A stretch of 55,773 nt of DNA from an uncultured Clostridia bacterium (GTDB lineage Bacteria; Bacillota; Clostridia; Christensenellales; Aristaeellaceae): the NCBI GenBank assembly GCA_946627565.1, contig CAMOVR010000007.1, positions 1 through 55,773 of the forward strand, in the 5' to 3' direction. Position numbers and translations under genes: made by a program. Of the stretch, positions 1 through 55,773 are shown piece after piece (within the stretch, counting starts at the first letter, position 1; every line of letters starts with the position of its first letter). The notes beneath the pieces were generated by a model that did not search any database, had not been told where the DNA came from, and was given only the letters and a program-made list of their open reading frames with translations.

Positions 1-156
1 ATTCTGTCCCGTCTCTCCGGAGCGCTTGCCGAAAACGGCATCCCGGTTTTTGCTGTCTCCACCTACAATACGGACTATATCCTGGTGAAGGGTGAGAACC
101 TTGACAGGGCCGTCTCAGCCCTCACCCGGGATGGCTGTGAAGTCTTTCCGGAATAA
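1..156 (+). CDS. ACT domain protein, C-terminal fragment
   Basis: The window opens inside this gene; 51 codons remain before TAA. The translation carries the stretch FAVSTYNTDYILVK followed by a helix (ENLDRAVSALTRDGCEV), which matches the last strand and helix of small ACT-domain proteins of the CASTOR-like/ACT_7 type. Such domains bind amino acids or other small ligands. The ligand and the rest of the protein are outside the window, so nothing more can be said. It converges on the minus-strand acetyltransferase gene 30 bases away; no clear terminator separates them. Confidence 0.7.
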   Translation: MLSRLSGALAENGIPVFAVSTYNTDYILVKGENLDRAVSALTRDGCEVFPE

Positions 157-186
157 CGGCAGGCCCTGCACCGCATGAAGGAAATA

Positions 187-1395
187 TCAGAAAAGGTTCA
201 GGAATCCGCAGGGTTTCTGCCGGAAGACCCCTGCCGTATCCGCATCCGTACGGATTTCCACGTCAGACAGCCACGGGAGCTGCTCTGCGCTGCGGCAGCC
301 CGTCAGCAGCTGGGCCAGGCTTCCGGGACCCATCACCAGGTCCGGCGCGTCATCCGTCCGCTCCACCCGGTTGGGTTCACCTTCCTGATACGTCAGGCGG
401 AATACGCCGTTGTTTTCGTCGATTAAGGGATCCCGGATGCCGATGCACAGCTTTCCCCTGCCCAGGCACCGGGTCCGTTTCAGTGCCTCCTGCACACAGA
501 CCGCCCGGACCATGCCGTTATAGACCGCCTGGCACGTGGCTTTTCCCGAGTTGGTCACACCGGGCAGCAGGGAATACAGGTCAGCCCCTTCATCCAGGGT
601 AAAGGAAACCGCGCTGTAGTGTGTCAGGTACGCCCGGTGAACAAAGCGCAGCAGGGCAAGCAGCGTCCCGGTGCTGTCACAGAGCAGCATACCCCGGTGG
701 GTGAAATCCGTTTCACAGTGCAGCACACCGTCCTCCAGATGCCCCACCATGAGCCCCGCAGGTTCTCCCTGCCCGTTCTCATACACAAACACATAGCGTT
801 TCTGATTGATGCTGCTTTCCCTTCTCATTTCCTCCGAGAAGACATCCCGGTGTATGGACAGATTGACACCCCGGTTCACCCGCCGGTACACTTCCAGCAG
901 GACCCCGTCATCTTCCCCGGGAAAAATCTGCCTGATGCGGCCTCCCGGATCCTTAATGCCCTGAAGTTCCTCCACGGGCACGGTCCACAGATGGCTGACA
1001 GGCCCCGGTGCAAATCCGTACTGCTTATAGTACGCCAGGGAAAAAGGATACAGCAGGGAAAACAGGGCGCCTGAACGGAACAGGTCCTCATGGCTCGTGC
1101 GCATCATGGCCCTGACCGCGCCCTGCCTGCGGAAAGCGGGCAGGGTGGCCACCCCGCCGATGCCTCCCGCCTGCACAGGCTGTCCCTCAAATTCCGCAGT
1201 AAAATGGTGCATCACAAGGGACGCAACAGCATCCTGCTCCCCCTCCGGGAAGGCACCGTAATAATCGCATTTCCCTTCCAGGGTCTCCTGAAGCTCCCTG
1301 CGGGCTTCATTCTCATCGTATGTTCCGTGGAAGCACACCGCCATGTTCCTGAAGGCGGGCAGACGTGCATCCCCCGTCAGTTTTCCGGCTCTCAT
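187..1395 (-). CDS. Eis-like GNAT N-acetyltransferase with C-terminal SCP2-like domain
   Basis: 402 aa, the usual length of the Eis (enhanced intracellular survival) acetyltransferase family, which transfers acetyl groups from acetyl-CoA to amines such as aminoglycosides or protein lysines. The N-terminal GNAT domain holds the acetyl-CoA loop RRQGAVRAMM (about residues 89-98) and the typical segment FSLAYYKQYGFAPG. A second GNAT-like domain follows (about 165-290). The last ~110 residues (ending FLNLF) form a sterol-carrier-like domain whose C-terminal carboxylate is the general base in Eis. ATG start is preceded by AGAGGTG. The gene is monocistronic and convergent with the ACT gene. The substrate is unknown; aminoglycoside acetylation is only a family possibility. 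Confidence 0.8.
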   Translation of the reverse strand: MRAGKLTGDARLPAFRNMAVCFHGTYDENEARRELQETLEGKCDYYGAFPEGEQDAVASLVMHHFTAEFEGQPVQAGGIGGVATLPAFRRQGAVRAMMRTSHEDLFRSGALFSLLYPFSLAYYKQYGFAPGPVSHLWTVPVEELQGIKDPGGRIRQIFPGEDDGVLLEVYRRVNRGVNLSIHRDVFSEEMRRESSINQKRYVFVYENGQGEPAGLMVGHLEDGVLHCETDFTHRGMLLCDSTGTLLALLRFVHRAYLTHYSAVSFTLDEGADLYSLLPGVTNSGKATCQAVYNGMVRAVCVQEALKRTRCLGRGKLCIGIRDPLIDENNGVFRLTYQEGEPNRVERTDDAPDLVMGPGSLAQLLTGCRSAEQLPWLSDVEIRTDADTAGVFRQKPCGFLNLF

Positions 1396-1562
1396 ACACT
1401 CACCTCTTTATGCGGATTGTAGAGGGCCCTCCCTGCCCTGTCAACGGACCATGCTTCCCGCTCCATTCTGTTCCATTTCGTTCTTTTGGACTCTTTTCCA
1501 TTCTTTTTACGGATTTTTTCAGGCATCCTTTGCATTTTTCGTGTTCTTTCCCCGGGAATCAA

Positions 1563-1591
1563 TGGTCAATTTCCCGGAACCATGCTATGAT
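1563..1591 (+). promoter_or_regulatory. Sigma-A promoter of the small membrane protein gene
   Basis: TGGTCA at 1563-1568 and TATGAT at 1586-1591 are separated by 17 bases, and TGC immediately precedes the -10, giving an extended -10 element. Transcription would start near 1598, just ahead of the GGGAGG ribosome site (about 1609-1614) of the gene starting at 1629. Confidence 0.6.
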
Positions 1592-1628
1592 TTTCGGGAA
1601 TACATTCCGGGAGGCATCTGCTGATTAC

Positions 1629-2015
1629 ATGGATTTTCTGAAAGGCACAGGGTTTAAGAAGTCCTTCCTGATCATTTTCCTTCTGGGACTAGCCGCCGGC
1701 ATCTACAGAGGCATTGCCAGTCAGAGCCCGCTGTTTCTGTTTCTGTCGGATCTGTTTTTTACCGAATTTCTTTTCTTCTTTGTGGTGGGCACCGTCCACC
1801 TGCTTGGCAACGTGCATGCCTTTTCCTCCGCTTCCTACGGTTTCCGTTTTGTTCACCGGCTCTTCCGGAACCAGCCGGTCCCGGGCGCCGGGGAGGCAAA
1901 GGATGATTTTCTTGCATACCGCCAGTCCCGGCCAAAACACCCTCAGACCGGATATGAGCTTGCCGCCGCAGGCATCTTTCTTCTTTTGTCTGTTGCCATG
2001 ATTCCCCTGGCATGA
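1629..2015 (+). CDS. Small membrane protein, DUF3899-like
   Basis: 128 aa. The frame is open much further upstream, but the promoter at 1563-1591 and the GGGAGG site point to the ATG at 1629. Two hydrophobic segments near the N-terminus (residues about 10-28 and 33-58) are followed by a polar stretch with conserved-looking aromatic and arginine residues (FRFVHRLFRNQ) and a C-terminal hydrophobic helix ending ...MIPLA. This three-helix layout with a central cytoplasmic loop resembles DUF3899 proteins of Firmicutes, whose function is unknown. It is alone between the acetyltransferase and the peptide importer. The family assignment is from memory of the pattern and is moderate. Confidence 0.55.
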   Translation: MDFLKGTGFKKSFLIIFLLGLAAGIYRGIASQSPLFLFLSDLFFTEFLFFFVVGTVHLLGNVHAFSSASYGFRFVHRLFRNQPVPGAGEAKDDFLAYRQSRPKHPQTGYELAAAGIFLLLSVAMIPLA

Positions 2016-2035
2016 AGCATGCCGTCTGAAACACG

Positions 2036-2068
2036 ATTGCAAATTGCCGTGTGCAATTTCAATATAAT
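2036..2068 (+). promoter_or_regulatory. -10 box and inverted repeat upstream of the peptide importer operon
   Basis: A perfect TATAAT lies at 2063-2068, with the inverted repeat ATTGCA (2036-2041) / TGCAAT (2052-2057) just upstream, where the -35 would sit. No good -35 is present at 17 bases. The predicted start (about 2075) would fall directly before the AAGGAG ribosome site (2076-2081), giving a very short leader. The repeat is a candidate regulator site. Confidence 0.4.
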
Positions 2069-2090
2069 TTCTCTCAAGGAGTGAAAAGTC

Positions 2091-3824
2091 ATGAAAAAAC
2101 TGACCGCGCTTTGCCTGGTTCTGGCTCTGTGCCTGTCCGCCATGACCTTTGCCTCAGCTGAAGCCACCGGCACCAAGGTCTACAAGACCTACATGGGCAG
2201 CGACACCCCCATTCTCAATGCCCATAATTCCGTGGAGACCAGCCTGGACACCCCCACCAGCTACTGCGGTTCCTTCCTTTACCGCACGGTGCCGGATGAG
2301 GACGGCAATGGTTTCCATTATATTGGCGACATTGCTGCCGAACTGCCTGTGCAGATTGACGAAGTCACCTGGCAGATCCCGATCCGCAAGGAAGCATGCT
2401 GGGCAAACGGCGACCCCATCAATGCCGACACCATGATCTATTCCTTCAAAATGCTGCTTGACCCCATCCTGGTCAACCGCATGGCTGACTTCCTGGCCGA
2501 TTACAACATCACCATCGTCAACGCCAAGGAATACAATCAGCAAGGCGAATCCGCCACCGTGGCCTGGGAAGATGTCGGCATCAAGAAGATTGATGACTAC
2601 ACCATCCAGATCACCACTGACAAGGCTTACACCCAGACCCAGGTCTGCTCCCAGTTCACCAACCGTGCCACCGCTCCTGTCTATGAGCCTCTGTACGAAG
2701 CCGGCATGAGCGAAGACCGCACCTCCACCACCTACGGCACCACGCTGGATATGTATATGTCCTGCGGCCCGTACAAGATTGTCACCTGGGATTTTGACAA
2801 CAAGCAGATCTATGTGCGCAACGAAAAGTACTGGATGCCCGAACTGTTCCACTATGACAGCGTGGACGTGAGCATCGTCAAGGAAATGAACGCCCGCGTA
2901 CAGCTCTGGGAAAAGGGCGAACTGGACGATCTGTCCCCCGACGCCAACACCATCGAGACCTACATCGACGATCCCCGCATGGTGGAATATCCGTCCCTGA
3001 CCGTCTTCCACATTGACATCAACTGCAAGAACCCCGAGAACCCCCTCACCGCCAACGTTAACTACCGCCGGGCCATGTACTATGCCATGAACCGTGAAGT
3101 CATCGCCAATGACATCTTCGGCTATCAGGAACCCGCTGCATGGTACGTCAACGGCCAGGCCGGCATCCTCTCCGAATCCGGACTTACCTACCGTGAATCC
3201 GAATACGGCAAAGCCGTGGTGGAAAAGGTCAACAGCAACTCTGAATACGGCTACAATCCCGAACTGGCCCGTGAATACCTGGCCAAGGCCTATGAAGAGT
3301 GCGGCCTTGCTCCCGACACCGTTGTGACCCTGCGCATCTGCTTTGGCGACTCTGAAACCGCATGGAAGAAGACCGCCGAGTACCTCATGGAAGAATTCCC
3401 CGTGATCTTCGAGGGCAAGATTGAACTGGTGGCCGACACCTATGCAGGCATCTCCGCCACAGACTACAAGAAGAGCACGGACGTGTGGGACTTCTCCCCC
3501 AATGACTGGACCCGCGGTGCTAGCCGTACCTATCCCTACACCTGCTTCTACTACTATCTGGAGTCCTACGGTTCCCATCCCAACAACTACTTCGATCCTG
3601 AGTTCGAAGCCCAGTATGCTGTGTGCGAATCCGTACAGGACAATTATGAAGAGATGCTCAAGGAAACCCAGAAGCTTGAGGAAATCTACATTGACAAAGT
3701 TGTGCACATCCCGGTTGTCCAGGAAGTCAGCTACATGATGTTCTCTGACCGTCTGGTGCTGCCTGTGCGCACGTACATTCCGGGCTTTGGCTGGGGAACC
3801 ATCTACGGCGATATTGCTGAATAA
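2091..3824 (+). CDS. Peptide/oligopeptide-type ABC transporter substrate-binding protein (SBP_bac_5)
   Basis: 577 aa, normal for the OppA/DppA class. It captures peptides (or other cluster C ligands such as oligosaccharides) outside the membrane and delivers them to the permeases encoded next door. A signal peptide is clear: MKK, a hydrophobic core, then a cleavage region ending FASAEA. No lipobox cysteine is present. The body shows family hallmarks: the substrate-pocket segment around YRRAMYYAMNREVI (about residue 325) and a late helical region EEMLKETQKLEEIYIDKVVHIPVV. AAGGAG sits nine bases before the ATG. First gene of a five-gene importer operon and followed by a strong hairpin before the permease. 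Real ligand cannot be told from sequence. Confidence 0.9.
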   Translation: MKKLTALCLVLALCLSAMTFASAEATGTKVYKTYMGSDTPILNAHNSVETSLDTPTSYCGSFLYRTVPDEDGNGFHYIGDIAAELPVQIDEVTWQIPIRKEACWANGDPINADTMIYSFKMLLDPILVNRMADFLADYNITIVNAKEYNQQGESATVAWEDVGIKKIDDYTIQITTDKAYTQTQVCSQFTNRATAPVYEPLYEAGMSEDRTSTTYGTTLDMYMSCGPYKIVTWDFDNKQIYVRNEKYWMPELFHYDSVDVSIVKEMNARVQLWEKGELDDLSPDANTIETYIDDPRMVEYPSLTVFHIDINCKNPENPLTANVNYRRAMYYAMNREVIANDIFGYQEPAAWYVNGQAGILSESGLTYRESEYGKAVVEKVNSNSEYGYNPELAREYLAKAYEECGLAPDTVVTLRICFGDSETAWKKTAEYLMEEFPVIFEGKIELVADTYAGISATDYKKSTDVWDFSPNDWTRGASRTYPYTCFYYYLESYGSHPNNYFDPEFEAQYAVCESVQDNYEEMLKETQKLEEIYIDKVVHIPVVQEVSYMMFSDRLVLPVRTYIPGFGWGTIYGDIAE

Positions 3825-3866
3825 TGCATCTTCTTCCAACATCTGAAAAACCGAAACCATGAGCAG

Positions 3867-3897
3867 GGAGGTGTACTGTTTTAAGTACACCTCCTTT
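3867..3897 (+). terminator. Strong hairpin between binding protein and permease genes
   Basis: Perfect 11-bp stem GGAGGTGTACT (3867-3877) / AGTACACCTCC (3884-3894) with a six-base loop, followed by TTTA. The permease genes downstream have no evident promoter of their own, so it likely acts as a partial terminator or mRNA stabiliser that raises binding protein output. Confidence 0.7.
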
Positions 3898-3949
3898 ATC
3901 CCCGTTTTGCGACGGGAATCTCTGCCTTGTAAGGACGTGATTCGAGAAC

Positions 3950-4900
3950 ATGTTCAAATACATCCTGGGGCGTATCGGCGCCATGCTCCTGACTCTGTTT
4001 CTGGTCATGACCCTGTCCTTCTGGATCATCCGGCTCATGCCCATGAGCATCTTTGAAAACCCTGAGGTTTCACCGGAGATTCAGAGAAAACTGGAAGACC
4101 GCATGCACCTGCATGAACCCATGGCCGTCCAGTACTATTATTTCATTGAAGGAATCGTGACCCGGGGTGACTTTGGCACCTCCGTCAAGATCCGTCCCGG
4201 CCTTGATGTGTTTGAGATTCTTTCCACAAGGATTCCCGCCACCGTCGTCCTCAATGTTTTCTCCCTTCTCCTTTCCATACCCCTGGGCATCATCTTCGGA
4301 ACCTGGGCCGCCCTGAAGCGGAACAAAATGACGGATACGGTGATTTCGTTCTTCATCGTGGTGTTCATATCCGTCCCATCCTTTGTCTTTGCCTCGGTGC
4401 TGCAGTACATGTTCACCTTTGTCTGGCCCATCTTCCCCACCCTTTATAATGCCCAGTCGCCAAACTTTGCCGTACGGCTTTATTCCATGGTGCTTCCCAT
4501 CATAGCCCTGTCCCTGAACCCCATTGCCAGCATCGCCAGGTATCTGAGGGGTGAGCTGATCGAAACCCTCTCCTCGGACTTCATGCTGCTGGCCAGGACG
4601 AAGGGCCTGACCAATACGGAAGCCACCTTCAAGCATGCCTTCCGCAATTCCCTGGTGCCCATTGCCAACACCATCATCCCCATGATCACCGGCATTATGG
4701 GCGGATCCCTGGTCATTGAGAAGATCTTCTCCGTCAACGGCATGGGCGGCCAGCTCATTGACTCCATTCTTGGCGGTGACCATTTCCTCACCGTTGCCCT
4801 GCTCATCTTCTACTCTGCCATTTCGCTGTTCACCATTCTGGTGGTGGACATCTCCTATGGCATCATCGACCCGAGAATTCGTGTGGGAGGCAAAAAATGA
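3950..4900 (+). CDS. oppB: OppB/DppB-type ABC transporter permease
   Basis: 316 aa inner-membrane permease of the peptide/nickel class. It begins MFKYILGRIGAML, the standard OppB opening helix, and carries the usual periplasmic-side loop (MHLHEPMAVQYYYFIEGIVTRGDFGTS) and the EAA-type coupling region (ARTKGLTNTEATFKHAFRNS) that docks on the ATPases, followed by two more helices. AAGGACG lies before the ATG. It follows the hairpin at 3867 and overlaps the next gene by four bases (ATGA), so the two permeases are translationally coupled. It forms a heterodimeric channel with the 4897-6057 product. Confidence 0.92.
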   Translation: MFKYILGRIGAMLLTLFLVMTLSFWIIRLMPMSIFENPEVSPEIQRKLEDRMHLHEPMAVQYYYFIEGIVTRGDFGTSVKIRPGLDVFEILSTRIPATVVLNVFSLLLSIPLGIIFGTWAALKRNKMTDTVISFFIVVFISVPSFVFASVLQYMFTFVWPIFPTLYNAQSPNFAVRLYSMVLPIIALSLNPIASIARYLRGELIETLSSDFMLLARTKGLTNTEATFKHAFRNSLVPIANTIIPMITGIMGGSLVIEKIFSVNGMGGQLIDSILGGDHFLTVALLIFYSAISLFTILVVDISYGIIDPRIRVGGKK

Positions 4901-6057
4901 CCGTATATGACATACATGCACCGCTCCCGGACGAACTCATGCATCTGTCTGAGGATGACTTCACCCCGCAGGTCCGGGAACATACCCTTGATGAGATCGG
5001 CAAATCCAGTTCCGCAGGCTTCTACCGGGACGCCCTGCGCCGTCTGCGCCAGAGCAAGGCCAGCATCGTTTCTTTCTGGATCATCTTGCTCATCATTGTC
5101 CTGGCCTTTACCGTGCCGCTTTTCACCGGGTACAGCTATACCCAGCAGAACGTAAAGGGCAAAAACCTGCCGCCCCGGATCCCTGTCCTTGAGAATATCG
5201 GGATCGCAGACGGCAGCATGGTGCTGACCAACCGCAAGAAGTCTTCCCTGGACAACACCAAACGCTTCCCGGAAGGGTCAGTTCTGAGCGTTGTCAGGGA
5301 GTACACCGCCAACAATGTGGAAGTGGTTGACGTCAAGGTGGACTACTATATCTACAGCGGTGTGGATCCCCATGAATACCACTGGTTCGGAACAGACTAC
5401 CTGGGCCGCGACATCATGACAAGGCTGTTCACAGGTACCCGCATTTCCCTGCTCATCGCCTTTATCTCCGTTATCACCAACGTGATCATCGGGGTGATTT
5501 ACGGATCCATCGCAGGCTATTACGGCGGCAAAATTGACATGTTCCTGACCCATTTTGCCGAGGTTCTGGACGGTCTTCCCTATATTGTGGTCACCATTCT
5601 GTTCATGCTTCTGTTCGGCTCGGGCATGTTCTCCATCATCCTGGCCCTGACCGTCACAGGCTGGATCGGCACGGCACGCCTGATCCGCGCCCAGTTCTAC
5701 CGCTTCAAGGGACGTGAATATGTCCTGGCAGCCAGAACCCTGGGCGTTCCGGACAGAACCCTGATCTTCCGGCACATTCTGCCCAATACGGTGGGACCCC
5801 TGATCACCCGTGCCATGATTGCCATCCCCGGCGCCATTTTCTCCGAATCCTTCCTGGCCTACATCGGACTTGGCATCAAGCCCCCGGAACCCTCCATCGG
5901 TGTTCTGCTCTCCGTGGGCCAGAGCGTGCTGCTGCAGTATCCCACCCAGACCCTGTTCCCTGCCCTCCTGATTTCCGTTCTCATGATTGCCTTCAATCTG
6001 TTCTCCAACGGACTTCGGGATGCCATGGATCCCACACTTCGCGGAGAGGAGGGGTAA
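4897..6057 (+). CDS. oppC: OppC/DppC-type ABC transporter permease
   Basis: 386 aa, longer than the ~300 aa typical of DppC. The extra length is a polar N-terminal tail (residues 1-45) and a large extracytoplasmic loop (about 85-155) between the first helix and the second, ending in the classical HWFGTDYLGRDIMTRL motif of OppC. The coupling region reads GREYVLAARTLGVPDRTLIFRHILPN, and the C-terminal helices follow. The start ATG overlaps the OppB stop (ATGA). It pairs with OppB and is followed three bases later by the first ATPase. OppC-type permeases commonly have such insertions; their role is not known. Confidence 0.92.
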   Translation: MTVYDIHAPLPDELMHLSEDDFTPQVREHTLDEIGKSSSAGFYRDALRRLRQSKASIVSFWIILLIIVLAFTVPLFTGYSYTQQNVKGKNLPPRIPVLENIGIADGSMVLTNRKKSSLDNTKRFPEGSVLSVVREYTANNVEVVDVKVDYYIYSGVDPHEYHWFGTDYLGRDIMTRLFTGTRISLLIAFISVITNVIIGVIYGSIAGYYGGKIDMFLTHFAEVLDGLPYIVVTILFMLLFGSGMFSIILALTVTGWIGTARLIRAQFYRFKGREYVLAARTLGVPDRTLIFRHILPNTVGPLITRAMIAIPGAIFSESFLAYIGLGIKPPEPSIGVLLSVGQSVLLQYPTQTLFPALLISVLMIAFNLFSNGLRDAMDPTLRGEEG

Positions 6058-6060
6058 GAG

Positions 6061-7104
6061 ATGGCAAACGATACCATTCTGTCAGTAAACGATCTTCGCA
6101 TCTCCTTCAGAACCGTCAACGGAATCGTACAGGCTGTGCGGGGCGTCTCCTTTGATCTGCACCGCGGGGAAACCGTGGCCATCGTGGGTGAATCCGGTTC
6201 CGGAAAATCCGTGACCATGAAGGCCCTCATGGGCATCCTTCCCCCCAACGCCTTCATTGAGGAGGGCTCCATCCTCTACAACGGCATGGACCTGGCCAGG
6301 GCGGATGAAAAAACCATGCACCAGATCCGCGGCAAACGCATCGGCCTGATCTTCCAGGATCCCCTCTCTGCCCTGAACCCCATCATGCGGGTGGGCAGAC
6401 AGATTACGGAGGTCCTGCGCAAAAGGGGCCTGAACAAGGCGGAAGCCAGGGCCCGGGCACTGGAACTGATCAAGGCAGTGGGAATCCCCAATCCGGAGCG
6501 TTCCTTTTCCGCCTATCCCTTTCAGTTTTCCGGCGGCATGCGCCAGCGCATCGTCATTGCCATTGCACTGGCCGGAGATCCGGAAATCCTCATCTGCGAT
6601 GAGCCCACAACGGCTCTGGACGTCACGGTGCAGGCAAAGATCCTGGATCTGATCAACCAGATCCGGGAGGAGCGGGGTCTGTCGGTCATCTTCATCACCC
6701 ATGACCTGGGGGTTGTGGCCAACATGGCTGACCGGGTCAACGTCATGTACGCCGGCAAGATTGTGGAGGCCGGTACTTCCGAGGAAATCTTCCTCAGGCC
6801 CGTGCACCCCTATACCTGGGCCCTGCTGGAATCCATGCCGGATCTTCAGACCCGCGGCAGACTCCAGGCCATTCCCGGTGCGCCGCCAAATATGCTTGCA
6901 CCGCCGCAGGGGGATGCCTTTGCACCCCGCTCCCGGTACGCCCTGAAGATTGACTATGAGAAGGAACCGCCCACCTTCAAGCTTTCCCCCACCCATACAG
7001 CCGCCACCTGGCTGCTGCACCCCATGGCGCCGAAAATGGAGATGCCTGCTTCTCTCAAAGAGCGCATCGCCCGCATGAGAAAGGAGGCGGAGAAGTATGT
7101 CTGA
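6061..7104 (+). CDS. oppD: OppD-type ABC transporter ATP-binding protein
   Basis: 347 aa. Cytoplasmic ATPase that powers import together with OppF. Walker A GESGSGKS (residues 43-50), Q-loop IFQDPLSALNP, signature FSGGMRQRI, Walker B LICDEPTTALD and the switch His in FITHDLGVV are intact. The C-terminal oligopeptide-ATPase extension (PYTWALLESMPD, then RLQAIPGAPPNM) is present. The family's C-terminal cysteine cluster is absent. It starts three bases after OppC and overlaps OppF by eight bases, so the operon is tightly coupled. Confidence 0.93.
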   Translation: MANDTILSVNDLRISFRTVNGIVQAVRGVSFDLHRGETVAIVGESGSGKSVTMKALMGILPPNAFIEEGSILYNGMDLARADEKTMHQIRGKRIGLIFQDPLSALNPIMRVGRQITEVLRKRGLNKAEARARALELIKAVGIPNPERSFSAYPFQFSGGMRQRIVIAIALAGDPEILICDEPTTALDVTVQAKILDLINQIREERGLSVIFITHDLGVVANMADRVNVMYAGKIVEAGTSEEIFLRPVHPYTWALLESMPDLQTRGRLQAIPGAPPNMLAPPQGDAFAPRSRYALKIDYEKEPPTFKLSPTHTAATWLLHPMAPKMEMPASLKERIARMRKEAEKYV

Positions 7105-8035
7105 TGTCCTTCTTCATGTGGAACATCTTTCCCACTCCTTTGTAAACGGCCACGGATCCAGAAAACAGGTTATAAAAGCTGTCGATGACGTTTCCTTTGA
7201 TGTACATGCTGCCGAAACCTTCGGGCTGGTGGGTGAATCCGGCTGCGGCAAGACCACCACGGGACGTACCATCATCCGCCTGTATGAACCCAGCGCCGGC
7301 AAGGTCACCTTTGACGGCAGGGAAATCTCCGGCCCCATGACCCGGGATCTGAGAAAATACCTTTCCAACAATCTTGCCATGATCTTCCAGGACCCCATTG
7401 AGTCCCTGAACCCCCGCATGACCATTGAAGAGATCGTGGGGGAAGGCCTCAAGCTCCGGGGCGTCACCAACAAAAGCGAGCGTCACGTGCAGGTGGTGGA
7501 GATGCTCCACCGGGTGGGCCTGACAGAGGAGCATGCCTCCCGCTATCCCCACGAATTCTCCGGCGGCCAGCGTCAGCGCATCGGCATAGCAAGGGCCATG
7601 ATTGTGCATCCCCGGATGATCATCGCAGATGAGCCGGTGTCAGCCCTGGATGTGTCCATACAGGCCCAGGTAATCAACCTGCTCAATGACCTCAAGCAGG
7701 AGATGGGGCTGACCATCCTCTTCATCGCCCATAACCTGAGTGTGGTGAAGTACTTCTCGGACCGCATCGGTGTCATGTACTACGGAAAGCTGGTGGAAGT
7801 CGCCAACAGCGATGACCTGTACCTGCATCCCATGCACCCCTATACCCGTGCGCTGCTTTCCGCCATTCCCGAGCCCAATCCGCTCACCGAGCGCCACCGC
7901 GTCCGCATCGACTACGATCCGGAGCGGGACCATGATTACTCAAAAGAGAAGCCGGAGATGCGGGACCTTGGAAACGGGCACTCCCTGTACTGTTCTGAAA
8001 CCGAATATGAAAAGGCTCTGAAAGAGCTCGATTAA
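7097..8035 (+). CDS. oppF: OppF-type ABC transporter ATP-binding protein
   Basis: 312 aa partner ATPase of OppD. Walker A GESGCGKT (residues 46-53), Q-loop MIFQDPIESLNPRM, signature FSGGQRQRIGIA, Walker B IIADEPVSALD and the His switch FIAHNLSVV are intact. The C-terminal segment HPYTRALLSAIPEPNP is typical of OppF/DppF. An eight-base overlap with OppD and a strong terminator right after the stop mark it as the last gene of the importer operon. Confidence 0.93.
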   Translation: MSDVLLHVEHLSHSFVNGHGSRKQVIKAVDDVSFDVHAAETFGLVGESGCGKTTTGRTIIRLYEPSAGKVTFDGREISGPMTRDLRKYLSNNLAMIFQDPIESLNPRMTIEEIVGEGLKLRGVTNKSERHVQVVEMLHRVGLTEEHASRYPHEFSGGQRQRIGIARAMIVHPRMIIADEPVSALDVSIQAQVINLLNDLKQEMGLTILFIAHNLSVVKYFSDRIGVMYYGKLVEVANSDDLYLHPMHPYTRALLSAIPEPNPLTERHRVRIDYDPERDHDYSKEKPEMRDLGNGHSLYCSETEYEKALKELD

Positions 8036-8038
8036 CGT

Positions 8039-8076
8039 CAAATCCCCCGCTCCCTGATAAAGGAGCGGGGGATTTG
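8039..8076. terminator. Bidirectional terminator hairpin
   Basis: Perfect 15-bp stem CAAATCCCCCGCTCC (8039-8053) / GGAGCGGGGGATTTG (8062-8076) with an eight-base loop between the convergent OppF and protease genes. AAA/TTT ends on both sides would serve either strand, although no long U tract is present. Confidence 0.8.
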
Positions 8077-8081
8077 TAAAC

Positions 8082-8942
8082 TTACAGCTGGTTTACATCG
8101 GCGGGCGTGTATTTCTGAAGGATCTCCGTGAGCATGGGCTTGGCCACATTGATGGGGATGCACAGGCCGATGTTGTCCACGTCCCGGCCGCTGGAGAAGA
8201 AGAAACTGGATGAGGAGGAAGAGGCATACCTGGCGGGTATTCCCTGCAGCTGTCCCAGCACATTGAACATGCCGCCGCCCGAACTTCCCGAATTGATGGC
8301 CGCGTCCGTCTGAATCATGGTGTTGGTAACTGTGGTGATCCGTCCGAAGCGGTCATAGGTGCGGTCCGTCACTTCCCTGTCCAGTCCGGAAATCACGCCT
8401 ACGGAGACGGAGCGGGAATACTTTTCCCCTATGGGGTTGCCGATGACAATGGACCACTCCCCCACCTGCAGGGCATCGCTGTCACCTAGTGCAACGGCAG
8501 GAAGATTCAGGTCCGGCACCTCCAGTATGGCAATGTCCAGCTCCGGATCATAGCCGGCCACCAGGGCATCATGTTCCTGATCGTCTGTGCCGGTGGTTAC
8601 GGTCAGGCGGGCAGCGTTTTCAATCACATGGTAGTTTGTGATCACATGCCCGTACTCCGTTATGACAACCCCGGACCCGGTACCCGACAGCGTTTCCTGG
8701 GTTTCCCTGCGGTACCCGTAGCCGTAGCCCCCGTAATAGGTGGTGGAATAGATGTAGTTGTTCACGCCCACAACGCTGTTGCGGACCTGTCTGACCACAT
8801 CCAGAAACGGACTGCTGATCTGCTCCGTATCCGTCTGTGTCTGCACAATCCGGTCGATCTCCTCCTGGGAAAGACCGTCCGCACCGGCCCAGGACATGCA
8901 AAGCAGCATAAAACATATCAGAAGACAGATACTTCTGCGCAC
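8082..8942 (-). CDS. Exported HtrA-like trypsin-fold serine protease lacking a PDZ domain
   Basis: 286 aa with a short signal sequence (MRRSICLLICFMLLCMSWAGA; the start codon is GTG, preceded by AAGAAGGG). The chymotrypsin-type catalytic triad is readable: His105 in TNYHVIE, Asp135 in ELDIAILE and Ser220 in NSGSSGGG, which aligns with the NPGNSGG of DegP. Unlike DegP/HtrA it ends shortly after the protease domain, with no PDZ. A glycine/tyrosine-rich stretch (about residues 66-79) precedes the domain. It likely acts on the outer face of the membrane in protein quality control or processing of a specific substrate. Monocistronic, with two possible promoters upstream and a shared terminator downstream. 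Confidence 0.88.
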   Translation of the reverse strand: MRRSICLLICFMLLCMSWAGADGLSQEEIDRIVQTQTDTEQISSPFLDVVRQVRNSVVGVNNYIYSTTYYGGYGYGYRRETQETLSGTGSGVVITEYGHVITNYHVIENAARLTVTTGTDDQEHDALVAGYDPELDIAILEVPDLNLPAVALGDSDALQVGEWSIVIGNPIGEKYSRSVSVGVISGLDREVTDRTYDRFGRITTVTNTMIQTDAAINSGSSGGGMFNVLGQLQGIPARYASSSSSSFFFSSGRDVDNIGLCIPINVAKPMLTEILQKYTPADVNQL

Positions 8943-9002
8943 AGGAACCCTTCTTTCTGTTTGTTTCCGGGGCCTTCCGGCCTTTCCGGAAAAGACATAT
9001 GG

Positions 9003-9031
9003 ATTGTATCCTCACAGCCGGAGCCGTTCAA
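9003..9031 (-). promoter_or_regulatory. Proximal promoter candidate of the protease gene
   Basis: On the minus strand TTGAAC (9026-9031) and TACAAT (9003-9008) are spaced by exactly 17 bases, about 60 bases ahead of the GTG start at 8942. Confidence 0.5.
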
Positions 9032-9051
9032 GACATTCTCCGGTCCATGGC

Positions 9052-9080
9052 ACTATATCATCCCCTTCCGTCCCTGGCAA
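9052..9080 (-). promoter_or_regulatory. Distal promoter candidate of the protease gene
   Basis: TTGCCA (9075-9080) and TATAGT (9052-9057) on the minus strand with a 17-base spacer and TGA ahead of the -10 (extended). Together with the proximal site it suggests tandem promoters for the protease gene. Confidence 0.5.
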
Positions 9081-9112
9081 GACATATGCCCGGATTCCGT
9101 AATGCAGCGTGT

Positions 9113-9147
9113 AAAAACAGCCTGTGTGATATGCACACAGGCTGTTT
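9113..9147 (-). terminator. Intrinsic terminator of the furanose importer operon
   Basis: On the minus strand a 14-bp stem AAACAGCCTGTGTG / CACACAGGCTGTTT (9115-9147) with a five-base loop runs into a T tract, starting five bases after the stop codon of the last permease gene. Confidence 0.85.
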
Positions 9148-9152
9148 CTGAC

Positions 9153-10205
9153 TCACTTTACGGCTTCACGCTGGTTCTTTCTGTTTTTCCCTCTGCTCCG
9201 TCTTGAGAGCACCACGGACTGGAGGAGAATGAAGAAACAGAGCATGGCGCCGGTGGTAATGGACTGCCACCAGGGATCTCTCAGGCCGGAAACCGTGACA
9301 ATGGATTTGATGGTGGTCAGTGTCATGACCCCAAAGAAGGTTCCGATGACATTTCCCACACCGCCGGAAAGCAGGGTGCCGCCGATGATGGAGGAAGCAA
9401 TGGCATTCATCTCAGCACCGGCTGCGTTGGTGGCATTGCCGGCACCGGTGTGCATCAGGAAGACAAAACCTGCAATGCCCGCCAGGATGCTGGAGAGAAG
9501 ATGGGTGATCATGCGGGTTCTGCGGATGTTGATGCCCAGCATCAGGGCGCTCTGGCTGTTTCCGCCCAGGGCATAGAAGTTGCGGCCCATGCGGGTTTTC
9601 CGCAGCATGAAATACACCAGTACCACGATCAGAAGTGCAACGACCACACCGATTTCCATTCTGGCCGGGATCAGGTTGCCGTTTTTGGCCGTATAGCCAA
9701 GCCAGGGAATCTCCACCTTGGTATTCATCAGGGTCTTGAACCCTTCATGGGCCACCTTCTGGGGTTCCAGGCTCACGATGGTGGTCATGCCCCTGGCAAA
9801 GAACATGCCCGCCAGGGTAATGATGAAGGGCTGGATCTCCAGATAGGCCACCAGGTACCCCTGGACCAGGCCAAAGGCCAGGCCTATGCCCAGCGACAGA
9901 AGGGCAGCCGTAAAAATGGATCCGCCCTGATTGAGATGGACCACGCAGGACATGGCCACCAGGGCAATGACGCCGCCCACGGAGATGTCGATTCCTCCGC
10001 CAATCATGACAATGGTCAGGGAGCAGGCCACAATGATGAGGGCCGCGTTGTTGTTGAGCATATCGAAAACCTGCTGCCAGCGCAGGAAGCCGCCGCCCCA
10101 CACAGCCATGGCCAGGAAATACATGCAGAAAAAGATGCATATGGTGATGGTCATCAGAAGATGGGTGTCCGACATGGGCTCCCGAATTCTCTTATCCCTG
10201 CTCAT
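9153..10205 (-). CDS. yjfF: Sugar ABC transporter permease, YjfF-like
   Basis: 350 aa, multi-helix permease of the ribose/galactofuranose (CUT2) class. The start is the ATG at 10205, which overlaps the preceding permease stop (ATGA) and is preceded by AAAGGAGGTG. Family signatures include GGGIDISVGGVIALVAM, the motif for CUT2 permeases, and NRIGGNSQSALMLGINI-like text (here ALGGNSQSALMLGIN). The adjacent second permease, ATPase and YtfQ-like binding protein reproduce the ytfQRT-yjfF arrangement, where YjfF and YtfT form the heterodimeric channel. Last gene of the operon, followed by a clean terminator. Confidence 0.87.
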   Translation of the reverse strand: MSRDKRIREPMSDTHLLMTITICIFFCMYFLAMAVWGGGFLRWQQVFDMLNNNAALIIVACSLTIVMIGGGIDISVGGVIALVAMSCVVHLNQGGSIFTAALLSLGIGLAFGLVQGYLVAYLEIQPFIITLAGMFFARGMTTIVSLEPQKVAHEGFKTLMNTKVEIPWLGYTAKNGNLIPARMEIGVVVALLIVVLVYFMLRKTRMGRNFYALGGNSQSALMLGINIRRTRMITHLLSSILAGIAGFVFLMHTGAGNATNAAGAEMNAIASSIIGGTLLSGGVGNVIGTFFGVMTLTTIKSIVTVSGLRDPWWQSITTGAMLCFFILLQSVVLSRRSRGKNRKNQREAVK

Positions 10206-11257
10206 GCCTGAACACCTCCTTTGCCTGCACGCCATCTGGCCGTCAGGCGACCAAATGCCTGCTTGACCACCGGGGAACCAATAACCACGATGAGGATAAT
10301 CACCAGCGCCTTGTAAGCCTTGATGGCCGTGGAAGGCACCTTCATGGCATACAGCGTTGTGGTCAGGGCCTGTATGGCGTATGCGCCAATGATGGATCCT
10401 GACATGCGGAACTTGCCGCCGCCCAGGGCGTTGCCGCCAATGGCCACCGCCAGAATGGCGTCCATTTCAATTTCCAGCAGGATGGTCTCATGGTTGATCA
10501 GGCTCAGGCGTGAAACCGCCATGACGCCGGATATGGCGCAGCATGCGCCCAGGATCATGAAGGTCAGCAGCTTGATGCCCACCGTGTTGATACCGTTGAG
10601 CCGGGCTGCCCGCTGGTTGACGCCCACGGACTGGGTATATATGCCAAGACTGGTAAAGCGGAATGTCAGGGCAAAGAGAATGCCTGTCACAATCACCAGC
10701 AGAATGGGCGTGGGCACCGGGATGCCCGGGATAAAGCCGCCCAGGGCCGTAATCAGGGGACTTGTCAGGGTAGGCGTTGCACCGCCGTTGATCCAGTAAG
10801 CCACCGAGCGCCCGCAGGTGTACAGCACCAGGGTGGCAATCATGGGCTGGATACGGAAGACGGCCACCAGGGTTCCGTTGAAGGCACCGAAGATCACGGC
10901 CACAGCACAGCAGGCCAGGAAAGCCAGCAGAATGCTCAGCCCGGTGATTTCGCCTCCGGATTTGAGGACTTTGACAAAGACGCTGCCCGCGATGGCCGCC
11001 AGAGCGCCCACGGAGATATCCTGTCCACCGCAGGCCGCGGTTACCAGCGTCATGCCCATGGCAAGCACCGCCAGTTCCGAAGCGCCGTTCAAGATGGAAA
11101 TCAGGTTGCCGCTGAGCACCGTGTTCCCAGTGTTGTTCTGGGTTACTTCAATGGAAAAGAAACCGGGATCCCGGATCAGGTTGAACACCACAATCAGGAG
11201 TACGGCCACCAGCGGTACCAGAAGCTGTGAATACCGGCTCAGGAAATTCCGTTTCAT
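10202..11257 (-). CDS. ytfT: Sugar ABC transporter permease, YtfT-like
   Basis: 351 aa CUT2-class permease, partner of the YjfF-like protein. It begins MKRNFLSRYSQLLVPL and contains the class motif GGQDISVGALAAIAG and the coupling region VGVNQRAARLNGINTVGIK. Its ATG overlaps the ATPase stop (ATGA), and its stop overlaps the next start in the same way, so ATPase and both permeases are made as a coupled set. Substrate is inferred from the system as a furanose-form sugar (galactofuranose or arabinofuranose); the sequence cannot choose between them. Confidence 0.88.
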   Translation of the reverse strand: MKRNFLSRYSQLLVPLVAVLLIVVFNLIRDPGFFSIEVTQNNTGNTVLSGNLISILNGASELAVLAMGMTLVTAACGGQDISVGALAAIAGSVFVKVLKSGGEITGLSILLAFLACCAVAVIFGAFNGTLVAVFRIQPMIATLVLYTCGRSVAYWINGGATPTLTSPLITALGGFIPGIPVPTPILLVIVTGILFALTFRFTSLGIYTQSVGVNQRAARLNGINTVGIKLLTFMILGACCAISGVMAVSRLSLINHETILLEIEMDAILAVAIGGNALGGGKFRMSGSIIGAYAIQALTTTLYAMKVPSTAIKAYKALVIILIVVIGSPVVKQAFGRLTARWRAGKGGVQA

Positions 11258-12762
11258 ACACTTTCGCCTCCCGCTATGGTCCGCATGACGCTCTCCTGGG
11301 TGAGCTGTTCACCTGTCAGTTCGCCCACAATTCTGCGGTCCCGCATGACAATGAGCCTTGCACAGGTGCGGAGCATCTCTTCGATCTCCGAGGAGATGAA
11401 TGTAACGCTCATGCCCTCATCGGCCAGCTTCAGCACCAGTTTCTGGATTTCCGTCTTGGTACCCACATCAATGCCCCGGGTCGGTTCATCCAGAATCAGG
11501 TACCGGGGATGGGTCAGGAGCCATCTGGCCAGGATTACCTTCTGCTGGTTGCCGCCGCTTAAGCTGCGCACAGGCGTATCAAGGGATGCTGTCTTGATCT
11601 CCAGTGTCCTGATAAACTCCTCTGCCATTCTTTCCGCTTCCGCATCCGAAATGGGATGGAAGAATCCCCGCATGACCTGAAGGGCAAGGATGATATTGTC
11701 CCTCACCGACAGGTCCGCAATAATACCGTCGTCCTTGCGGTCCTCCGGGAGATAGGCAATGCCCTGTTCCATGGCATCCCTGGGGCTGCGGATCCTGACG
11801 GGCTTCCCGTCCACAAGGGTCTGGCCGCCGGTAACCCGGTCCGCTCCGAAGATGGCCCGCACGCTTTCACTGCGTCCGGAGCCCAGAAGGCCCGTAAACC
11901 CGTTCACTTCGCCTTTGGCAATATGGAAGTCAAAGGCATTGGGGCAGGCGGTGCTGGAAAGATCCCGGGCCTCAAAGACAGTGCTGCTGCTCTCTCCGGT
12001 CCTCTTTCTGCCTTCCATGAAGGACAGATTCTCAAGCTCCCTGCCCATCATCTTTGAAACCAGTTCCACCTGGGGCAGGTTCCGGGTCTCATAGGTGCCC
12101 ACCAGTTCACCGTTTCGAAGCACCGTGATCCGGTCGCAGACTTCATAGACCTGCTCCAGAAAATGCGTCACGAAGATGATGCCCACGCCTCTTGCCTTCA
12201 GGTCACGCATCAGGCCGAAGAGCATAGCCACTTCCTTGTCATCCAGGGAAGAGGTGGGTTCGTCCAGGATCAGTACCTTGCACTCCATGTCCACCGCCCT
12301 TGCAATGGCCACCATCTGCTGCACAGCCAGGGAACACGAGCCCAGCTGCTGTCTGGGACGGGCCGGAATGCCAAGGCCGGAGAGGATCTCCCCGGCACGA
12401 TTCTCCATCTGTTTCCAGGGAACAAGCCCGCCGCGGCTGCGTCCGATGAACATGTTTTCCGCCACGCTCAGGTTCGGGCACAGCGTTATCTCCTGGTACA
12501 CCGTACTGATGCCAGCCTCCTGGGCATCCTGAGGAGACCGGATCTGTACGTCCCCGCTGAGGCCTTCCACCTCAATCACGCCCTCATCCCGGCTGTACAC
12601 TCCGGTGAGTACTTTGATCAGCGTGGACTTTCCGGCGCCGTTTTCCCCCATCAGTGCATGGATTTCTCCCTTTTTCAGGCTGAAATCCACGTGGTTCAGC
12701 GCCCTGACACCCGGGAATGACTTGCAGATTCCCCGCATGGTCAGCACAGTCCCCTGTTCCAT
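11254..12762 (-). CDS. ytfR: Sugar ABC transporter ATP-binding protein, YtfR-like (two NBDs)
   Basis: 502 aa with two fused nucleotide-binding domains. NBD1: Walker A GENGAGKST (about residue 40), Walker B LILDEPTSSLD and His switch FVTHFLEQ. NBD2 has the degenerate Walker A GLLGSGRSE that is normal in RbsA/YtfR proteins, signature LSGGNQQK and Walker B LILDEPTRGID. It powers the CUT2 importer. It follows the binding protein gene after a strong hairpin and is coupled to the first permease by an ATGA overlap. Confidence 0.92.
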   Translation of the reverse strand: MEQGTVLTMRGICKSFPGVRALNHVDFSLKKGEIHALMGENGAGKSTLIKVLTGVYSRDEGVIEVEGLSGDVQIRSPQDAQEAGISTVYQEITLCPNLSVAENMFIGRSRGGLVPWKQMENRAGEILSGLGIPARPRQQLGSCSLAVQQMVAIARAVDMECKVLILDEPTSSLDDKEVAMLFGLMRDLKARGVGIIFVTHFLEQVYEVCDRITVLRNGELVGTYETRNLPQVELVSKMMGRELENLSFMEGRKRTGESSSTVFEARDLSSTACPNAFDFHIAKGEVNGFTGLLGSGRSESVRAIFGADRVTGGQTLVDGKPVRIRSPRDAMEQGIAYLPEDRKDDGIIADLSVRDNIILALQVMRGFFHPISDAEAERMAEEFIRTLEIKTASLDTPVRSLSGGNQQKVILARWLLTHPRYLILDEPTRGIDVGTKTEIQKLVLKLADEGMSVTFISSEIEEMLRTCARLIVMRDRRIVGELTGEQLTQESVMRTIAGGESV

Positions 12763-12804
12763 CCCTGCTCTCCCCTTTCGGAATACTCAGGCTTTTTTCA
12801 AAAA

Positions 12805-12835
12805 CAGATGATGCGGGATGAGCCCGCATCATCTG
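12805..12835 (-). terminator. Hairpin after the YtfQ-like binding protein gene
   Basis: Perfect 13-bp stem CAGATGATGCGGG / CCCGCATCATCTG with a five-base loop, followed on the minus strand by TTTTTG. It lies between the binding protein stop (12857) and the ATPase start (12762). It probably terminates a fraction of transcripts so that binding protein exceeds transporter. Confidence 0.8.
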
Positions 12836-12856
12836 CTGAATCAGCTTGCTTGGATC

Positions 12857-13804
12857 TTACTCACCCAGGCCGTAGGTATCGATGTCCGCTTCCGTGATGG
12901 TAGCGGCATCAAAGCCCTTTTCCTCGTTGATGACGATCTTGTTCTCCAGCGTGCCGCCTTCTTCCAGCGTCTTGATCATATCGCTGATGATCTGTGCCTG
13001 GAAGGGGCTGCACTGTCCGTCATAGTTCCAGTTGCCGGCCAGGAGTTCCCGCAGAGCCCACTTGTTGCAGTCAAAGCCCATGATCACAACGTCGCCTTCC
13101 ACACCGTGGGTGATGCCTGCTTCATCCAGGGCAGCCACAGCGCCGCGGGCCATGCCGTCGTTTTCTGCATAGATGACGTTGAAGGGTTCGCCGGAGTTGA
13201 TGACGGATTCCACAATCTTCTTGGCTTCTGCTTCATCCCATGTGGCGGTCTGCTGCACAACCTTCTTCATGGCGCCGCTCTCAAACTGAGCGTCCAGTGC
13301 GCCGGTGCGGCCCAGCTGAGCATCGCTGCCCATGGCGCCCTGGATGTGGATGACATTGTATTCGTCCTTGTTCAGGGAAAGGAGCCAGTTGACAGCGGTC
13401 TCGCCTTCCTTGGCCATATCGGACACAACAGCGGCCTCATACAGGCTGTCGTCGATGTCGATCATACGGTCAAACAGGAAAACCTTGATGCCGTTTTCCT
13501 TAGCGCTGGTGAGGACAGCGTCCCAGCCGGTGGTCTCAGCGGCAGAGATGAGCAGGTAGTCCACACCGTCGGTGATGAACTGCTGCGCAGCGGCCAGCTG
13601 TTCGTCGTTCTTCAGGCTGTAATAGGTCTTGGCGGTATAGCCGTTTTCAGCGGTGAAAACAGATTCGAAGTCCTTGACATTGGCCTCGCGGTAGCCGGAC
13701 TCAGAGGGCGGATTGTTCACAATACCCACCGTTACATCGGCAAGAGCGACGGCGGCTGTCATCAGCATGACAAGAGAAACTACGAGCGCAATCAGCTTTT
13801 TCAT
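12857..13804 (-). CDS. ytfQ: Exported sugar-binding protein of the furanose importer, YtfQ-like
   Basis: 315 aa periplasmic-binding-protein-1 fold. A signal peptide ends ...AAVALADV and no lipobox cysteine is present. The body follows YtfQ closely: NPPSESGYREA, QFITDGVDYLLISAAETTGWD, VFLFDRMIDI and later YAENDGMARGA. YtfQ of E. coli binds galactofuranose; homologues next to arabinan-degrading genes may bind arabinofuranose, which is inference here. GGAGG precedes the ATG by about ten bases. Transcribed from its own promoter (13858-13886), separate from the sensor genes upstream, and followed by a terminator-like hairpin before the ATPase. Confidence 0.88.
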   Translation of the reverse strand: MKKLIALVVSLVMLMTAAVALADVTVGIVNNPPSESGYREANVKDFESVFTAENGYTAKTYYSLKNDEQLAAAQQFITDGVDYLLISAAETTGWDAVLTSAKENGIKVFLFDRMIDIDDSLYEAAVVSDMAKEGETAVNWLLSLNKDEYNVIHIQGAMGSDAQLGRTGALDAQFESGAMKKVVQQTATWDEAEAKKIVESVINSGEPFNVIYAENDGMARGAVAALDEAGITHGVEGDVVIMGFDCNKWALRELLAGNWNYDGQCSPFQAQIISDMIKTLEEGGTLENKIVINEEKGFDAATITEADIDTYGLGE

Positions 13805-13857
13805 AAATCAGTTGCCTCCAATGTTAAATTCTGGCATTACTGCCTGTTGTTGTCCTG

Positions 13858-13886
13858 ATTATATGCCCTCTTCCCCGTTCTTTCCA
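13858..13886 (-). promoter_or_regulatory. Promoter of the furanose importer operon
   Basis: Minus-strand TATAAT (13858-13863) with TGGAAA as a weak -35 (13881-13886) 17 bases away. A perfect -10 with a poor -35 fits activation by the AraC-type response regulator encoded immediately upstream. Confidence 0.6.
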
Positions 13887-13968
13887 TGGACAACCATTGG
13901 ATTTCATGTTGAAAACCATCCGGATTTTCCATCTTTTTGCCCTGTTTCCCGGCATCCCGGGTGTATTT

Positions 13969-15555
13969 TCATTCTGCCGGTGTTGGATTTTTTTCTCCCT
14001 CTGCGTTTTCCCCGTGCAACCTCCTCCATTCACTGGGGGTGACACCCGTGGTTTTCTTGAACAGATAACTGAAATAGTGGGGATCGTTGTAGCCCACTTC
14101 CGAGGCAATCCGGAAGGACCGAAGGTCTGTGCCGGCCAGCAGTTCCTTTGCCTTTCCGATACGCACGCCTGTCAGGTACTGGGTAAAGGTGATGCCGGCC
14201 TCCTGAGCAAAGATGGTGGAAAAGTGGCTCTGGGACAGGTGCACTTCCCCCGCCACGTCCTGGAGCATGAGATTTGGGTCGGCATAGTGGCTGCTGATGT
14301 ACGCCCTGGCCCGGCTGACCGGGGATTCATCCAGATTGCCCTCCCTGGCATCCCGGTACTGCATGGCCCTGCGCAGCAGTTCTGTGACAGGCTCCAGTAC
14401 ATTCTGGTGCAGGACTTTTTCCAGCACATCATTCCCCAGCACCTTTCTGACATCTCCCCCGGCATGCTCGATGAGATGCCGTGCCGCCAGGGGGGCAGCC
14501 ACACGAAGATACCCTTCGGCAAGGCCGGGTTCCAGGGCGGAGGTATAATCCATCAGGATGGATTCCAGCTGGGAAACCGGTGCATACTGGAGCCGCTCAT
14601 ACAGCGGGCTCAGTTCCAGCTCAGAGAGGCGCTGAAGGGGGGTGGTATCCTCGTTGGCGCCCACAATCTTCCTGTCCCAGGCACCCCGGGCCGCCACCAT
14701 GTGGCGCAGGTGCCTGGCCGCTGCCATGGAGACCTGGATCTGGTGGTAATCGTCCACTGCCTTCCCTATGGTCACCAGAAGATGGGACAGATGCTCCACT
14801 TCCTGAAGCTGCAGGATGGACGCGGCAAAGGAATAGGCCCTTTCCTCCACATCCTTCTCATTGTCCCCCAGGATCAGAGCCCTGGCGCCTTTCTGGGCAC
14901 TGCAGACATGCACCGTGCCCCCGCTGCTCTCAGACAGTGCGCTTATGGCTGCTCTTGCGGCCATCCGGGCCTCTCCGTCCTCGTCAAAGGAGATATCCAG
15001 CACGGTATACTGGCTGGCTGCCAGGTTCACCCCCAGGGCCCGCATCTGTTCCAGCAGCGCATCCTGTTCATACCTGTCCATATCCTCTGAAAACAGGGAA
15101 GCCAGGAGCTTGTCCCGCACAAACTGGTTCCCGGAAAAAATGCGTTCTCTCAGGGCTGCCATATTCTCCCTCTCGCGCTTGTCTGCCATGATCTGCTCCC
15201 GGGTCTTATCCAGAACCCTGCCGATTTCCTGTGCCGTGACAGGTTTGAGCAGGTATTCCCTCACCCCCAGGGAGATGGCCTGCTGGGCATAGGAAAAGTC
15301 GTCAAACCCGGAGAGAATGATGATGCTGACCCATGGCATGGTCCTTTTGACTTCCCGGCACAGTTCAATGCCGTCCATGAAAGGCATGCGGATGTCCGTC
15401 AGCAGAATGTCCGGATTCAGATCCCGGATCATGGGGAGTGCCATTTCCCCGTCGGGTGCCTCTCCCACCAGCTGGAACCCTTTTTCTTCCCAGGGGAAGG
15501 AGTTGCGCAGGCTCTCCCGGATGGCGATCTCATCATCTGCCAGAAACACCTTCAT
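13969..15555 (-). CDS. YesN-type response regulator with AraC-family DNA-binding domain
   Basis: 528 aa. The N-terminal receiver domain starts MKVFLADDE with the phosphorylated residue Asp54 in LLTDIRMPFMDG and the conserved Lys in LLKPVT. A long middle region (about 130-420) is of unassigned fold, and the C-terminal ~100 residues form two AraC helix-turn-helix units ending in the signature GYNDPHYFSYLFKKTTGVTPSEWRR. The start overlaps the kinase gene end by about 23 bases; GTG at 15558, three bases earlier and better spaced from GGGAGG, is an equally good start. It should activate the importer operon whose promoter lies 83 bases beyond its stop. Confidence 0.9.
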   Translation of the reverse strand: MKVFLADDEIAIRESLRNSFPWEEKGFQLVGEAPDGEMALPMIRDLNPDILLTDIRMPFMDGIELCREVKRTMPWVSIIILSGFDDFSYAQQAISLGVREYLLKPVTAQEIGRVLDKTREQIMADKRERENMAALRERIFSGNQFVRDKLLASLFSEDMDRYEQDALLEQMRALGVNLAASQYTVLDISFDEDGEARMAARAAISALSESSGGTVHVCSAQKGARALILGDNEKDVEERAYSFAASILQLQEVEHLSHLLVTIGKAVDDYHQIQVSMAAARHLRHMVAARGAWDRKIVGANEDTTPLQRLSELELSPLYERLQYAPVSQLESILMDYTSALEPGLAEGYLRVAAPLAARHLIEHAGGDVRKVLGNDVLEKVLHQNVLEPVTELLRRAMQYRDAREGNLDESPVSRARAYISSHYADPNLMLQDVAGEVHLSQSHFSTIFAQEAGITFTQYLTGVRIGKAKELLAGTDLRSFRIASEVGYNDPHYFSYLFKKTTGVTPSEWRRLHGENAEGEKNPTPAE

Positions 15556-17002
15556 CACTGGTAATTTCCTCCCTTGTCCTGACCGGCACCCGGAACGTGA
15601 CTGACGTCCCTCCGGGGCCAGATGTAATGGACAGACCTTTTTCCTGCTGGTAATACAGCCGGATGCGCATGTCCACATTGCGCAGGCCGAACCCGCTCCT
15701 TCCGGGTTCCAGGGCTGCCCGCCGTGTGGGCGCCCCTGCAGCAAGCATGTCCCGGATATCCTTCAGTTCGGGTTCTGTCATGCCCCTGCCGTTATCTTCC
15801 ACGGAAAACAGCAGAGAGCCGTCTTCCACCCGTACACTGATGCGTATCGTTCCCCCGCCCCTTCTGCCCTTGATCCCGTGGTACAGGGCGTTTTCCACCA
15901 GGGGCTGGAGCAGGAATTTGACCATCATCACCTGACCTGCTTCCTCCGGCATATCAATGGCATAGCGCAGGATGTCCCGGTATCTGGTCTTCTGTATGCT
16001 CAGGTATGCATCCACGTGCCGGATCTCCTGGGCCACAGGGATCCAGTCAGCCCCGGCAGACAGGGAGATGCGGAAGAAATCGCTGAGGGTCCTTGTCAGC
16101 CGGATCACCTCATCCCCCTGGCCGGACTCGGCCTGCCAGATGATGGTATCCAGGGTATTATAGAGAAAATGCGGGTTGATCTGGGCCTGCAGGATGCGCA
16201 GTTCCGCCTTGGCCAGGTTGTTCTGTTCCACCCGGATCTGTTTGATCAGGTTGTCCAGCTGATTGGCCATGCGGTTGATCTGCACAGCCAGGTTTTCCAG
16301 TTCCTCCACGTCCATGTCCGGAAGACGCTGGCTCAGGTCACCTCCGGCAATGCGCACCACCACGTTCTCCATCTGGGAAATGGGGCCCCGGATGGAGGCA
16401 CTCAGCCGCCGTATGGCAAACCGTGTCCTGAACAGGGCCAGCAGCAGCAGGATGGCCTCCGCCACAGCGCTTGGAATCAGGACAGCCCTGAGACGTGCAC
16501 CGGTCTGGGATGCGCTGCTCACCTCCGAGGTAATGAAGTCATCCAGCATCTCCCTGACCAGGCTGCCCACGCTGCGCACCTCATCCACAATCTCTTCCAT
16601 ATCCTGTATGGGGGCATGGGACTGCATGCCCGTTTTGATCTGCCCCGCATACTGTTCCATGGTATCCATGGTCCGCCGGGCCACGCTCAGCTGCAGGTGC
16701 CCGGTGCCGTTGTCTGAAAGAAGCTGGTCCAGGGCGGTGTTGACGGAGGCGATGATCTCCTCCACCCGGCTCTCCTGAAAGGAAATGCGGCCCGAGGTCA
16801 CGGCAAACAGCTGCTCCGCCACCTCCACACTCACCGGCTCCTTCAGGCGGGAAACGGTATCCATGCGGCTGATCATATGCTGATAGCGCACGAAAAAAAT
16901 CAGCATCAGCACCAGGCTGATCACCGCCGGCACGGCAAGCATAACGGCAATGCTTTTTACAGACTGCCGGATCTGTTCTGCCAGGGATGCTGAACGCCTC
17001 AA
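15533..17002 (-). CDS. YesM/LytS-type sensor histidine kinase
   Basis: 489 aa. Two membrane helices (about 15-38 and 175-192) bracket an extracytoplasmic sensing region of ~135 residues; HAMP follows (about 193-250). The kinase core has the phospho-accepting His278 in INPHFLYNTLD, the N-box LQPLVENALYHGIK and the G-box DNGRGM. The start is TTG overlapping the stop of the sensor lipoprotein gene (TTGA). Gene order (lipoprotein binding protein, kinase, regulator) suggests that the lipoprotein presents sugar to the kinase's outer domain, as in three-component sugar sensors. Confidence 0.9.
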   Translation of the reverse strand: MRRSASLAEQIRQSVKSIAVMLAVPAVISLVLMLIFFVRYQHMISRMDTVSRLKEPVSVEVAEQLFAVTSGRISFQESRVEEIIASVNTALDQLLSDNGTGHLQLSVARRTMDTMEQYAGQIKTGMQSHAPIQDMEEIVDEVRSVGSLVREMLDDFITSEVSSASQTGARLRAVLIPSAVAEAILLLLALFRTRFAIRRLSASIRGPISQMENVVVRIAGGDLSQRLPDMDVEELENLAVQINRMANQLDNLIKQIRVEQNNLAKAELRILQAQINPHFLYNTLDTIIWQAESGQGDEVIRLTRTLSDFFRISLSAGADWIPVAQEIRHVDAYLSIQKTRYRDILRYAIDMPEEAGQVMMVKFLLQPLVENALYHGIKGRRGGGTIRISVRVEDGSLLFSVEDNGRGMTEPELKDIRDMLAAGAPTRRAALEPGRSGFGLRNVDMRIRLYYQQEKGLSITSGPGGTSVTFRVPVRTREEITSDEGVSGR

Positions 17003-17976
17003 AAGCCCTCCACCTCTTTTGTATCATCCAGATCGGAAAAAACCGCTTCAAACGGATGCGAAATCTTGGGCACGCTGAGACCCGCCTTCAGGTCACGGAC
17101 CAGTTTCATGACATCCTCCCCCAGATGCGGGTTGCACTGGACAATGCAGTTGATGCGTCCCTCACGCAGGGCATCCACGGCGGCCTTCTCCCCGTCTACG
17201 GAGATCATGATGATGTCCTCTCCGGGACGGATCCCCCTCTCCTCCAGCACGTCCATGATGCCAAGGGTCATGGAATCGTTGTGGGAATATATGACATCGA
17301 TGTCCTTGCTGTCATAGGTGTTCAGGAGCTGGCGCATGCATTCTGCGCCCTTGGATCTGAGGAAATCCCCGGACACGCTTTCCAGCACTGTAAGCCTCGG
17401 GTCATCCGAGATGGCATCCATGAAGCCCGCGTGGCGGTCCCGCATGGGCGTGGAATCAATGGTCCCGCTGATCTCCACAATGTTCAGATGCTCCGCCCCC
17501 ATGGCGTCCGCTTTGGCCTTCAGATATCTGCCCGCTTTCTGTCCTTCCAGGTAAAAGTCTGCACCCACATAGGCGGTATAGAGATCCTCGTCCTCCGTTT
17601 CAATCATGCGGTCCACCAGGATCACGGGAATCTCTGCCTTGGCGGCCTCCTTAAGAACATGGTCCCAGCCGCCCTCCACAATAGGTGAAAACACAATGAC
17701 ATCCACCCGGTAGGCAATGAAGGAGCGGATGGCGTCAATCTGCCTGTCCTGTTTCTGATTGGCGTTATCCATCATCAGGCCGTACCCGTAGTCTTCCGCC
17801 GCTTTGCGGATACTCTCCGTATTGGCAATCCGCCAGGAGCTTTCCGCCCCAAGCTGGGAAAAGCCCACCACAATGTCCGACCACGCACCGGTTTCAGCGG
17901 GCTGCGCGGCATTTTCCCTGCTGCACCCGCAGAGGGTCAGAAGCATCAAAAGCAATATCAGTCCGATCCGTTTCAA
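16999..17976 (-). CDS. Sensor lipoprotein, YtfQ-like sugar-binding protein
   Basis: 325 aa. The lipobox LTLCGCS shows a lipid-anchored protein, unlike the importer's own binding protein. The body is strongly YtfQ-like: GFSQLGAESSWR, NANQKQDRQIDAIRSFIA, VDVIVFSPIVEGGWDHVL, VILVDRMIETED, and IDVIYSHNDSMTLG. The best start is TTG at 17976 (AGAGG eight bases upstream); GTG at 17985 is the alternative. It sits first in a coupled trio with the kinase and regulator, so a role in ligand sensing rather than transport is inferred. It and the 12857-13804 product probably recognise the same sugar. Confidence 0.85.
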   Translation of the reverse strand: MKRIGLILLLMLLTLCGCSRENAAQPAETGAWSDIVVGFSQLGAESSWRIANTESIRKAAEDYGYGLMMDNANQKQDRQIDAIRSFIAYRVDVIVFSPIVEGGWDHVLKEAAKAEIPVILVDRMIETEDEDLYTAYVGADFYLEGQKAGRYLKAKADAMGAEHLNIVEISGTIDSTPMRDRHAGFMDAISDDPRLTVLESVSGDFLRSKGAECMRQLLNTYDSKDIDVIYSHNDSMTLGIMDVLEERGIRPGEDIIMISVDGEKAAVDALREGRINCIVQCNPHLGEDVMKLVRDLKAGLSVPKISHPFEAVFSDLDDTKEVEGF

Positions 17977-18013
17977 GCCGTACACCTCTCATCCTGCCCT
18001 TCCCGGCGCCCTG

Positions 18014-18616
18014 TCATATCCTGACACCGGCACGCCGCAGGGCTTCTTCCGAAAGATCCGGAAACTTTATGATCTCCTCCGGTTTTTCCGGATGATCATC
18101 CAGCATTTTTTCCATCCAGACCATGTCGTACCATCTTCCGAATTTGTATCCGCTGTCATGGAAAATGCCCACCTGACGGTACCCCATCCTGGCGTGAAAC
18201 CGCTCACTGGCATCTGTCAGGTACGGATCATCCCCTTTGGGCTTTGCTATGCAGGCATTCAGGTTCAGCAGGTGCATTTCCCGGCAGACCTTTTCCAGTT
18301 TCTCATAAAGCAGCCGTCCGATGCCCATGCCATGCATGTCCTGTCTTACGTATACGGTCACTTCCGCGCTCCAGTCATACGCCCTGCGGTCCTTGAACAC
18401 GCCGCAGCAGGCGTAGCCGGCTATGGTTCCGCTGCAGTCTGCCACAAGGAACGGATATACATCCCCTGTCCTGAGCATACGGCCGCAGAACGCCTCCTCT
18501 GAGGGCACATCGTAATCAAAGGTGATGGCGGTTTTCTCCACATAGGGTGCATAAATCAGCCGGCATGCTCCGGCATCCTCCCGCCGGGCAGGCCTGATGG
18601 CAATGTCCATGTACAT
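18014..18616 (-). CDS. GNAT N-acetyltransferase, phosphinothricin acetyltransferase-like
   Basis: 200 aa single-domain cytoplasmic acetyltransferase. The N-terminus IAIRPARREDAGACRLIY, the mid segment TFDYDVPSEEAF, the acetyl-CoA loop RQDMHGMGIGRLL and the end HARMGYRQVGIFHDSGYKFGRWYDMVWMEK-type region match the PAT/YncA subfamily, which acetylates phosphinothricin, methionine sulfone or similar amino compounds. GGAGGG precedes two near ATGs (18616 and 18610), either of which could start. It lies 37 bases upstream of the sensor lipoprotein and could be co-transcribed, but no functional link is evident. Confidence 0.85.
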   Translation of the reverse strand: MYMDIAIRPARREDAGACRLIYAPYVEKTAITFDYDVPSEEAFCGRMLRTGDVYPFLVADCSGTIAGYACCGVFKDRRAYDWSAEVTVYVRQDMHGMGIGRLLYEKLEKVCREMHLLNLNACIAKPKGDDPYLTDASERFHARMGYRQVGIFHDSGYKFGRWYDMVWMEKMLDDHPEKPEEIIKFPDLSEEALRRAGVRI

Positions 18617-18872
18617 GACTCCCTCCAGATGCGGGCCTGCAGATTCCCGGCAGGGAACCGCTGTTTTTTTCCGGGACTCTGTCTGTATTCTTCTGCTGAA
18701 GGCATGATTACCTGTATGTATCTGTCTTTCCCTGATCCGGAAAACATGGTATCATGTTCGGGACAGATTCGCAATCCGTGCAGGGGTTCCGTGCGCAGAC
18801 AGGCTGCGCCTGACCGCTGCCAGACCCGTATAAAGACCAATACAAAAACCAATATAAAAGAGGCTGATACAT

Positions 18873-19310
18873 GTGATTTTCCCGGCAACCGAAGCGATTT
18901 CCGAATACCTCCAGACAAAGGGCATCCGCTGCAAGATTGATGAGCTGGAGGATGCAAGCATCATCCGCATCCCCTTTTCCGGCAAGAATGTAACCAACAT
19001 CATCCTGTACCTTCAGAGCCGGGATGATTCCATGGCCGTGTCCATCCGGACCATGCCGCTGGCCAGGGTACCCGAGGACAGGACTGCCGCCCTTCTGCAG
19101 GTCCTCAATGCCTGCAACCAGAAGTTCCGTTACCTCAAGTTCATTATGAACAATGAACGGGACATTCTGGCCGTATACGATATAGCTGCCCACACAAGCG
19201 TGGAGAACATCGGGCCTGTCTGCGAAGAGATCCTGGCCCGTTCCATGGCGATTCTGGACGAGTGCCATCCGGAAATCATGAAAGCCATCTACGCAGAGTT
19301 TGTACTCTGA
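18873..19310 (+). CDS. YbjN domain-containing protein
   Basis: 145 aa, cytoplasmic, no signal or membrane segment. The alternating strand/helix pattern, with a hydrophobic strand NIILYLQSRDDSMAVSIRT and helix LLQVLNACNQKFRYLKF, matches YbjN-fold proteins, which are related to type III secretion chaperones and whose role in Firmicutes is unknown. The start is GTG at 18873: the ATG two bases earlier is immediately followed by a stop in its own frame, and AGAGG stands nine bases upstream of the GTG. Monocistronic with a classical terminator downstream. Confidence 0.65.
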   Translation: MIFPATEAISEYLQTKGIRCKIDELEDASIIRIPFSGKNVTNIILYLQSRDDSMAVSIRTMPLARVPEDRTAALLQVLNACNQKFRYLKFIMNNERDILAVYDIAAHTSVENIGPVCEEILARSMAILDECHPEIMKAIYAEFVL

Positions 19311-19331
19311 CAGACGCGGACTTTACACAGT

Positions 19332-19363
19332 GGATCTTTCCTTTTATGGGAAGGTCCTTTTTT
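19332..19363 (+). terminator. Intrinsic terminator
   Basis: Stem GGATCTTTCC / GGGAAGGTCC (10 pairs, two G-U) with a six-base loop, followed by six T residues; ends the YbjN transcript. Confidence 0.9.
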
Positions 19364-19412
19364 GTGCACCGTTCCCTGTATCCCGCGCTCCATCCTCCAC
19401 AAACAGTTTGTC

Positions 19413-19442
19413 TTGACGAACTCAGATACCCCTTCCTATAAT
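19413..19442 (+). promoter_or_regulatory. Sigma-A promoter of the CDF exporter gene
   Basis: TTGACG (19413-19418), an 18-base spacer and TATAAT (19437-19442), followed by a ~65-base leader to the ATG at 19515. Confidence 0.8.
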
Positions 19443-19514
19443 TTATTTTTACACAGATATGCACCTATACACAGATTTCACACCATACTTTACATACAGA
19501 TTCGGAGTGATTGA

Positions 19515-20642
19515 ATGCAGGATGATATGCGCCGGAAGGCCGGCGAGAGAGCTTCCCTTATCGGGATTTTGTGCAATCTGGGTCTGTTTCTTCTGAAACT
19601 GTTCGTTTCCCTTTTCAGCGGATCCATGTCCGTCATGGCGGATGCCTTCAACAATCTCTCGGATTCCCTGTCCTCTGCCGTCAGCCTTATGGCTGTGCGC
19701 ATCTCCTCAAGGCCTGCCGACCGGGACCATCCCTACGGGCACGGGCGCATGGAATATATTGCCTCCTTCACCATTTCCCTCGTGATCCTTCTGGTGGGCG
19801 CCGATCTTCTGAAAACCTCCATCCAGCGAATCCTGGAGCCCGAAGCGATCCGGCTTCAGCCCTGGACCTTCTTTTTCCTCGGCTTTACGGTTCTGGTGAA
19901 ATTCCTGCTGTTTGTCTATAACCGCCGGGTGGGACGCAAAGCCGAACTGAAGGTGCTTGAGCTTTCCGGCAGGGACGCCCTGTTTGACTGTCTCTCCACG
20001 CTGCTGACCATGGCATCCCTTCTGGTGTACAGGTTCTTCTCCCTGGATCTGGATGCCTGGGCCGGCATCCTGCTCTCCCTGGTGATCGTCTCCTCCGGCG
20101 TACGCCTGGTTCTCCAGGCCATTTCCCCGCTGCTGGGCACCCGGACGGACACGGAACTTCTGCATGCCCTTACGGATCTTGCCTCCTCCGTTCCCCAGGT
20201 CATGGGCGTCCATGATGTCCAGCTGCACGATTACGGCTACCACATCACCGTGGGGTCCATGCACGTGGAGCTGGCCGACACCCTTACCTTTGCCCAGGCC
20301 CACCGGATCGCGGATGAAATCGAGCAGAAGGCCCTGGAGAAGCTGAACGTGAAGATCGTAGTGCATGAAGATCCCATCTCTTCCAGCAGTCTCCGGGCAC
20401 GGCTTCTCAAGGAAACAGAAGAAAAGCTGGCCTCCCTGGACCCGGGTCTGTCCATTCACGATTTTCAGCTGGACACCGCCGGGGAAGAGTCTGCCCTCTC
20501 CTTTGATATCCTGTTCCCCTACCGATACAGCCAGGCAGATACGGAACAGGTCTGTCAGAAGATCAAAGCATCCCTTGCGGATGCCTATCCTTCCCTGCTT
20601 GTCTCCGTCCGCCCGGACCGGGGTGAGGACGAGGATACGTAA
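19515..20642 (+). CDS. Cation diffusion facilitator (CDF) metal exporter
   Basis: 375 aa. Six membrane helices in the first ~200 residues and a C-terminal cytoplasmic metal-sensing domain (about 205-290), plus an extra ~75-residue tail. The transport site reads as N46-xxx-D50 in helix 2 (within MADAFNNLSDSL) and D154-xxx-D158 in helix 5 (GRDALFDCL). Zinc CDFs carry His/Asp at the first position, whereas Asn with DxxxD resembles manganese exporters (MntE/MneP type), so Mn2+ export is a reasonable inference. The HPYGHGRMEY loop (H72, H76) is typical. GGAGTG precedes the ATG by six bases. Monocistronic under a strong promoter. Confidence 0.9.
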   Translation: MQDDMRRKAGERASLIGILCNLGLFLLKLFVSLFSGSMSVMADAFNNLSDSLSSAVSLMAVRISSRPADRDHPYGHGRMEYIASFTISLVILLVGADLLKTSIQRILEPEAIRLQPWTFFFLGFTVLVKFLLFVYNRRVGRKAELKVLELSGRDALFDCLSTLLTMASLLVYRFFSLDLDAWAGILLSLVIVSSGVRLVLQAISPLLGTRTDTELLHALTDLASSVPQVMGVHDVQLHDYGYHITVGSMHVELADTLTFAQAHRIADEIEQKALEKLNVKIVVHEDPISSSSLRARLLKETEEKLASLDPGLSIHDFQLDTAGEESALSFDILFPYRYSQADTEQVCQKIKASLADAYPSLLVSVRPDRGEDEDT

Positions 20643-20700
20643 GGCAGCTCCTGAAGGAAAGGGCAAAGTGTATTCACACTGTTTAAATCCTGTTCTCCGC

Positions 20701-20729
20701 TTGCGTCCGCATGCCCTATGTGCTATGGT
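20701..20729 (+). promoter_or_regulatory. Promoter of the aminotransferase-esterase operon
   Basis: TTGCGT (20701-20706), a 17-base spacer and TATGGT (20724-20729) preceded by TGC (extended -10). The start would be near 20736, just before the GAGGAG site of the aminotransferase. Confidence 0.6.
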
Positions 20730-20765
20730 TTTCCCCATCCGCAAGTAAGAGAGGAGTCCTTTCCC

Positions 20766-21932
20766 ATGGAGTTTTCCCGGCGACTGAACCGGTTTGGAGA
20801 AGAAATCTTTGCTGCCCTGAATGTAAAGAAACTGGCCCTGGAGGCGGAAGGGCGGCACATATGGAACATGAGCATCGGCACCCCGGATTTTGAGCCGCCC
20901 ATGCACATCCGCAGGGCGCTTTTTGACAGTGCCCAGGATCCGGCTTCCTGGAAGTATTCCCTCAGGGACCTCCCGGAGCTGACGCAGGCCGTGGCCTCCT
21001 ATTATCTGCGCCGCTACGGTGTCACCATTTCACCGGACGCCATCATGAGCTGCTACGGCACGCAGGAAGGCTGCGGACATCTGGCCATGGCCCTGTGTGA
21101 CGAAGGGGATACGGTGCTTCTGCCTGACCCGTGCTATCCGGTCTTCAAAGCCGGCGTTCTGCTCTCCGGTGCTGAGCCCGCCTGGTATCCCCTGCGGGCG
21201 GAGCATGATTTTCTCCCCTGTCTCAGCGACATTCCCGAGGAGACAGCCAGGAAAGCCCGGTTTATGATTGTCTCCCTGCCTGCCAATCCCGTGGGCTCCG
21301 TGGCAGGTCCCGATACCTACCGGGAACTGGTGGAATTTGCCAAAGCCTACGATGTGCTCATCGTCCATGACAACGCCTACAGCGACATCATCTATACGGA
21401 AGAGCCGGGAGGCAGCTTCCTGGCCACCCCCGGCGCCATGGATGTGGGTGTGGAGTTCTTCTCCCTCTCCAAGTCCTTTAATGTCACCGGAGCCCGCATT
21501 TCCTTCCTGCTGGGCCGGAAGGATGTGGTGGATGCCGTGCGCCTTCTGCGCAGCCAGATTGATTTCGGCATGTTTCTCCCCATCCAGCATGCTGCCATTG
21601 CAGCCCTGACCGGTCCTCTGGAATCGGTGGAGAAGCAGCGCGGACTGTATCGGGAGCGCCGGGATGCCCTGTGCGGCGGCGCCCGTGAAATCGGCTGGAA
21701 CATTCCCGACGCCAAAGGCTCCATGTTTGTGTGGGCCCCCATTCCGGCCCACTATACCCGTTCCATGGATTTCTGCATGGACCTTCTGGAGCGGGCAGGG
21801 GTACTGTGCACGCCCGGCTCCAGCTTTGGCCCCCACGGTGAAGGCTATGTGCGCTTTGCTCTGGTGCTTCCTCCGGAACAGATCCGTCAGGCCCTGTCTG
21901 CGGTGGAGAAAAGCGGTATACTGAAACCCTGA
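20766..21932 (+). CDS. PLP-dependent class I/II aminotransferase
   Basis: 388 aa from the ATG at 20766, nine bases after GAGGAG; the frame extends 48 bases upstream but across the promoter. Fold type I features are intact: SIGTPDFEPP at the entrance, the ring-stacking Tyr in PDPCYPVF, Asp202/Tyr205 in VHDNAYSDI, and the cofactor lysine Lys236 in SLSKSFNVTGARI. The text NPVGSVAGPDTYRELV is typical of the aspartate/alanine/LL-diaminopimelate aminotransferase branch. Which amino acid it uses cannot be decided; no lysine or methionine pathway gene is adjacent. It is followed 18 bases later by a CE2-type esterase, an unusual pairing. Confidence 0.88.
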   Translation: MEFSRRLNRFGEEIFAALNVKKLALEAEGRHIWNMSIGTPDFEPPMHIRRALFDSAQDPASWKYSLRDLPELTQAVASYYLRRYGVTISPDAIMSCYGTQEGCGHLAMALCDEGDTVLLPDPCYPVFKAGVLLSGAEPAWYPLRAEHDFLPCLSDIPEETARKARFMIVSLPANPVGSVAGPDTYRELVEFAKAYDVLIVHDNAYSDIIYTEEPGGSFLATPGAMDVGVEFFSLSKSFNVTGARISFLLGRKDVVDAVRLLRSQIDFGMFLPIQHAAIAALTGPLESVEKQRGLYRERRDALCGGAREIGWNIPDAKGSMFVWAPIPAHYTRSMDFCMDLLERAGVLCTPGSSFGPHGEGYVRFALVLPPEQIRQALSAVEKSGILKP

Positions 21933-21950
21933 CTGAAAGGGATGGAACAT

Positions 21951-22982
21951 ATGCATTTCCCTGAATCCTTAAGAAGTATCGGCCGCAACCGTTTTCTGGA
22001 CGGCATTCTCTATCTGGGCTGGTCCGGCTCCTGCGTGGAGTTTGAGACTTCCTCTGACTCTCTCTCCCTTACCCTGCACACCAGCGGTCCCATGAACGGC
22101 TGGCCCGCCCGGGTGGGCATTTTTGTGGATGATTTTACCAACCCCGTGGTCCGGGAGATGGTCACCCGGCCCGTTCAGCACCTGTCCCTGCCTCTCAAAA
22201 AGGGCGGCGGAAAGGTCCGCATCATGAAGCTGAGCGAACAGGCCTTCGGGGTGCTTGGCATCTCTGACCTTCATGTCTCCGGTGACATCCGTCCCACCCC
22301 TGCGCGGGACAGACGGATTGAGTTCATCGGGGATTCCATCACCTGCGGATACGGCGTGGAAGCCGGCCCTTCGGATGTTTTCGCCACCAGTACGGAAAAC
22401 CCGGCTTCCGCCTACGCGCTCCTGGCTTCGGAAGCCCTGCACGCGGACGCTTCCCTGACGGCCTGGAGCGGCATCGGGCTGACCAGCGCCTGGGTCCCGG
22501 AAACGGCTGAAAAGCCCAGCGATGACCTGCTCATGTCCCGTCTGTACCCCCGCAGCGACCTGCGGCTGGATGACTGGCTGGGTCTGGAGCCCGTGCCGCA
22601 TGATTTTGCCCGGGATCCTGTGGACCTGGTGGTCATCAACCTGGGAACCAATGACGCCAGCTGGACCCGGAAGATCCCGGAGAGGGAGGAAGCCTTTGCC
22701 CAGGCATACCGCCGGTTCCTTTGCCAGGTATCTGATGCCCGGCCCGGCACACCCATCCTGTGTACCTGCGGTCTCATGGAACAGAGCCTGTGCGGGATCA
22801 TCCGGCAGGAGCAGGAACGCTTCGCCTCCGCACACCCGGGACTGAAAACCGGTTTCCTCTGTTTCCCCCTGCAGCAGCCTTCCGATTCCTACGGTGCTGA
22901 CGGCCATCCCTCCGCTGCAACCCATGAAAAGGCTGCCAAAATCCTTGAAGAGAGCATCCGGAACCTGATGGACTGGACATAA
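21951..22982 (+). CDS. Carbohydrate esterase family 2-like SGNH acetylesterase
   Basis: 343 aa. Residues about 1-110 form a beta-rich jelly-roll, followed by an SGNH hydrolase domain with Ser129 in FIGDSITCGYG, the oxyanion motif VVINLGTNDAS and the catalytic His in GADGHPSAATH. This two-domain layout is that of CE2 acetylesterases, which remove acetyl groups from xylan, mannan or oligosaccharides. There is no signal peptide, so it should act on imported acetylated oligosaccharides inside the cell. ATG at 21951 is preferred because AAAGGG is too close to the ATG at 21942. Co-transcribed with the aminotransferase and ended by a strong terminator. Confidence 0.85.
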   Translation: MHFPESLRSIGRNRFLDGILYLGWSGSCVEFETSSDSLSLTLHTSGPMNGWPARVGIFVDDFTNPVVREMVTRPVQHLSLPLKKGGGKVRIMKLSEQAFGVLGISDLHVSGDIRPTPARDRRIEFIGDSITCGYGVEAGPSDVFATSTENPASAYALLASEALHADASLTAWSGIGLTSAWVPETAEKPSDDLLMSRLYPRSDLRLDDWLGLEPVPHDFARDPVDLVVINLGTNDASWTRKIPEREEAFAQAYRRFLCQVSDARPGTPILCTCGLMEQSLCGIIRQEQERFASAHPGLKTGFLCFPLQQPSDSYGADGHPSAATHEKAAKILEESIRNLMDWT

Positions 22983-23019
22983 ATCCGGATTCCCGGAATT
23001 CCTTTTCCCTGTATATGCT

Positions 23020-23050
23020 GACAGAGCCGGCATCCGGCTCTGTCTTTTTT
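23020..23050 (+). terminator. Intrinsic terminator
   Basis: Perfect stem ACAGAGCCGG / CCGGCTCTGT with a three-base loop, followed by CTTTTTT; ends the aminotransferase-esterase transcript. Confidence 0.93.
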
Positions 23051-23161
23051 GTTTTGCCTTTCAGATGCATCCGGATCCTTTTCAGGTGTTTTCCTGTGAT
23101 TTCATCACATGCAAGGCGGAATATGCCCCTTTTTTCCGCACCCGGGCACCAAATCACCGGT

Positions 23162-23189
23162 TTGAAATTCCTTCGGAAAATGATATAAT
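23162..23189 (+). promoter_or_regulatory. Promoter of the secreted 5'-nucleotidase gene
   Basis: TTGAAA (23162-23167), 16-base spacer, TATAAT (23184-23189) with TGA before the -10 (extended). Start near 23196; AGGAGG lies seven bases before the ATG at 23243. Confidence 0.85.
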
Positions 23190-23242
23190 CCGGTTGGTTT
23201 CTCTAATCGTTCCAGGTCAATATCAAAACAGGAGGTTGCAAC

Positions 23243-24907
23243 ATGAGGAAACTTTTAAGTATGGTTCTTGTACTGGCCCTGCTTGCTGTCAGCATGACTG
23301 CTCTGGCGGACAAGACAAAGGAAGAGTACGCTGCGGATGCTGTCGTTTATGCTTCCGATCTTCGCACAGACTACAGCAACACCACCGTCATTCTGTCAAC
23401 CAATGACGTACACGGTGCCATTGAAGGCTATGCCTGCATACCGGTTCTGCGCAAATGGTTCCAGGACCGTGGAGCAGATGTCCTGGTCGTTGACTGCGGC
23501 GACTTCGTCCGCGGCACCCCCTATGTGAATATCTCCAAGGGAGCAACCGCCATCGAAATGATGAACGCCGCCGGCTATGACTACGTCACCCTGGGCAACC
23601 ATGAGTTTGACTTCGGCTATGTACAGATTATGGAAAACCTGAAAAATGCCGAATTTAAAGCCATCAGTTCCAATATTATCCTGGATGAAACCGGTGAATC
23701 CATTCTCCCCGGAACGGCCGTCTACACTTCCCCCAGCGGCATGACCATCGGCTTCTTCGGTCTGGGAACCCCTGAGACCGCCACCAAGGTCAATCCCGGC
23801 CTGATCAGGGAAATCAGCTTCACCACCTTCGACGCGCTTTATGCCAATGCCCAGCAGGATGTGGACACCCTCAGGGCACAGAATGTGGACCTTGTCATCG
23901 GTCTGGTCCATCTGGGTGTGGATGTGGAATCTGCCTTAAACGGCTACCGTTCCAGTGACGTGTTCGCCAAAGTGAACGGCATTGACTTCATTCTGGACGG
24001 TCATTCCCACACGGTCATGACCTCCGGTGAAAACGGCGAGCCCATTATGTCCACCGGCACCGCGTTTGCCAACATCGGTGTTCTGGTCATCAGCAACGAA
24101 ACCAAAGCCATTGAGAATAACTTCCTGGTTTCCACCAAGTACCTTGACAAGGATCCTGAAGTCCTGGACAAGGCAAGGAGCATCATTGACGAAGTGGATG
24201 CGCAGTACGGCAATGTGTTTGCAACTTCTGAAGTCCGCCTCAACGGTGAAAAGGCACCCGGCAACCGTACAGAGGAAACCAATCTGGGCGATCTGGTCAC
24301 AGACGCCATGGTATGGTCCGTTGTCAAGGAAGGCGGCATTGAACAGGTTGAACCCAACGCTGTGGTGGGCATCACCAACGGCGGCGGCATCCGTGCCACC
24401 ATTGAACCCGGCGAAATATCCATGAACACAATCAATACTGTTCTCCCCTTTGGCAACACCGTGGCTGTGGCCTATGTGACCGGCTATGAACTGCTGGAAG
24501 CCCTTGAAGCCTCCACCTTCTGCACACCGGATCCCATTGGCGGCTATCCCCAGACCTCCGGCATCACCTGGCATCTGGACACCACCGTTCCCTATGAACA
24601 GGGCGACGTGTACACCCTGGAAGGCAAGGAGAGCAGCTATTTCGCTCCTGCCGCCATCCGCCGCGTAACCATCACCGCCATCAACGGCGAACCCTTTGAT
24701 CCCTCTGCCACCTACGCTGTTGTCACCAACAACTTCTGCACAGCAGGCGGCGACACTTACAACGTATTCTATAACGCTTCCTATTCCTTTGACACAGGTA
24801 TCCCCATGGATGAGGCACTTGTGAACTATATCACCGAAGCCCTGGGCGGAACCATCACGGCTGAAGCCTATGGCGAACCCCGCGGAAATGCCACCCAGAC
24901 CCGGTAA
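23243..24907 (+). CDS. Exported 5'-nucleotidase / metallophosphatase (UshA family)
   Basis: 554 aa. A signal peptide (MRKLLSMVLVLALLAVSMTALAD) is followed by a calcineurin-like metallophosphatase domain with all dinuclear metal motifs: Asp55 and His57 in TNDVHG, Asp87 in DCGDF, Asn119-His120 in GNHE, and GHSH near residue 255. The C-terminal 5'-nucleotidase domain follows, with NLGDLVTDAM, NGGGIRA and PFGNTV. Such enzymes hydrolyse extracellular nucleotides (AMP, UDP-sugars, cyclic 2',3'-nucleotides) to recover nucleosides and phosphate. No LPxTG anchor or membrane helix at the C-terminus, so it is predicted to be released or held by other means. Single gene with its own promoter and terminator. 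Confidence 0.92.
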   Translation: MRKLLSMVLVLALLAVSMTALADKTKEEYAADAVVYASDLRTDYSNTTVILSTNDVHGAIEGYACIPVLRKWFQDRGADVLVVDCGDFVRGTPYVNISKGATAIEMMNAAGYDYVTLGNHEFDFGYVQIMENLKNAEFKAISSNIILDETGESILPGTAVYTSPSGMTIGFFGLGTPETATKVNPGLIREISFTTFDALYANAQQDVDTLRAQNVDLVIGLVHLGVDVESALNGYRSSDVFAKVNGIDFILDGHSHTVMTSGENGEPIMSTGTAFANIGVLVISNETKAIENNFLVSTKYLDKDPEVLDKARSIIDEVDAQYGNVFATSEVRLNGEKAPGNRTEETNLGDLVTDAMVWSVVKEGGIEQVEPNAVVGITNGGGIRATIEPGEISMNTINTVLPFGNTVAVAYVTGYELLEALEASTFCTPDPIGGYPQTSGITWHLDTTVPYEQGDVYTLEGKESSYFAPAAIRRVTITAINGEPFDPSATYAVVTNNFCTAGGDTYNVFYNASYSFDTGIPMDEALVNYITEALGGTITAEAYGEPRGNATQTR

Positions 24908-24920
24908 TGTAAAATAACGT

Positions 24921-24959
24921 ACAGGACCAGCAGGTGCCATGCGCCTGCTGGTCTTCTGT
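24921..24959 (+). terminator. Terminator-like hairpin after the nucleotidase gene
   Basis: Stem GACCAGCAGGTG (24925-24936) / CGCCTGCTGGTC (24942-24953), 12 pairs with one G-U, extended by ACAG/CTGT across a TT bulge. The following T run is weak, so some read-through into the FAH gene is possible. Confidence 0.75.
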
Positions 24960-25009
24960 GTAAAAGGAAGGATCTGCGCGTTTATTGTGCTGGATTGGAG
25001 GAATACCCT

Positions 25010-25891
25010 TTGCACCTTTATACCATACAAACGCCTTCCGGGCCGAAACCGGCGCTGGAAAAGCAGGGCGCTCTGTACCTGCTGGAGGATGCGGGCATCC
25101 GTGTACCGGATCTGCTCTCCCTGATCCATTCGGATCATGCCGTGGAAATGCTTCAGAAACTGAAGGCCTTCTCTGACCGTTCAGATTCCCCGGCCCCTGC
25201 ATGCAGCCTGGAGAATGCCCGTATTCTCTCGCCCATTCCTTACCCGGACCAGGATATCATCTGTGTGGGCCTGAATTACCGGGAGCATATGGATGAGACC
25301 CGCCACGTGGAAGACTTTACCGGGAAAGAGGCCACGGTCTATTTCTCAAAGCATGTCAGCCGCGCCTCAGGTCCTGATGATGTCATTCCTGCCTATCCCT
25401 TTGTGGACAGCCTGGACTATGAGGTTGAACTGGGCGTGATCCTTGGGAAAAACCTGTTTGGATACAATTCCGCGAAGGATCCGGATCCCGTTTTCGGCTA
25501 CACGGTTTTCAACGATGTTTCCGCCCGGAACCTGCAGTTCCGCCACAAGCAGTGGTTCCTTGGAAAGAGCCTGGACGGGTATACCATCATGGGGCCCTGT
25601 ATCGTCACGGCAGACGAACTGCCGGATCCGGGCCGTCTTCAGATTTCCTGCCAGGTAAACGGCGAAATCCGTCAGAACAGCAACACCTGTTGCATGATCA
25701 CACCGGTGCCGGAACTGCTTGAAGACCTGTCCCGGGGCATGACGCTGCGAGCCGGTACAATCCTGGCCACCGGCACCCCGGGCGGCGTGGCCATTGGCAT
25801 GCAGGAACCTTCTTACCTGAAACCCGGGGACACAGTGACATGTGAAATTCAGGGAATCGGCGTACTGGAAAATGTGGTAGCCGCCGTATGA
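25010..25891 (+). CDS. Fumarylacetoacetate hydrolase (FAH) family protein
   Basis: 293 aa, typical length. The C-terminal FAH fold carries the metal-binding E-x-E in LDYEVELGVILG, the entrance motif ICVGLNYREHMDE, the FNDVSARNLQ segment and the closing GTPGGVAIGM and LKPGDTVTCEIQGIG. Family members hydrolyse C-C bonds of acylpyruvates or act as oxaloacetate decarboxylases or ketodeoxy-sugar-acid enzymes; the substrate here cannot be fixed. The start is TTG at 25010, six bases after GGAGGAA. Single gene with a bidirectional terminator downstream. Confidence 0.88.
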   Translation: MHLYTIQTPSGPKPALEKQGALYLLEDAGIRVPDLLSLIHSDHAVEMLQKLKAFSDRSDSPAPACSLENARILSPIPYPDQDIICVGLNYREHMDETRHVEDFTGKEATVYFSKHVSRASGPDDVIPAYPFVDSLDYEVELGVILGKNLFGYNSAKDPDPVFGYTVFNDVSARNLQFRHKQWFLGKSLDGYTIMGPCIVTADELPDPGRLQISCQVNGEIRQNSNTCCMITPVPELLEDLSRGMTLRAGTILATGTPGGVAIGMQEPSYLKPGDTVTCEIQGIGVLENVVAAV

Positions 25892-25923
25892 TTCCCAAAA
25901 AAGCAGCATCTCAGTTGGAACCA

Positions 25924-25962
25924 CAAAACAAACGGCGTGACAGACTCACGCCGTTTGTTTTG
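25924..25962. terminator. Bidirectional intrinsic terminator
   Basis: Perfect 17-bp stem from CAAAACAAACGGCGTGA (25924-25940) to its complement (25946-25962) with a five-base loop. A-rich and T-rich flanks make it work for both the FAH gene and the convergent queH unit. Confidence 0.93.
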
Positions 25963-25966
25963 CATA

Positions 25967-26095
25967 TTAGGCCGGTGCCGTCCTTCCGTCTGTTTCTCCG
26001 GTCATCAGGGAGGCGATTGCAACATCTTCATGCTCCGTGACAGCCCGTGTGATTTTCTGACACATCCACCCAAGCATTTTTCCGAAGCGTTCCAT
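25967..26095 (-). CDS. Possible 42-aa small protein downstream of queH
   Basis: An open frame of 42 codons from ATG at 26095 to TAA at 25967, starting 12 bases after the queH stop with GAAGAAAG in front. Translation begins MERFGKMLGWMCQKITRAVT and ends DGRTAPA. It fits exactly between queH and the bidirectional terminator, and its codon use looks like that of its neighbours. A helical N-terminal half is likely; no family is recognised. It may be a real small protein or a chance frame. Confidence 0.4.
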   Translation of the reverse strand: MERFGKMLGWMCQKITRAVTEHEDVAIASLMTGETDGRTAPA

Positions 26096-26107
26096 GCTTT
26101 CTTCAGT

Positions 26108-26761
26108 TCACTGCTCTTCCGTCTTTTCCCTGGCATTTCTCCGGTTTTCCGCCTCCCGTCTTGAATAGACACAGCCGCAGTAATCCTGCCGGTACAGTCC
26201 GTATTCCTCAGAGCGGCGGATGGACCTGAGGTACCCGTCTGCCTTCTTGAAATCCGAAAACAGGTAGGGTACGCCATAGGTTTCCGCCAGTTCCCCGCCA
26301 ATCAGGTTGAGGCGGTCCGCGTTTTTCAGCGGGGATATGGACAGGGTGGTGGTAAAGTAATCAAACCCGTGTTCCCTGGCATACGCGGCGGTCTTTTCAA
26401 GGCGCAGGCGGTAGCATGCAAAACAGCGGACGCCGCCCTCCGGGACCTCTTCCAGACCTCTGGCAATTGTCCGGAAAGCTTCCGGCTCATATTCCGCAAG
26501 GATCACATCCGTTTTCCCCTGAAGGGGCATTTCCCTGACAAGCCGGGTCAGTTCTTCTCCCCGGCGCACATATTCCTGCTCAGGGTCAATATTCGGGTTA
26601 TAGTAATAGCAGGTCACATCAAAAAATGTGCTCAGCTCCTCCAGACATCCCGAAGAGCAGGGTGCACAGCACACATGCAGCAATAAATGCGGACGATGGC
26701 CGGATGAGAGGATTTTCTCCGTCTCCTCCAGCATTTTCTTCCGCCAGTTGGTTTTGTTCAT
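26108..26761 (-). CDS. queH: Epoxyqueuosine reductase QueH
   Basis: 217 aa from ATG at 26761, six bases after AGAGGAG. QueH performs the last step of queuosine synthesis, reducing epoxyqueuosine in the tRNA wobble position; it replaces the cobalamin enzyme QueG. Diagnostic cysteine motifs are all visible: HVCCAPCSSG (C31, C32, C35), RCFACYRLRLEKTA and DYCGCVYS near the C-terminus, which bind an Fe-S cluster and a second metal. The sequence TTTLSISPLKNADRLNLIG is also characteristic. No other queuosine genes are in the window. Divergent from the alpha-oxoamine synthase, each with its own promoter. Confidence 0.93.
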   Translation of the reverse strand: MNKTNWRKKMLEETEKILSSGHRPHLLLHVCCAPCSSGCLEELSTFFDVTCYYYNPNIDPEQEYVRRGEELTRLVREMPLQGKTDVILAEYEPEAFRTIARGLEEVPEGGVRCFACYRLRLEKTAAYAREHGFDYFTTTLSISPLKNADRLNLIGGELAETYGVPYLFSDFKKADGYLRSIRRSEEYGLYRQDYCGCVYSRREAENRRNAREKTEEQ

Positions 26762-26787
26762 ACCCATCTCCTCTTTCCGTATGGGGC

Positions 26788-26816
26788 AGTATAGGCAAAA
26801 AACAAAGAAAAAGCAA
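26788..26816 (-). promoter_or_regulatory. Promoter of queH
   Basis: Minus-strand TTGCTT (26811-26816), 17-base spacer, TATACT (26788-26793), about 27 bases before the queH ATG. Confidence 0.7.
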
Positions 26817-26873
26817 TCTGCCTGTATCTGTATATGCACATGAACGTTCCATCTGCATATCGCATCCCATTGC

Positions 26874-26901
26874 TTGCAAATCTCCGTGATTTTGTTATGA
26901 T
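26874..26901 (+). promoter_or_regulatory. Promoter of the alpha-oxoamine synthase gene
   Basis: TTGCAA (26874-26879), 16-base spacer, TATGAT (26896-26901) preceded by TGT (extended -10); leader of about 65 bases to the ATG at 26972. Confidence 0.7.
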
Positions 26902-26971
26902 GCACCTGTCTTTTTTATTTTCTTTTTATCCGCTGCATTTTATTATTTTCGCAGCAGACAGGAGTACACTT

Positions 26972-28210
26972 ATGACCACAAGCGTTACCAAGATCACGCG
27001 CTTTGAGGACGCGCCGGAATATAAGGCCTTCCTTGAGCGCCATGAAGAGATGATGGCGGCAACAGGCAATCATGATCCCTACTTTGTCGTCCATGACTCA
27101 CCTCTGACGGACACGTCCATCATGGACGGCCGGCGGGTCCTGAATTTCGGTTCCTATAACTATGTGGGCATGTCAGGACGCCGTGAAGTATCCGAGGCTG
27201 CCAAGGAAGCCATTGACCTGTACGGCACCTCTGCCAGCGGAAGCCGCCTTCTGGCTGGCGAAAAGACCCTTTCCCTGACCCTGGAGAAGGAACTGGCAGC
27301 ATGGAAGCACACCGAAGCCTGCCTGGTCCTGGTCTCCGGCTTTGGCACCAACCAGACCTTCGTGGGCAATTTCTGCGGCGAAGGTGACCTCATTGTCTAC
27401 GATGCCCTGGCCCATTCCTCCATCTGGCAGGGATGCCAGATGAGCCGTGCCACCTGCCGGCCCTTCCCCCATAATGACGCGGCCGCCCTGGACCGGATTC
27501 TCTCCACCCGCAGGGACAAGTTCGCCAAGGTCCTGATCGTCATTGAAGGTGCCTATTCCATGGACGGTGACATTGCAGATGTGCCCGCCTTTGTGGAAAT
27601 CAAGAAAAAGTACGGCTGTTTCCTTATGGTGGATGAAGCCCATTCCACCTGTGTTCTCGGTGAGACCGGCGGGGGCGTGGATGAGTATTTCCACCTTGCC
27701 CCGGACGACATCGATATCAAGATGGGCACCCTCTCCAAGGGCCTGGGCGCCTGCGGCGGCTACCTGTGCGGACCTAAGAGCATCATCGATTACATGCGCT
27801 ATTTCCTGCCGGGCTTTGCCTTCTCCGTGGGCATCTCCCCTGCCCTGGCAGCGGCTGCCCTGACATCCTGCAGGCTTTTGCAGAAAGACCCGGATATTGT
27901 CAGAAGGCTGCACCACAATATCGAGTTTTTCACCAGCGAAGCCAGAAAGCGGAACCTGAATATCTGTCTTGCAGGCAAAACAGCCATCATTCCCGTGTTT
28001 ATCGGGGCCGATAACGATGCATACGCCCTGTCCAGTGCCCTGGTGGAAAAGGGTGTGTTCGTTCCCCCGGCTGTCTTCCCTGCCGTGCCCCGGGGCGAAG
28101 CCAGGCTGAGGTTCTGTGTCATCTCCGAGCATACAGACGAGGAGATCATCACGGCACTGGATACGCTGGTGGCCACAGCCGCTGAACTTGGCATCACGCT
28201 TCCTTCCTGA
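26972..28210 (+). CDS. Alpha-oxoamine synthase (AONS/KBL/serine palmitoyltransferase-like)
   Basis: 412 aa, PLP enzyme that condenses an amino acid with an acyl-CoA or acyl-carrier. AGGAG lies eight bases before the ATG. Features: LNFGSYNYVGMSG near residue 57, the GSRLLAG loop, His148 in DALAHSS, Asp221 and His224 in VDEAHSTCVLG, and the cofactor lysine Lys256 in GTLSKGLGACGGY. The N-terminal ~50 residues before the core are longer than in AONS (BioF), and NFGSYNYVG is reminiscent of serine palmitoyltransferase. No biotin genes are nearby; a GH43-like enzyme follows 52 bases later. Product could be a 7-keto acid, aminoketone or sphinganine precursor; not decidable here. Confidence 0.88.
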   Translation: MTTSVTKITRFEDAPEYKAFLERHEEMMAATGNHDPYFVVHDSPLTDTSIMDGRRVLNFGSYNYVGMSGRREVSEAAKEAIDLYGTSASGSRLLAGEKTLSLTLEKELAAWKHTEACLVLVSGFGTNQTFVGNFCGEGDLIVYDALAHSSIWQGCQMSRATCRPFPHNDAAALDRILSTRRDKFAKVLIVIEGAYSMDGDIADVPAFVEIKKKYGCFLMVDEAHSTCVLGETGGGVDEYFHLAPDDIDIKMGTLSKGLGACGGYLCGPKSIIDYMRYFLPGFAFSVGISPALAAAALTSCRLLQKDPDIVRRLHHNIEFFTSEARKRNLNICLAGKTAIIPVFIGADNDAYALSSALVEKGVFVPPAVFPAVPRGEARLRFCVISEHTDEEIITALDTLVATAAELGITLPS

Positions 28211-28262
28211 ATGAACTATTTGGATCAACGATCCGGCAGTCGGAAATAAGGAGTGAATCTGT

Positions 28263-29210
28263 TTGCAGTACTATCTGTTTGTCCATTTCCGGGAGCGTAC
28301 CACTCCCGACGGTGAACAGGTATATTTTGCCCTGAGCCGGGACGGCTTTAACTGGAACCCTGTCCATGACGGGAAACCGGTGCTCTGGGCATACTATGGA
28401 GACAAGGGCGTGCGGGACATGACCATTGTCCGGAACCGGTTTGACGGTTCCTTCCATATCTTTGCCACTGACCTTTCCCTGTCCTACGGCATGCGGAACC
28501 AGTATCATCACAGCTGGGATGAAATCGGCCGCAGCGGCAGCCAGAGTCTGGCCCACTGGTCCTCTCAGGACCTTGTTCACTGGACAGAGCAGGAACTGAT
28601 TTCCTTTGAAGGGAACGGATTCGGCTGTCTGTGGGCTCCGGATGTCCTCTATGACGCGCAGGCGGATGATTATATCCTGCACTGGTCTTCCAGCCACGTG
28701 TCAGACGATTACAAGACCAAGGCCATCTATGCTTCGCGCACCAGGGATTTCCGGTCATTCTCTAGACCCTTTGTTTTCTACCGCAAGGCAGACGGGTCCG
28801 TCATTGACTCTGCGGCATATGAGGAAGACGGCCGGTATTACCTTTTTCTGAAAAGCGATTACAATCCCCAGACCCTGATTCTGGAAACCTCAGAAAGCAC
28901 ATCCGGACCCTGGGAAAGAATCGGGGCATTCAACGAATCCATCTCGGGAAGCGTGAAGAAGGGACTGTATGAGGCGCCCACCGCTGTCCGTCTGGAGGAT
29001 GGACGCTGGTGTCTGTTCCTTGACTACTACGGTGTCCGGGGTGCAGGACAGGGGTATGTTCCCTTCATCGCCGACAGCCTGAAGGACGGCCGCTTTGTCC
29101 GTTCAGATGCATCCTTCTCCTTCCCCTACGGCTTCAAGCACGGTACCATCCTCACCATCTCGCCGGAAGAATACGAACGCATTGCAGCGTTTGACTGGCC
29201 GGTGGACTGA
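28263..29210 (+). CDS. Cytoplasmic glycoside hydrolase, family 43-like (five-bladed propeller)
   Basis: 315 aa without signal peptide. The start is TTG, nine bases after AAGGAG; no ATG fits. Three acidic residues at GH43-like positions are seen: Asp52 in GVRDMTIVR, Asp182 in VIDSAAYEEDGRYYLF and Glu237 in LYEAPTAVRLEDG, and blade repeats of the DGxYYLF/WSSxDLxHW kind (SSQDLVHWTEQ, WAPDVLYD) recur. Family members are beta-xylosidases or alpha-L-arabinofuranosidases; here it would trim imported oligosaccharides. Likely co-transcribed with the alpha-oxoamine synthase. It lacks the extra C-terminal domain of many xylosidases. Confidence 0.82.
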   Translation: MQYYLFVHFRERTTPDGEQVYFALSRDGFNWNPVHDGKPVLWAYYGDKGVRDMTIVRNRFDGSFHIFATDLSLSYGMRNQYHHSWDEIGRSGSQSLAHWSSQDLVHWTEQELISFEGNGFGCLWAPDVLYDAQADDYILHWSSSHVSDDYKTKAIYASRTRDFRSFSRPFVFYRKADGSVIDSAAYEEDGRYYLFLKSDYNPQTLILETSESTSGPWERIGAFNESISGSVKKGLYEAPTAVRLEDGRWCLFLDYYGVRGAGQGYVPFIADSLKDGRFVRSDASFSFPYGFKHGTILTISPEEYERIAAFDWPVD

Positions 29211-29233
29211 AAAAAACATCATACACAGCAAGT

Positions 29234-29274
29234 GCAGCGGCAGCCTGTTATCTGATTGACAGGACTGCCGCTGC
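29234..29274 (+). terminator. Inverted repeat overlapping the metal operon promoter
   Basis: GCAGCGGCAG (29234-29243) with CTGT (29245-29248) pairs with ACAG (29259-29262) and CTGCCGCTGC (29265-29274) around a ten-base loop. It ends the GH43 transcript but has no T tract, and the -35 of the next promoter lies inside it, so read-through transcription may affect the metal operon. Confidence 0.55.
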
Positions 29275-29284
29275 GTGCTATACT
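29256..29284 (+). promoter_or_regulatory. Strong promoter of the metal export operon
   Basis: Consensus TTGACA (29256-29261), 17-base spacer, TATACT (29279-29284) with TGC before it (extended -10). Confidence 0.9.
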
Positions 29285-29293
29285 CACCTCATC

Positions 29294-29313
29294 ATATGAA
29301 CAGTTGCTCATAT
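29294..29313 (+). promoter_or_regulatory. ArsR/SmtB-type metal operator
   Basis: ATATGAACAG-TTGCTCATAT is an imperfect palindrome (8 of 10 positions) of the type bound by ArsR/SmtB metal repressors, whose core reads ATGAACA...TCAT. It lies at the predicted transcription start of the HMA/P-type ATPase operon, the expected place for repression relieved by metal. The repressor gene itself is not in the window. Confidence 0.7.
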
Positions 29314-29341
29314 GTTCAATAAAAAAGAGGGGGTACCACTG

Positions 29342-29560
29342 ATGAAAAAGACCTACAAAATTGACGTGGACTGTGCCAATTGTGCTGCCAAGATGGAAGA
29401 TGCGACAAAAAAGACCCCCGGTGTGGCGGACTGCACCGTTAACTTCATGACCCTGAAAATGATTGTCACCTTTGATGAGGGTTCCGACCCGAAAGCTATT
29501 ATGACTGACGTACTGAAGAACTGCAAAAAAGTGGAAGATGACTGCGAAATCTTCTTCTGA
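29342..29560 (+). CDS. Heavy-metal-associated (HMA) domain protein
   Basis: 72 aa single HMA ferredoxin-like domain. The metal-binding pair is Cys11 and Cys14 in DVDCANCAAKME; the rest (KTPGVADCTVNFMTLKMIVTFDE) is the standard strand-helix pattern, and the end DDCEIFF adds another Cys. The Asp before the first Cys (DCxxC) is typical of the Zn/Cd rather than Cu type (MxCxxC). ATG at 29342 follows AGAGGGGG. It is the detached metal-binding domain for the ATPase that follows, probably a metal chaperone or regulatory subunit. Confidence 0.9.
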   Translation: MKKTYKIDVDCANCAAKMEDATKKTPGVADCTVNFMTLKMIVTFDEGSDPKAIMTDVLKNCKKVEDDCEIFF

Positions 29561-29589
29561 TGCAGAAGAACCGCAACGAGGCAAAAGCC

Positions 29590-31491
29590 ATGAACAAGAA
29601 GCAGAAAAAGATGCTCTACCGGATTCTTTTAGCCGCCGTCTGCATGATTGCCCTCCACTTTTTATCGCCGGCGCTGAATCCTGTATGGAACGGGAACCTG
29701 AAATTTCTTCTCTATCTCATCCCCTACCTGACCGTGGGCTATGACATCCTCATCAAGGCCTGGAAAGGCATCTGCAACCGGCAGCCCTTTGATGAGAATT
29801 TCCTTATGGCTGTTGCCAGTATCGGCGCCATCATCCTGGGGCGGGTCCGCACGGGAGACTATGCGGAAGGCGCTGCCGTCATGCTCTTTTATCAGATCGG
29901 CGAGCTCTTCCAGTCCGTTGCCGTGGGAAAAAGCCGCAGGAATATTTCCAGCCTCATGGACATACGGCCGGATTATGCCAATCTGGAAAAAGAAGACATG
30001 ACCGTGGAGCGGGTGGACCCGGATGAAGTGGAGATCGGCTCCGTCATCGTTGTCAGTGCCGGGGAGAAAATCCCAATTGACGGCGTCGTGCTCACCGGTT
30101 TCTCCACCCTGGATACGGCAGCTCTGACAGGTGAAAGTGTCCCAAGGACAGTCAGGGAAGGCGAGGATGTCATATCGGGCTGCATCAACCAGTCCGGCAC
30201 CCTGCGCATCCGCACCACAAAGGAATTCGGGGAATCCACCGCATCCAGAATCCTGGACATGGTGGAAAATGCCAGCTCCCGGAAGTCCCGTCAGGAAGCC
30301 TTTATTACCCGTTTTGCCAGGATATACACCCCTGCGGTCTGCTATGCAGCCCTGGCTCTGGCCTTCCTGCCTCCCCTGGTGCGCATTCTGTCCGGCAGCC
30401 CCGCCCAGTGGGGAGACTGGATCATGCGGGCCCTCACCTTCCTGGTCATCTCCTGCCCCTGCGCCCTGGTGATTTCCATTCCCCTGACCTTCTTTGCAGG
30501 CATAGGCGGCGCCAGCCGGGCCGGTGTTCTGGTGAAAGGTTCCAACTACTTTGAAGAGCTGGCCCGGGCGGATACCGTGGTGATGGACAAGACCGGCACC
30601 ATGACAAAGGGTGTCTTTGAAGTGGCCGGGATCCATCACGCGTCCATGCCGGAGGATATGCTGCTGGAATATGCAGCCCTGGCAGAAGCCCACTCCACCC
30701 ATCCTATCGCCCTGAGCCTGCGCCGTGCCTATGGCAAAGACCCGGACCTTTCCCGGGTGCGGGATGTGGAAGAGATTTCCGGCCACGGTATCCGGGCTGT
30801 GGTGGACGGACACACCGTGATATGCGGCAATGAGCGCATGATGCAGCACATGGGAATTGAGCCCCAGCCCTGTTCCTCCGTGGGTACCCTGGTGCATCTG
30901 GCCATAGACGGTGCCTACTGCGGGCATATCCTGATTGCAGACCAGATCAAGCCCACCGCTGCGGAGGCCATCGCCGACCTTAAGCGGCTCGGCATCCGGA
31001 AGACCGTCATGCTGACCGGTGACAGGAAGCAGACAGCGGAGACAGTGGCCCGGCAGATCGGGGCAGACCAGGTTTGCGCAGAACTTCTCCCGGACGGAAA
31101 AGTCCAGAAAGTGGAGGAGCTGCTCTCTCATGTGCCAAAGGGAAAGAGCCTTGCCTTCATCGGGGACGGCATCAACGATGCCCCGGTGCTTTCCAGGGCT
31201 GATGTGGGCATCGCCATGGGGGCGCTGGGATCCGATGCCGCCATTGAAGCGGCTGACATTGTCCTGATGGACGATGATCCCCTGAAAGTGCCAAAAGCAG
31301 TCCGGATTGCCCGGAAATGTCTGCGCATTGCCTATGAAAATATCGTCTTTGCTATTTCCGTCAAGTTTATCTGCCTGATCCTGGGTGCCCTGGGTCTTGC
31401 CAGCATGTGGCTGGCCATCTTCGCCGATGTGGGCGTCATGGTTCTGGCGGTATTAAACGCCATCCGGGCCCTGTCTGTCCGGCACATGTAA
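29590..31491 (+). CDS. cadA: Zn/Cd/Pb-exporting P1B-type ATPase, CadA/ZntA class
   Basis: 633 aa membrane pump without an N-terminal HMA domain (that domain is encoded by the preceding gene). Motifs: TGES actuator loop, CPC in the transport helix (SCPCALV, C289-C291), the phosphorylated Asp333 in DKTGTMTKG, the HP locus STHPIAL, GDGINDAPVL, and the class-defining Asp near the C-terminus in FADVGVMVLAVLNA. CPC plus this Asp define the Zn2+/Cd2+/Pb2+ class. ATG at 29590 is preferred because GAGG stands eight bases before it; ATG at 29560, overlapping the HMA stop, is the alternative. Induction by metal through the ArsR-type operator is inferred. Confidence 0.92.
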   Translation: MNKKQKKMLYRILLAAVCMIALHFLSPALNPVWNGNLKFLLYLIPYLTVGYDILIKAWKGICNRQPFDENFLMAVASIGAIILGRVRTGDYAEGAAVMLFYQIGELFQSVAVGKSRRNISSLMDIRPDYANLEKEDMTVERVDPDEVEIGSVIVVSAGEKIPIDGVVLTGFSTLDTAALTGESVPRTVREGEDVISGCINQSGTLRIRTTKEFGESTASRILDMVENASSRKSRQEAFITRFARIYTPAVCYAALALAFLPPLVRILSGSPAQWGDWIMRALTFLVISCPCALVISIPLTFFAGIGGASRAGVLVKGSNYFEELARADTVVMDKTGTMTKGVFEVAGIHHASMPEDMLLEYAALAEAHSTHPIALSLRRAYGKDPDLSRVRDVEEISGHGIRAVVDGHTVICGNERMMQHMGIEPQPCSSVGTLVHLAIDGAYCGHILIADQIKPTAAEAIADLKRLGIRKTVMLTGDRKQTAETVARQIGADQVCAELLPDGKVQKVEELLSHVPKGKSLAFIGDGINDAPVLSRADVGIAMGALGSDAAIEAADIVLMDDDPLKVPKAVRIARKCLRIAYENIVFAISVKFICLILGALGLASMWLAIFADVGVMVLAVLNAIRALSVRHM

Positions 31492-31496
31492 ATCTG

Positions 31497-31535
31497 AAAC
31501 AGGCGGTCTGTGCTCCGTGCACAGCCGCCTGTTTT
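31497..31535. terminator. Terminator between convergent genes
   Basis: Stem AAACAGGCGG plus CTGTGC (one T bulge) pairs with GCACAG plus CCGCCTGTTT, followed by TTTG on the plus strand; it can also serve the convergent hydrolase gene. Confidence 0.85.
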
Positions 31536-31549
31536 GCGTATCTGTCTGT

Positions 31550-32944
31550 TTAGTCCCCTGTCCGGGTGCCCAGGATCTCATACGTGTCGCCGCCAAAGCC
31601 CACGTTCTGTCTTCCATGAACCGTCAGGCCATGGGCAGTGAAGGTCACCTTCAGGATCTCTTCAAAGGGCGTGTTGGTTATGCACACATGGAGGATCAGG
31701 GCATCGTCCTTCCTGGCTGCCCGCACGGCGCATTTGTGCATATCCGGGAAAGACGGCAGATGCTTGTCAGAATCCATCCATGTGTCCCGATTCAGGGGCA
31801 GCACGGTTTCCTTGCCTTCAGACACGATGGTCACGAAGTCATCTCCCACCGTGATGCTGTCCCCCAGCATATTGCCCTTCTGAAGCTGGTAGCTTCCCCG
31901 CCAGGCTTTTTCTGTGACAGGAGCAGCCGTATCCTTCCCCATGTCTTCCCAGCGGGCACGGGTGACTCCGTGGACTTCCATGGGACCCCGGTCCGCTCCT
32001 TCCAGCGGGCTGTCGCTTACTGCCGGCAGGATATGCTTCCAGATGCTGTCCATCACCGCGCCCATGTCTTCCACACCGCTGTTGATGGCAATCACCATAT
32101 CCTGGTCCGGACAGATGATGCAGTACTGTCCGAAGGCACCGTCGCCCCGGAAGACATGTTCCGGTTTGCACATCCAGAACTGATATCCGTAGCCGCAGCT
32201 CCAGTCCGACTGTCCCCTGTTGCCGCCGGTGCTGTTATCCGACCAGGGTGTCTGTGCATCCCGGACCCAGGCGGGATCCAGCAGCTGCTTTCCTTCCCAG
32301 CAGCCGCCGTCCAGGTAGAACTGGCCCAGTCTGGCAATATCGTCCACCCTGACATTGAGGCCAAATCCGCCCATAGCCACGCCGGTTTCCGACTCCTCTG
32401 TCCATATATCCCCGCTCATGCCCAGGGGATCCATGAGTTTCTCCCGGAGATATGTCAGAAGCTTCTTTCCCGTCACTTTCTGCACAATGGCGGAAAGCAT
32501 ATAGGTGCCGGATGTGTTGTACAGGAAATGTGTGCCCGGCGTATACTCCACATAGGAGCGTACAAAGGTTTTTTCATTCCTCTCCGGTTCTTTCCCGTGC
32601 CCTGTGTTCATGGTGAGAAGATCCCTGACGGTAATCTTCTGCATGTTCTCGCAGGGAAGCGCGGGCAGGTACTCCGGGAAGAAATCCGTCAGATGGTCCG
32701 TAACCTTCAGAAGGCCGTCCTGTACCGCAAAGCCCACCGCCGTTGAAGTAAAGCTCTTGCTGAGGGAAAACAGCATATGCAGATTATCCTCTGACCAGGG
32801 GGCAAAGTCTCCCCGGGCAATCTCCTGTCCGTGCCGGAGGATCTTAAAGGCATGCATATGCAGCCTTTTTTCCTGCATATCCTTCAAAAAGGCCTCAATC
32901 GCCTCCCGCCGGACACCCATCGCTTCAGGTGCGCATCTTTTCAT
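31550..32944 (-). CDS. Class C beta-lactamase-family serine hydrolase
   Basis: 464 aa, no signal peptide, so a cytoplasmic hydrolase rather than a secreted lactamase. The nucleophile motif S-x-x-K is SLSK in MLFSLSKSFTSTAVG (about residue 65) and the Y-x-N motif is YNTSG. Helical and glycine-rich regions typical of the family follow (NRGQSDWSCGYGYQFWMC). These proteins act as esterases, peptidases or penicillin-binding relatives; substrate unknown. ATG at 32944 is eight bases after GGGAGG. Monocistronic, with a promoter at 33031-33059 and a shared terminator downstream. The TIR element inserted 20 bases upstream of its promoter. Confidence 0.85.
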   Translation of the reverse strand: MKRCAPEAMGVRREAIEAFLKDMQEKRLHMHAFKILRHGQEIARGDFAPWSEDNLHMLFSLSKSFTSTAVGFAVQDGLLKVTDHLTDFFPEYLPALPCENMQKITVRDLLTMNTGHGKEPERNEKTFVRSYVEYTPGTHFLYNTSGTYMLSAIVQKVTGKKLLTYLREKLMDPLGMSGDIWTEESETGVAMGGFGLNVRVDDIARLGQFYLDGGCWEGKQLLDPAWVRDAQTPWSDNSTGGNRGQSDWSCGYGYQFWMCKPEHVFRGDGAFGQYCIICPDQDMVIAINSGVEDMGAVMDSIWKHILPAVSDSPLEGADRGPMEVHGVTRARWEDMGKDTAAPVTEKAWRGSYQLQKGNMLGDSITVGDDFVTIVSEGKETVLPLNRDTWMDSDKHLPSFPDMHKCAVRAARKDDALILHVCITNTPFEEILKVTFTAHGLTVHGRQNVGFGGDTYEILGTRTGD

Positions 32945-33030
32945 GGTGATTTCCTCCCTGTTTCTTTCTGCTGCAGACTTAAGACGGGACCTGGCTGTAT
33001 ATCCTTCTGCCCGTCTATTTTTCTGCATGG

Positions 33031-33059
33031 ATTATATCACGTACCCGGAAAGATCTGAA
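33031..33059 (-). promoter_or_regulatory. Promoter of the beta-lactamase-family gene
   Basis: Minus-strand TTCAGA (33054-33059), 17-base spacer and TATAAT (33031-33036) preceded by TGA (extended -10). Confidence 0.6.
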
Positions 33060-33079
33060 GAGCCCCTGCAGTGATCCCA

Positions 33080-33119
33080 CTCCCTTAAACCTGAATTCCC
33101 GGGTAGATTTGTAGCTACA
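33080..33119 (+). repeat. Left terminal inverted repeat
   Basis: Starts CTCCCTTAAACCTG and ends ATTTGTAGCTACA; 37 of 40 bases match the complement of the right copy (differences at positions 8, 15 and 27). Contains the palindromes CCCGGG and GTAGCTAC. Confidence 0.88.
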
Positions 33120-33159
33120 CGGCATATGACGAGTATTTTTATAGAGATGTAGACACATT

Positions 33160-33453
33160 ATGCACGGAGTCCACAGGGCCGTCATATTTGATTACTTTGG
33201 CAGATATGACAACCAAAATCTGGCAATATATCAGGTTGTCGCAGAGCCTAATAATGAAGGCGAGATGACAACGTTCGATGCTGTTCGTAATTACATGGCT
33301 AAGGTCGGCAAAGAAGACTGCGAGTATGTTTACTATGACGACTCTGCAATTGACGGGGAGGAATACAGGAATGATCCTCCCACGGTGAAATGGGTTGTTA
33401 CGGAAGAAGCCCAAATATCAGAATCCAGTGGTTACCCTGACGATTCAGGATGA
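33160..33453 (+). CDS. Hypothetical protein (97 aa) inside the mobile element
   Basis: Acidic 97-aa frame starting MHGVHRAVIFDYFGRYDNQN and ending SSGYPDDSG. No convincing ribosome site precedes the ATG, and the frame is open only from a TAG 15 bases upstream. The start with strand-like VIFDYFGRYD followed by NLAIYQVVAEP could be a truncated domain. No family recognised. It converges on hicB and could be a passenger gene or remnant. Confidence 0.4.
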   Translation: MHGVHRAVIFDYFGRYDNQNLAIYQVVAEPNNEGEMTTFDAVRNYMAKVGKEDCEYVYYDDSAIDGEEYRNDPPTVKWVVTEEAQISESSGYPDDSG

Positions 33454-33482
33454 AAAACCACCCTGGCTCTGTGACAGGGTGG
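33453..33482 (-). terminator. Terminator of hicAB
   Basis: On the minus strand CCACCCTG / CAGGGTGG (8-bp stem, nine-base loop) followed by TTTTT, starting 13 bases after the hicB stop. Confidence 0.8.
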
Positions 33483-33495
33483 GCGGCGGAATATC

Positions 33496-33840
33496 TTATG
33501 CGTATACTGCGGCGAGCTTTTCATCTACCGCTTCGGCAATGAATGCATTCAGAGTCTGCTGATGTGTCATAGCATAAATTGCTGCGCGCTTATGACGTTC
33601 ACTTCCGATTCGAATATTGAAACTGCCCTTGTAGGCAACTTCAGGTTCAGTGCCTTCGCTTTTGCACAGGGCCAGGTAATCATCAACGGCGTTGTGAAAG
33701 TCAGCAACAAGCTCTGCAACGCTGGTTCCTTCGTAGGAAATAAGTGAACGAATGCCCTGCACTTTTCCAAAGAGAACACCGTCACTCTCAGAGAACTCTA
33801 CACTTCCAACATAGCCTTTGTATTCCATCGTGTTGTTCAC
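33496..33840 (-). CDS. hicB: HicB-family antitoxin
   Basis: 114 aa. The N-terminal HicB fold (YKGYVGSVEFSESDGVLFGKVQGI) is a degenerate RNase H-like domain that covers the toxin; the middle contains the conserved EGTSVAELVADFHNAVDDYLA helix; the C-terminal half (SFNIRIGSERHKRAAIYA...) is a ribbon-helix-helix DNA-binding segment used for autorepression. The start is GTG overlapping the toxin stop (GTGA), with AGGAGGG six bases before. The complex probably binds the palindrome at the hicA promoter. Confidence 0.9.
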   Translation of the reverse strand: MNNTMEYKGYVGSVEFSESDGVLFGKVQGIRSLISYEGTSVAELVADFHNAVDDYLALCKSEGTEPEVAYKGSFNIRIGSERHKRAAIYAMTHQQTLNAFIAEAVDEKLAAVYA

Positions 33841-34094
33841 AGCAGACCCTCCTGTTCTAATTGCTCGATTAGCTGTTTGACTTGATATTCCAGCAGTTCT
33901 TTCCGGGGATGCGGCTTGTGCAGCAAGATTTTTGTCTGGTGGTCATCACTTGAGAACATAATGCGGGAGCCGCTGGTTTTGCCCTTATTGCTTCTGTGGT
34001 AGTTGAAATAGCCCATCAGAGACTCAGCATCTTCAAAGGTGAATGTTTTTGGTTTGGATTTCAGTTTCTCAATGAGTTTTTCTTTCTGTCCCAA
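33837..34094 (-). CDS. hicA: HicA-family toxin (mRNA interferase)
   Basis: 85 aa small double-stranded-RNA-binding-fold toxin that cleaves mRNA. The sequence belongs to the branch with FTFEDAESLMGYFNYH, KTSGSRIMF and ILLHKPHPRKEL; it has SGSR where the classical HicA has GSHxxF, so the catalytic His may be supplied elsewhere (for example His in LHKPHP). TTG start after AGGAGGTG. Toxin-first order with a four-base overlap to the antitoxin is the standard hicAB layout. Confidence 0.85.
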   Translation of the reverse strand: MGQKEKLIEKLKSKPKTFTFEDAESLMGYFNYHRSNKGKTSGSRIMFSSDDHQTKILLHKPHPRKELLEYQVKQLIEQLEQEGLL

Positions 34095-34118
34095 ATCAAC
34101 TGCACCTCCTCACGAGGC

Positions 34119-34147
34119 AGTATATCAGAGATTAACATAAATGGCAA
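34119..34147 (-). promoter_or_regulatory. Promoter of hicAB
   Basis: Minus-strand TTGCCA (34142-34147), 17-base spacer, TATACT (34119-34124) with TGA before the -10 (extended). Confidence 0.8.
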
Positions 34148-34161
34148 CTAGATTTAGTTGC
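34144..34161. promoter_or_regulatory. Palindrome overlapping the hicAB -35, candidate HicB operator
   Basis: Perfect inverted repeat GCAACTA / TAGTTGC with a four-base centre; it overlaps the last bases of the -35, where an autorepressor would block RNA polymerase. Confidence 0.55.
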
Positions 34162-34375
34162 AAATCCAAAATGGATTTTTTATCAGTCTTACGGTATCGA
34201 ATGTGATAAGAGTATATGAACAAGACAGCTGACAGAAAAAACGCCCTAAGCAGGCAACATGTAAGCAAATCACACAGTTTGGGGGCATGATATGGCCGTA
34301 TATTGCTGTGACATATGGCCAATTCATCAAAATCGAGGACGGTGTCCTCATGATCGGAGGCGATTAAGTGCCTGA

Positions 34376-34629
34376 ATCCATAGCATAAAGCATAAGCCTA
34401 AACATCGAGCAGGTCGTCCGGTTGGATCAAAGAACAAGAAAGCCATTGAAAAGGAAGCGAAAATGGCTGAACTTGGGGTTGTTCCAGTCAAGCAGAAAAG
34501 AGGACGCCCCCTTGGATCAAAAGATAAGCAGCCACGTACGAGAAGATGGAGGAAAAAACCAATAGCAGACTGAAAGAATACAGCGCTAAAATGCGTGCCG
34601 AATACTATGGCAACAGAATAAATTGCTAA
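34376..34629 (+). pseudogene. Disrupted gene with repeated AT-hook-like GRP motifs
   Basis: One frame (34376-34573) encodes HRAGRPVGSKNKK and KRGRPLGSKDKQPRT, two AT-hook-like repeats. After RT the sensible continuation lies in another frame (EKMEEKTNSRLKEYSAKMRAEYYGN, to TAA at 34627-34629), implying a single-base change that broke the gene. No start codon or ribosome site is convincing. Such basic GRPxGSK tails occur in transposases and small DNA-binding proteins, so this may be the remnant of the element's mobility gene. The rest of 34162-34375 contains only short open frames (for example MNKTADRKNALSRQ from 34216) without support. Confidence 0.45.
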
Positions 34630-34685
34630 AATGTTGAGCGGTGAAAACCAGAAGAATTATTGTCGCATAAATGTTTTTAAGTGAA

Positions 34686-34725
34686 TGTAGCTACAAATAT
34701 ACCCGGGAATACAGGTTAAAGGGAG
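34686..34725 (-). repeat. Right terminal inverted repeat
   Basis: Complement of the left repeat with three substitutions; reads TGTAGCTACAAATATACCCG at its inner side and ends GGTTAAAGGGAG. Followed by CCA, the same three bases that precede the left repeat. Confidence 0.88.
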
Positions 34726-34776
34726 CCATGTACGCGCCCGTGCTTCCCTCCGGGAGCAAATGAAAAAGAGAAAACG

Positions 34777-34807
34777 AAAACGGAGCTGATGCATTCAGCC
34801 CCGTTTT
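34777..34807 (-). terminator. Terminator of the uxuA-uxuB-gntR operon
   Basis: On the minus strand AAAACGGGGCTGA / TCAGCTCCGTTTT (13 positions, one mismatch) with a five-base loop, then CGTTTTCTC; three bases past the gntR stop. Confidence 0.85.
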
Positions 34808-34809
34808 GT

Positions 34810-35496
34810 TTACGTCTTGGCAAAATATGCCGGAGGATACAGACTCCTCAGTTCCTTTTCATCCAGCTGCACATAGGACAGGTGTCTTAGCACGGTCCGG
34901 TCCGCCTTTTTTGTGTCTCCGCATAAAATGGCCTCCAGCAGTTCCGCATGGTCGTCCCGGTTCCGGCTCCTGTTCTCCCCGGTTTTTGCCGCCATATGGC
35001 GGACCCGGTCAAAATGTGCCGTCATGGAGTTCATCATGTCATAGGAGATTTCCTTGCGGGCCTCCTGAAAAAGCAGATGGTGGAACTCATTGTCTGCCTG
35101 GAAAAAGTCCGAAGGATCCTCCTGGGCGATATACAGGTCCTGATGGCGCAGATTGTCCTCCAGCCTGCGCCTGCCCTCTTCGGACAGGGAACCGCACAGC
35201 AGTTCCGCCACCGCCCTTTCCAGCGCCAGGCGCAGGAAACGTGCTTCCTCCACAAGGGCATAATCAATCAGGGAGACGCGGCTTCCCCTCTGCGGATAGA
35301 TTTCCACCAGGCGGACGGCGCTGAGCTCCTGAAGTGCCTCCCGCACAGGCGTCCTGCTCAGATCCAGGGAAGCGGCCAGTTCATTTTCACTGATCCAGCT
35401 GCCCGGCTCCAGCTTCAGGTGGACAATCCTGCTGCGGATGATCCGCAGAGCATACTGTCTTCCTGTCTCCCTGATTTCTCTGGCTGTCTGGATCAA
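34810..35496 (-). CDS. GntR-family regulator (FadR subfamily, FCD domain)
   Basis: 228 aa. The winged helix-turn-helix at residues about 10-75 contains ISENELAASLDLSRTPVREALQEL and the wing GSRVSLID; the C-terminal all-helical FCD ligand domain has the metal-binding pattern with DNEFHHLLF, HFDRVRH and DDHAELLEAI. The last gene of the uxu operon, starting with TTG overlapping the uxuB stop (TTGA). It likely represses its own operon and is released by a hexuronate intermediate, as UxuR/ExuR-like regulators do; a candidate operator is at 38268-38287. Confidence 0.88.
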   Translation of the reverse strand: MIQTAREIRETGRQYALRIIRSRIVHLKLEPGSWISENELAASLDLSRTPVREALQELSAVRLVEIYPQRGSRVSLIDYALVEEARFLRLALERAVAELLCGSLSEEGRRRLEDNLRHQDLYIAQEDPSDFFQADNEFHHLLFQEARKEISYDMMNSMTAHFDRVRHMAAKTGENRSRNRDDHAELLEAILCGDTKKADRTVLRHLSYVQLDEKELRSLYPPAYFAKT

Positions 35497-37112
35497 TCCT
35501 CTGCCCTTTTAAGGGTCTTCAGCAGTTTCCGTACACTTCCCGGGCCTTCCAGCATACTCCGGAAGTCCTCAGCCACCCGGTCCGCAAGGCCTATGGCCTT
35601 CAGGTCCACCGCAAAGAGATTTGTGTTGGAAAGCAGCTCGTCCAGTGCCCTGTCGCCGCTGTGCCTGTCGCCCAGACGGACATCCTTCAGGGTTTCCTGA
35701 AGGGTTTTCAGCATGGGATCGCTGCTGACTTCCATCTTTTCGCCCTTGTCATCCAGGCCGATCAGATACCGCAGCCAGCCCGCCAGCGCCATGGGGATGG
35801 CCTGGAGCTTTTCCGGATGCATGTTCAGCGCCACATAGCTCTTCAGGGTTTCGCCAAAGCGCACCGGCACCTTCTGGCTGGTATCCGTGGCGATGCGCTG
35901 GGGCGTATCCGGCATGAAGGGATTGGGCAGACGCCTGTTCACCACTTCATCGATAAAGGCCCTGGGGGAGATAATCCCGGGATCGGTCACCACTGGCAGC
36001 CCTTCCACATAGCCGATATTCCGGATCAGGTTTACCAGATCCTCATCGTGCATTTCGTCGCAGATCCTGGTATAACCCAGCATGCAGCCGTACACGGCCA
36101 GAGCCGTGTGCAGCGGATTTAAGCAGGTGGTAACCTTCATCCGCTCCGTATCATTGACGGTGTTGCGGTCCGTCATGTACACGCCGGCCTTTTCAAGTGC
36201 CGGTCGGCCGTTGGGGAAACGGTCCTCCACCACCAGATACTGGGCTTCCTCCGCGTTGACAAAGGGAGCGATATAGGTGCCCCTGCCGGTGACAATGGGC
36301 TCCGTATCCTCCACGCCCAGCGCTGCAACCTGCGCTGCGATGTCCGGGTGCGGCCGGGGCGTGATCTTGTCGATCATGCTCCAGGGGAAGGATACCTTTT
36401 CCTCGTCCTTCAGCCAGTCAAGGAAGGCTGCAGACACAAGGCCCTTCTCCAGCCATTTTTCAGCCATGCCCACCACGCCGGCCTTCAGCTTCTCGCCGTT
36501 GTGGGAGCAGTTGTCCATGGAGACCACCGCAATGGGTGTCCCGCCGGCGTTAAAGCGTTCCAGGAGCAGGGAGGCGGTCACCGCCATGGCGTGCCTGGGG
36601 CCGGAGGGGCCCCGTTTGGCATCTTCTGCCGCCAGGGGGAGAAGGTTCCCGTCCATGCCATACAGCGCATAGCCCTTTTCCGTGATGGTGTAGCTGACCA
36701 TCTGCAGGGAAGGATTGCGGAAGATCTTCTTCAGTGTCTCCCAGGCTTCCGCATCCCCGCTGTCGGCCTTGACGCCTTTAGCGATGCTGGCAATGACAGC
36801 CTTGTCGGTGCTTCCGTCACCGTGCAGCGTAACGCCCAGGGTCAGGCTGTCATAGGGCCTGTAGATCCTGTCGATGATTTCCATGTCAAAGGTTTCCGCT
36901 GCCACAATACCGGCTTTTGCCAGTCCCTCATCCAGCAGCTTCTGCTGCAGGGATGCGATAAAGATCCGGAAAATATTGCCGGCGCCAAAATGCAGCCAAA
37001 CCGGATGTTCTTCCGTTTCCCGGAGCATGGCAGGAATATCCTGCTGAGGGAGACGGATGCCCGCCTGGGCCCAGGCCTGCCTGTCCTGGAGTCCCTGATA
37101 TGTCAGTTTCAT
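35493..37112 (-). CDS. uxuB: D-fructuronate reductase / mannitol dehydrogenase-family protein (UxuB)
   Basis: 539 aa, NAD-dependent oxidoreductase of the polyol dehydrogenase family that interconverts fructuronate and mannonate. The N-terminal Rossmann region includes HFGAGNIFRIFIA; the family signature with the catalytic Lys is in TNTVNDTERMKVTTCLNPLHTALA-like text (MKVTTCLNPLH), and VSMDNCSHNGEKL matches the conserved D-N motif. AAGGAG stands seven bases before the ATG, eleven bases after uxuA. Together with UxuA it makes a fructuronate to 2-keto-3-deoxygluconate route. Confidence 0.9.
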   Translation of the reverse strand: MKLTYQGLQDRQAWAQAGIRLPQQDIPAMLRETEEHPVWLHFGAGNIFRIFIASLQQKLLDEGLAKAGIVAAETFDMEIIDRIYRPYDSLTLGVTLHGDGSTDKAVIASIAKGVKADSGDAEAWETLKKIFRNPSLQMVSYTITEKGYALYGMDGNLLPLAAEDAKRGPSGPRHAMAVTASLLLERFNAGGTPIAVVSMDNCSHNGEKLKAGVVGMAEKWLEKGLVSAAFLDWLKDEEKVSFPWSMIDKITPRPHPDIAAQVAALGVEDTEPIVTGRGTYIAPFVNAEEAQYLVVEDRFPNGRPALEKAGVYMTDRNTVNDTERMKVTTCLNPLHTALAVYGCMLGYTRICDEMHDEDLVNLIRNIGYVEGLPVVTDPGIISPRAFIDEVVNRRLPNPFMPDTPQRIATDTSQKVPVRFGETLKSYVALNMHPEKLQAIPMALAGWLRYLIGLDDKGEKMEVSSDPMLKTLQETLKDVRLGDRHSGDRALDELLSNTNLFAVDLKAIGLADRVAEDFRSMLEGPGSVRKLLKTLKRAED

Positions 37113-37123
37113 GACGCTTCTCC

Positions 37124-38194
37124 TTATTCTCCCCGTTCAATGGCTTCCCAGAGGCCGTTGAGGTAGGCTGCGCCCAGGGCACGGTCATACAGGCCATAGC
37201 CGGGCCTTCCCTGTTCATCCCAGATCATGCGGCCGTGGTCAGGACGGATGTAGGTATCGGGGCACACATCATGGATGGCCTTCATGATGGCATACATATC
37301 CAGATCGCCGGTGCTGGACAGGTGGGCGGCTTCACGGAAGTGATGGTATCCCAGATACTTCACATTGCGCACGTGCATGGCGCCGATGCGGTTCATCTCG
37401 CCGAAATGACGGATGATGGCCGGAATGTCGTTTTCGGGGTTGGATCCCAGGGAACCGGTGCACAAGCACAGGGTGTTGGCGGGGCTGTCATGCAGCTTCA
37501 CCATTTTGTCAAAATCTTCCTGGCTGTGGGTAATGCGGGGCAGACCGAAAATGGGCCATGCGGGATCGTCCGGATGGCAGGCCATGCGCACGCCGACTTC
37601 CTCGCACACCGGTACCACGGCGTCCAGGAAGTACTTGAAGTTGACCCGCAGGTCGTCCCCGGTCATGCCTTCATACTGCTTGAGGGTCGTCTCCAGCAGA
37701 GCCAGACGTTCGGGTTCCCAGCCGGGCAGGGTAAAGCCCTTGGAGTCTTCCGCCGTGCGGCGCACGATTTCGAGCGGGCCCATCTCGCCCAGGTCCTTCT
37801 CGTCAAAATAGAGGCTGTTGGATCCGTCCTCAGGAATGACCCGGGCCAGGTCCGTGCGCAGCCAGTCAAAGACGGGCATAAAGTTGTACACAATCACCTT
37901 GACGCCGTGCTTGGCCAGGCGGCGGATGGTGGTGATATAGTTTTCAATGTATTCATCCCTGCTGGGAAGACCCAGCTTGATATCCTCGTGCACATTGACG
38001 CTTTCAATGACTTCCAGTTCCAGACCGGCATCATTGACTTCCTTCACCAGGGCAGCAATATCCTCCTCTGCCCAGGCAACCCCCGCAGGGCGGTCCAGAA
38101 GACCCATAAGCCCCGTCATACCGGGAATCTGCTTGACATACTTCAGCGGAATCGGATCAGACTGACTGCCATACCAACGAAATGTCATTTTCAT
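37124..38194 (-). CDS. uxuA: Mannonate dehydratase (UxuA)
   Basis: 356 aa TIM-barrel enzyme that dehydrates D-mannonate to 2-keto-3-deoxygluconate. The N-terminus [23 protein letters not shown], the barrel motifs [18 protein letters not shown] and [18 protein letters not shown], and the metal-binding ending [10 protein letters not shown] ... [11 protein letters not shown] are diagnostic. The start is ATG at 38194 preceded by AGGGG. First gene of the uxu operon. Hexuronates come from pectin or glucuronoxylan, consistent with the adjacent arabinan locus. Confidence 0.95.
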
Positions 38195-38267
38195 AATGAT
38201 GCACCCCTGCGTTTTAATTTCTTTTGTCCTTTTTGGGGACATAGCTATCCTATCACAACATGTCCAT

Positions 38268-38287
38268 CTGGTCCACTAGTATACCAG
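38268..38287. promoter_or_regulatory. Candidate GntR-type operator upstream of uxuA
   Basis: CTGGT-N10-ACCAG inverted repeat with CTAG at its centre, about 75 bases upstream of the uxuA start. TGGT/ACCA half-sites are typical of FadR-subfamily GntR regulators, and the only such regulator here is encoded in the same operon. No strong -35/-10 pair is evident; TATACT inside the repeat could be the -10. Confidence 0.5.
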
Positions 38288-38374
38288 TAGAATAATCTGC
38301 TTTGGCTCTGTGCATATTGTATATATGTTAATTTTCAAACACGGCCATAAAGGCCCCGGCGGGAACAGAAAACA

Positions 38375-38397
38375 GGGAGGACGCTTCCGTTCCTCCC
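38375..38397 (-). terminator. Terminator after the GH51 gene
   Basis: On the minus strand GGGAGGA / TCCTCCC stem with a nine-base loop, followed by TGTTTTCTGTT; 12 bases past the GH51 stop. Confidence 0.7.
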
Positions 38398-38408
38398 CGT
38401 ATCTGTGC

Positions 38409-40358
38409 TTATATCTCCGGCACAAGCCGGACCACCAGAAGGCTCCACGGCGGCAGTTCCACACTGCCTGTCCCGTTTTCTGTCCGGATGCTGATCTCCT
38501 CCGGCGCCACCTTTTCCGGTTTTGCGAAGGAATTCACGTGATTCTTTTCCCCGCTGAGCATCAGGCCCTTCCCGGACATGTTTCCGGAAAACGCTGTCTG
38601 AATGGTCAGAGGGACAGTGTTTTCAGAGAGGTTCACCACCTTCACCTGAATTTCCTCCCCGCTTCCCGTCACCGACTGGAACAGGTCCCCGTCACAGGCG
38701 CTTTCCAGCAGCACGTCTCCCCTGTGTTCCGAGAAAAGTTTCTGCACATAGTAGCTGGGGGTACCAAAAACGGAATCATCGTCAAACCAGATCAGGTCGG
38801 GCGTCCAGTCCACGCTGCCCTCCCTGGCCAGCAGCGGTGCATAGCAGCTCATCACCACAACATCGCTGTTTTTTTCCAGTCCCGTCATATACGCGGCCTC
38901 GCACAGGGCTGCATACAGCGTCCCGGGCCTGCGGTTTCCCTGAACCGGTTCATGGGCGGCAAACTCGCCCAGAAACACCTTTGTGGTTCTGGGATAATTG
39001 TCATAGCGCTGAACATGGGACGGGAACCAGCTGCTGTCCATATAGTAGTGCTCGTCCACCAGATCCTCCGGAAAGAACCTGCGGATCTGTGCCCAGCTGT
39101 CCCGGATCAGATTTCCCTCCGCCACCGGACCTGCGGCCACGATGCAGGTGATATACGGATAGACCTCCTTCACCCTGTCTGAGAGCACCTCATACCGGGA
39201 AAAATAGGCGCTGCCCCAGTTTTCATTGCCTATGGCCACAAACCGGAGATCAAAGGGCTGCGGATGCCCCATGGATGCCCGCACGCTTCCCCAGGCTGTA
39301 TCCTTATCCCCTGTGGCAAACTCGATCAGGTCCAGGATATCCTGCGCATAAGCCTTTGTCTCATCCATGGTCAGGGGCGGGTCCTTCACATCCCTTGCCT
39401 GACACAGCAGGCCTGCATGGACCACCGGCACCGGCAGTGCCCCAAGTTCCTCACACAGGCAGAAATACTCATAGAATCCCACGCCCATGGTCTGCATGCC
39501 GCCCCAGGTATTGGCAATCTCCCGGCGCTTCTCCACGCTGCCCACCGACTGTTTCCAGTCATAGGCGTTTTCCCGCACATAGGTGCCTTCCACCACGCAG
39601 CCGCCCGGGAAACGCAGAAAAGAGGGATGGAGACTTGAAAGCATATCAAACAGGTCCTGCCTTATGCCCCCGCCGGGCCAGTCCTTTCCCACACGGCGGG
39701 ACGGCATGAGGGATACCATATCGATATCTACCGCGCCCTTCCCTGCCGCGGTCACGGCAAGCACAGCCCCCGCGGACTCGCTGGCGGTGATGACGGCCTC
39801 AACCTTTCTCCATTCTTCCGTGACGCTGAACACGGGGGCTTCCGTACACAGGCTGTTGCCCGCCACATCCCGCAGTGCCACTTCCACGGCCGCTTCCTGA
39901 GCAGCCTCCTCATCTCCCCGCACCCACAGGGACACGTCATACGATTCCCCCTGGGTAACGGCGATGCCGCCCCGCAGGGCGTTGCCGCCAAAGCCCTGGT
40001 TCTGAAGCCGCATCAGGCCTCCGCTTTCCAGCTCCACATGAAGGTACGTGGGGTTGTTTTCATGAATCGGTGAAATATCTTCCAGAACCGCCGTGGCATT
40101 TTTCTGCAGGCCGGTCCGCCATGCCTCCCAGTGGTCTGCATGGCCGGGGTTCCACAGGTTCTGGTTTTCAAAGGATCGGTTCCTTAAAAGTTCCGCATAC
40201 AGTCCCCCGTCCACCGCACAGTTGATGTCCTCAAGAAACAGTCCGTACAGGGTGGGGCTGACCGGATGCACGGCCTCACTGCCGATTATGAGTGTTTCAC
40301 CCGCGGAAAGAACCGGAAGCAGCATCAGCACCAGCATCACTGCCAGAAGTCGTTTCAC
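38409..40358 (-). CDS. Exported GH51 alpha-L-arabinofuranosidase
   Basis: 649 aa. The best start is GTG at 40358 (AAAGGAG nine bases before), giving a clean signal peptide MKRLLAVMLVLMLLPVLSAG. GH51 hallmarks: YGLFLEDINCAVDGGLYAEL near the N-terminus, acid/base Glu379 in IGNENWGS and nucleophile Glu465 in FLGEFAAHE; the C-terminal beta-sandwich (NLSENTVPL) follows. Residues about 85-225 look like an inserted carbohydrate-binding module of the CBM4/9 kind. It removes arabinose side chains from arabinan or arabinoxylan. Most GH51 enzymes are cytoplasmic, so export is notable. The start lies inside the upstream regulator gene (62-base overlap). Confidence 0.9.
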   Translation of the reverse strand: MKRLLAVMLVLMLLPVLSAGETLIIGSEAVHPVSPTLYGLFLEDINCAVDGGLYAELLRNRSFENQNLWNPGHADHWEAWRTGLQKNATAVLEDISPIHENNPTYLHVELESGGLMRLQNQGFGGNALRGGIAVTQGESYDVSLWVRGDEEAAQEAAVEVALRDVAGNSLCTEAPVFSVTEEWRKVEAVITASESAGAVLAVTAAGKGAVDIDMVSLMPSRRVGKDWPGGGIRQDLFDMLSSLHPSFLRFPGGCVVEGTYVRENAYDWKQSVGSVEKRREIANTWGGMQTMGVGFYEYFCLCEELGALPVPVVHAGLLCQARDVKDPPLTMDETKAYAQDILDLIEFATGDKDTAWGSVRASMGHPQPFDLRFVAIGNENWGSAYFSRYEVLSDRVKEVYPYITCIVAAGPVAEGNLIRDSWAQIRRFFPEDLVDEHYYMDSSWFPSHVQRYDNYPRTTKVFLGEFAAHEPVQGNRRPGTLYAALCEAAYMTGLEKNSDVVVMSCYAPLLAREGSVDWTPDLIWFDDDSVFGTPSYYVQKLFSEHRGDVLLESACDGDLFQSVTGSGEEIQVKVVNLSENTVPLTIQTAFSGNMSGKGLMLSGEKNHVNSFAKPEKVAPEEISIRTENGTGSVELPPWSLLVVRLVPEI

Positions 40359-41277
40359 CGCTGTCATCTCCTTTGTAATGCATGCGCATCCTGATATCCT
40401 GGGGATAGTTGCCAAAACCCTGGCCGAACAGCGTTACACCGCCCACATGACCCGCTGTATCGGGCACCTCGATGCGGAAAGCGATGGCCCTTCCTGCTCT
40501 GATATGGACATCCCGTATGGTCACATTGCTGATGCGCCCGCCGTCCATGAAGGTACCCTGGTCATTGATGGACAGCAGTTTGTACAGTCCATGCTGATTC
40601 CAGTTGGGGAACCACCAGGGCGGATTATAGATGCCCGGAATCCTTCCGAAATCCCCTGGGCTGGTCCAGAAACCCAGATGCACACCATTGAGGCTGAAGT
40701 GCACATCACTGGGCCAGTTTTCCTGCACGCCCGGCGCTTCTGAGGACAGTTCCATGGAGATCTGGAGTTCCAGCGGAATCTGTCCTTCCTTCAGGAAGCA
40801 GGGCAGCATATATTCCACATAGCCGGATGAGAACCAGAGTATTTTGGCATTGGTCCTCTCCATATCCGCAAAAACGGAGGGTACATCCACTTTGCCGATG
40901 ATATGTTCCGGCGTACACAGACCGCATGTGGGCTTCACCTCATAGTTTGTGTAGGCGCCCACCCCGATCTCCGTCTCATACATATTGCCGGTCATGGAAA
41001 GTTCCGGTCCTGAAACCATCAGCCCGGAGACTTCCGCCTTGCAGATTTTAAGCGTTCCATGCCTTCCCTCCGCCATGGCAATACTGATCAGGCCGCACTC
41101 CTGCATCATACGGATGTGGGGCGTCAGTGCCCCGGGGGTTATGGCCAGCCGCTCCGAGATGGCCGTCAGGCTCATGGGGCCTTCTGTCTGAAGGAGTTCA
41201 AGAATCATGATCCGGGTTTCGGAGGACAGTGCCTTGAAGATGGGCAGACCGTCCCTGTAGGAAGGTATTTTCAGCAT
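40297..41277 (-). CDS. ArsR-type HTH regulator with a large C-terminal domain
   Basis: 326 aa, about three times a normal ArsR protein. Residues 1-75 form a winged helix: IFKALSSETRIMILELLQ, then SLTAISERLAITPGALTPHIRMMQECGLI. The remaining ~250 residues are beta-rich with tryptophan-dense text (NPPWWFPNWNQHGLYKLL), a CGLC pair and a Ser/Gly/Asp-rich tail. No metal site is evident, so it probably senses a carbohydrate or its derivative; this is inference from context. ATG at 41277 is preferred (AGAGGTG six bases before); GTG at 41286 is the alternative. It follows the binding protein terminator and overlaps the GH51 gene. Confidence 0.75.
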   Translation of the reverse strand: MLKIPSYRDGLPIFKALSSETRIMILELLQTEGPMSLTAISERLAITPGALTPHIRMMQECGLISIAMAEGRHGTLKICKAEVSGLMVSGPELSMTGNMYETEIGVGAYTNYEVKPTCGLCTPEHIIGKVDVPSVFADMERTNAKILWFSSGYVEYMLPCFLKEGQIPLELQISMELSSEAPGVQENWPSDVHFSLNGVHLGFWTSPGDFGRIPGIYNPPWWFPNWNQHGLYKLLSINDQGTFMDGGRISNVTIRDVHIRAGRAIAFRIEVPDTAGHVGGVTLFGQGFGNYPQDIRMRMHYKGDDSGETTSGSDAGADAASGSFRG

Positions 41278-41374
41278 TTTCTTCACCTCTGCTTCCGCCC
41301 TTTTATTCGGGGCGGAGAATGGGATTCCCGCACAAACCCGGCAGTGCCTGCAGCAGGCAGCTTAAAAATCAACA

Positions 41375-41411
41375 GGGAGCGCCGGGTGAAATACATCAGC
41401 CCGGCGCTCCC
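41375..41411 (-). terminator. Hairpin after the second binding protein gene
   Basis: Perfect 12-bp stem GGGAGCGCCGGG / CCCGGCGCTCCC with a 13-base loop; on the minus strand followed by TGTTGATTTTTAAG. It separates the importer operon from the regulator-GH51 pair. Confidence 0.85.
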
Positions 41412-41431
41412 CTGCTTACTTGGTGTGCGAC

Positions 41432-42835
41432 TTACTCACCGTACACGCTGTAGAAAACTTTCATGGCGTCCTCATAATAGGAACGTCCGGCTGCATTCAG
41501 ACTGTCGGTGTAGTCATAGGGATCGATGGCGCCGGCATTGATAGCCGCTTCGATTCCGGTGTAGCCGTTGTAGTCAGAGCCGTGATAATAGTCGGCGATG
41601 AAGGTGTTGAAACCAGGAATGGTTCTGCCGCCGAAGGTGACAGGGTTCTGGATGTTGGCCAGATAGCTCTCCCAGTCGTTCCAGTATCCCAGATCCGGGA
41701 ACAGGGGCACCAGGGCAGCATTGACATCATCATCCTGAACCATGGGCAGGGAACCGGGCAGACGATAGATCTTATCGCCGGCTTCGTTGGTCAGCGTTCC
41801 GTACAGTTCAGCACGGGCCAGCCAGCCTTCTTTGCCCCAGGTCAGGAACTTGGCCACTTCATAGGCCTCACGGGGATGTTCGGTGTTGGCAGCGATGGAG
41901 ACCATGTCAATCCAGCTGAACTGACCGGCTTCTTCGGTGCCCTCACCCAGGGGGCTGTTGTAGGGAACCATCTGCAGGCCGCGCTCCAGAGCAGCAGTCT
42001 GGGTATAGATGTTGTTCATGGTCCAGTAGGCGTCCATCTGCATGGCTACATGGCCGGATTCGCCGGGCCACATGTCATCGGGCACCACAGCCAGGTAGGC
42101 ATCGCTGCCCTGGATGGCCTGATAGCCCAGACGGGCATATTCGCTCTGCTTTTCAACCATTTCCACCCAGCCGGTATCGAAGTGATAGTTTTCGCCGTCC
42201 CAGCCAAATTCGCCCAGCACGTGATCGGTCAGAGCTACCGGGCCCAGGGTGACAGGTCCCATGAAGAAGTTGTATGCCCAGATGCCCTGAGCGGGATCTG
42301 TCATATTCTCAATCAGGTCCAGCATCTGTTCCCAGGTCCAGTCCTGGCTGGGCAGTTCCACGTTCAGCTTGTCAAAAACAGCCTTGTCCAGGTAGATGAC
42401 AGCGGGAAGGAATTCGCCGGGCATGAAGTAGCAACGCTTGCCGTCCACATAACCCACACGGCGCAGGGAGGGATACAGCAGGGTCTGGGCTTCTTCGTCC
42501 GCCTCAAGATAGGGGGCGATATCCAGGCACATGGGGTTGGCCATCAGGGGATCCAGGTCCAGCCAGAAGAAGACATCGGGCAGGTTGTTGTCAGCGGCCA
42601 GATTGGTCAGGGTTGCCGTGACATCCGCAGTGGTGGACTGGATGATTTCCACGGTGATGTTGGGATGCAGCTCATGGAATTTGTCAGCCAGTGCCTGGGT
42701 CAGCTCGAAATCGTCCCAGGTCAGGAAGGAGATGGTGATCTCATCGGTGGTGTTCAGCTCTTCAGCGGAAGCGAAGGAACACACGGAGAAGACCAGCACC
42801 AGAGACAGGAACAGGGATACCAGTTTCCGAGTCAT
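41432..42835 (-). CDS. Extracellular sugar-binding protein (SBP_bac_1) of the arabinan locus
   Basis: 467 aa. Signal peptide ending CSFASAEEL without a lipobox. Class 1 carbohydrate-binding body: ITISFLTWDDFELTQALADKFHELHPNITVEI at the first strand-helix, LPDVFFWLDLDPL, and the hinge text MANPMCLDIAPYLE, LNVELPSQDWTWEQMLDLI and PREAYEVAKFLTWG. It should capture an oligosaccharide released by the secreted arabinanase and hand it to the 42890-44982 permeases. GGAGG lies eight bases before the ATG. Flanked by a hairpin on either side, a layout that stabilises abundant binding protein mRNA. Confidence 0.9.
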   Translation of the reverse strand: MTRKLVSLFLSLVLVFSVCSFASAEELNTTDEITISFLTWDDFELTQALADKFHELHPNITVEIIQSTTADVTATLTNLAADNNLPDVFFWLDLDPLMANPMCLDIAPYLEADEEAQTLLYPSLRRVGYVDGKRCYFMPGEFLPAVIYLDKAVFDKLNVELPSQDWTWEQMLDLIENMTDPAQGIWAYNFFMGPVTLGPVALTDHVLGEFGWDGENYHFDTGWVEMVEKQSEYARLGYQAIQGSDAYLAVVPDDMWPGESGHVAMQMDAYWTMNNIYTQTAALERGLQMVPYNSPLGEGTEEAGQFSWIDMVSIAANTEHPREAYEVAKFLTWGKEGWLARAELYGTLTNEAGDKIYRLPGSLPMVQDDDVNAALVPLFPDLGYWNDWESYLANIQNPVTFGGRTIPGFNTFIADYYHGSDYNGYTGIEAAINAGAIDPYDYTDSLNAAGRSYYEDAMKVFYSVYGE

Positions 42836-42861
42836 AGTTCAATCCTCCATTTTTTTCTTAT

Positions 42862-42884
42862 CTTAAGCCCTTTGGGGCCTTAAG
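42862..42884 (-). other. Intercistronic hairpin before the binding protein gene
   Basis: CTTAAG-CCC / GGG-CTTAAG with one bulged C and a four-base loop between the permease stop (42890) and the binding protein start. No T tract, so it is more likely an mRNA-stabilising or processing structure than a terminator. Confidence 0.5.
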
Positions 42885-42889
42885 AACCA

Positions 42890-43879
42890 TTATTCACCGG
42901 TGATACCCGCACGGTCCACGGATTCAACGAACTGTTTCTGCAGTACGAAGTATAGCACAAGCAGAGGGGCTATGGCCAGCATGGTACCGGCCATGCGGAT
43001 GGCATCGTTGATCTTGTTGGTGGACGTGACAGAAGATGCACGGGCATCAAAGGCTGTATTGTAGGAGTCTTCGAATTTCTGCAGCTCAATCATCAGGGTG
43101 GTCAGGCCCTTGGCTCTGGTATGTCCGTATCCCAGGTACTCACGCACCAGGGTGGTCTCATTCCAGTACCACACAAAGCTGAACAGCGTTACCACCACGA
43201 TGGCTGCTGTACACAGCGGCACCGCGATGCGCCAGTATGCCTTGAAGTGGCCGGCGCCGTCGATTTCCGCCGCCTCCACCAGGGACTGGGGTGTCTGCCG
43301 GTGGAAGTTGAAGAAGATCAGGACGCACAGCACGCTCTTGAAGCCCTGGCCCAGAAGGGCGGTGATCAGGAAGGGCTTGACGGTGCCGTCTGCCAGCTTG
43401 AGCCTTGAGAAGGTCAGATAGTTGGGCAGTGACGTAACCTGGGGCGGAAGCAGGAAGGCCAGCACAAGCACAGCCATCCAGAAATTCTTAAGCGGGAACT
43501 TGTAGCGGGCAAACCCGTAACCCACCATGGAGCAGATGAACACCTGGCATACGGTAGGAATCAGGGCCAGCACCAGGTTCTTCCAGAGACTGTTCCAGTA
43601 GTCCAGGGTCAGGATGGCATCCTCATAGTTCTTCCAGGTGATGGCTGAGGGCAGCCACTTGGCGGAAGAGTCCAGCAGGTCGCTGCGGTTCATGAGGGAG
43701 CGGGAGAACATGTAGAGCACAGGATAGAGATAGATAAAGGCGATGGTGATGAGAAGCACATAGATCACAATGCTCATGAGCAGACCACGGCGGTCAGCGC
43801 TTCCCAGCATGCGCTTTTTGAATCTCTCTTTTCGGATTTCTTTTCTCTTGGCCTTCTGCAGGGCTTCGTTTTCACTCAT
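42890..43879 (-). CDS. Carbohydrate ABC transporter permease, MalG type
   Basis: 329 aa, six-helix CUT1 permease. An extended polar N-terminus (EALQKAKRKEIRKERFKKRMLG) precedes the first helix. The ATPase-coupling EAA loop is EAAEIDGAGHFKAYWRIAVP, and the large loop between helices 1 and 2 carries WLPSAITWKNYEDAI. The ATG overlaps the stop of the MalF-type partner (ATGA). Near the end is a ~40-residue insert (KFEDSYNTAFDARASSVTST) in the last external loop. Forms the channel with the 43876-44982 product. Confidence 0.9.
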   Translation of the reverse strand: MSENEALQKAKRKEIRKERFKKRMLGSADRRGLLMSIVIYVLLITIAFIYLYPVLYMFSRSLMNRSDLLDSSAKWLPSAITWKNYEDAILTLDYWNSLWKNLVLALIPTVCQVFICSMVGYGFARYKFPLKNFWMAVLVLAFLLPPQVTSLPNYLTFSRLKLADGTVKPFLITALLGQGFKSVLCVLIFFNFHRQTPQSLVEAAEIDGAGHFKAYWRIAVPLCTAAIVVVTLFSFVWYWNETTLVREYLGYGHTRAKGLTTLMIELQKFEDSYNTAFDARASSVTSTNKINDAIRMAGTMLAIAPLLVLYFVLQKQFVESVDRAGITGE

Positions 43880-44982
43880 GCCGTCTTCCTCCTTCCCATC
43901 ATTTTGCTCAGTTTCTTACTCTGGGCAGCACGTGCACGGCCTTCCATATCCTGACGGAACACGTCCTTGCTCTTCTTTTCCTTCTTTTCACGTACAATCA
44001 GGAAAGTGATGAGCAGCAGGATCGCTACAACCAGCGTGTACAGCCAGGTCATAGCCGCACCGTAGGAGTAGCCCTTGGTGACCGCGTAGGTGGCGTTGTA
44101 GATCAGGTCGATAATGGGGTTGGTGCTGTTGGTGGCCAGGGTGACCACGGTGTAGATGGAGTTGAGCAGGATCATGGACCTTAAGCTGGGCAGGGTAATC
44201 TTCCAGAAGGTTTCCCAGCCGGAGGCACCGTCGATCTTGGCAGCCTCATACATGGCGGTGGGCACTTTCTGCAGGCCTGCCAGGAAGATCAGGATCTGGA
44301 TACCGGAATTCCACAGAATCAGGATCAGCTGCGAGAACAGATCCATGATGGGCTGTGAAATGAATTCCGGGAAATCCGCCAGAATGACTGCCATGGTATT
44401 CTGGTTCACCATGGGAACCGAGGATACGCCCTGGGCGGTAAGCTGGCTCATAACAGGGCCCGTAGCGATGATAACCGGCAGGAAGAAGATGGTGCGGAAC
44501 ACGCCGCGGCCTTTAATCTTCCCGTTGAGCATCAGGGCGATGATCAGGGAGAAGGCGATGATGATGGGCAGCTGCAGCACAAGAGATACTGCAAAGTTCC
44601 CCAGGGTCACCGGGAAGTTGAGTTCCTTGTTGAAAACAGATACATAGTTGGCCAGGGGGGTATACACCGTGTTGCCGGCTTCGTCCACCCCGGTCAGCGG
44701 CGTAAGCTGCAGACCGCTGTCCAGCTTCAGGTTGTAGAAGGAGTACAGCAGGGAATTGGCCACGCCGCCCAGGAAGAAGATGCAGATACCCACCATCCAG
44801 GGCATGATGAAGAAGTAACCCCACAGGGTGTCCCGGGCGCTTCTGCGCACCGGCTTGCCCTGCCTGTAGCGGACCAGCGTCACAATGAGGGTGATCAGAA
44901 GGGCCGCCAATACCCCGAACAGGAGGACATAGGGAAGGTATTCCAGCATGGGCAGCAGTTTTTCATAAATCCAGTTTCCCAT
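43876..44982 (-). CDS. Carbohydrate ABC transporter permease, MalF type
   Basis: 368 aa. Starts MGNWIYEKLLPMLEYLP at 44982, its ATG overlapping the stop of the DUF5696 gene by one base. An extra N-terminal helix and linker with RQGKPVRRSARDTL precede the usual six helices. EAA loop EAAKIDGASGWETFWKITLP. The long polar C-terminal tail (KKEKKSKDVFRQDM...) is lysine-rich. It partners the MalG-type protein and the 467-aa binding protein. No ATPase gene is in the operon, so a shared MsmK/MsmX-type ATPase encoded elsewhere is expected. Confidence 0.9.
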   Translation of the reverse strand: MGNWIYEKLLPMLEYLPYVLLFGVLAALLITLIVTLVRYRQGKPVRRSARDTLWGYFFIMPWMVGICIFFLGGVANSLLYSFYNLKLDSGLQLTPLTGVDEAGNTVYTPLANYVSVFNKELNFPVTLGNFAVSLVLQLPIIIAFSLIIALMLNGKIKGRGVFRTIFFLPVIIATGPVMSQLTAQGVSSVPMVNQNTMAVILADFPEFISQPIMDLFSQLILILWNSGIQILIFLAGLQKVPTAMYEAAKIDGASGWETFWKITLPSLRSMILLNSIYTVVTLATNSTNPIIDLIYNATYAVTKGYSYGAAMTWLYTLVVAILLLITFLIVREKKEKKSKDVFRQDMEGRARAAQSKKLSKMMGRRKTA

Positions 44983-47162
44983 TAATCTTGCACCACCTTC
45001 CATGACATGGGTTCAATCGTCTCACCGTCAAGGGATGCGTCCTTTTCGCCATAGTTCAGGTATACCCTGATGCCGTTGTTCCAGGTAACCTTTGTGATGT
45101 CGCCGTGGATTTCATGTCCCACAATGGCAGCACCGTCGATTTTTTCGTGCAGGGTCTTCAGGTCACGGTACCAGGTGGCGATGGTGACGCGGTACAGATC
45201 CCAGCGGGAGGAGAAGATATCGGAGGAATTGGTATTCTGCAGCGCGATGGGATCCTCCATGGTAATGAGGAAGCAGGGACGGGTACCCTGTTCCACAAGG
45301 CGCAGGAAGAAGCGTCTGGCGTTCGCCTGGAAGTTCACATACTCAATGTAGGCGGGCATCTTTCCCGAGATGGCAATGGCCAGAAGCGGGATATCATCGG
45401 ATACATAGGCGTAATCCGAACCCGTCACGGGAAGATCACTCAGCGCATGGGCATAAGGCCACAGGTAGGCGTTTGCCGACTCCAGAATGGTCCGGTATTC
45501 CCCGGCAGCGGTCTGTGCAATCTGTTCATACCTGTTTGCCAGTTCCCCGGATTCCACATAGTGGCCGGACTCATAGGCATCAGCCATCAGCTGGGTGATG
45601 CCGGTCAGAGCCACACCGCTGACTTTGGAAGCCTTCATGGCCTGAAGGGTACTGCGGGCCATGTCCAGGCTGCGGGAAGGCGTCAGGTAGTACTGGGTGG
45701 CATACACAGGTCCGAAGGTGGGTGCGCTCCAGGTCTGGCTGGTGATTTTCTTGAATGCGGAATAGGTCAGGGTGGGATGGGTATCCGTATTCAGACGCAG
45801 GAAATCCGCTTCAAGTGCAAGATCGATATTGCCAAGACCGGATGCCTTGTTCACCAGGGCTTCCAATCCGCCGGCTCCGCCAAGGGCACCAGTGGGAGAA
45901 TAACCGTCGGTGGGAACAGCACCGGTAAGGCCGCCGTTCTGCCAGCCGCGGTATACAGCGGAAATCCTGTCCACGCCGTCGGTCTTGAGCCACTCCAGGA
46001 TGCTGCCAGCCTGCTCAAAGCTGGTCATGACCACATCGGAAGTGCCCACCACGGAGTTTTCCTTCTCCATGCCCAGGAAATCGATTTCCACGTCGAAGGG
46101 CCTGTCGGATTCGGCATTCTTAAAGAATCCCTTCTCCTCCATGTAATCCCGCCAGGCGCAGGCCAGGCCGGCATAGTTTGCCTCGTCCTCATCCGTCAGC
46201 AGGAAATGCTGGATGATATCAAAGGACCTGGCGTTTTCCGTCAGCATATCCACAGCGCCGGAGGAAGGACCGGTGGGCTGCTTGTACACAAAACGGTAGG
46301 TGTACTTGGCGCTGACCCAGTCAAAGCTCATGTTGTTGGCACCGTTGGGATAGGCACGGATGCGGGCAGCGTTATCGCCTTCCTCAATCACACCCAGGAA
46401 ACCGATGCGGTCCGCGGTATGCACCATACCGAAAACCGGCATGATAATGGGTTCGGTGGAAACGGTCCACTTGGAATTGACGGTATCTTCCACGCCGATG
46501 TTGGTGCCGTAAACCGGACGGTCAAAGGGCGAGGAGTAGCGCTTTTCATTGTCCTTCAGTTCAATGAGGGCGCCCTGTCCGTCGGGGATGATCATGTATC
46601 CTTCATCCTGGCCCATAATGCTGTGGCCCAGGAAGGGATACAGGGTAAAGGTAGAAACTGTATAGCGCTTGCCGTCAATCTCACTGTTGTGGATGCCGGA
46701 CTGGGGAATCTTCACCGTGATGCCGCTTTCGTCCAGCGTCACCTCTGCGGTATAGCCGACGCCATATTCCGGGAAGGTGACATCTGCTGTAAAGCCGTTG
46801 TCCAGGTATTTCAGGCTGATCTCATTTTTCATGTTGACCAGGTCAGCCTGGGTATTGGTACTCTTTACATCCTCGATGAATTCCATCACGATGCCGCTCT
46901 GGTAGAATCCCTTCCAGGCAGCCTGATCCTTGAAGTCATCCGGGTTCTGAACGGTGGAATAGAGCACGGAACCGTTGGCCTTGCTCTCCACAATAATCGC
47001 CAGTGTCGATTCTTTCAGGTACATCCGGAAGCGGCTGGATTCGGCGCACAGCACATAATCATCCGGAATGGCGGACCCGGCCGCCTCCTCCGCCATGACA
47101 GCAGGGAGTAGGAGCAGCAACAGCGACAGCAGCAAAATCAAGCATTTAGACTTTCCTGACAA
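44982..47162 (-). CDS. Exported DUF5696 family protein
   Basis: 726 aa. Signal peptide with a leucine run (CLILLLSLLLLLLPAVMAEE). Start is TTG at 47162, nine bases after GAGAGGTGG and inside the end of the upstream gene (17-base overlap). The N-terminal ~300 residues are beta-rich (SSRFRMYLKESTLAIIVESKANG, GYMIIPDGQGALIEL); the middle (about 370-640) alternates strand and helix in a TIM-barrel-like manner (DRISAVYRGWQNGG, NIDLALEADFLRL, YVSDDIPLLAIAISG); a short beta tail closes it. The pattern matches DUF5696, a family found with sugar importers; a distant glycosidase-like fold is plausible but no catalytic pair can be named. It may bind or process the imported glycan at the membrane. Confidence 0.7.
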   Translation of the reverse strand: MSGKSKCLILLLSLLLLLLPAVMAEEAAGSAIPDDYVLCAESSRFRMYLKESTLAIIVESKANGSVLYSTVQNPDDFKDQAAWKGFYQSGIVMEFIEDVKSTNTQADLVNMKNEISLKYLDNGFTADVTFPEYGVGYTAEVTLDESGITVKIPQSGIHNSEIDGKRYTVSTFTLYPFLGHSIMGQDEGYMIIPDGQGALIELKDNEKRYSSPFDRPVYGTNIGVEDTVNSKWTVSTEPIIMPVFGMVHTADRIGFLGVIEEGDNAARIRAYPNGANNMSFDWVSAKYTYRFVYKQPTGPSSGAVDMLTENARSFDIIQHFLLTDEDEANYAGLACAWRDYMEEKGFFKNAESDRPFDVEIDFLGMEKENSVVGTSDVVMTSFEQAGSILEWLKTDGVDRISAVYRGWQNGGLTGAVPTDGYSPTGALGGAGGLEALVNKASGLGNIDLALEADFLRLNTDTHPTLTYSAFKKITSQTWSAPTFGPVYATQYYLTPSRSLDMARSTLQAMKASKVSGVALTGITQLMADAYESGHYVESGELANRYEQIAQTAAGEYRTILESANAYLWPYAHALSDLPVTGSDYAYVSDDIPLLAIAISGKMPAYIEYVNFQANARRFFLRLVEQGTRPCFLITMEDPIALQNTNSSDIFSSRWDLYRVTIATWYRDLKTLHEKIDGAAIVGHEIHGDITKVTWNNGIRVYLNYGEKDASLDGETIEPMSWKVVQD

Positions 47163-49188
47163 ATCGATACACCACCTCTCCGTAGATGGAGGATACGAAA
47201 TCCACCAGCTGGCCGATCAGGACATACACCACAAACAGCAGTGCCACCGTAACGAGCACGGTAAACAGGGTGACGATGATGATGCCCAGGGTCTTTTTCA
47301 TGGAATAGTCGTTGAGATACATCAGTTCCAGGATAATGAGCACCGCGGTGAAGCCGTAGGCCACCACGTCCACCAGCGTAAGGAAGAAATCCTCGTTGAA
47401 GGTGAGTACGTTGCTCAGAAGCAGCCGGATGGGCAGGGCAATAATCATGGGGGTCAGCGCGGCAGCACTGCCGATGAAGATATCCCTGAACCGGGCTTCG
47501 CCTTCCTGGATGGTACACACCAGGTAGCAGCAGATGGTCAGCAGCAGGAATGCGCCGAAGGTCATCACCGCATCCCGCAGCAGCTCATACTCGCCCTCCT
47601 GCACCGTCTTAAAGAGGAAGCCGGAGAAATACTTGTTGACTACCTGCAGGATGAAGAAGATCACCACAACGCAGACAGCTGCCGGGATGGAGGAGCGCTT
47701 CTCCCGCTTGATGCCGTAGCAGCAGTCAAAGGGGTTGCGCATCATGGTAAAGCACCAGCCGACTTTCTTCAGGAACCCGATGTCCCCGATCTTTCCCTTC
47801 ACGGTGCGGACTGGCGCCAGGAAATGTGTCTTGCGGTCGATGATGCCTGCGATCTTGAGGACAACGGCGATGCCGATGATCCACAGCAGGATGACGCCCA
47901 GGTTCCTGTGCAGCCAGTCGCTGCGCAGTTCCCAGAAGGCGTCGGAATAGCCTTTCCGGTTGCCTCCGTTGCGGAAGGAAGACAGGGCCAGATCGAAGTT
48001 GCCTTCGCGGTACAGGGCTTCGCCAAGACCGGTGGAAGCATAGGTAAACAGGGAGTTCATGCGCAGGACTTCCGTCCACGGAACCTTGGACTCAGCATAC
48101 TTGCCGTCCTGGAACAGGGTGAATGCCTGATGCACCAGGTCCGTAAATTCCGTAGCAGCCAGCACCTGAACGCTGTTGAGGATCTCGTCCAGAACGAAGA
48201 CATTGTATTCGTCCGTTACCACCAGGCCTGTGACGGACTTGAAGGTACCCACCCGCTGGTCGCCGGTATCGGTGGCGCCAAACAGGAACAGGGTGGAGCC
48301 TTCGGAAGTGTACTCCATGATGTTGCCGTCCTTGCTGGCGGTGAAAATGGAGCCGTGGCTGTTGACGGACACCGCTGTGGTGCGTTCCACATTGTAGTCC
48401 GGGGTCAGGGTGTTGCTGCCGGCCACGTTCAGACGTCTCAGGGCTGCGTTTTCCGCCTCGGAGACGGTGTACACCATGCCCTTTTCGTCAATGGCCAGGT
48501 TCTTTACGGATGTGGGCACCACGTCCGCCTGCATCTTCAGCTGTTCTTCGCTGAGGATCCTGCGGCGGATGGCGGTAAGCCAGTTGACCCGGCTCTGGTT
48601 GGCACCGTAGTAGCCCAGGAATTCGCCGTCACCCACAGGGCTGAGCTGCACAATACCGTTGGTATTGCCGACGCTTGCGATGTACAGGTTGCCGCGCTTG
48701 TCCAGCACCAGCTTGTTGGGCTTGAAGGCGGCGTTTTCACCGAACAGGGGCGTATTGGTGGGCCTGGTGTATTCCCGGATTACTTCGCCTTCCGGGCTGA
48801 ACACCACCACAGCCCTTCCCTTTTCGTCAGCTACAAACACATTCAGATCGTCGTCCACGAAGACACCCTGTGCGGATTTCAGCGTCTTCTTGTCGCCGAT
48901 TGCCTTGACGAAATCACCGCTCTGGGTAATCACCAGAATCCGGTTGTTGCCGTCGTCGGCGATGTAGAGGTTGCCGTCGGGACCCAGGCGCATATCCGCC
49001 GGGTTCTTCAGGGTTTCTTCCCCAAACCTTGTCATGGTCCGGACAGGTTCATACGCTGCCTGGGTCTGCACCAGATCGCCGTCCACACCCAGGGTAAAGG
49101 TGCGGTAGGGCACTGAGGCAGAAGCAGCCGTGCACAGCAGGACCAGTGCCAGCGTCAGGAGAAGGAGGGACCGTGTTCTTTTCAGCAT
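47146..49188 (-). CDS. Membrane protein with exported NHL-type propeller, TPR-like and Yip1 domains
   Basis: 680 aa. Signal peptide (about 1-24), then repeated NHL/SMP-30-like blades (residues about 55-345; motifs DGNLYIADDGNNRILV, RGNLYIASVG, KGMVYTVSEAENAALRRL, HGSIFTASKDGNIMEY). A TPR-like pair of helices follows (about 355-425: AFTLFQDGKYAESKVPW, GLGEALYREGNFDLALSSFR), then a membrane helix (about 436-455), and a Yip1-type multi-helix domain to the end (about 490-675) containing RNPFDCCYGIKRE. AAGGAGGAGAAG precedes the ATG. It sits between the two importer permease pairs in a tightly packed operon. Function unknown; a membrane scaffold linking extracellular sugar capture to the permeases is speculation. 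Confidence 0.75.
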   Translation of the reverse strand: MLKRTRSLLLLTLALVLLCTAASASVPYRTFTLGVDGDLVQTQAAYEPVRTMTRFGEETLKNPADMRLGPDGNLYIADDGNNRILVITQSGDFVKAIGDKKTLKSAQGVFVDDDLNVFVADEKGRAVVVFSPEGEVIREYTRPTNTPLFGENAAFKPNKLVLDKRGNLYIASVGNTNGIVQLSPVGDGEFLGYYGANQSRVNWLTAIRRRILSEEQLKMQADVVPTSVKNLAIDEKGMVYTVSEAENAALRRLNVAGSNTLTPDYNVERTTAVSVNSHGSIFTASKDGNIMEYTSEGSTLFLFGATDTGDQRVGTFKSVTGLVVTDEYNVFVLDEILNSVQVLAATEFTDLVHQAFTLFQDGKYAESKVPWTEVLRMNSLFTYASTGLGEALYREGNFDLALSSFRNGGNRKGYSDAFWELRSDWLHRNLGVILLWIIGIAVVLKIAGIIDRKTHFLAPVRTVKGKIGDIGFLKKVGWCFTMMRNPFDCCYGIKREKRSSIPAAVCVVVIFFILQVVNKYFSGFLFKTVQEGEYELLRDAVMTFGAFLLLTICCYLVCTIQEGEARFRDIFIGSAAALTPMIIALPIRLLLSNVLTFNEDFFLTLVDVVAYGFTAVLIILELMYLNDYSMKKTLGIIIVTLFTVLVTVALLFVVYVLIGQLVDFVSSIYGEVVYRFVRKV

Positions 49189-49200
49189 GTCTTCTCCTCC

Positions 49201-50067
49201 TTACTTGATGCCGGAATAGGCCATGGTATTCATCACGCTGGACTGCATGACGATGAACAGAAGCAGATTGGGCACAAACATGATCAGGGCAGCTGCGGCA
49301 GCCATGCCCTGGCCCTGCACCGTGCCGACGCTGGTGAGGGTGTTCATGTAGAAGGGCAGGGTGCGGATGCCTTCGGAGGACGTGAACAGGTTGGAGGTTT
49401 CCACATTGGTCCACACACTCTGGAACGCCAGGATGGCGCCGGTGGCAATGGCAGGCTTGGTCAGGGGGATGATGATCTTCCGGTAAATCGTGAAGGCGCT
49501 GGCCCCCTCCAGCTGCGCTGCCTCAATGAGGGAATTGGGCACCCCGTCTATGAACTGTTTGATCAGGAACAGACACACCGGCATGGCGATCAATGGCAGG
49601 ATGTGCGCCAGATACGTGTCCAGAATGCCTAGGGCGTTGATGGTCAGGTAACGCGGAATCGTCACGGCGGTTGCCACGAACATCAGGGCGATGTTGTTGA
49701 CCTCAAACACCGGACCCTTGAGCTTGAAGTTCATCTTGGAAAGGGCAAAGCCGGCCATGGTGGAGATCACAATGGAGAGGAAGACCACCCCGAGGGTTAC
49801 GATGAGGGAGTTGAAAATGTAACGGGAAATCGGGATGGATGAATCCGCCGTGGTCTGGAACAGGTTCCGGAAATTCTCCAGGGACGGATGCGAAACAAAG
49901 AATCTTGGCGGGAAAGCGAACAGCTCGTCCATGGGCTTGAATGCGTGATTGATGATGTACACAATGGGCGCACCCATGAAGATCGCAATGGGAACCAGGT
50001 ACAGATACAGTGGTATCTGATTTTTGTGGAACTTCTTCGGGTTGACTTTTGTACCGCCTACAGCCAT
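49201..50067 (-). CDS. Carbohydrate ABC transporter permease, MalG type (second system)
   Basis: 288 aa CUT1 permease. GGAGGTG lies before the ATG. EAA loop EAAQLEGASAFTIYRKIIIP; the loop after helix 1 carries FAFPPRFFVSHPSLENFRNLF, typical of MalG proteins. It follows the MalF-type gene by 16 bases and precedes the NHL-Yip1 gene by 12. It differs clearly from the 42890-43879 permease (shorter, different loops), so this is a second transporter rather than a recent duplicate. Confidence 0.9.
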   Translation of the reverse strand: MAVGGTKVNPKKFHKNQIPLYLYLVPIAIFMGAPIVYIINHAFKPMDELFAFPPRFFVSHPSLENFRNLFQTTADSSIPISRYIFNSLIVTLGVVFLSIVISTMAGFALSKMNFKLKGPVFEVNNIALMFVATAVTIPRYLTINALGILDTYLAHILPLIAMPVCLFLIKQFIDGVPNSLIEAAQLEGASAFTIYRKIIIPLTKPAIATGAILAFQSVWTNVETSNLFTSSEGIRTLPFYMNTLTSVGTVQGQGMAAAAALIMFVPNLLLFIVMQSSVMNTMAYSGIK

Positions 50068-50083
50068 GTTTTACACCTCCTTA

Positions 50084-50971
50084 TTACTCATCCTTCGAGC
50101 TGAACAGCTTGCGGGCAATAAACGAGAACGCGTAGATGAGGCCCAGAAGGGATACGGACACCGCAGCGGCATAACCCATCTCATAGCGGGTAAAGCCATA
50201 GTCGTCGATGTGGTTCACCATCAGCTGGGCAGCGTACTGCGGCGTGGGGTTGGAACCGGTCAGCATCACGCCGATATTGCCTGCCTGGAAAGCGCTCACA
50301 ACAGCCATAACTGCACCGAAGAGCATCTGGGGCTTCATGGAGGGGATCGTGATATAGAACACTTCCTGTACCCGGTTGCGGATGCCGTCGATGGCGCCGG
50401 CTTCGTACAGCTCGGCATTGATGTTCAGAAGGCCTGCCAGCATGGCCAGGAAGCCCACGCCCATGCTGCTCCACAGGGCCACGATGATGACGATGGGCAT
50501 GATGTAGTTGGTGTTCAGCATCCAGACAATGGGTTCGGTTATGATGCCCAGCTGGGTCAGGGCGTAGTTGGCGATACCGCTCTGGTCACCCAGGAACACC
50601 ACGCGCCACATAACGGTCATGGCAACACCCATGGTCATGGAGGGAGAATAGATGATCAGGGCCAGAATCGTGCGGGGAAGCCGTGTCAGCTGGCTCAGGG
50701 ACCATGCCAGGAAGAATGCCAGCAGATAGCCCACGGGACCCACGATCACGGCAAAGAGGATCGTGTTGGGCAGGACATACTGCAGGAAGATGGTATCCTG
50801 GGTCAGGAGGTTGATGTAGTTCGTCAGTCCCACAAACTGCGGCGTCTGAACTGCATTATAGTTGGTGAATGACAGCCCTATGGCCATGATGGTGGGAATG
50901 ATGATGAAGATCACAAACAGGATCAGATAGGGAGCCAGGAACAGGTAGGGCGTGCTCTTCTTCGTTCTCAC
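50084..50971 (-). CDS. Carbohydrate ABC transporter permease, MalF type (second system)
   Basis: 295 aa. Starts [22 protein letters not shown], the standard first helix of CUT1 permeases. EAA-like loop [21 protein letters not shown]. The ATG overlaps the stop of the 956-aa binding protein (ATGA), tying permease synthesis to that protein. Pairs with the 49201-50067 product. Confidence 0.9.
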
Positions 50972-53838
50972 TCTTGTCCCTCCTTTTGGCTGGATGCGGC
51001 AGCATCAATGTATTTCTGCACCACGTCCACGGTCGGTGTGGGGAATTCCTTCAGCATTTCCCCGTCTTTGTAATATCCGAATTCTTCCAGTTTCCGGTAG
51101 GTCTCACGGTTGATGCGCTTGACGGCCGTATCCAGGGCGCGCCGTGCATCCACGCCGTCCACCACCACGGAGATGAAGGCGTTGGAAAGCTCGCGTTCCA
51201 GCATGTAGGTGCCCAGCACCCAGGGAGCTTCCGTCATCCATTTCATCTGTTCCATGATGATCTTCTTGTGGGCGCTCTTAAGCGGCAGGGTGGCAAAGGC
51301 CTCCGTGTTGGCTGTGGGCCAGATGTATTCTGAACCGTAGGTGCTCTGCAGGAGAGAGCCAAAGGTTGCCTGTACCTCGCTGCTGCTCCACCACTTGAGG
51401 AATTCCCAGGCCTGGTCCGGTTTGTCCGTCTGGCTCAGGATCGCCATGGTTTCAGCGCCGCCTGTGGTCCAGCGGGCCACGGTGCCGTCTTCCTGCTCAA
51501 GGCCCGGGAACACGGCGATATCCCAGAGGGAATCCAGCTCGGGGGCTGCGTTGAGCAGAAGGTTGTAGGTGGACAGGTCCGCAATGCCAATGGGGAGTGT
51601 GCCGTCGCGGAACTGCTGATAGAATCCGGGGGAAGGAACATCCGTGGGCATGTTGTAGACGGTGAAAAGTTCCGTCATTTCCCTGAAGCCCTTCAGGGAT
51701 TCTTCACTGTCCAGCGTGGTATCGCCGATGGTATCCGCATAGATGGATCCGCCGGACTGGAGAATCAGGGGCAGTGTGCCGGGGAAAACCTTCATGCCGC
51801 CCATACCGGCGGTGGGGAAATAGAAGTTCATGTTTCTTCTCTGCAGCTCGGGCAGGATGAGCTTGACCTCTTCCATGCTGTTGGGAACAGAGATGGACAG
51901 GGCATCCAGAATGTCCTTGCGGTAGAACATGACCCAGAAGTTGACGGTCTCAGGCATGGCGTACACACCATCGCCCAGGATATAGGGGATGAACAGACCG
52001 GAGGAGAAGCGACTTGCCACCTCGCCGAAATCTTCAAACTGGGTCAGGTCGTAGAGGGCGCCGCGGATGTTGAGGTAGCTGGGCACCACGTACTGGAGGC
52101 TCAGCACCACGTCCGGCGCGGTTCCGGCTGCATTGGCCAGCACCAGCTTGTTGGCATCGGGCATCAGGGAAATGTCCACATGGATGCCGGTGGCGGGTGT
52201 GAACTCGGTATCAATCAGGTTCTGCACCAGCTCCACGTACTGGCGGCTTCTGCCCATCCAGACCTGCAGATGGGTCTTGTCGCCGCTGCCGGCAGCGTAG
52301 TCCTGGCTGGAGAAGGATGTGGTAAACCTCTCCACGCTCTTGCTGACGTTTTCCATGAATCCGGGACGCTCCGGCAGTTTGGCGCTGTCCTGGTAGAAAA
52401 TGATCTGGTCAATATCCAGATTGTGGTTTGCCATGTCCTGCAGCTGCTGAGCCAGCATCCTGGAGGCGGAGTTGGAACCGGTGGAAAGCTCGGACAGACG
52501 CCTGGGCAGATCCTCAGGCTTCAGGGCAAGGCGGTGCAGCTGGTCTGCGCACAGCGTCAGGCTTGAAAATGCACTGCCGGACCCGATGGAAGAAAACTGC
52601 TTGATGTATTCCACCGCTTCTGCGCAGTCATCGCCCCAGCTGTTGAGCCGCTCTTCAATGTCCGGGATGTATTCCCGTACGTTGTAGCTCCTGTACTGGT
52701 CCGCTGTGCCGCCGGAGAGGCGGGTGATTTCCAGGCTCAGGCTGTTGATCTCGCTTAAGACCCTGTCGATCATCTCATAAACCGGTGTCAGCAGGGCTCC
52801 GTTGATCTTCAGTGTCAGGGTATGGCTGCCCTTGGTCAGATGGAATGTCTGCTTATCCTGGCTCCCGGCAGTGACCGGTACGGTCTTGTCCAGGAATCCG
52901 GTGCTGTAGTCCATATGCACAAGCTTTGCAGCCTCGGAGGGGATTTCACCGTCGATATACAGGTCCAGGAAGACCGGGAAGTCCACCTTGACGCTCTGAC
53001 GGTAGTGGAAGTCCAGGTTGTACCAGCCGTCTTCCGGCACTTCAAAGGCGTAGCTCACAGCATCTCCTGCGGTGTCAAAGGATGCACCGCTCAGGTGGTT
53101 GAGCACCCGGTTGACGGTGCTGTAGGGGGTAAGAACCGCATTGAACTCGCCGGCACTGCGGATGGACGACTTGCTGCGGCTCTGAATCGCCTCACCCTCA
53201 ATAATGACGATGTTGCTGCCCGCTGCCACCTGGCCATCATAGGCCGGAACCACCTTGGGCGCCTTCAGTGTCACAGCGCTGATATGTGCTCCGCTGTCCT
53301 GTGTTTCAAAGGATATGGTGTGCTCCCCTGCCGTAAGGGCAAACAGGAAAGGCACATCAATCCGGCCGGTGGAATCCGTCAGGCCTGTTTCCTGCTCCAC
53401 ATCAGCGGAAAAAGGCGTCGGGGCAATCTCGTTGCCGTAACGGTCCACAGGGGCCGGGCCTCCGTCTGTCACCCACAGGGATGTCAGCTTGACCCTCCTC
53501 AGTTCATAAAAAGGAATCTCGCCGTCCACCCGTACAATCATTTCCGTGGGCAGGGTGGAGTCCGTGGCGTTTTTGTACGTCACCCAGACCTCATACTGTC
53601 CGTCCTCCGGCACGGAAATGTCTGCCTGCACCGTTTCACCAAGGGCGGCATTGAGGTCCGTGGGTACACGGATCTCTTCACCTCCGTAAACCGGTAATGT
53701 ACAGGCGGCAAGTACGGCGGAGTACAGCGGCTCCGTCCTTCCCATTTTCAGGCTTTCTTCTGCCGTGGCCAGTTCTGTCGGCAGGATGCAGGAAACCAGC
53801 ATTACCAGCAGCGACAGCCAAACCATTCCTCTGCGCAT
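50968..53838 (-). CDS. Very large extracellular solute-binding protein with N-terminal jelly-roll modules
   Basis: 956 aa, twice the size of a normal sugar-binding protein. ATG at 53838 (GGGAGG eight bases upstream). The signal peptide contains LVSC, a possible lipobox, followed by an alternative AxA site (ELATAEE). Two beta-sandwich modules of carbohydrate-binding type come first (about 50-200, [19 protein letters not shown]; and about 210-355, [17 protein letters not shown]), then a helical linker (about 360-500), then an SBP_bac_1 body (about 520-860; [58 protein letters not shown]) and a helical tail. The paired modules may hold polymer near the cell while the body binds oligosaccharide. 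Eight bases separate it from the arabinanase stop codon region. Confidence 0.85.
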
Positions 53839-53855
53839 CAAACGCACCTCCCATC

Positions 53856-55277
53856 TCAGTCCAGATCCTCATAGCGTATGCCCCAGACAGCCTCTCCGGC
53901 TTCGTTCAGGGCTGAAAAACAGGAAACCCAGGCATTCTGCGCACCATCCATGCCCTTCAGGAAGCGGCCGGTGTACGTTTCCTCCCCTATCTTAAGGCGT
54001 ACCAGATCCCCGTCGCTCTCCCAGGTGCCGGTGTATCCTCCTTCAATCCTGCCGTCCTCAGTGAGGGAGCAGAATTCAGAAACATGTTCCACGGCATTGA
54101 TGTCATGGCCATGCAGCAGAACCTTGTATTTTCCGGGCCGGTCCGTTTCTTCGGGAGCTTCCGTGCCTTCCCCGGCGTACCGCAGGGGGGACACCACCGG
54201 CCAGCCCTCTTCATTCATGTACATCTGATGGACCCGCACCGTGAAGCTCTCGCCGCTGGCGGCAAAACGGGTGTGGAAAATCAGGAAGTACTGGCCCGTC
54301 TCCGCGTCATACCAGGCACTGTTGTGTCCCGGAGACCGGTAAGCCGTTGCAGCCCGGCTCGTATCGCTTTCCGCCGCTGCGAACTTATAGCCCCCCATGA
54401 GCTTGACACCGTAGCCCTCATAGTCCACATCGTGGAAAAAGGTTCCGGCCGCCCCGCCGCAGCGGATCATCTCCTGGCCTGCACTGTCGTAGAAGGGGCC
54501 GTCCGGATTCTCGCTGCGGCATACCCTGATGTTGTACCCTCCGTTGCTGTCCAGCCCGCCAAAGGAGAGGAACAGGTAATAGTATTCCGTCTCAGGGCTG
54601 TAGAGCATGTACGGGCCTTCGATGCGGGCGTGGTTCTTGCCAAGCAGCTTCGTGCCGTACCCTTCTTCCAGGGGAAGACCCGTGGCAGGGTCCAGTTCCA
54701 GAATGAAGATTCCTCCGGAATAGCTTCCGTATACCATCCAGAGGCGTCCTTCCCTGTCCGTAAACACGCAGGGGTCCACCACATTGGGATAATAGGTGGC
54801 GTTGTACCCTGCCATACCGCTTTTCAGCAGGATCCCCTGGTCCACATAGGGACCCTCGGGGCTGTCCGCCACAGCCAGACCCAGCGCGGACAGAGGGCTG
54901 CTGCCCTCGCAGGTGCAGTAGTACAGCGCAAAACGGCCGTCAGGGAGCTGCTGTACATCGGGCGCCCAGAATGTCTTGGTTTTTGCCCAGCTCAGTGCTT
55001 CCTTCATCTGTTCCTGCACATTTTCCACCAGGGTGCACCCTGCGCCGGCGTCCTTGCTGATCATGGTCCAGTTGATAAGATCGTCGGACTTTGCGGCGGC
55101 CATGTGACTGCCGAAAATGTAAAATGTGCCGTCCTCTGTGCGGATGACTGACGGGTCATGAACAGATACACTCTTAAACTTCATGGGCGACACCGGTTCC
55201 TCCGCATATACTGTTCCGGTAAGTACCAGCAGCAGCAACAGGTTCAGACATACGAAACGGGTCCACACGCGGCTCAC
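53856..55277 (-). CDS. Secreted GH43 endo-alpha-1,5-L-arabinanase-like enzyme
   Basis: 473 aa from GTG at 55277; the ATG at 55334 would lie almost at the transcription start without a ribosome site, and GTG at 55268 is another option. Signal peptide SRVWTRFVCLNLLLLLVLTG, cleavage near VYAEE. The five-bladed GH43 domain shows the three catalytic acids: Asp41 in SVHDPSVI, Asp168 in NVVDPCVF and Glu220 in ARIEGPYML. A C-terminal beta-barrel (about 385-473; GYTGTWESDGDLVRLKIGEETYTGRF) resembles the extra domain of extracellular endo-arabinanases such as AbnB. It cuts arabinan into oligosaccharides for the importers encoded downstream. First gene of the operon, directly under its promoter. Confidence 0.88.
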   Translation of the reverse strand: MSRVWTRFVCLNLLLLLVLTGTVYAEEPVSPMKFKSVSVHDPSVIRTEDGTFYIFGSHMAAAKSDDLINWTMISKDAGAGCTLVENVQEQMKEALSWAKTKTFWAPDVQQLPDGRFALYYCTCEGSSPLSALGLAVADSPEGPYVDQGILLKSGMAGYNATYYPNVVDPCVFTDREGRLWMVYGSYSGGIFILELDPATGLPLEEGYGTKLLGKNHARIEGPYMLYSPETEYYYLFLSFGGLDSNGGYNIRVCRSENPDGPFYDSAGQEMIRCGGAAGTFFHDVDYEGYGVKLMGGYKFAAAESDTSRAATAYRSPGHNSAWYDAETGQYFLIFHTRFAASGESFTVRVHQMYMNEEGWPVVSPLRYAGEGTEAPEETDRPGKYKVLLHGHDINAVEHVSEFCSLTEDGRIEGGYTGTWESDGDLVRLKIGEETYTGRFLKGMDGAQNAWVSCFSALNEAGEAVWGIRYEDLD

Positions 55278-55348
55278 TTCTTTCTTGTCCCGGAGTTTTG
55301 CTTTATTTTGGATATTCACAAAATAATTAACCATTTTCTATAGCAAAC

Positions 55349-55377
55349 ATCATATGCTTCTTTTTATGCTTTGTCAA
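55349..55377 (-). promoter_or_regulatory. Promoter of the arabinan utilisation operon
   Basis: Consensus TTGACA (55372-55377), a 17-base spacer and TATGAT (55349-55354) on the minus strand. Start is near 55342, giving a ~65-base leader to the GTG at 55277. It is the only clear promoter for the genes from 55277 to 41432. Confidence 0.88.
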
Positions 55378-55746
55378 TAGACGTTACTTCCCAAATCAGG
55401 TCCTAAAATAGTTTGCCATGTCAATTCAAGCATCTGCAGCGGGAAACTTCCTCAGATGTTCCGGTTTGGCATCCAAAGAATACATACGTCCAGTCTTTTC
55501 ATGCGGGTTCCGGCCGGCGGGTTCAGCATGCAGATCCGCACCCTCATCTGAAGAGAGCCGGCCGGCACATGCAGATGGGCGTCCATACCTGTCTTCTGTG
55601 TTTTTTTCCCTCCCCTCCTCCGGCCCGTCGCCCCTTCAGGCGTGTCCCGGCTTTCCGTCCGGTTTGCAGAAATTTGTTTCCTTTGGAAACTTATCTGCCA
55701 GATCGTACAGTTTTGCAAAGTGAATGCACCGGCAGCGCACAGAAAA
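55378..55746. other. Gene-free upstream region with GC-rich inverted repeats
   Basis: About 370 bases with no convincing gene; open frames on either strand are short and unsupported. It holds a distant inverted repeat CCGGCCGGC (55510-55518) / GCCGGCCGG (55557-55565) and a GC-rich stretch on the minus strand around 55600-55660 with possible small stems (CGCC...GGCG). No known riboswitch was recognised. It is likely the regulatory space of the arabinan operon. Confidence 0.4.
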
Positions 55747-55773
55747 ACCGCTGTCAGTCATTTTGACAGCGGT
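55747..55773 (-). terminator. Terminator of a minus-strand gene beyond the window
   Basis: ACCGCTGTCA / TGACAGCGGT stem with a seven-base loop, followed on the minus strand by TTTTTCT. The gene it ends lies past position 55773. Confidence 0.85.

Follow-up and report, generated by a model that had tools for sequence, protein, structure and literature searches.

Why should one bacterial operon carry two complete permease pairs for sugar import and, between them, an NHL-Yip1 protein and a protein of the DUF5696 family? The window, a stretch of 55,773 nucleotides from an uncultured Clostridia bacterium, holds on its minus strand a nine-gene operon that encodes, in order, a GH43 arabinanase, a large solute-binding protein (SBPbig), the permeases F1 and G1, an NHL-TPR-Yip1 protein, a DUF5696 protein, the permeases F2 and G2 and a second solute-binding protein (SBP2). 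All nine open reading frames (ORFs) were found with the families named in the preliminary description, and its claim of near-universal tight junctions holds for seven of the eight, which are overlaps or gaps of less than 20 bases (8, -4, 16, 12, -17, -22, -4 and 54 bases in operon order). On balance, we think it likely that a conserved eight-gene module within this operon is a cell-surface glycan-capture platform that feeds two CUT1-type ABC importers, here together with arabinan enzymes.

The operon limits are predicted from promoter and terminator patterns. A promoter-like site, TTGACA-17-TATGAT (55349..55377, minus strand), lies 5′ of the GH43 gene and matches the consensus at 11 of 12 positions. 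It is a pattern match, the best of 8 sites found, and shuffled sequences yield 8.7, so the number of sites alone is at chance. Directly 3′ of SBP2 we found an intrinsic terminator, absent from the earlier account, with a hairpin of 13 unbroken pairs (41373..41413, minus strand; -35.9 kcal/mol for the folded stretch, z -4.7). It was listed by a looser scan and missed by the standard one (loops of 3-8 bases); the looser scan also picks up two weaker stems that lie within genes, at 49314 and 43225, and another at the edge of the window. Beyond the terminator, on the same strand, lie genes for a winged-helix regulator with an ArsR/MarR-like HTH (40297..41286, Pfam) and a likely exported GH51-type alpha-L-arabinofuranosidase with a CBM_4_9 domain (38409..40415, Pfam ASD1_dom and Alpha-L-AF_C).

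The first gene (53856..55277, minus strand) encodes a likely exported GH43 endo-arabinanase with Pfam GH43 and GH43_C domains. Its start was placed at a GTG codon at 55277; the longest ORF begins at 55334. The protein matches the endo-arabinanase 2x8f (E 1e-156) and the AbnB model (E 6e-185) at 615 bits, which is under the curated cut-off of 750. SBPbig (50968..53847, minus strand), described previously as a 956-residue binding protein, is indeed large, with a corrected length of 959 residues from a GTG at 53847; about 500 residues without a Pfam domain above cut-off precede a solute-binding domain (SBP_bac_8 at 547-830 by Pfam, and family alignment A5). The likely exported SBP2 (41432..42835, minus strand, assigned by Pfam) has as its best solved relative the arabino-oligosaccharide-binding protein 6rjy, matched over residues 48-184 (E 1e-11).

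All four permeases, encoded on the minus strand, were assigned by Pfam, those of the first pair with family models in addition: the MalF/UgpA-like F1 (50084..50971) with the MalG/UgpE-like G1 (49201..50067), and the MalF-like F2 (43876..45003) with the MalG-like G2 (42890..43879). An EAA-type loop can be read in each of them. Across homologous loci a pattern search in proteins of more than 230 residues found the motif in 99/99 F1, 93/96 G1, 96/120 F2 and 109/115 G2 sequences. Five of the F2 proteins missed by the pattern were inspected, and four read EVA..EGA; no EAA-type motif was found in the other, from locus L018. A degenerate second permease pair was rejected, as the majority of copies of each permease have the loop. 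The locus thus has features of CUT1 ABC importers, with two MalF/MalG-type pairs bearing the EAA loop and extracytoplasmic solute-binding proteins, both matching SBP_bac_1/8. F1 and F2 each belong to a module-specific lineage: in searches of the window's genome the top five matches to F1 (at least 250 bits, next 113) and to F2 (at least 110 bits, next 84) all come from the five modules.

The importers had been described as lacking an ATPase, and this is borne out at the locus, where no ABC ATPase was found among ten proteins scanned with Pfam or, by pattern search, in the window. The genome holds six matches to the MalK-type OB domain, five of them above the Pfam cut-off and none on the window's contig, and among 123 homologous loci the pattern search gave ABC ATPase ORFs in two, both outside the block. 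In B. subtilis a single ATPase, MsmX, is described as energising six carbohydrate uptake systems (PMC12632257).

The DUF5696 protein (44982..47162, minus strand) is likely exported, judging from hydropathy, and matches PF18952 at 485.8 bits (cut-off 25.6). It had been treated as uncharacterised; its predicted structure now gives it the overall fold of GH129 over most of its length, at 13% identity to GH129 and GH129-like relatives (NagBb, 5wzn; DagB, 5opq/8rzk), and the catalytic pair of that family is missing in the window's clade. The fold-comparison matches below GH129 and GH101 were mostly GH13-type barrels and were left out. At the column of the GH129 catalytic Asp (NagBb D435, DagB D486) the window protein has Gly521, and Gly is found in 72 of the 74 arabinan-clade sequences. 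The catalytic Glu, which we take to be NagBb E478, falls in a column that is not conserved, with Glu in 24/123 DUF5696 proteins and 6/74 of the arabinan clade; the window protein itself has E561 there, so the loss of the Glu is read from non-conservation across the family. Plain membership of GH129 was rejected on the loss of this pair. A search of the genome with PF11308 was uninformative, since it gave no match anywhere even though a NagBb-like GH129 protein is present. We read DUF5696 as a glycan-binding pseudo-glycosidase, with a predicted GH129 fold that in the arabinan clade would lack the catalytic pair.

That DUF5696 is instead an active glycosidase of a new GH129-related family, acting at the pore mouth with non-GH129 catalytic residues, we consider doubtful. 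The predicted fold would suit such an enzyme, and E451, E624 and D637 are invariant in the 74 arabinan-clade sequences, for which reason an alternative catalytic pair may exist there. Outside this clade some members may be enzymes, because 61 of the 123 proteins (a set that includes L012, a duplicate of L063, and excludes L055, a fragment) retain Asp at the catalytic column. DagB, too, is reported to differ from NagBb in one of the two catalytic residues (PMC5698469). Against this, the 123 aligned members contain no invariant acidic residue and no consistent Asp/Glu pair, and the window protein carries the Gly described above.

The neighbouring gene (47146..49188, minus strand) encodes a protein in which Pfam (NHL and Yip1), hydropathy and structure prediction together delineate a signal peptide, an NHL propeller, TPR-like helices, a membrane segment and a Yip1 membrane domain. 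The AlphaFold2 model (pLDDT 81, pTM 0.62) retrieves NHL propellers in Foldseek, and a TPR domain is annotated among precomputed records for some relatives. Depending on the copy, this layout is encoded by one gene or by two.

To ask how constant the arrangement is, as the preliminary description had proposed, we compared 123 loci, all chosen by DUF5696: 57 from the window's family, 6 near relatives by similarity and 60 from a wider draw across the phylum, excluding three full-length matches (G246, G354 and G373) of the same genus as others. Gene content was counted in the 100 loci with enough flank, L012 being dropped as a duplicate. All seven partners of DUF5696 are present in 90/100, so that the eight-gene set lies beyond chance, and homologous loci usually hold both importer pairs. 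NHL, Yip1 and F2 occur in all 100 and G2 in 99; in the full set Yip1 is found in 121/123 and F2 in 120/123. At least seven of the 100 loci have pair 2 only, and an eighth exception, L097, has no SBPbig and weak pair-1 matches (169 and 181 bits) that may belong to another importer. The module is thus SBPbig, F1, G1, NHL-TPR-Yip1, DUF5696, F2 and G2, frequently joined by a second binding protein. SBP2 is not a constant feature of its position, because 17 to 49 of 99 ORFs in the downstream slot match neither binding-protein family (50 match SBP_bac_1 and 32 SBP_bac_8, with overlap; the scan covered 99 of 101 ORFs, and 17 loci, several at contig ends, have no ORF of at least 250 residues in the slot).

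The same association is seen across genomes. In 398 genomes, with the best two or three candidates scored in each, the same 41, from 19 families, have both full-length DUF5696 and the module-type NHL protein, and no genome has one without the other; SBPbig is found in each of these 41, truncated by the end of a contig in G156. When genomes with more than one copy were compared with each other, the module closest in DUF5696 was also closest in SBPbig, F1, G1, NHL, F2 or G2 in 467-527 out of 675 comparisons, with 272 expected by chance; these comparisons, from 45 modules of 16 genomes, are not independent. Judged by sequence similarity, the module parts share their history. A chance gene cluster was rejected on the conservation in 90 of 100 loci, the co-occurrence in genomes and the agreeing paralogue histories.

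A rival explanation is that the locus holds two ordinary CUT1 importers, for instance for long and short oligosaccharides, placed in one operon for co-regulation and sharing no machine, with NHL-Yip1 and DUF5696 as accessories of pair 2 only. NHL, Yip1 and DUF5696 do stay with F2 in every locus counted, while the SBPbig-F1-G1 block is missing in seven and stands alone in others, namely four loci in one family that have no DUF5696 within the 19-20 kb read. The position of this block also varies: among complete loci it lies upstream in 82 and downstream in 8. We nevertheless regard two independent importers as rather unlikely, given that both blocks share a locus in nine cases out of ten and that their paralogue histories agree above chance; moreover, full-length SBPbig was found without DUF5696 in only two genomes, in each case on a contig cut off within F1.

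The preliminary description had also cast the locus as an arabinan machine, and in this respect it does not hold. The window's genome has five module copies, beside GH43/GH51, GH10, GH32, GH30 and LRR/peptidase genes respectively (flank scan of 108 of 128 ORFs; 13 shadow ORFs, 7 others and ORFs of more than 900 residues were left out). The module is not arabinan-specific, since its copies in a single genome adjoin genes for these other enzymes, and an arabinan-only machine was rejected on the same grounds. A plasmid of Butyrivibrio fibrisolvens D1 has the same gene order with GH43 first. So does a plasmid of Paenibacillus cellulosilyticus, where a ugpC ATPase comes first and flavin oxidoreductases, not glycosidases, follow the module.

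In the capture platform that we favour, GH43 would cut arabinan outside the cell, and SBPbig and the putative pseudo-glycosidase DUF5696 would retain the chain at the membrane, with the NHL-TPR-Yip1 protein as a putative membrane hub that keeps the exported proteins beside the pores. SBPbig may serve F1/G1 and SBP2 F2/G2, so that two classes of fragment would be imported, and a MalK/MsmX-type ATPase with its gene at another genomic site would power both pores. The pair-2-only loci, the separate SBPbig-F1-G1 loci of one family, the inconstant SBP2 and the Paenibacillus oxidoreductases are points against this reading. That the parts form one physical machine resembling a Sus complex is a further step, which we infer only tentatively: as a single composite receptor-importer of Bacillota, in which DUF5696 and SBPbig hold the polymer, NHL-TPR-Yip1 is the hub and the two ABC pores are coupled, the eight proteins represent a possible but on the whole improbable arrangement. 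A sensor, in which NHL-Yip1 and DUF5696 signal the presence of external glycan to a regulator by way of the transporters, is very improbable: a winged-helix regulator gene does follow the window operon and a histidine kinase gene lies upstream of the B. fibrisolvens module on the other strand, but relatives of the window regulator gave 10 matches in 10 of the loci searched and so lie outside the constant set, and the presence of two permease pairs, whose EAA-type loops are kept in most copies, points to transport.

Roughly one in ten of the sampled genomes of the window's phylum carry the DUF5696 and NHL proteins, frequently with more than one copy each; those relatives that have names are Bacillota. 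If the module is one platform, it would show how large glycans and the fragments cut from them are retained at the surface of bacteria that have no outer membrane, give the DUF5696 and NHL-Yip1 families a role, and provide a marker gene for new glycan-use loci. Were the composite machine true, Gram-positive-type bacteria would possess a Sus-like, swappable machine for glycans, of which the window's genome has five copies. We found no description of the eight-gene module, and none of DUF5696, in the titles and abstract beginnings of the literature searched.

Among known systems, the module resembles CUT1 importers with a common ATPase, such as AraNPQ-MsmX of B. subtilis, in its MalF/MalG pairs, EAA-type loops, solute-binding proteins and presumed ATPase gene located elsewhere, and its SBP2 resembles the arabino-oligosaccharide-binding protein 6rjy. 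It differs from AraNPQ-MsmX in having two module-specific pairs per operon, the unusually long SBPbig and the constant NHL-TPR-Yip1 and DUF5696 proteins. DUF5696 departs from GH129 (NagBb, DagB) in its catalytic columns, with the Asp absent in the window and the Glu not conserved, and in having Yip1 and F2 nearly always alongside. Sus loci of Bacteroidota combine genes for surface capture, cutting and import in one operon that is reused with different enzymes. By analogy, the module likewise unites genes for these three tasks in a single operon, with swapped enzymes; unlike Sus systems, its transport is by ABC permeases, and no SusC porin or SusD protein domain was found among the ten proteins scanned with Pfam. 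Bacillota also have sugar-importer-plus-glycosidase loci known as gpPULs, in which the usual design has one importer. The module locus, like these, combines an ABC importer, glycosidases and a regulator, and is set apart from them by its two importers and its membrane-linked pair of uncharacterised proteins.

The operon in the window lies on the minus strand and opens with the GH43 arabinanase (55277-53856), followed by SBPbig, the 959-aa binding protein (53847-50968). Next come the first permease pair, F1 and G1, then an NHL-Yip1 protein of 680 aa, a DUF5696 protein of 726 aa and the second permease pair, F2 and G2; the last gene encodes the second binding protein, SBP2 (42835-41432). The tight spacing noted in the preliminary description holds: at seven of the eight junctions the genes overlap or lie no more than 16 bases apart, and the last junction has a gap of 54. 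A promoter-like site (11/12 matches) lies 5′ of the operon, and directly 3′ of SBP2 a GC-rich hairpin (41413-41373) shows 13 unbroken pairs and then a T-rich tail; the stretch that holds it (41355-41425) folds at -35.9 kcal/mol (z -4.7). G1 and G2 each contain one weaker stem, two in all, that also passes a loose hairpin scan, and transcription of the whole operon as one message is thus a prediction. Genes 3′ of the operon encode an ArsR/MarR-like regulator, a GH51-type arabinofuranosidase, UxuA and a mannitol-dehydrogenase-type protein. A preceding unit may end in the terminator-like hairpin that lies upstream of the operon's promoter-like site, at the extreme edge of the window (55747-55773, minus).

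DUF5696 loci were drawn from the window genome, 60 genomes of its family (a match in 38, above cut-off in 36), 398 genomes of the phylum (a match in 52, above cut-off in 43, full-length in 41) and seven named loci. Genes were mapped in 123 loci with a strong match, and locus counts rest on the 100 with flanks of 7.3 kb or more upstream and 2 kb or more downstream. The two permease pairs and the proteins between them had been proposed to form one composite machine, and the comparison of gene neighbourhoods bears out their association, with the complete set of seven partners in 90 of the 100 loci. NHL, Yip1 and F2 were each found in all 100, G2 in 99, F1 in 93, and G1 and SBPbig in 92. Seven loci have pair 2 alone; L097, which lacks SBPbig and has weak F1 and G1 matches, is perhaps in effect an eighth. 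G1 is absent from L053, whose contig stops 2.5 kb past DUF5696, and G2 from L138. The SBPbig block lies upstream in 82 of the complete loci and downstream in eight. NHL and Yip1 are fused in 63 of the 123 loci and are two neighbouring proteins in 56.

The same association was seen among the phylum genomes, where the 41 genomes with full-length DUF5696 (E <1e-90), which span 19 families, are exactly those with the module-type NHL protein (E 1e-30 or better). Any match to the NHL-Yip1 profile was found in 104 genomes; the 63 outside the 41 are weaker (best 1.2e-20, in a 284-aa frame) and, among those listed, cover the propeller only in part. SBPbig is present in 41/41 (the G156 copy is cut by a contig end). 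Elsewhere it is full-length in G157 and G199, in each case on a contig (3.8 and 4.3 kb) that ends within F1, and nine more genomes match solely in the common binding-protein domain. Five copies each of full-length DUF5696, Yip1 and SBPbig are encoded in the window genome (82.8% complete), all on the same five contigs.

Pair 1 is not strictly coupled to pair 2, since genomes with pair-2-only loci carry SBPbig elsewhere (G117, for example, has four SBPbig and ten DUF5696 matches) and four SBPbig-F1-G1 loci, all from one family, have no DUF5696 in the 19-20 kb read. The history of the parts was compared in 59 loci that are complete for the eight proteins; 51 belong to the window's family and eight to four other genomes. 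Sixteen genomes have two or more such loci (45 loci in total), and for these the module of another genome that is nearest by DUF5696 was also nearest by the other proteins in 467 (G2) to 527 (SBPbig, NHL) of 675 comparisons, which are not independent, where chance expects 272. Both permease pairs look, by sequence, like dedicated lineages: the best five of 44 F1 matches in the window genome are the module F1 proteins (624, then 270-250 bits; next 113), and the best five of 48 F2 matches are the module F2 proteins (811, then 147-110 bits; next 84).

The enzymes beside the module are swapped between copies. Within the window genome each of the five copies has its own neighbours: GH43 and GH51 in the window, GH10 and a binding protein on contig C49, three GH32 proteins and a binding protein on C59, GH30 and an Ig-like protein on C69, and a BspA-type LRR protein, a peptidase C69 and an upstream binding protein on C53 (L018), where no glycosidase was found among the scanned neighbours. 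Pfam searches of 108 flanking ORFs of other loci gave GH43 (16), GH10 (5), GH51-type (5), GH5 (4), GH42 (3) and GH26 (3), with SBP_bac_1 in 23. On plasmid pNP243 of Butyrivibrio fibrisolvens D1 the order is GH43, SBPbig, two permeases, NHL, YIP1, DUF5696, two permeases and two binding proteins. A Paenibacillus cellulosilyticus plasmid carries ugpC, SBPbig, two permeases, a YIP1 protein, DUF5696 and two permeases; 3′ of this module (L147, L148) lie four LLM-class flavin oxidoreductases, an NADPH-dependent oxidoreductase and two more binding proteins, a case which suggests that the module sometimes handles cargo other than glycans. DUF5696 relatives are also encoded on the unannotated faecal scaffolds MT835587.1 and MT835600.1, labelled Bacteriophage sp. 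and possibly mislabelled bacterial DNA.

The Pfam DUF5696 model blurs the line between probably active members and pseudo ones: a NagBb-like GH129 protein of the window genome (L021:8668-10503, minus, contig C33; E 5e-160 to 5wzn), which keeps the catalytic columns, scores best as DUF5696, ahead of GH101 and GH129, and is that genome's sixth, partial match. A short DUF5696-like group (L074, L075, L076, L077, L078; 561-612 aa) lacks the N-terminal part and retains the Asp and Glu columns. These five loci gave no SBPbig, NHL or Yip1 matches, an ordinary permease pair is present in L076 and L078, and the group is likely an uncharacterised active GH129/GH101-related one. A search of 5.39 million papers, a set without bioRxiv preprints and without most of the subscription literature, did not find DUF5696, and combined searches of the same set on YIP1, NHL and permeases, in part covering only the top-ranked results, found no description of the module.

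The NHL-TPR-Yip1 protein comprises a signal peptide, a propeller (about 39-345), TPR-like helices (347-408), a membrane helix near 432-450 and the Yip1 membrane helices; the model has a pTM of only 0.62, leaving the packing of the parts uncertain. The propeller would be outside the cell. From the protein's constant presence we infer a hub. In the proposed mechanism, the glycan would be cut outside the cell and held by SBPbig and DUF5696, while NHL-Yip1 would keep these glycan-holding proteins near the pores; holding, hub and handover are inferred steps.

Gram-positive binding proteins are usually lipoproteins, and SBPbig of the window has a lipobox-like LVSC. Of ORFs directly after pair 2, 50/99 match SBP_bac_1 and 32/99 SBP_bac_8, with overlap; the set includes five SBPbig proteins. 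By a simple rule, 34/68 downstream-slot ORFs (the slot that SBP2, 41432-42835, fills in the window), some not binding proteins, have an SPase I-like signal peptide, differing from the usual design, and 12/68 a lipobox-like motif. A docking partner may hold those without a lipobox.

Import would finally proceed through the two pores with one common ATPase. The ABC ATPase pattern was found in two ORFs across the 123 loci (L106, other strand, and L083), both >8 kb from the DUF5696 start; ugpC at the head of the P. cellulosilyticus copy is the exception. A single ATPase that serves several importers is known in MsmX (PMC12632257).
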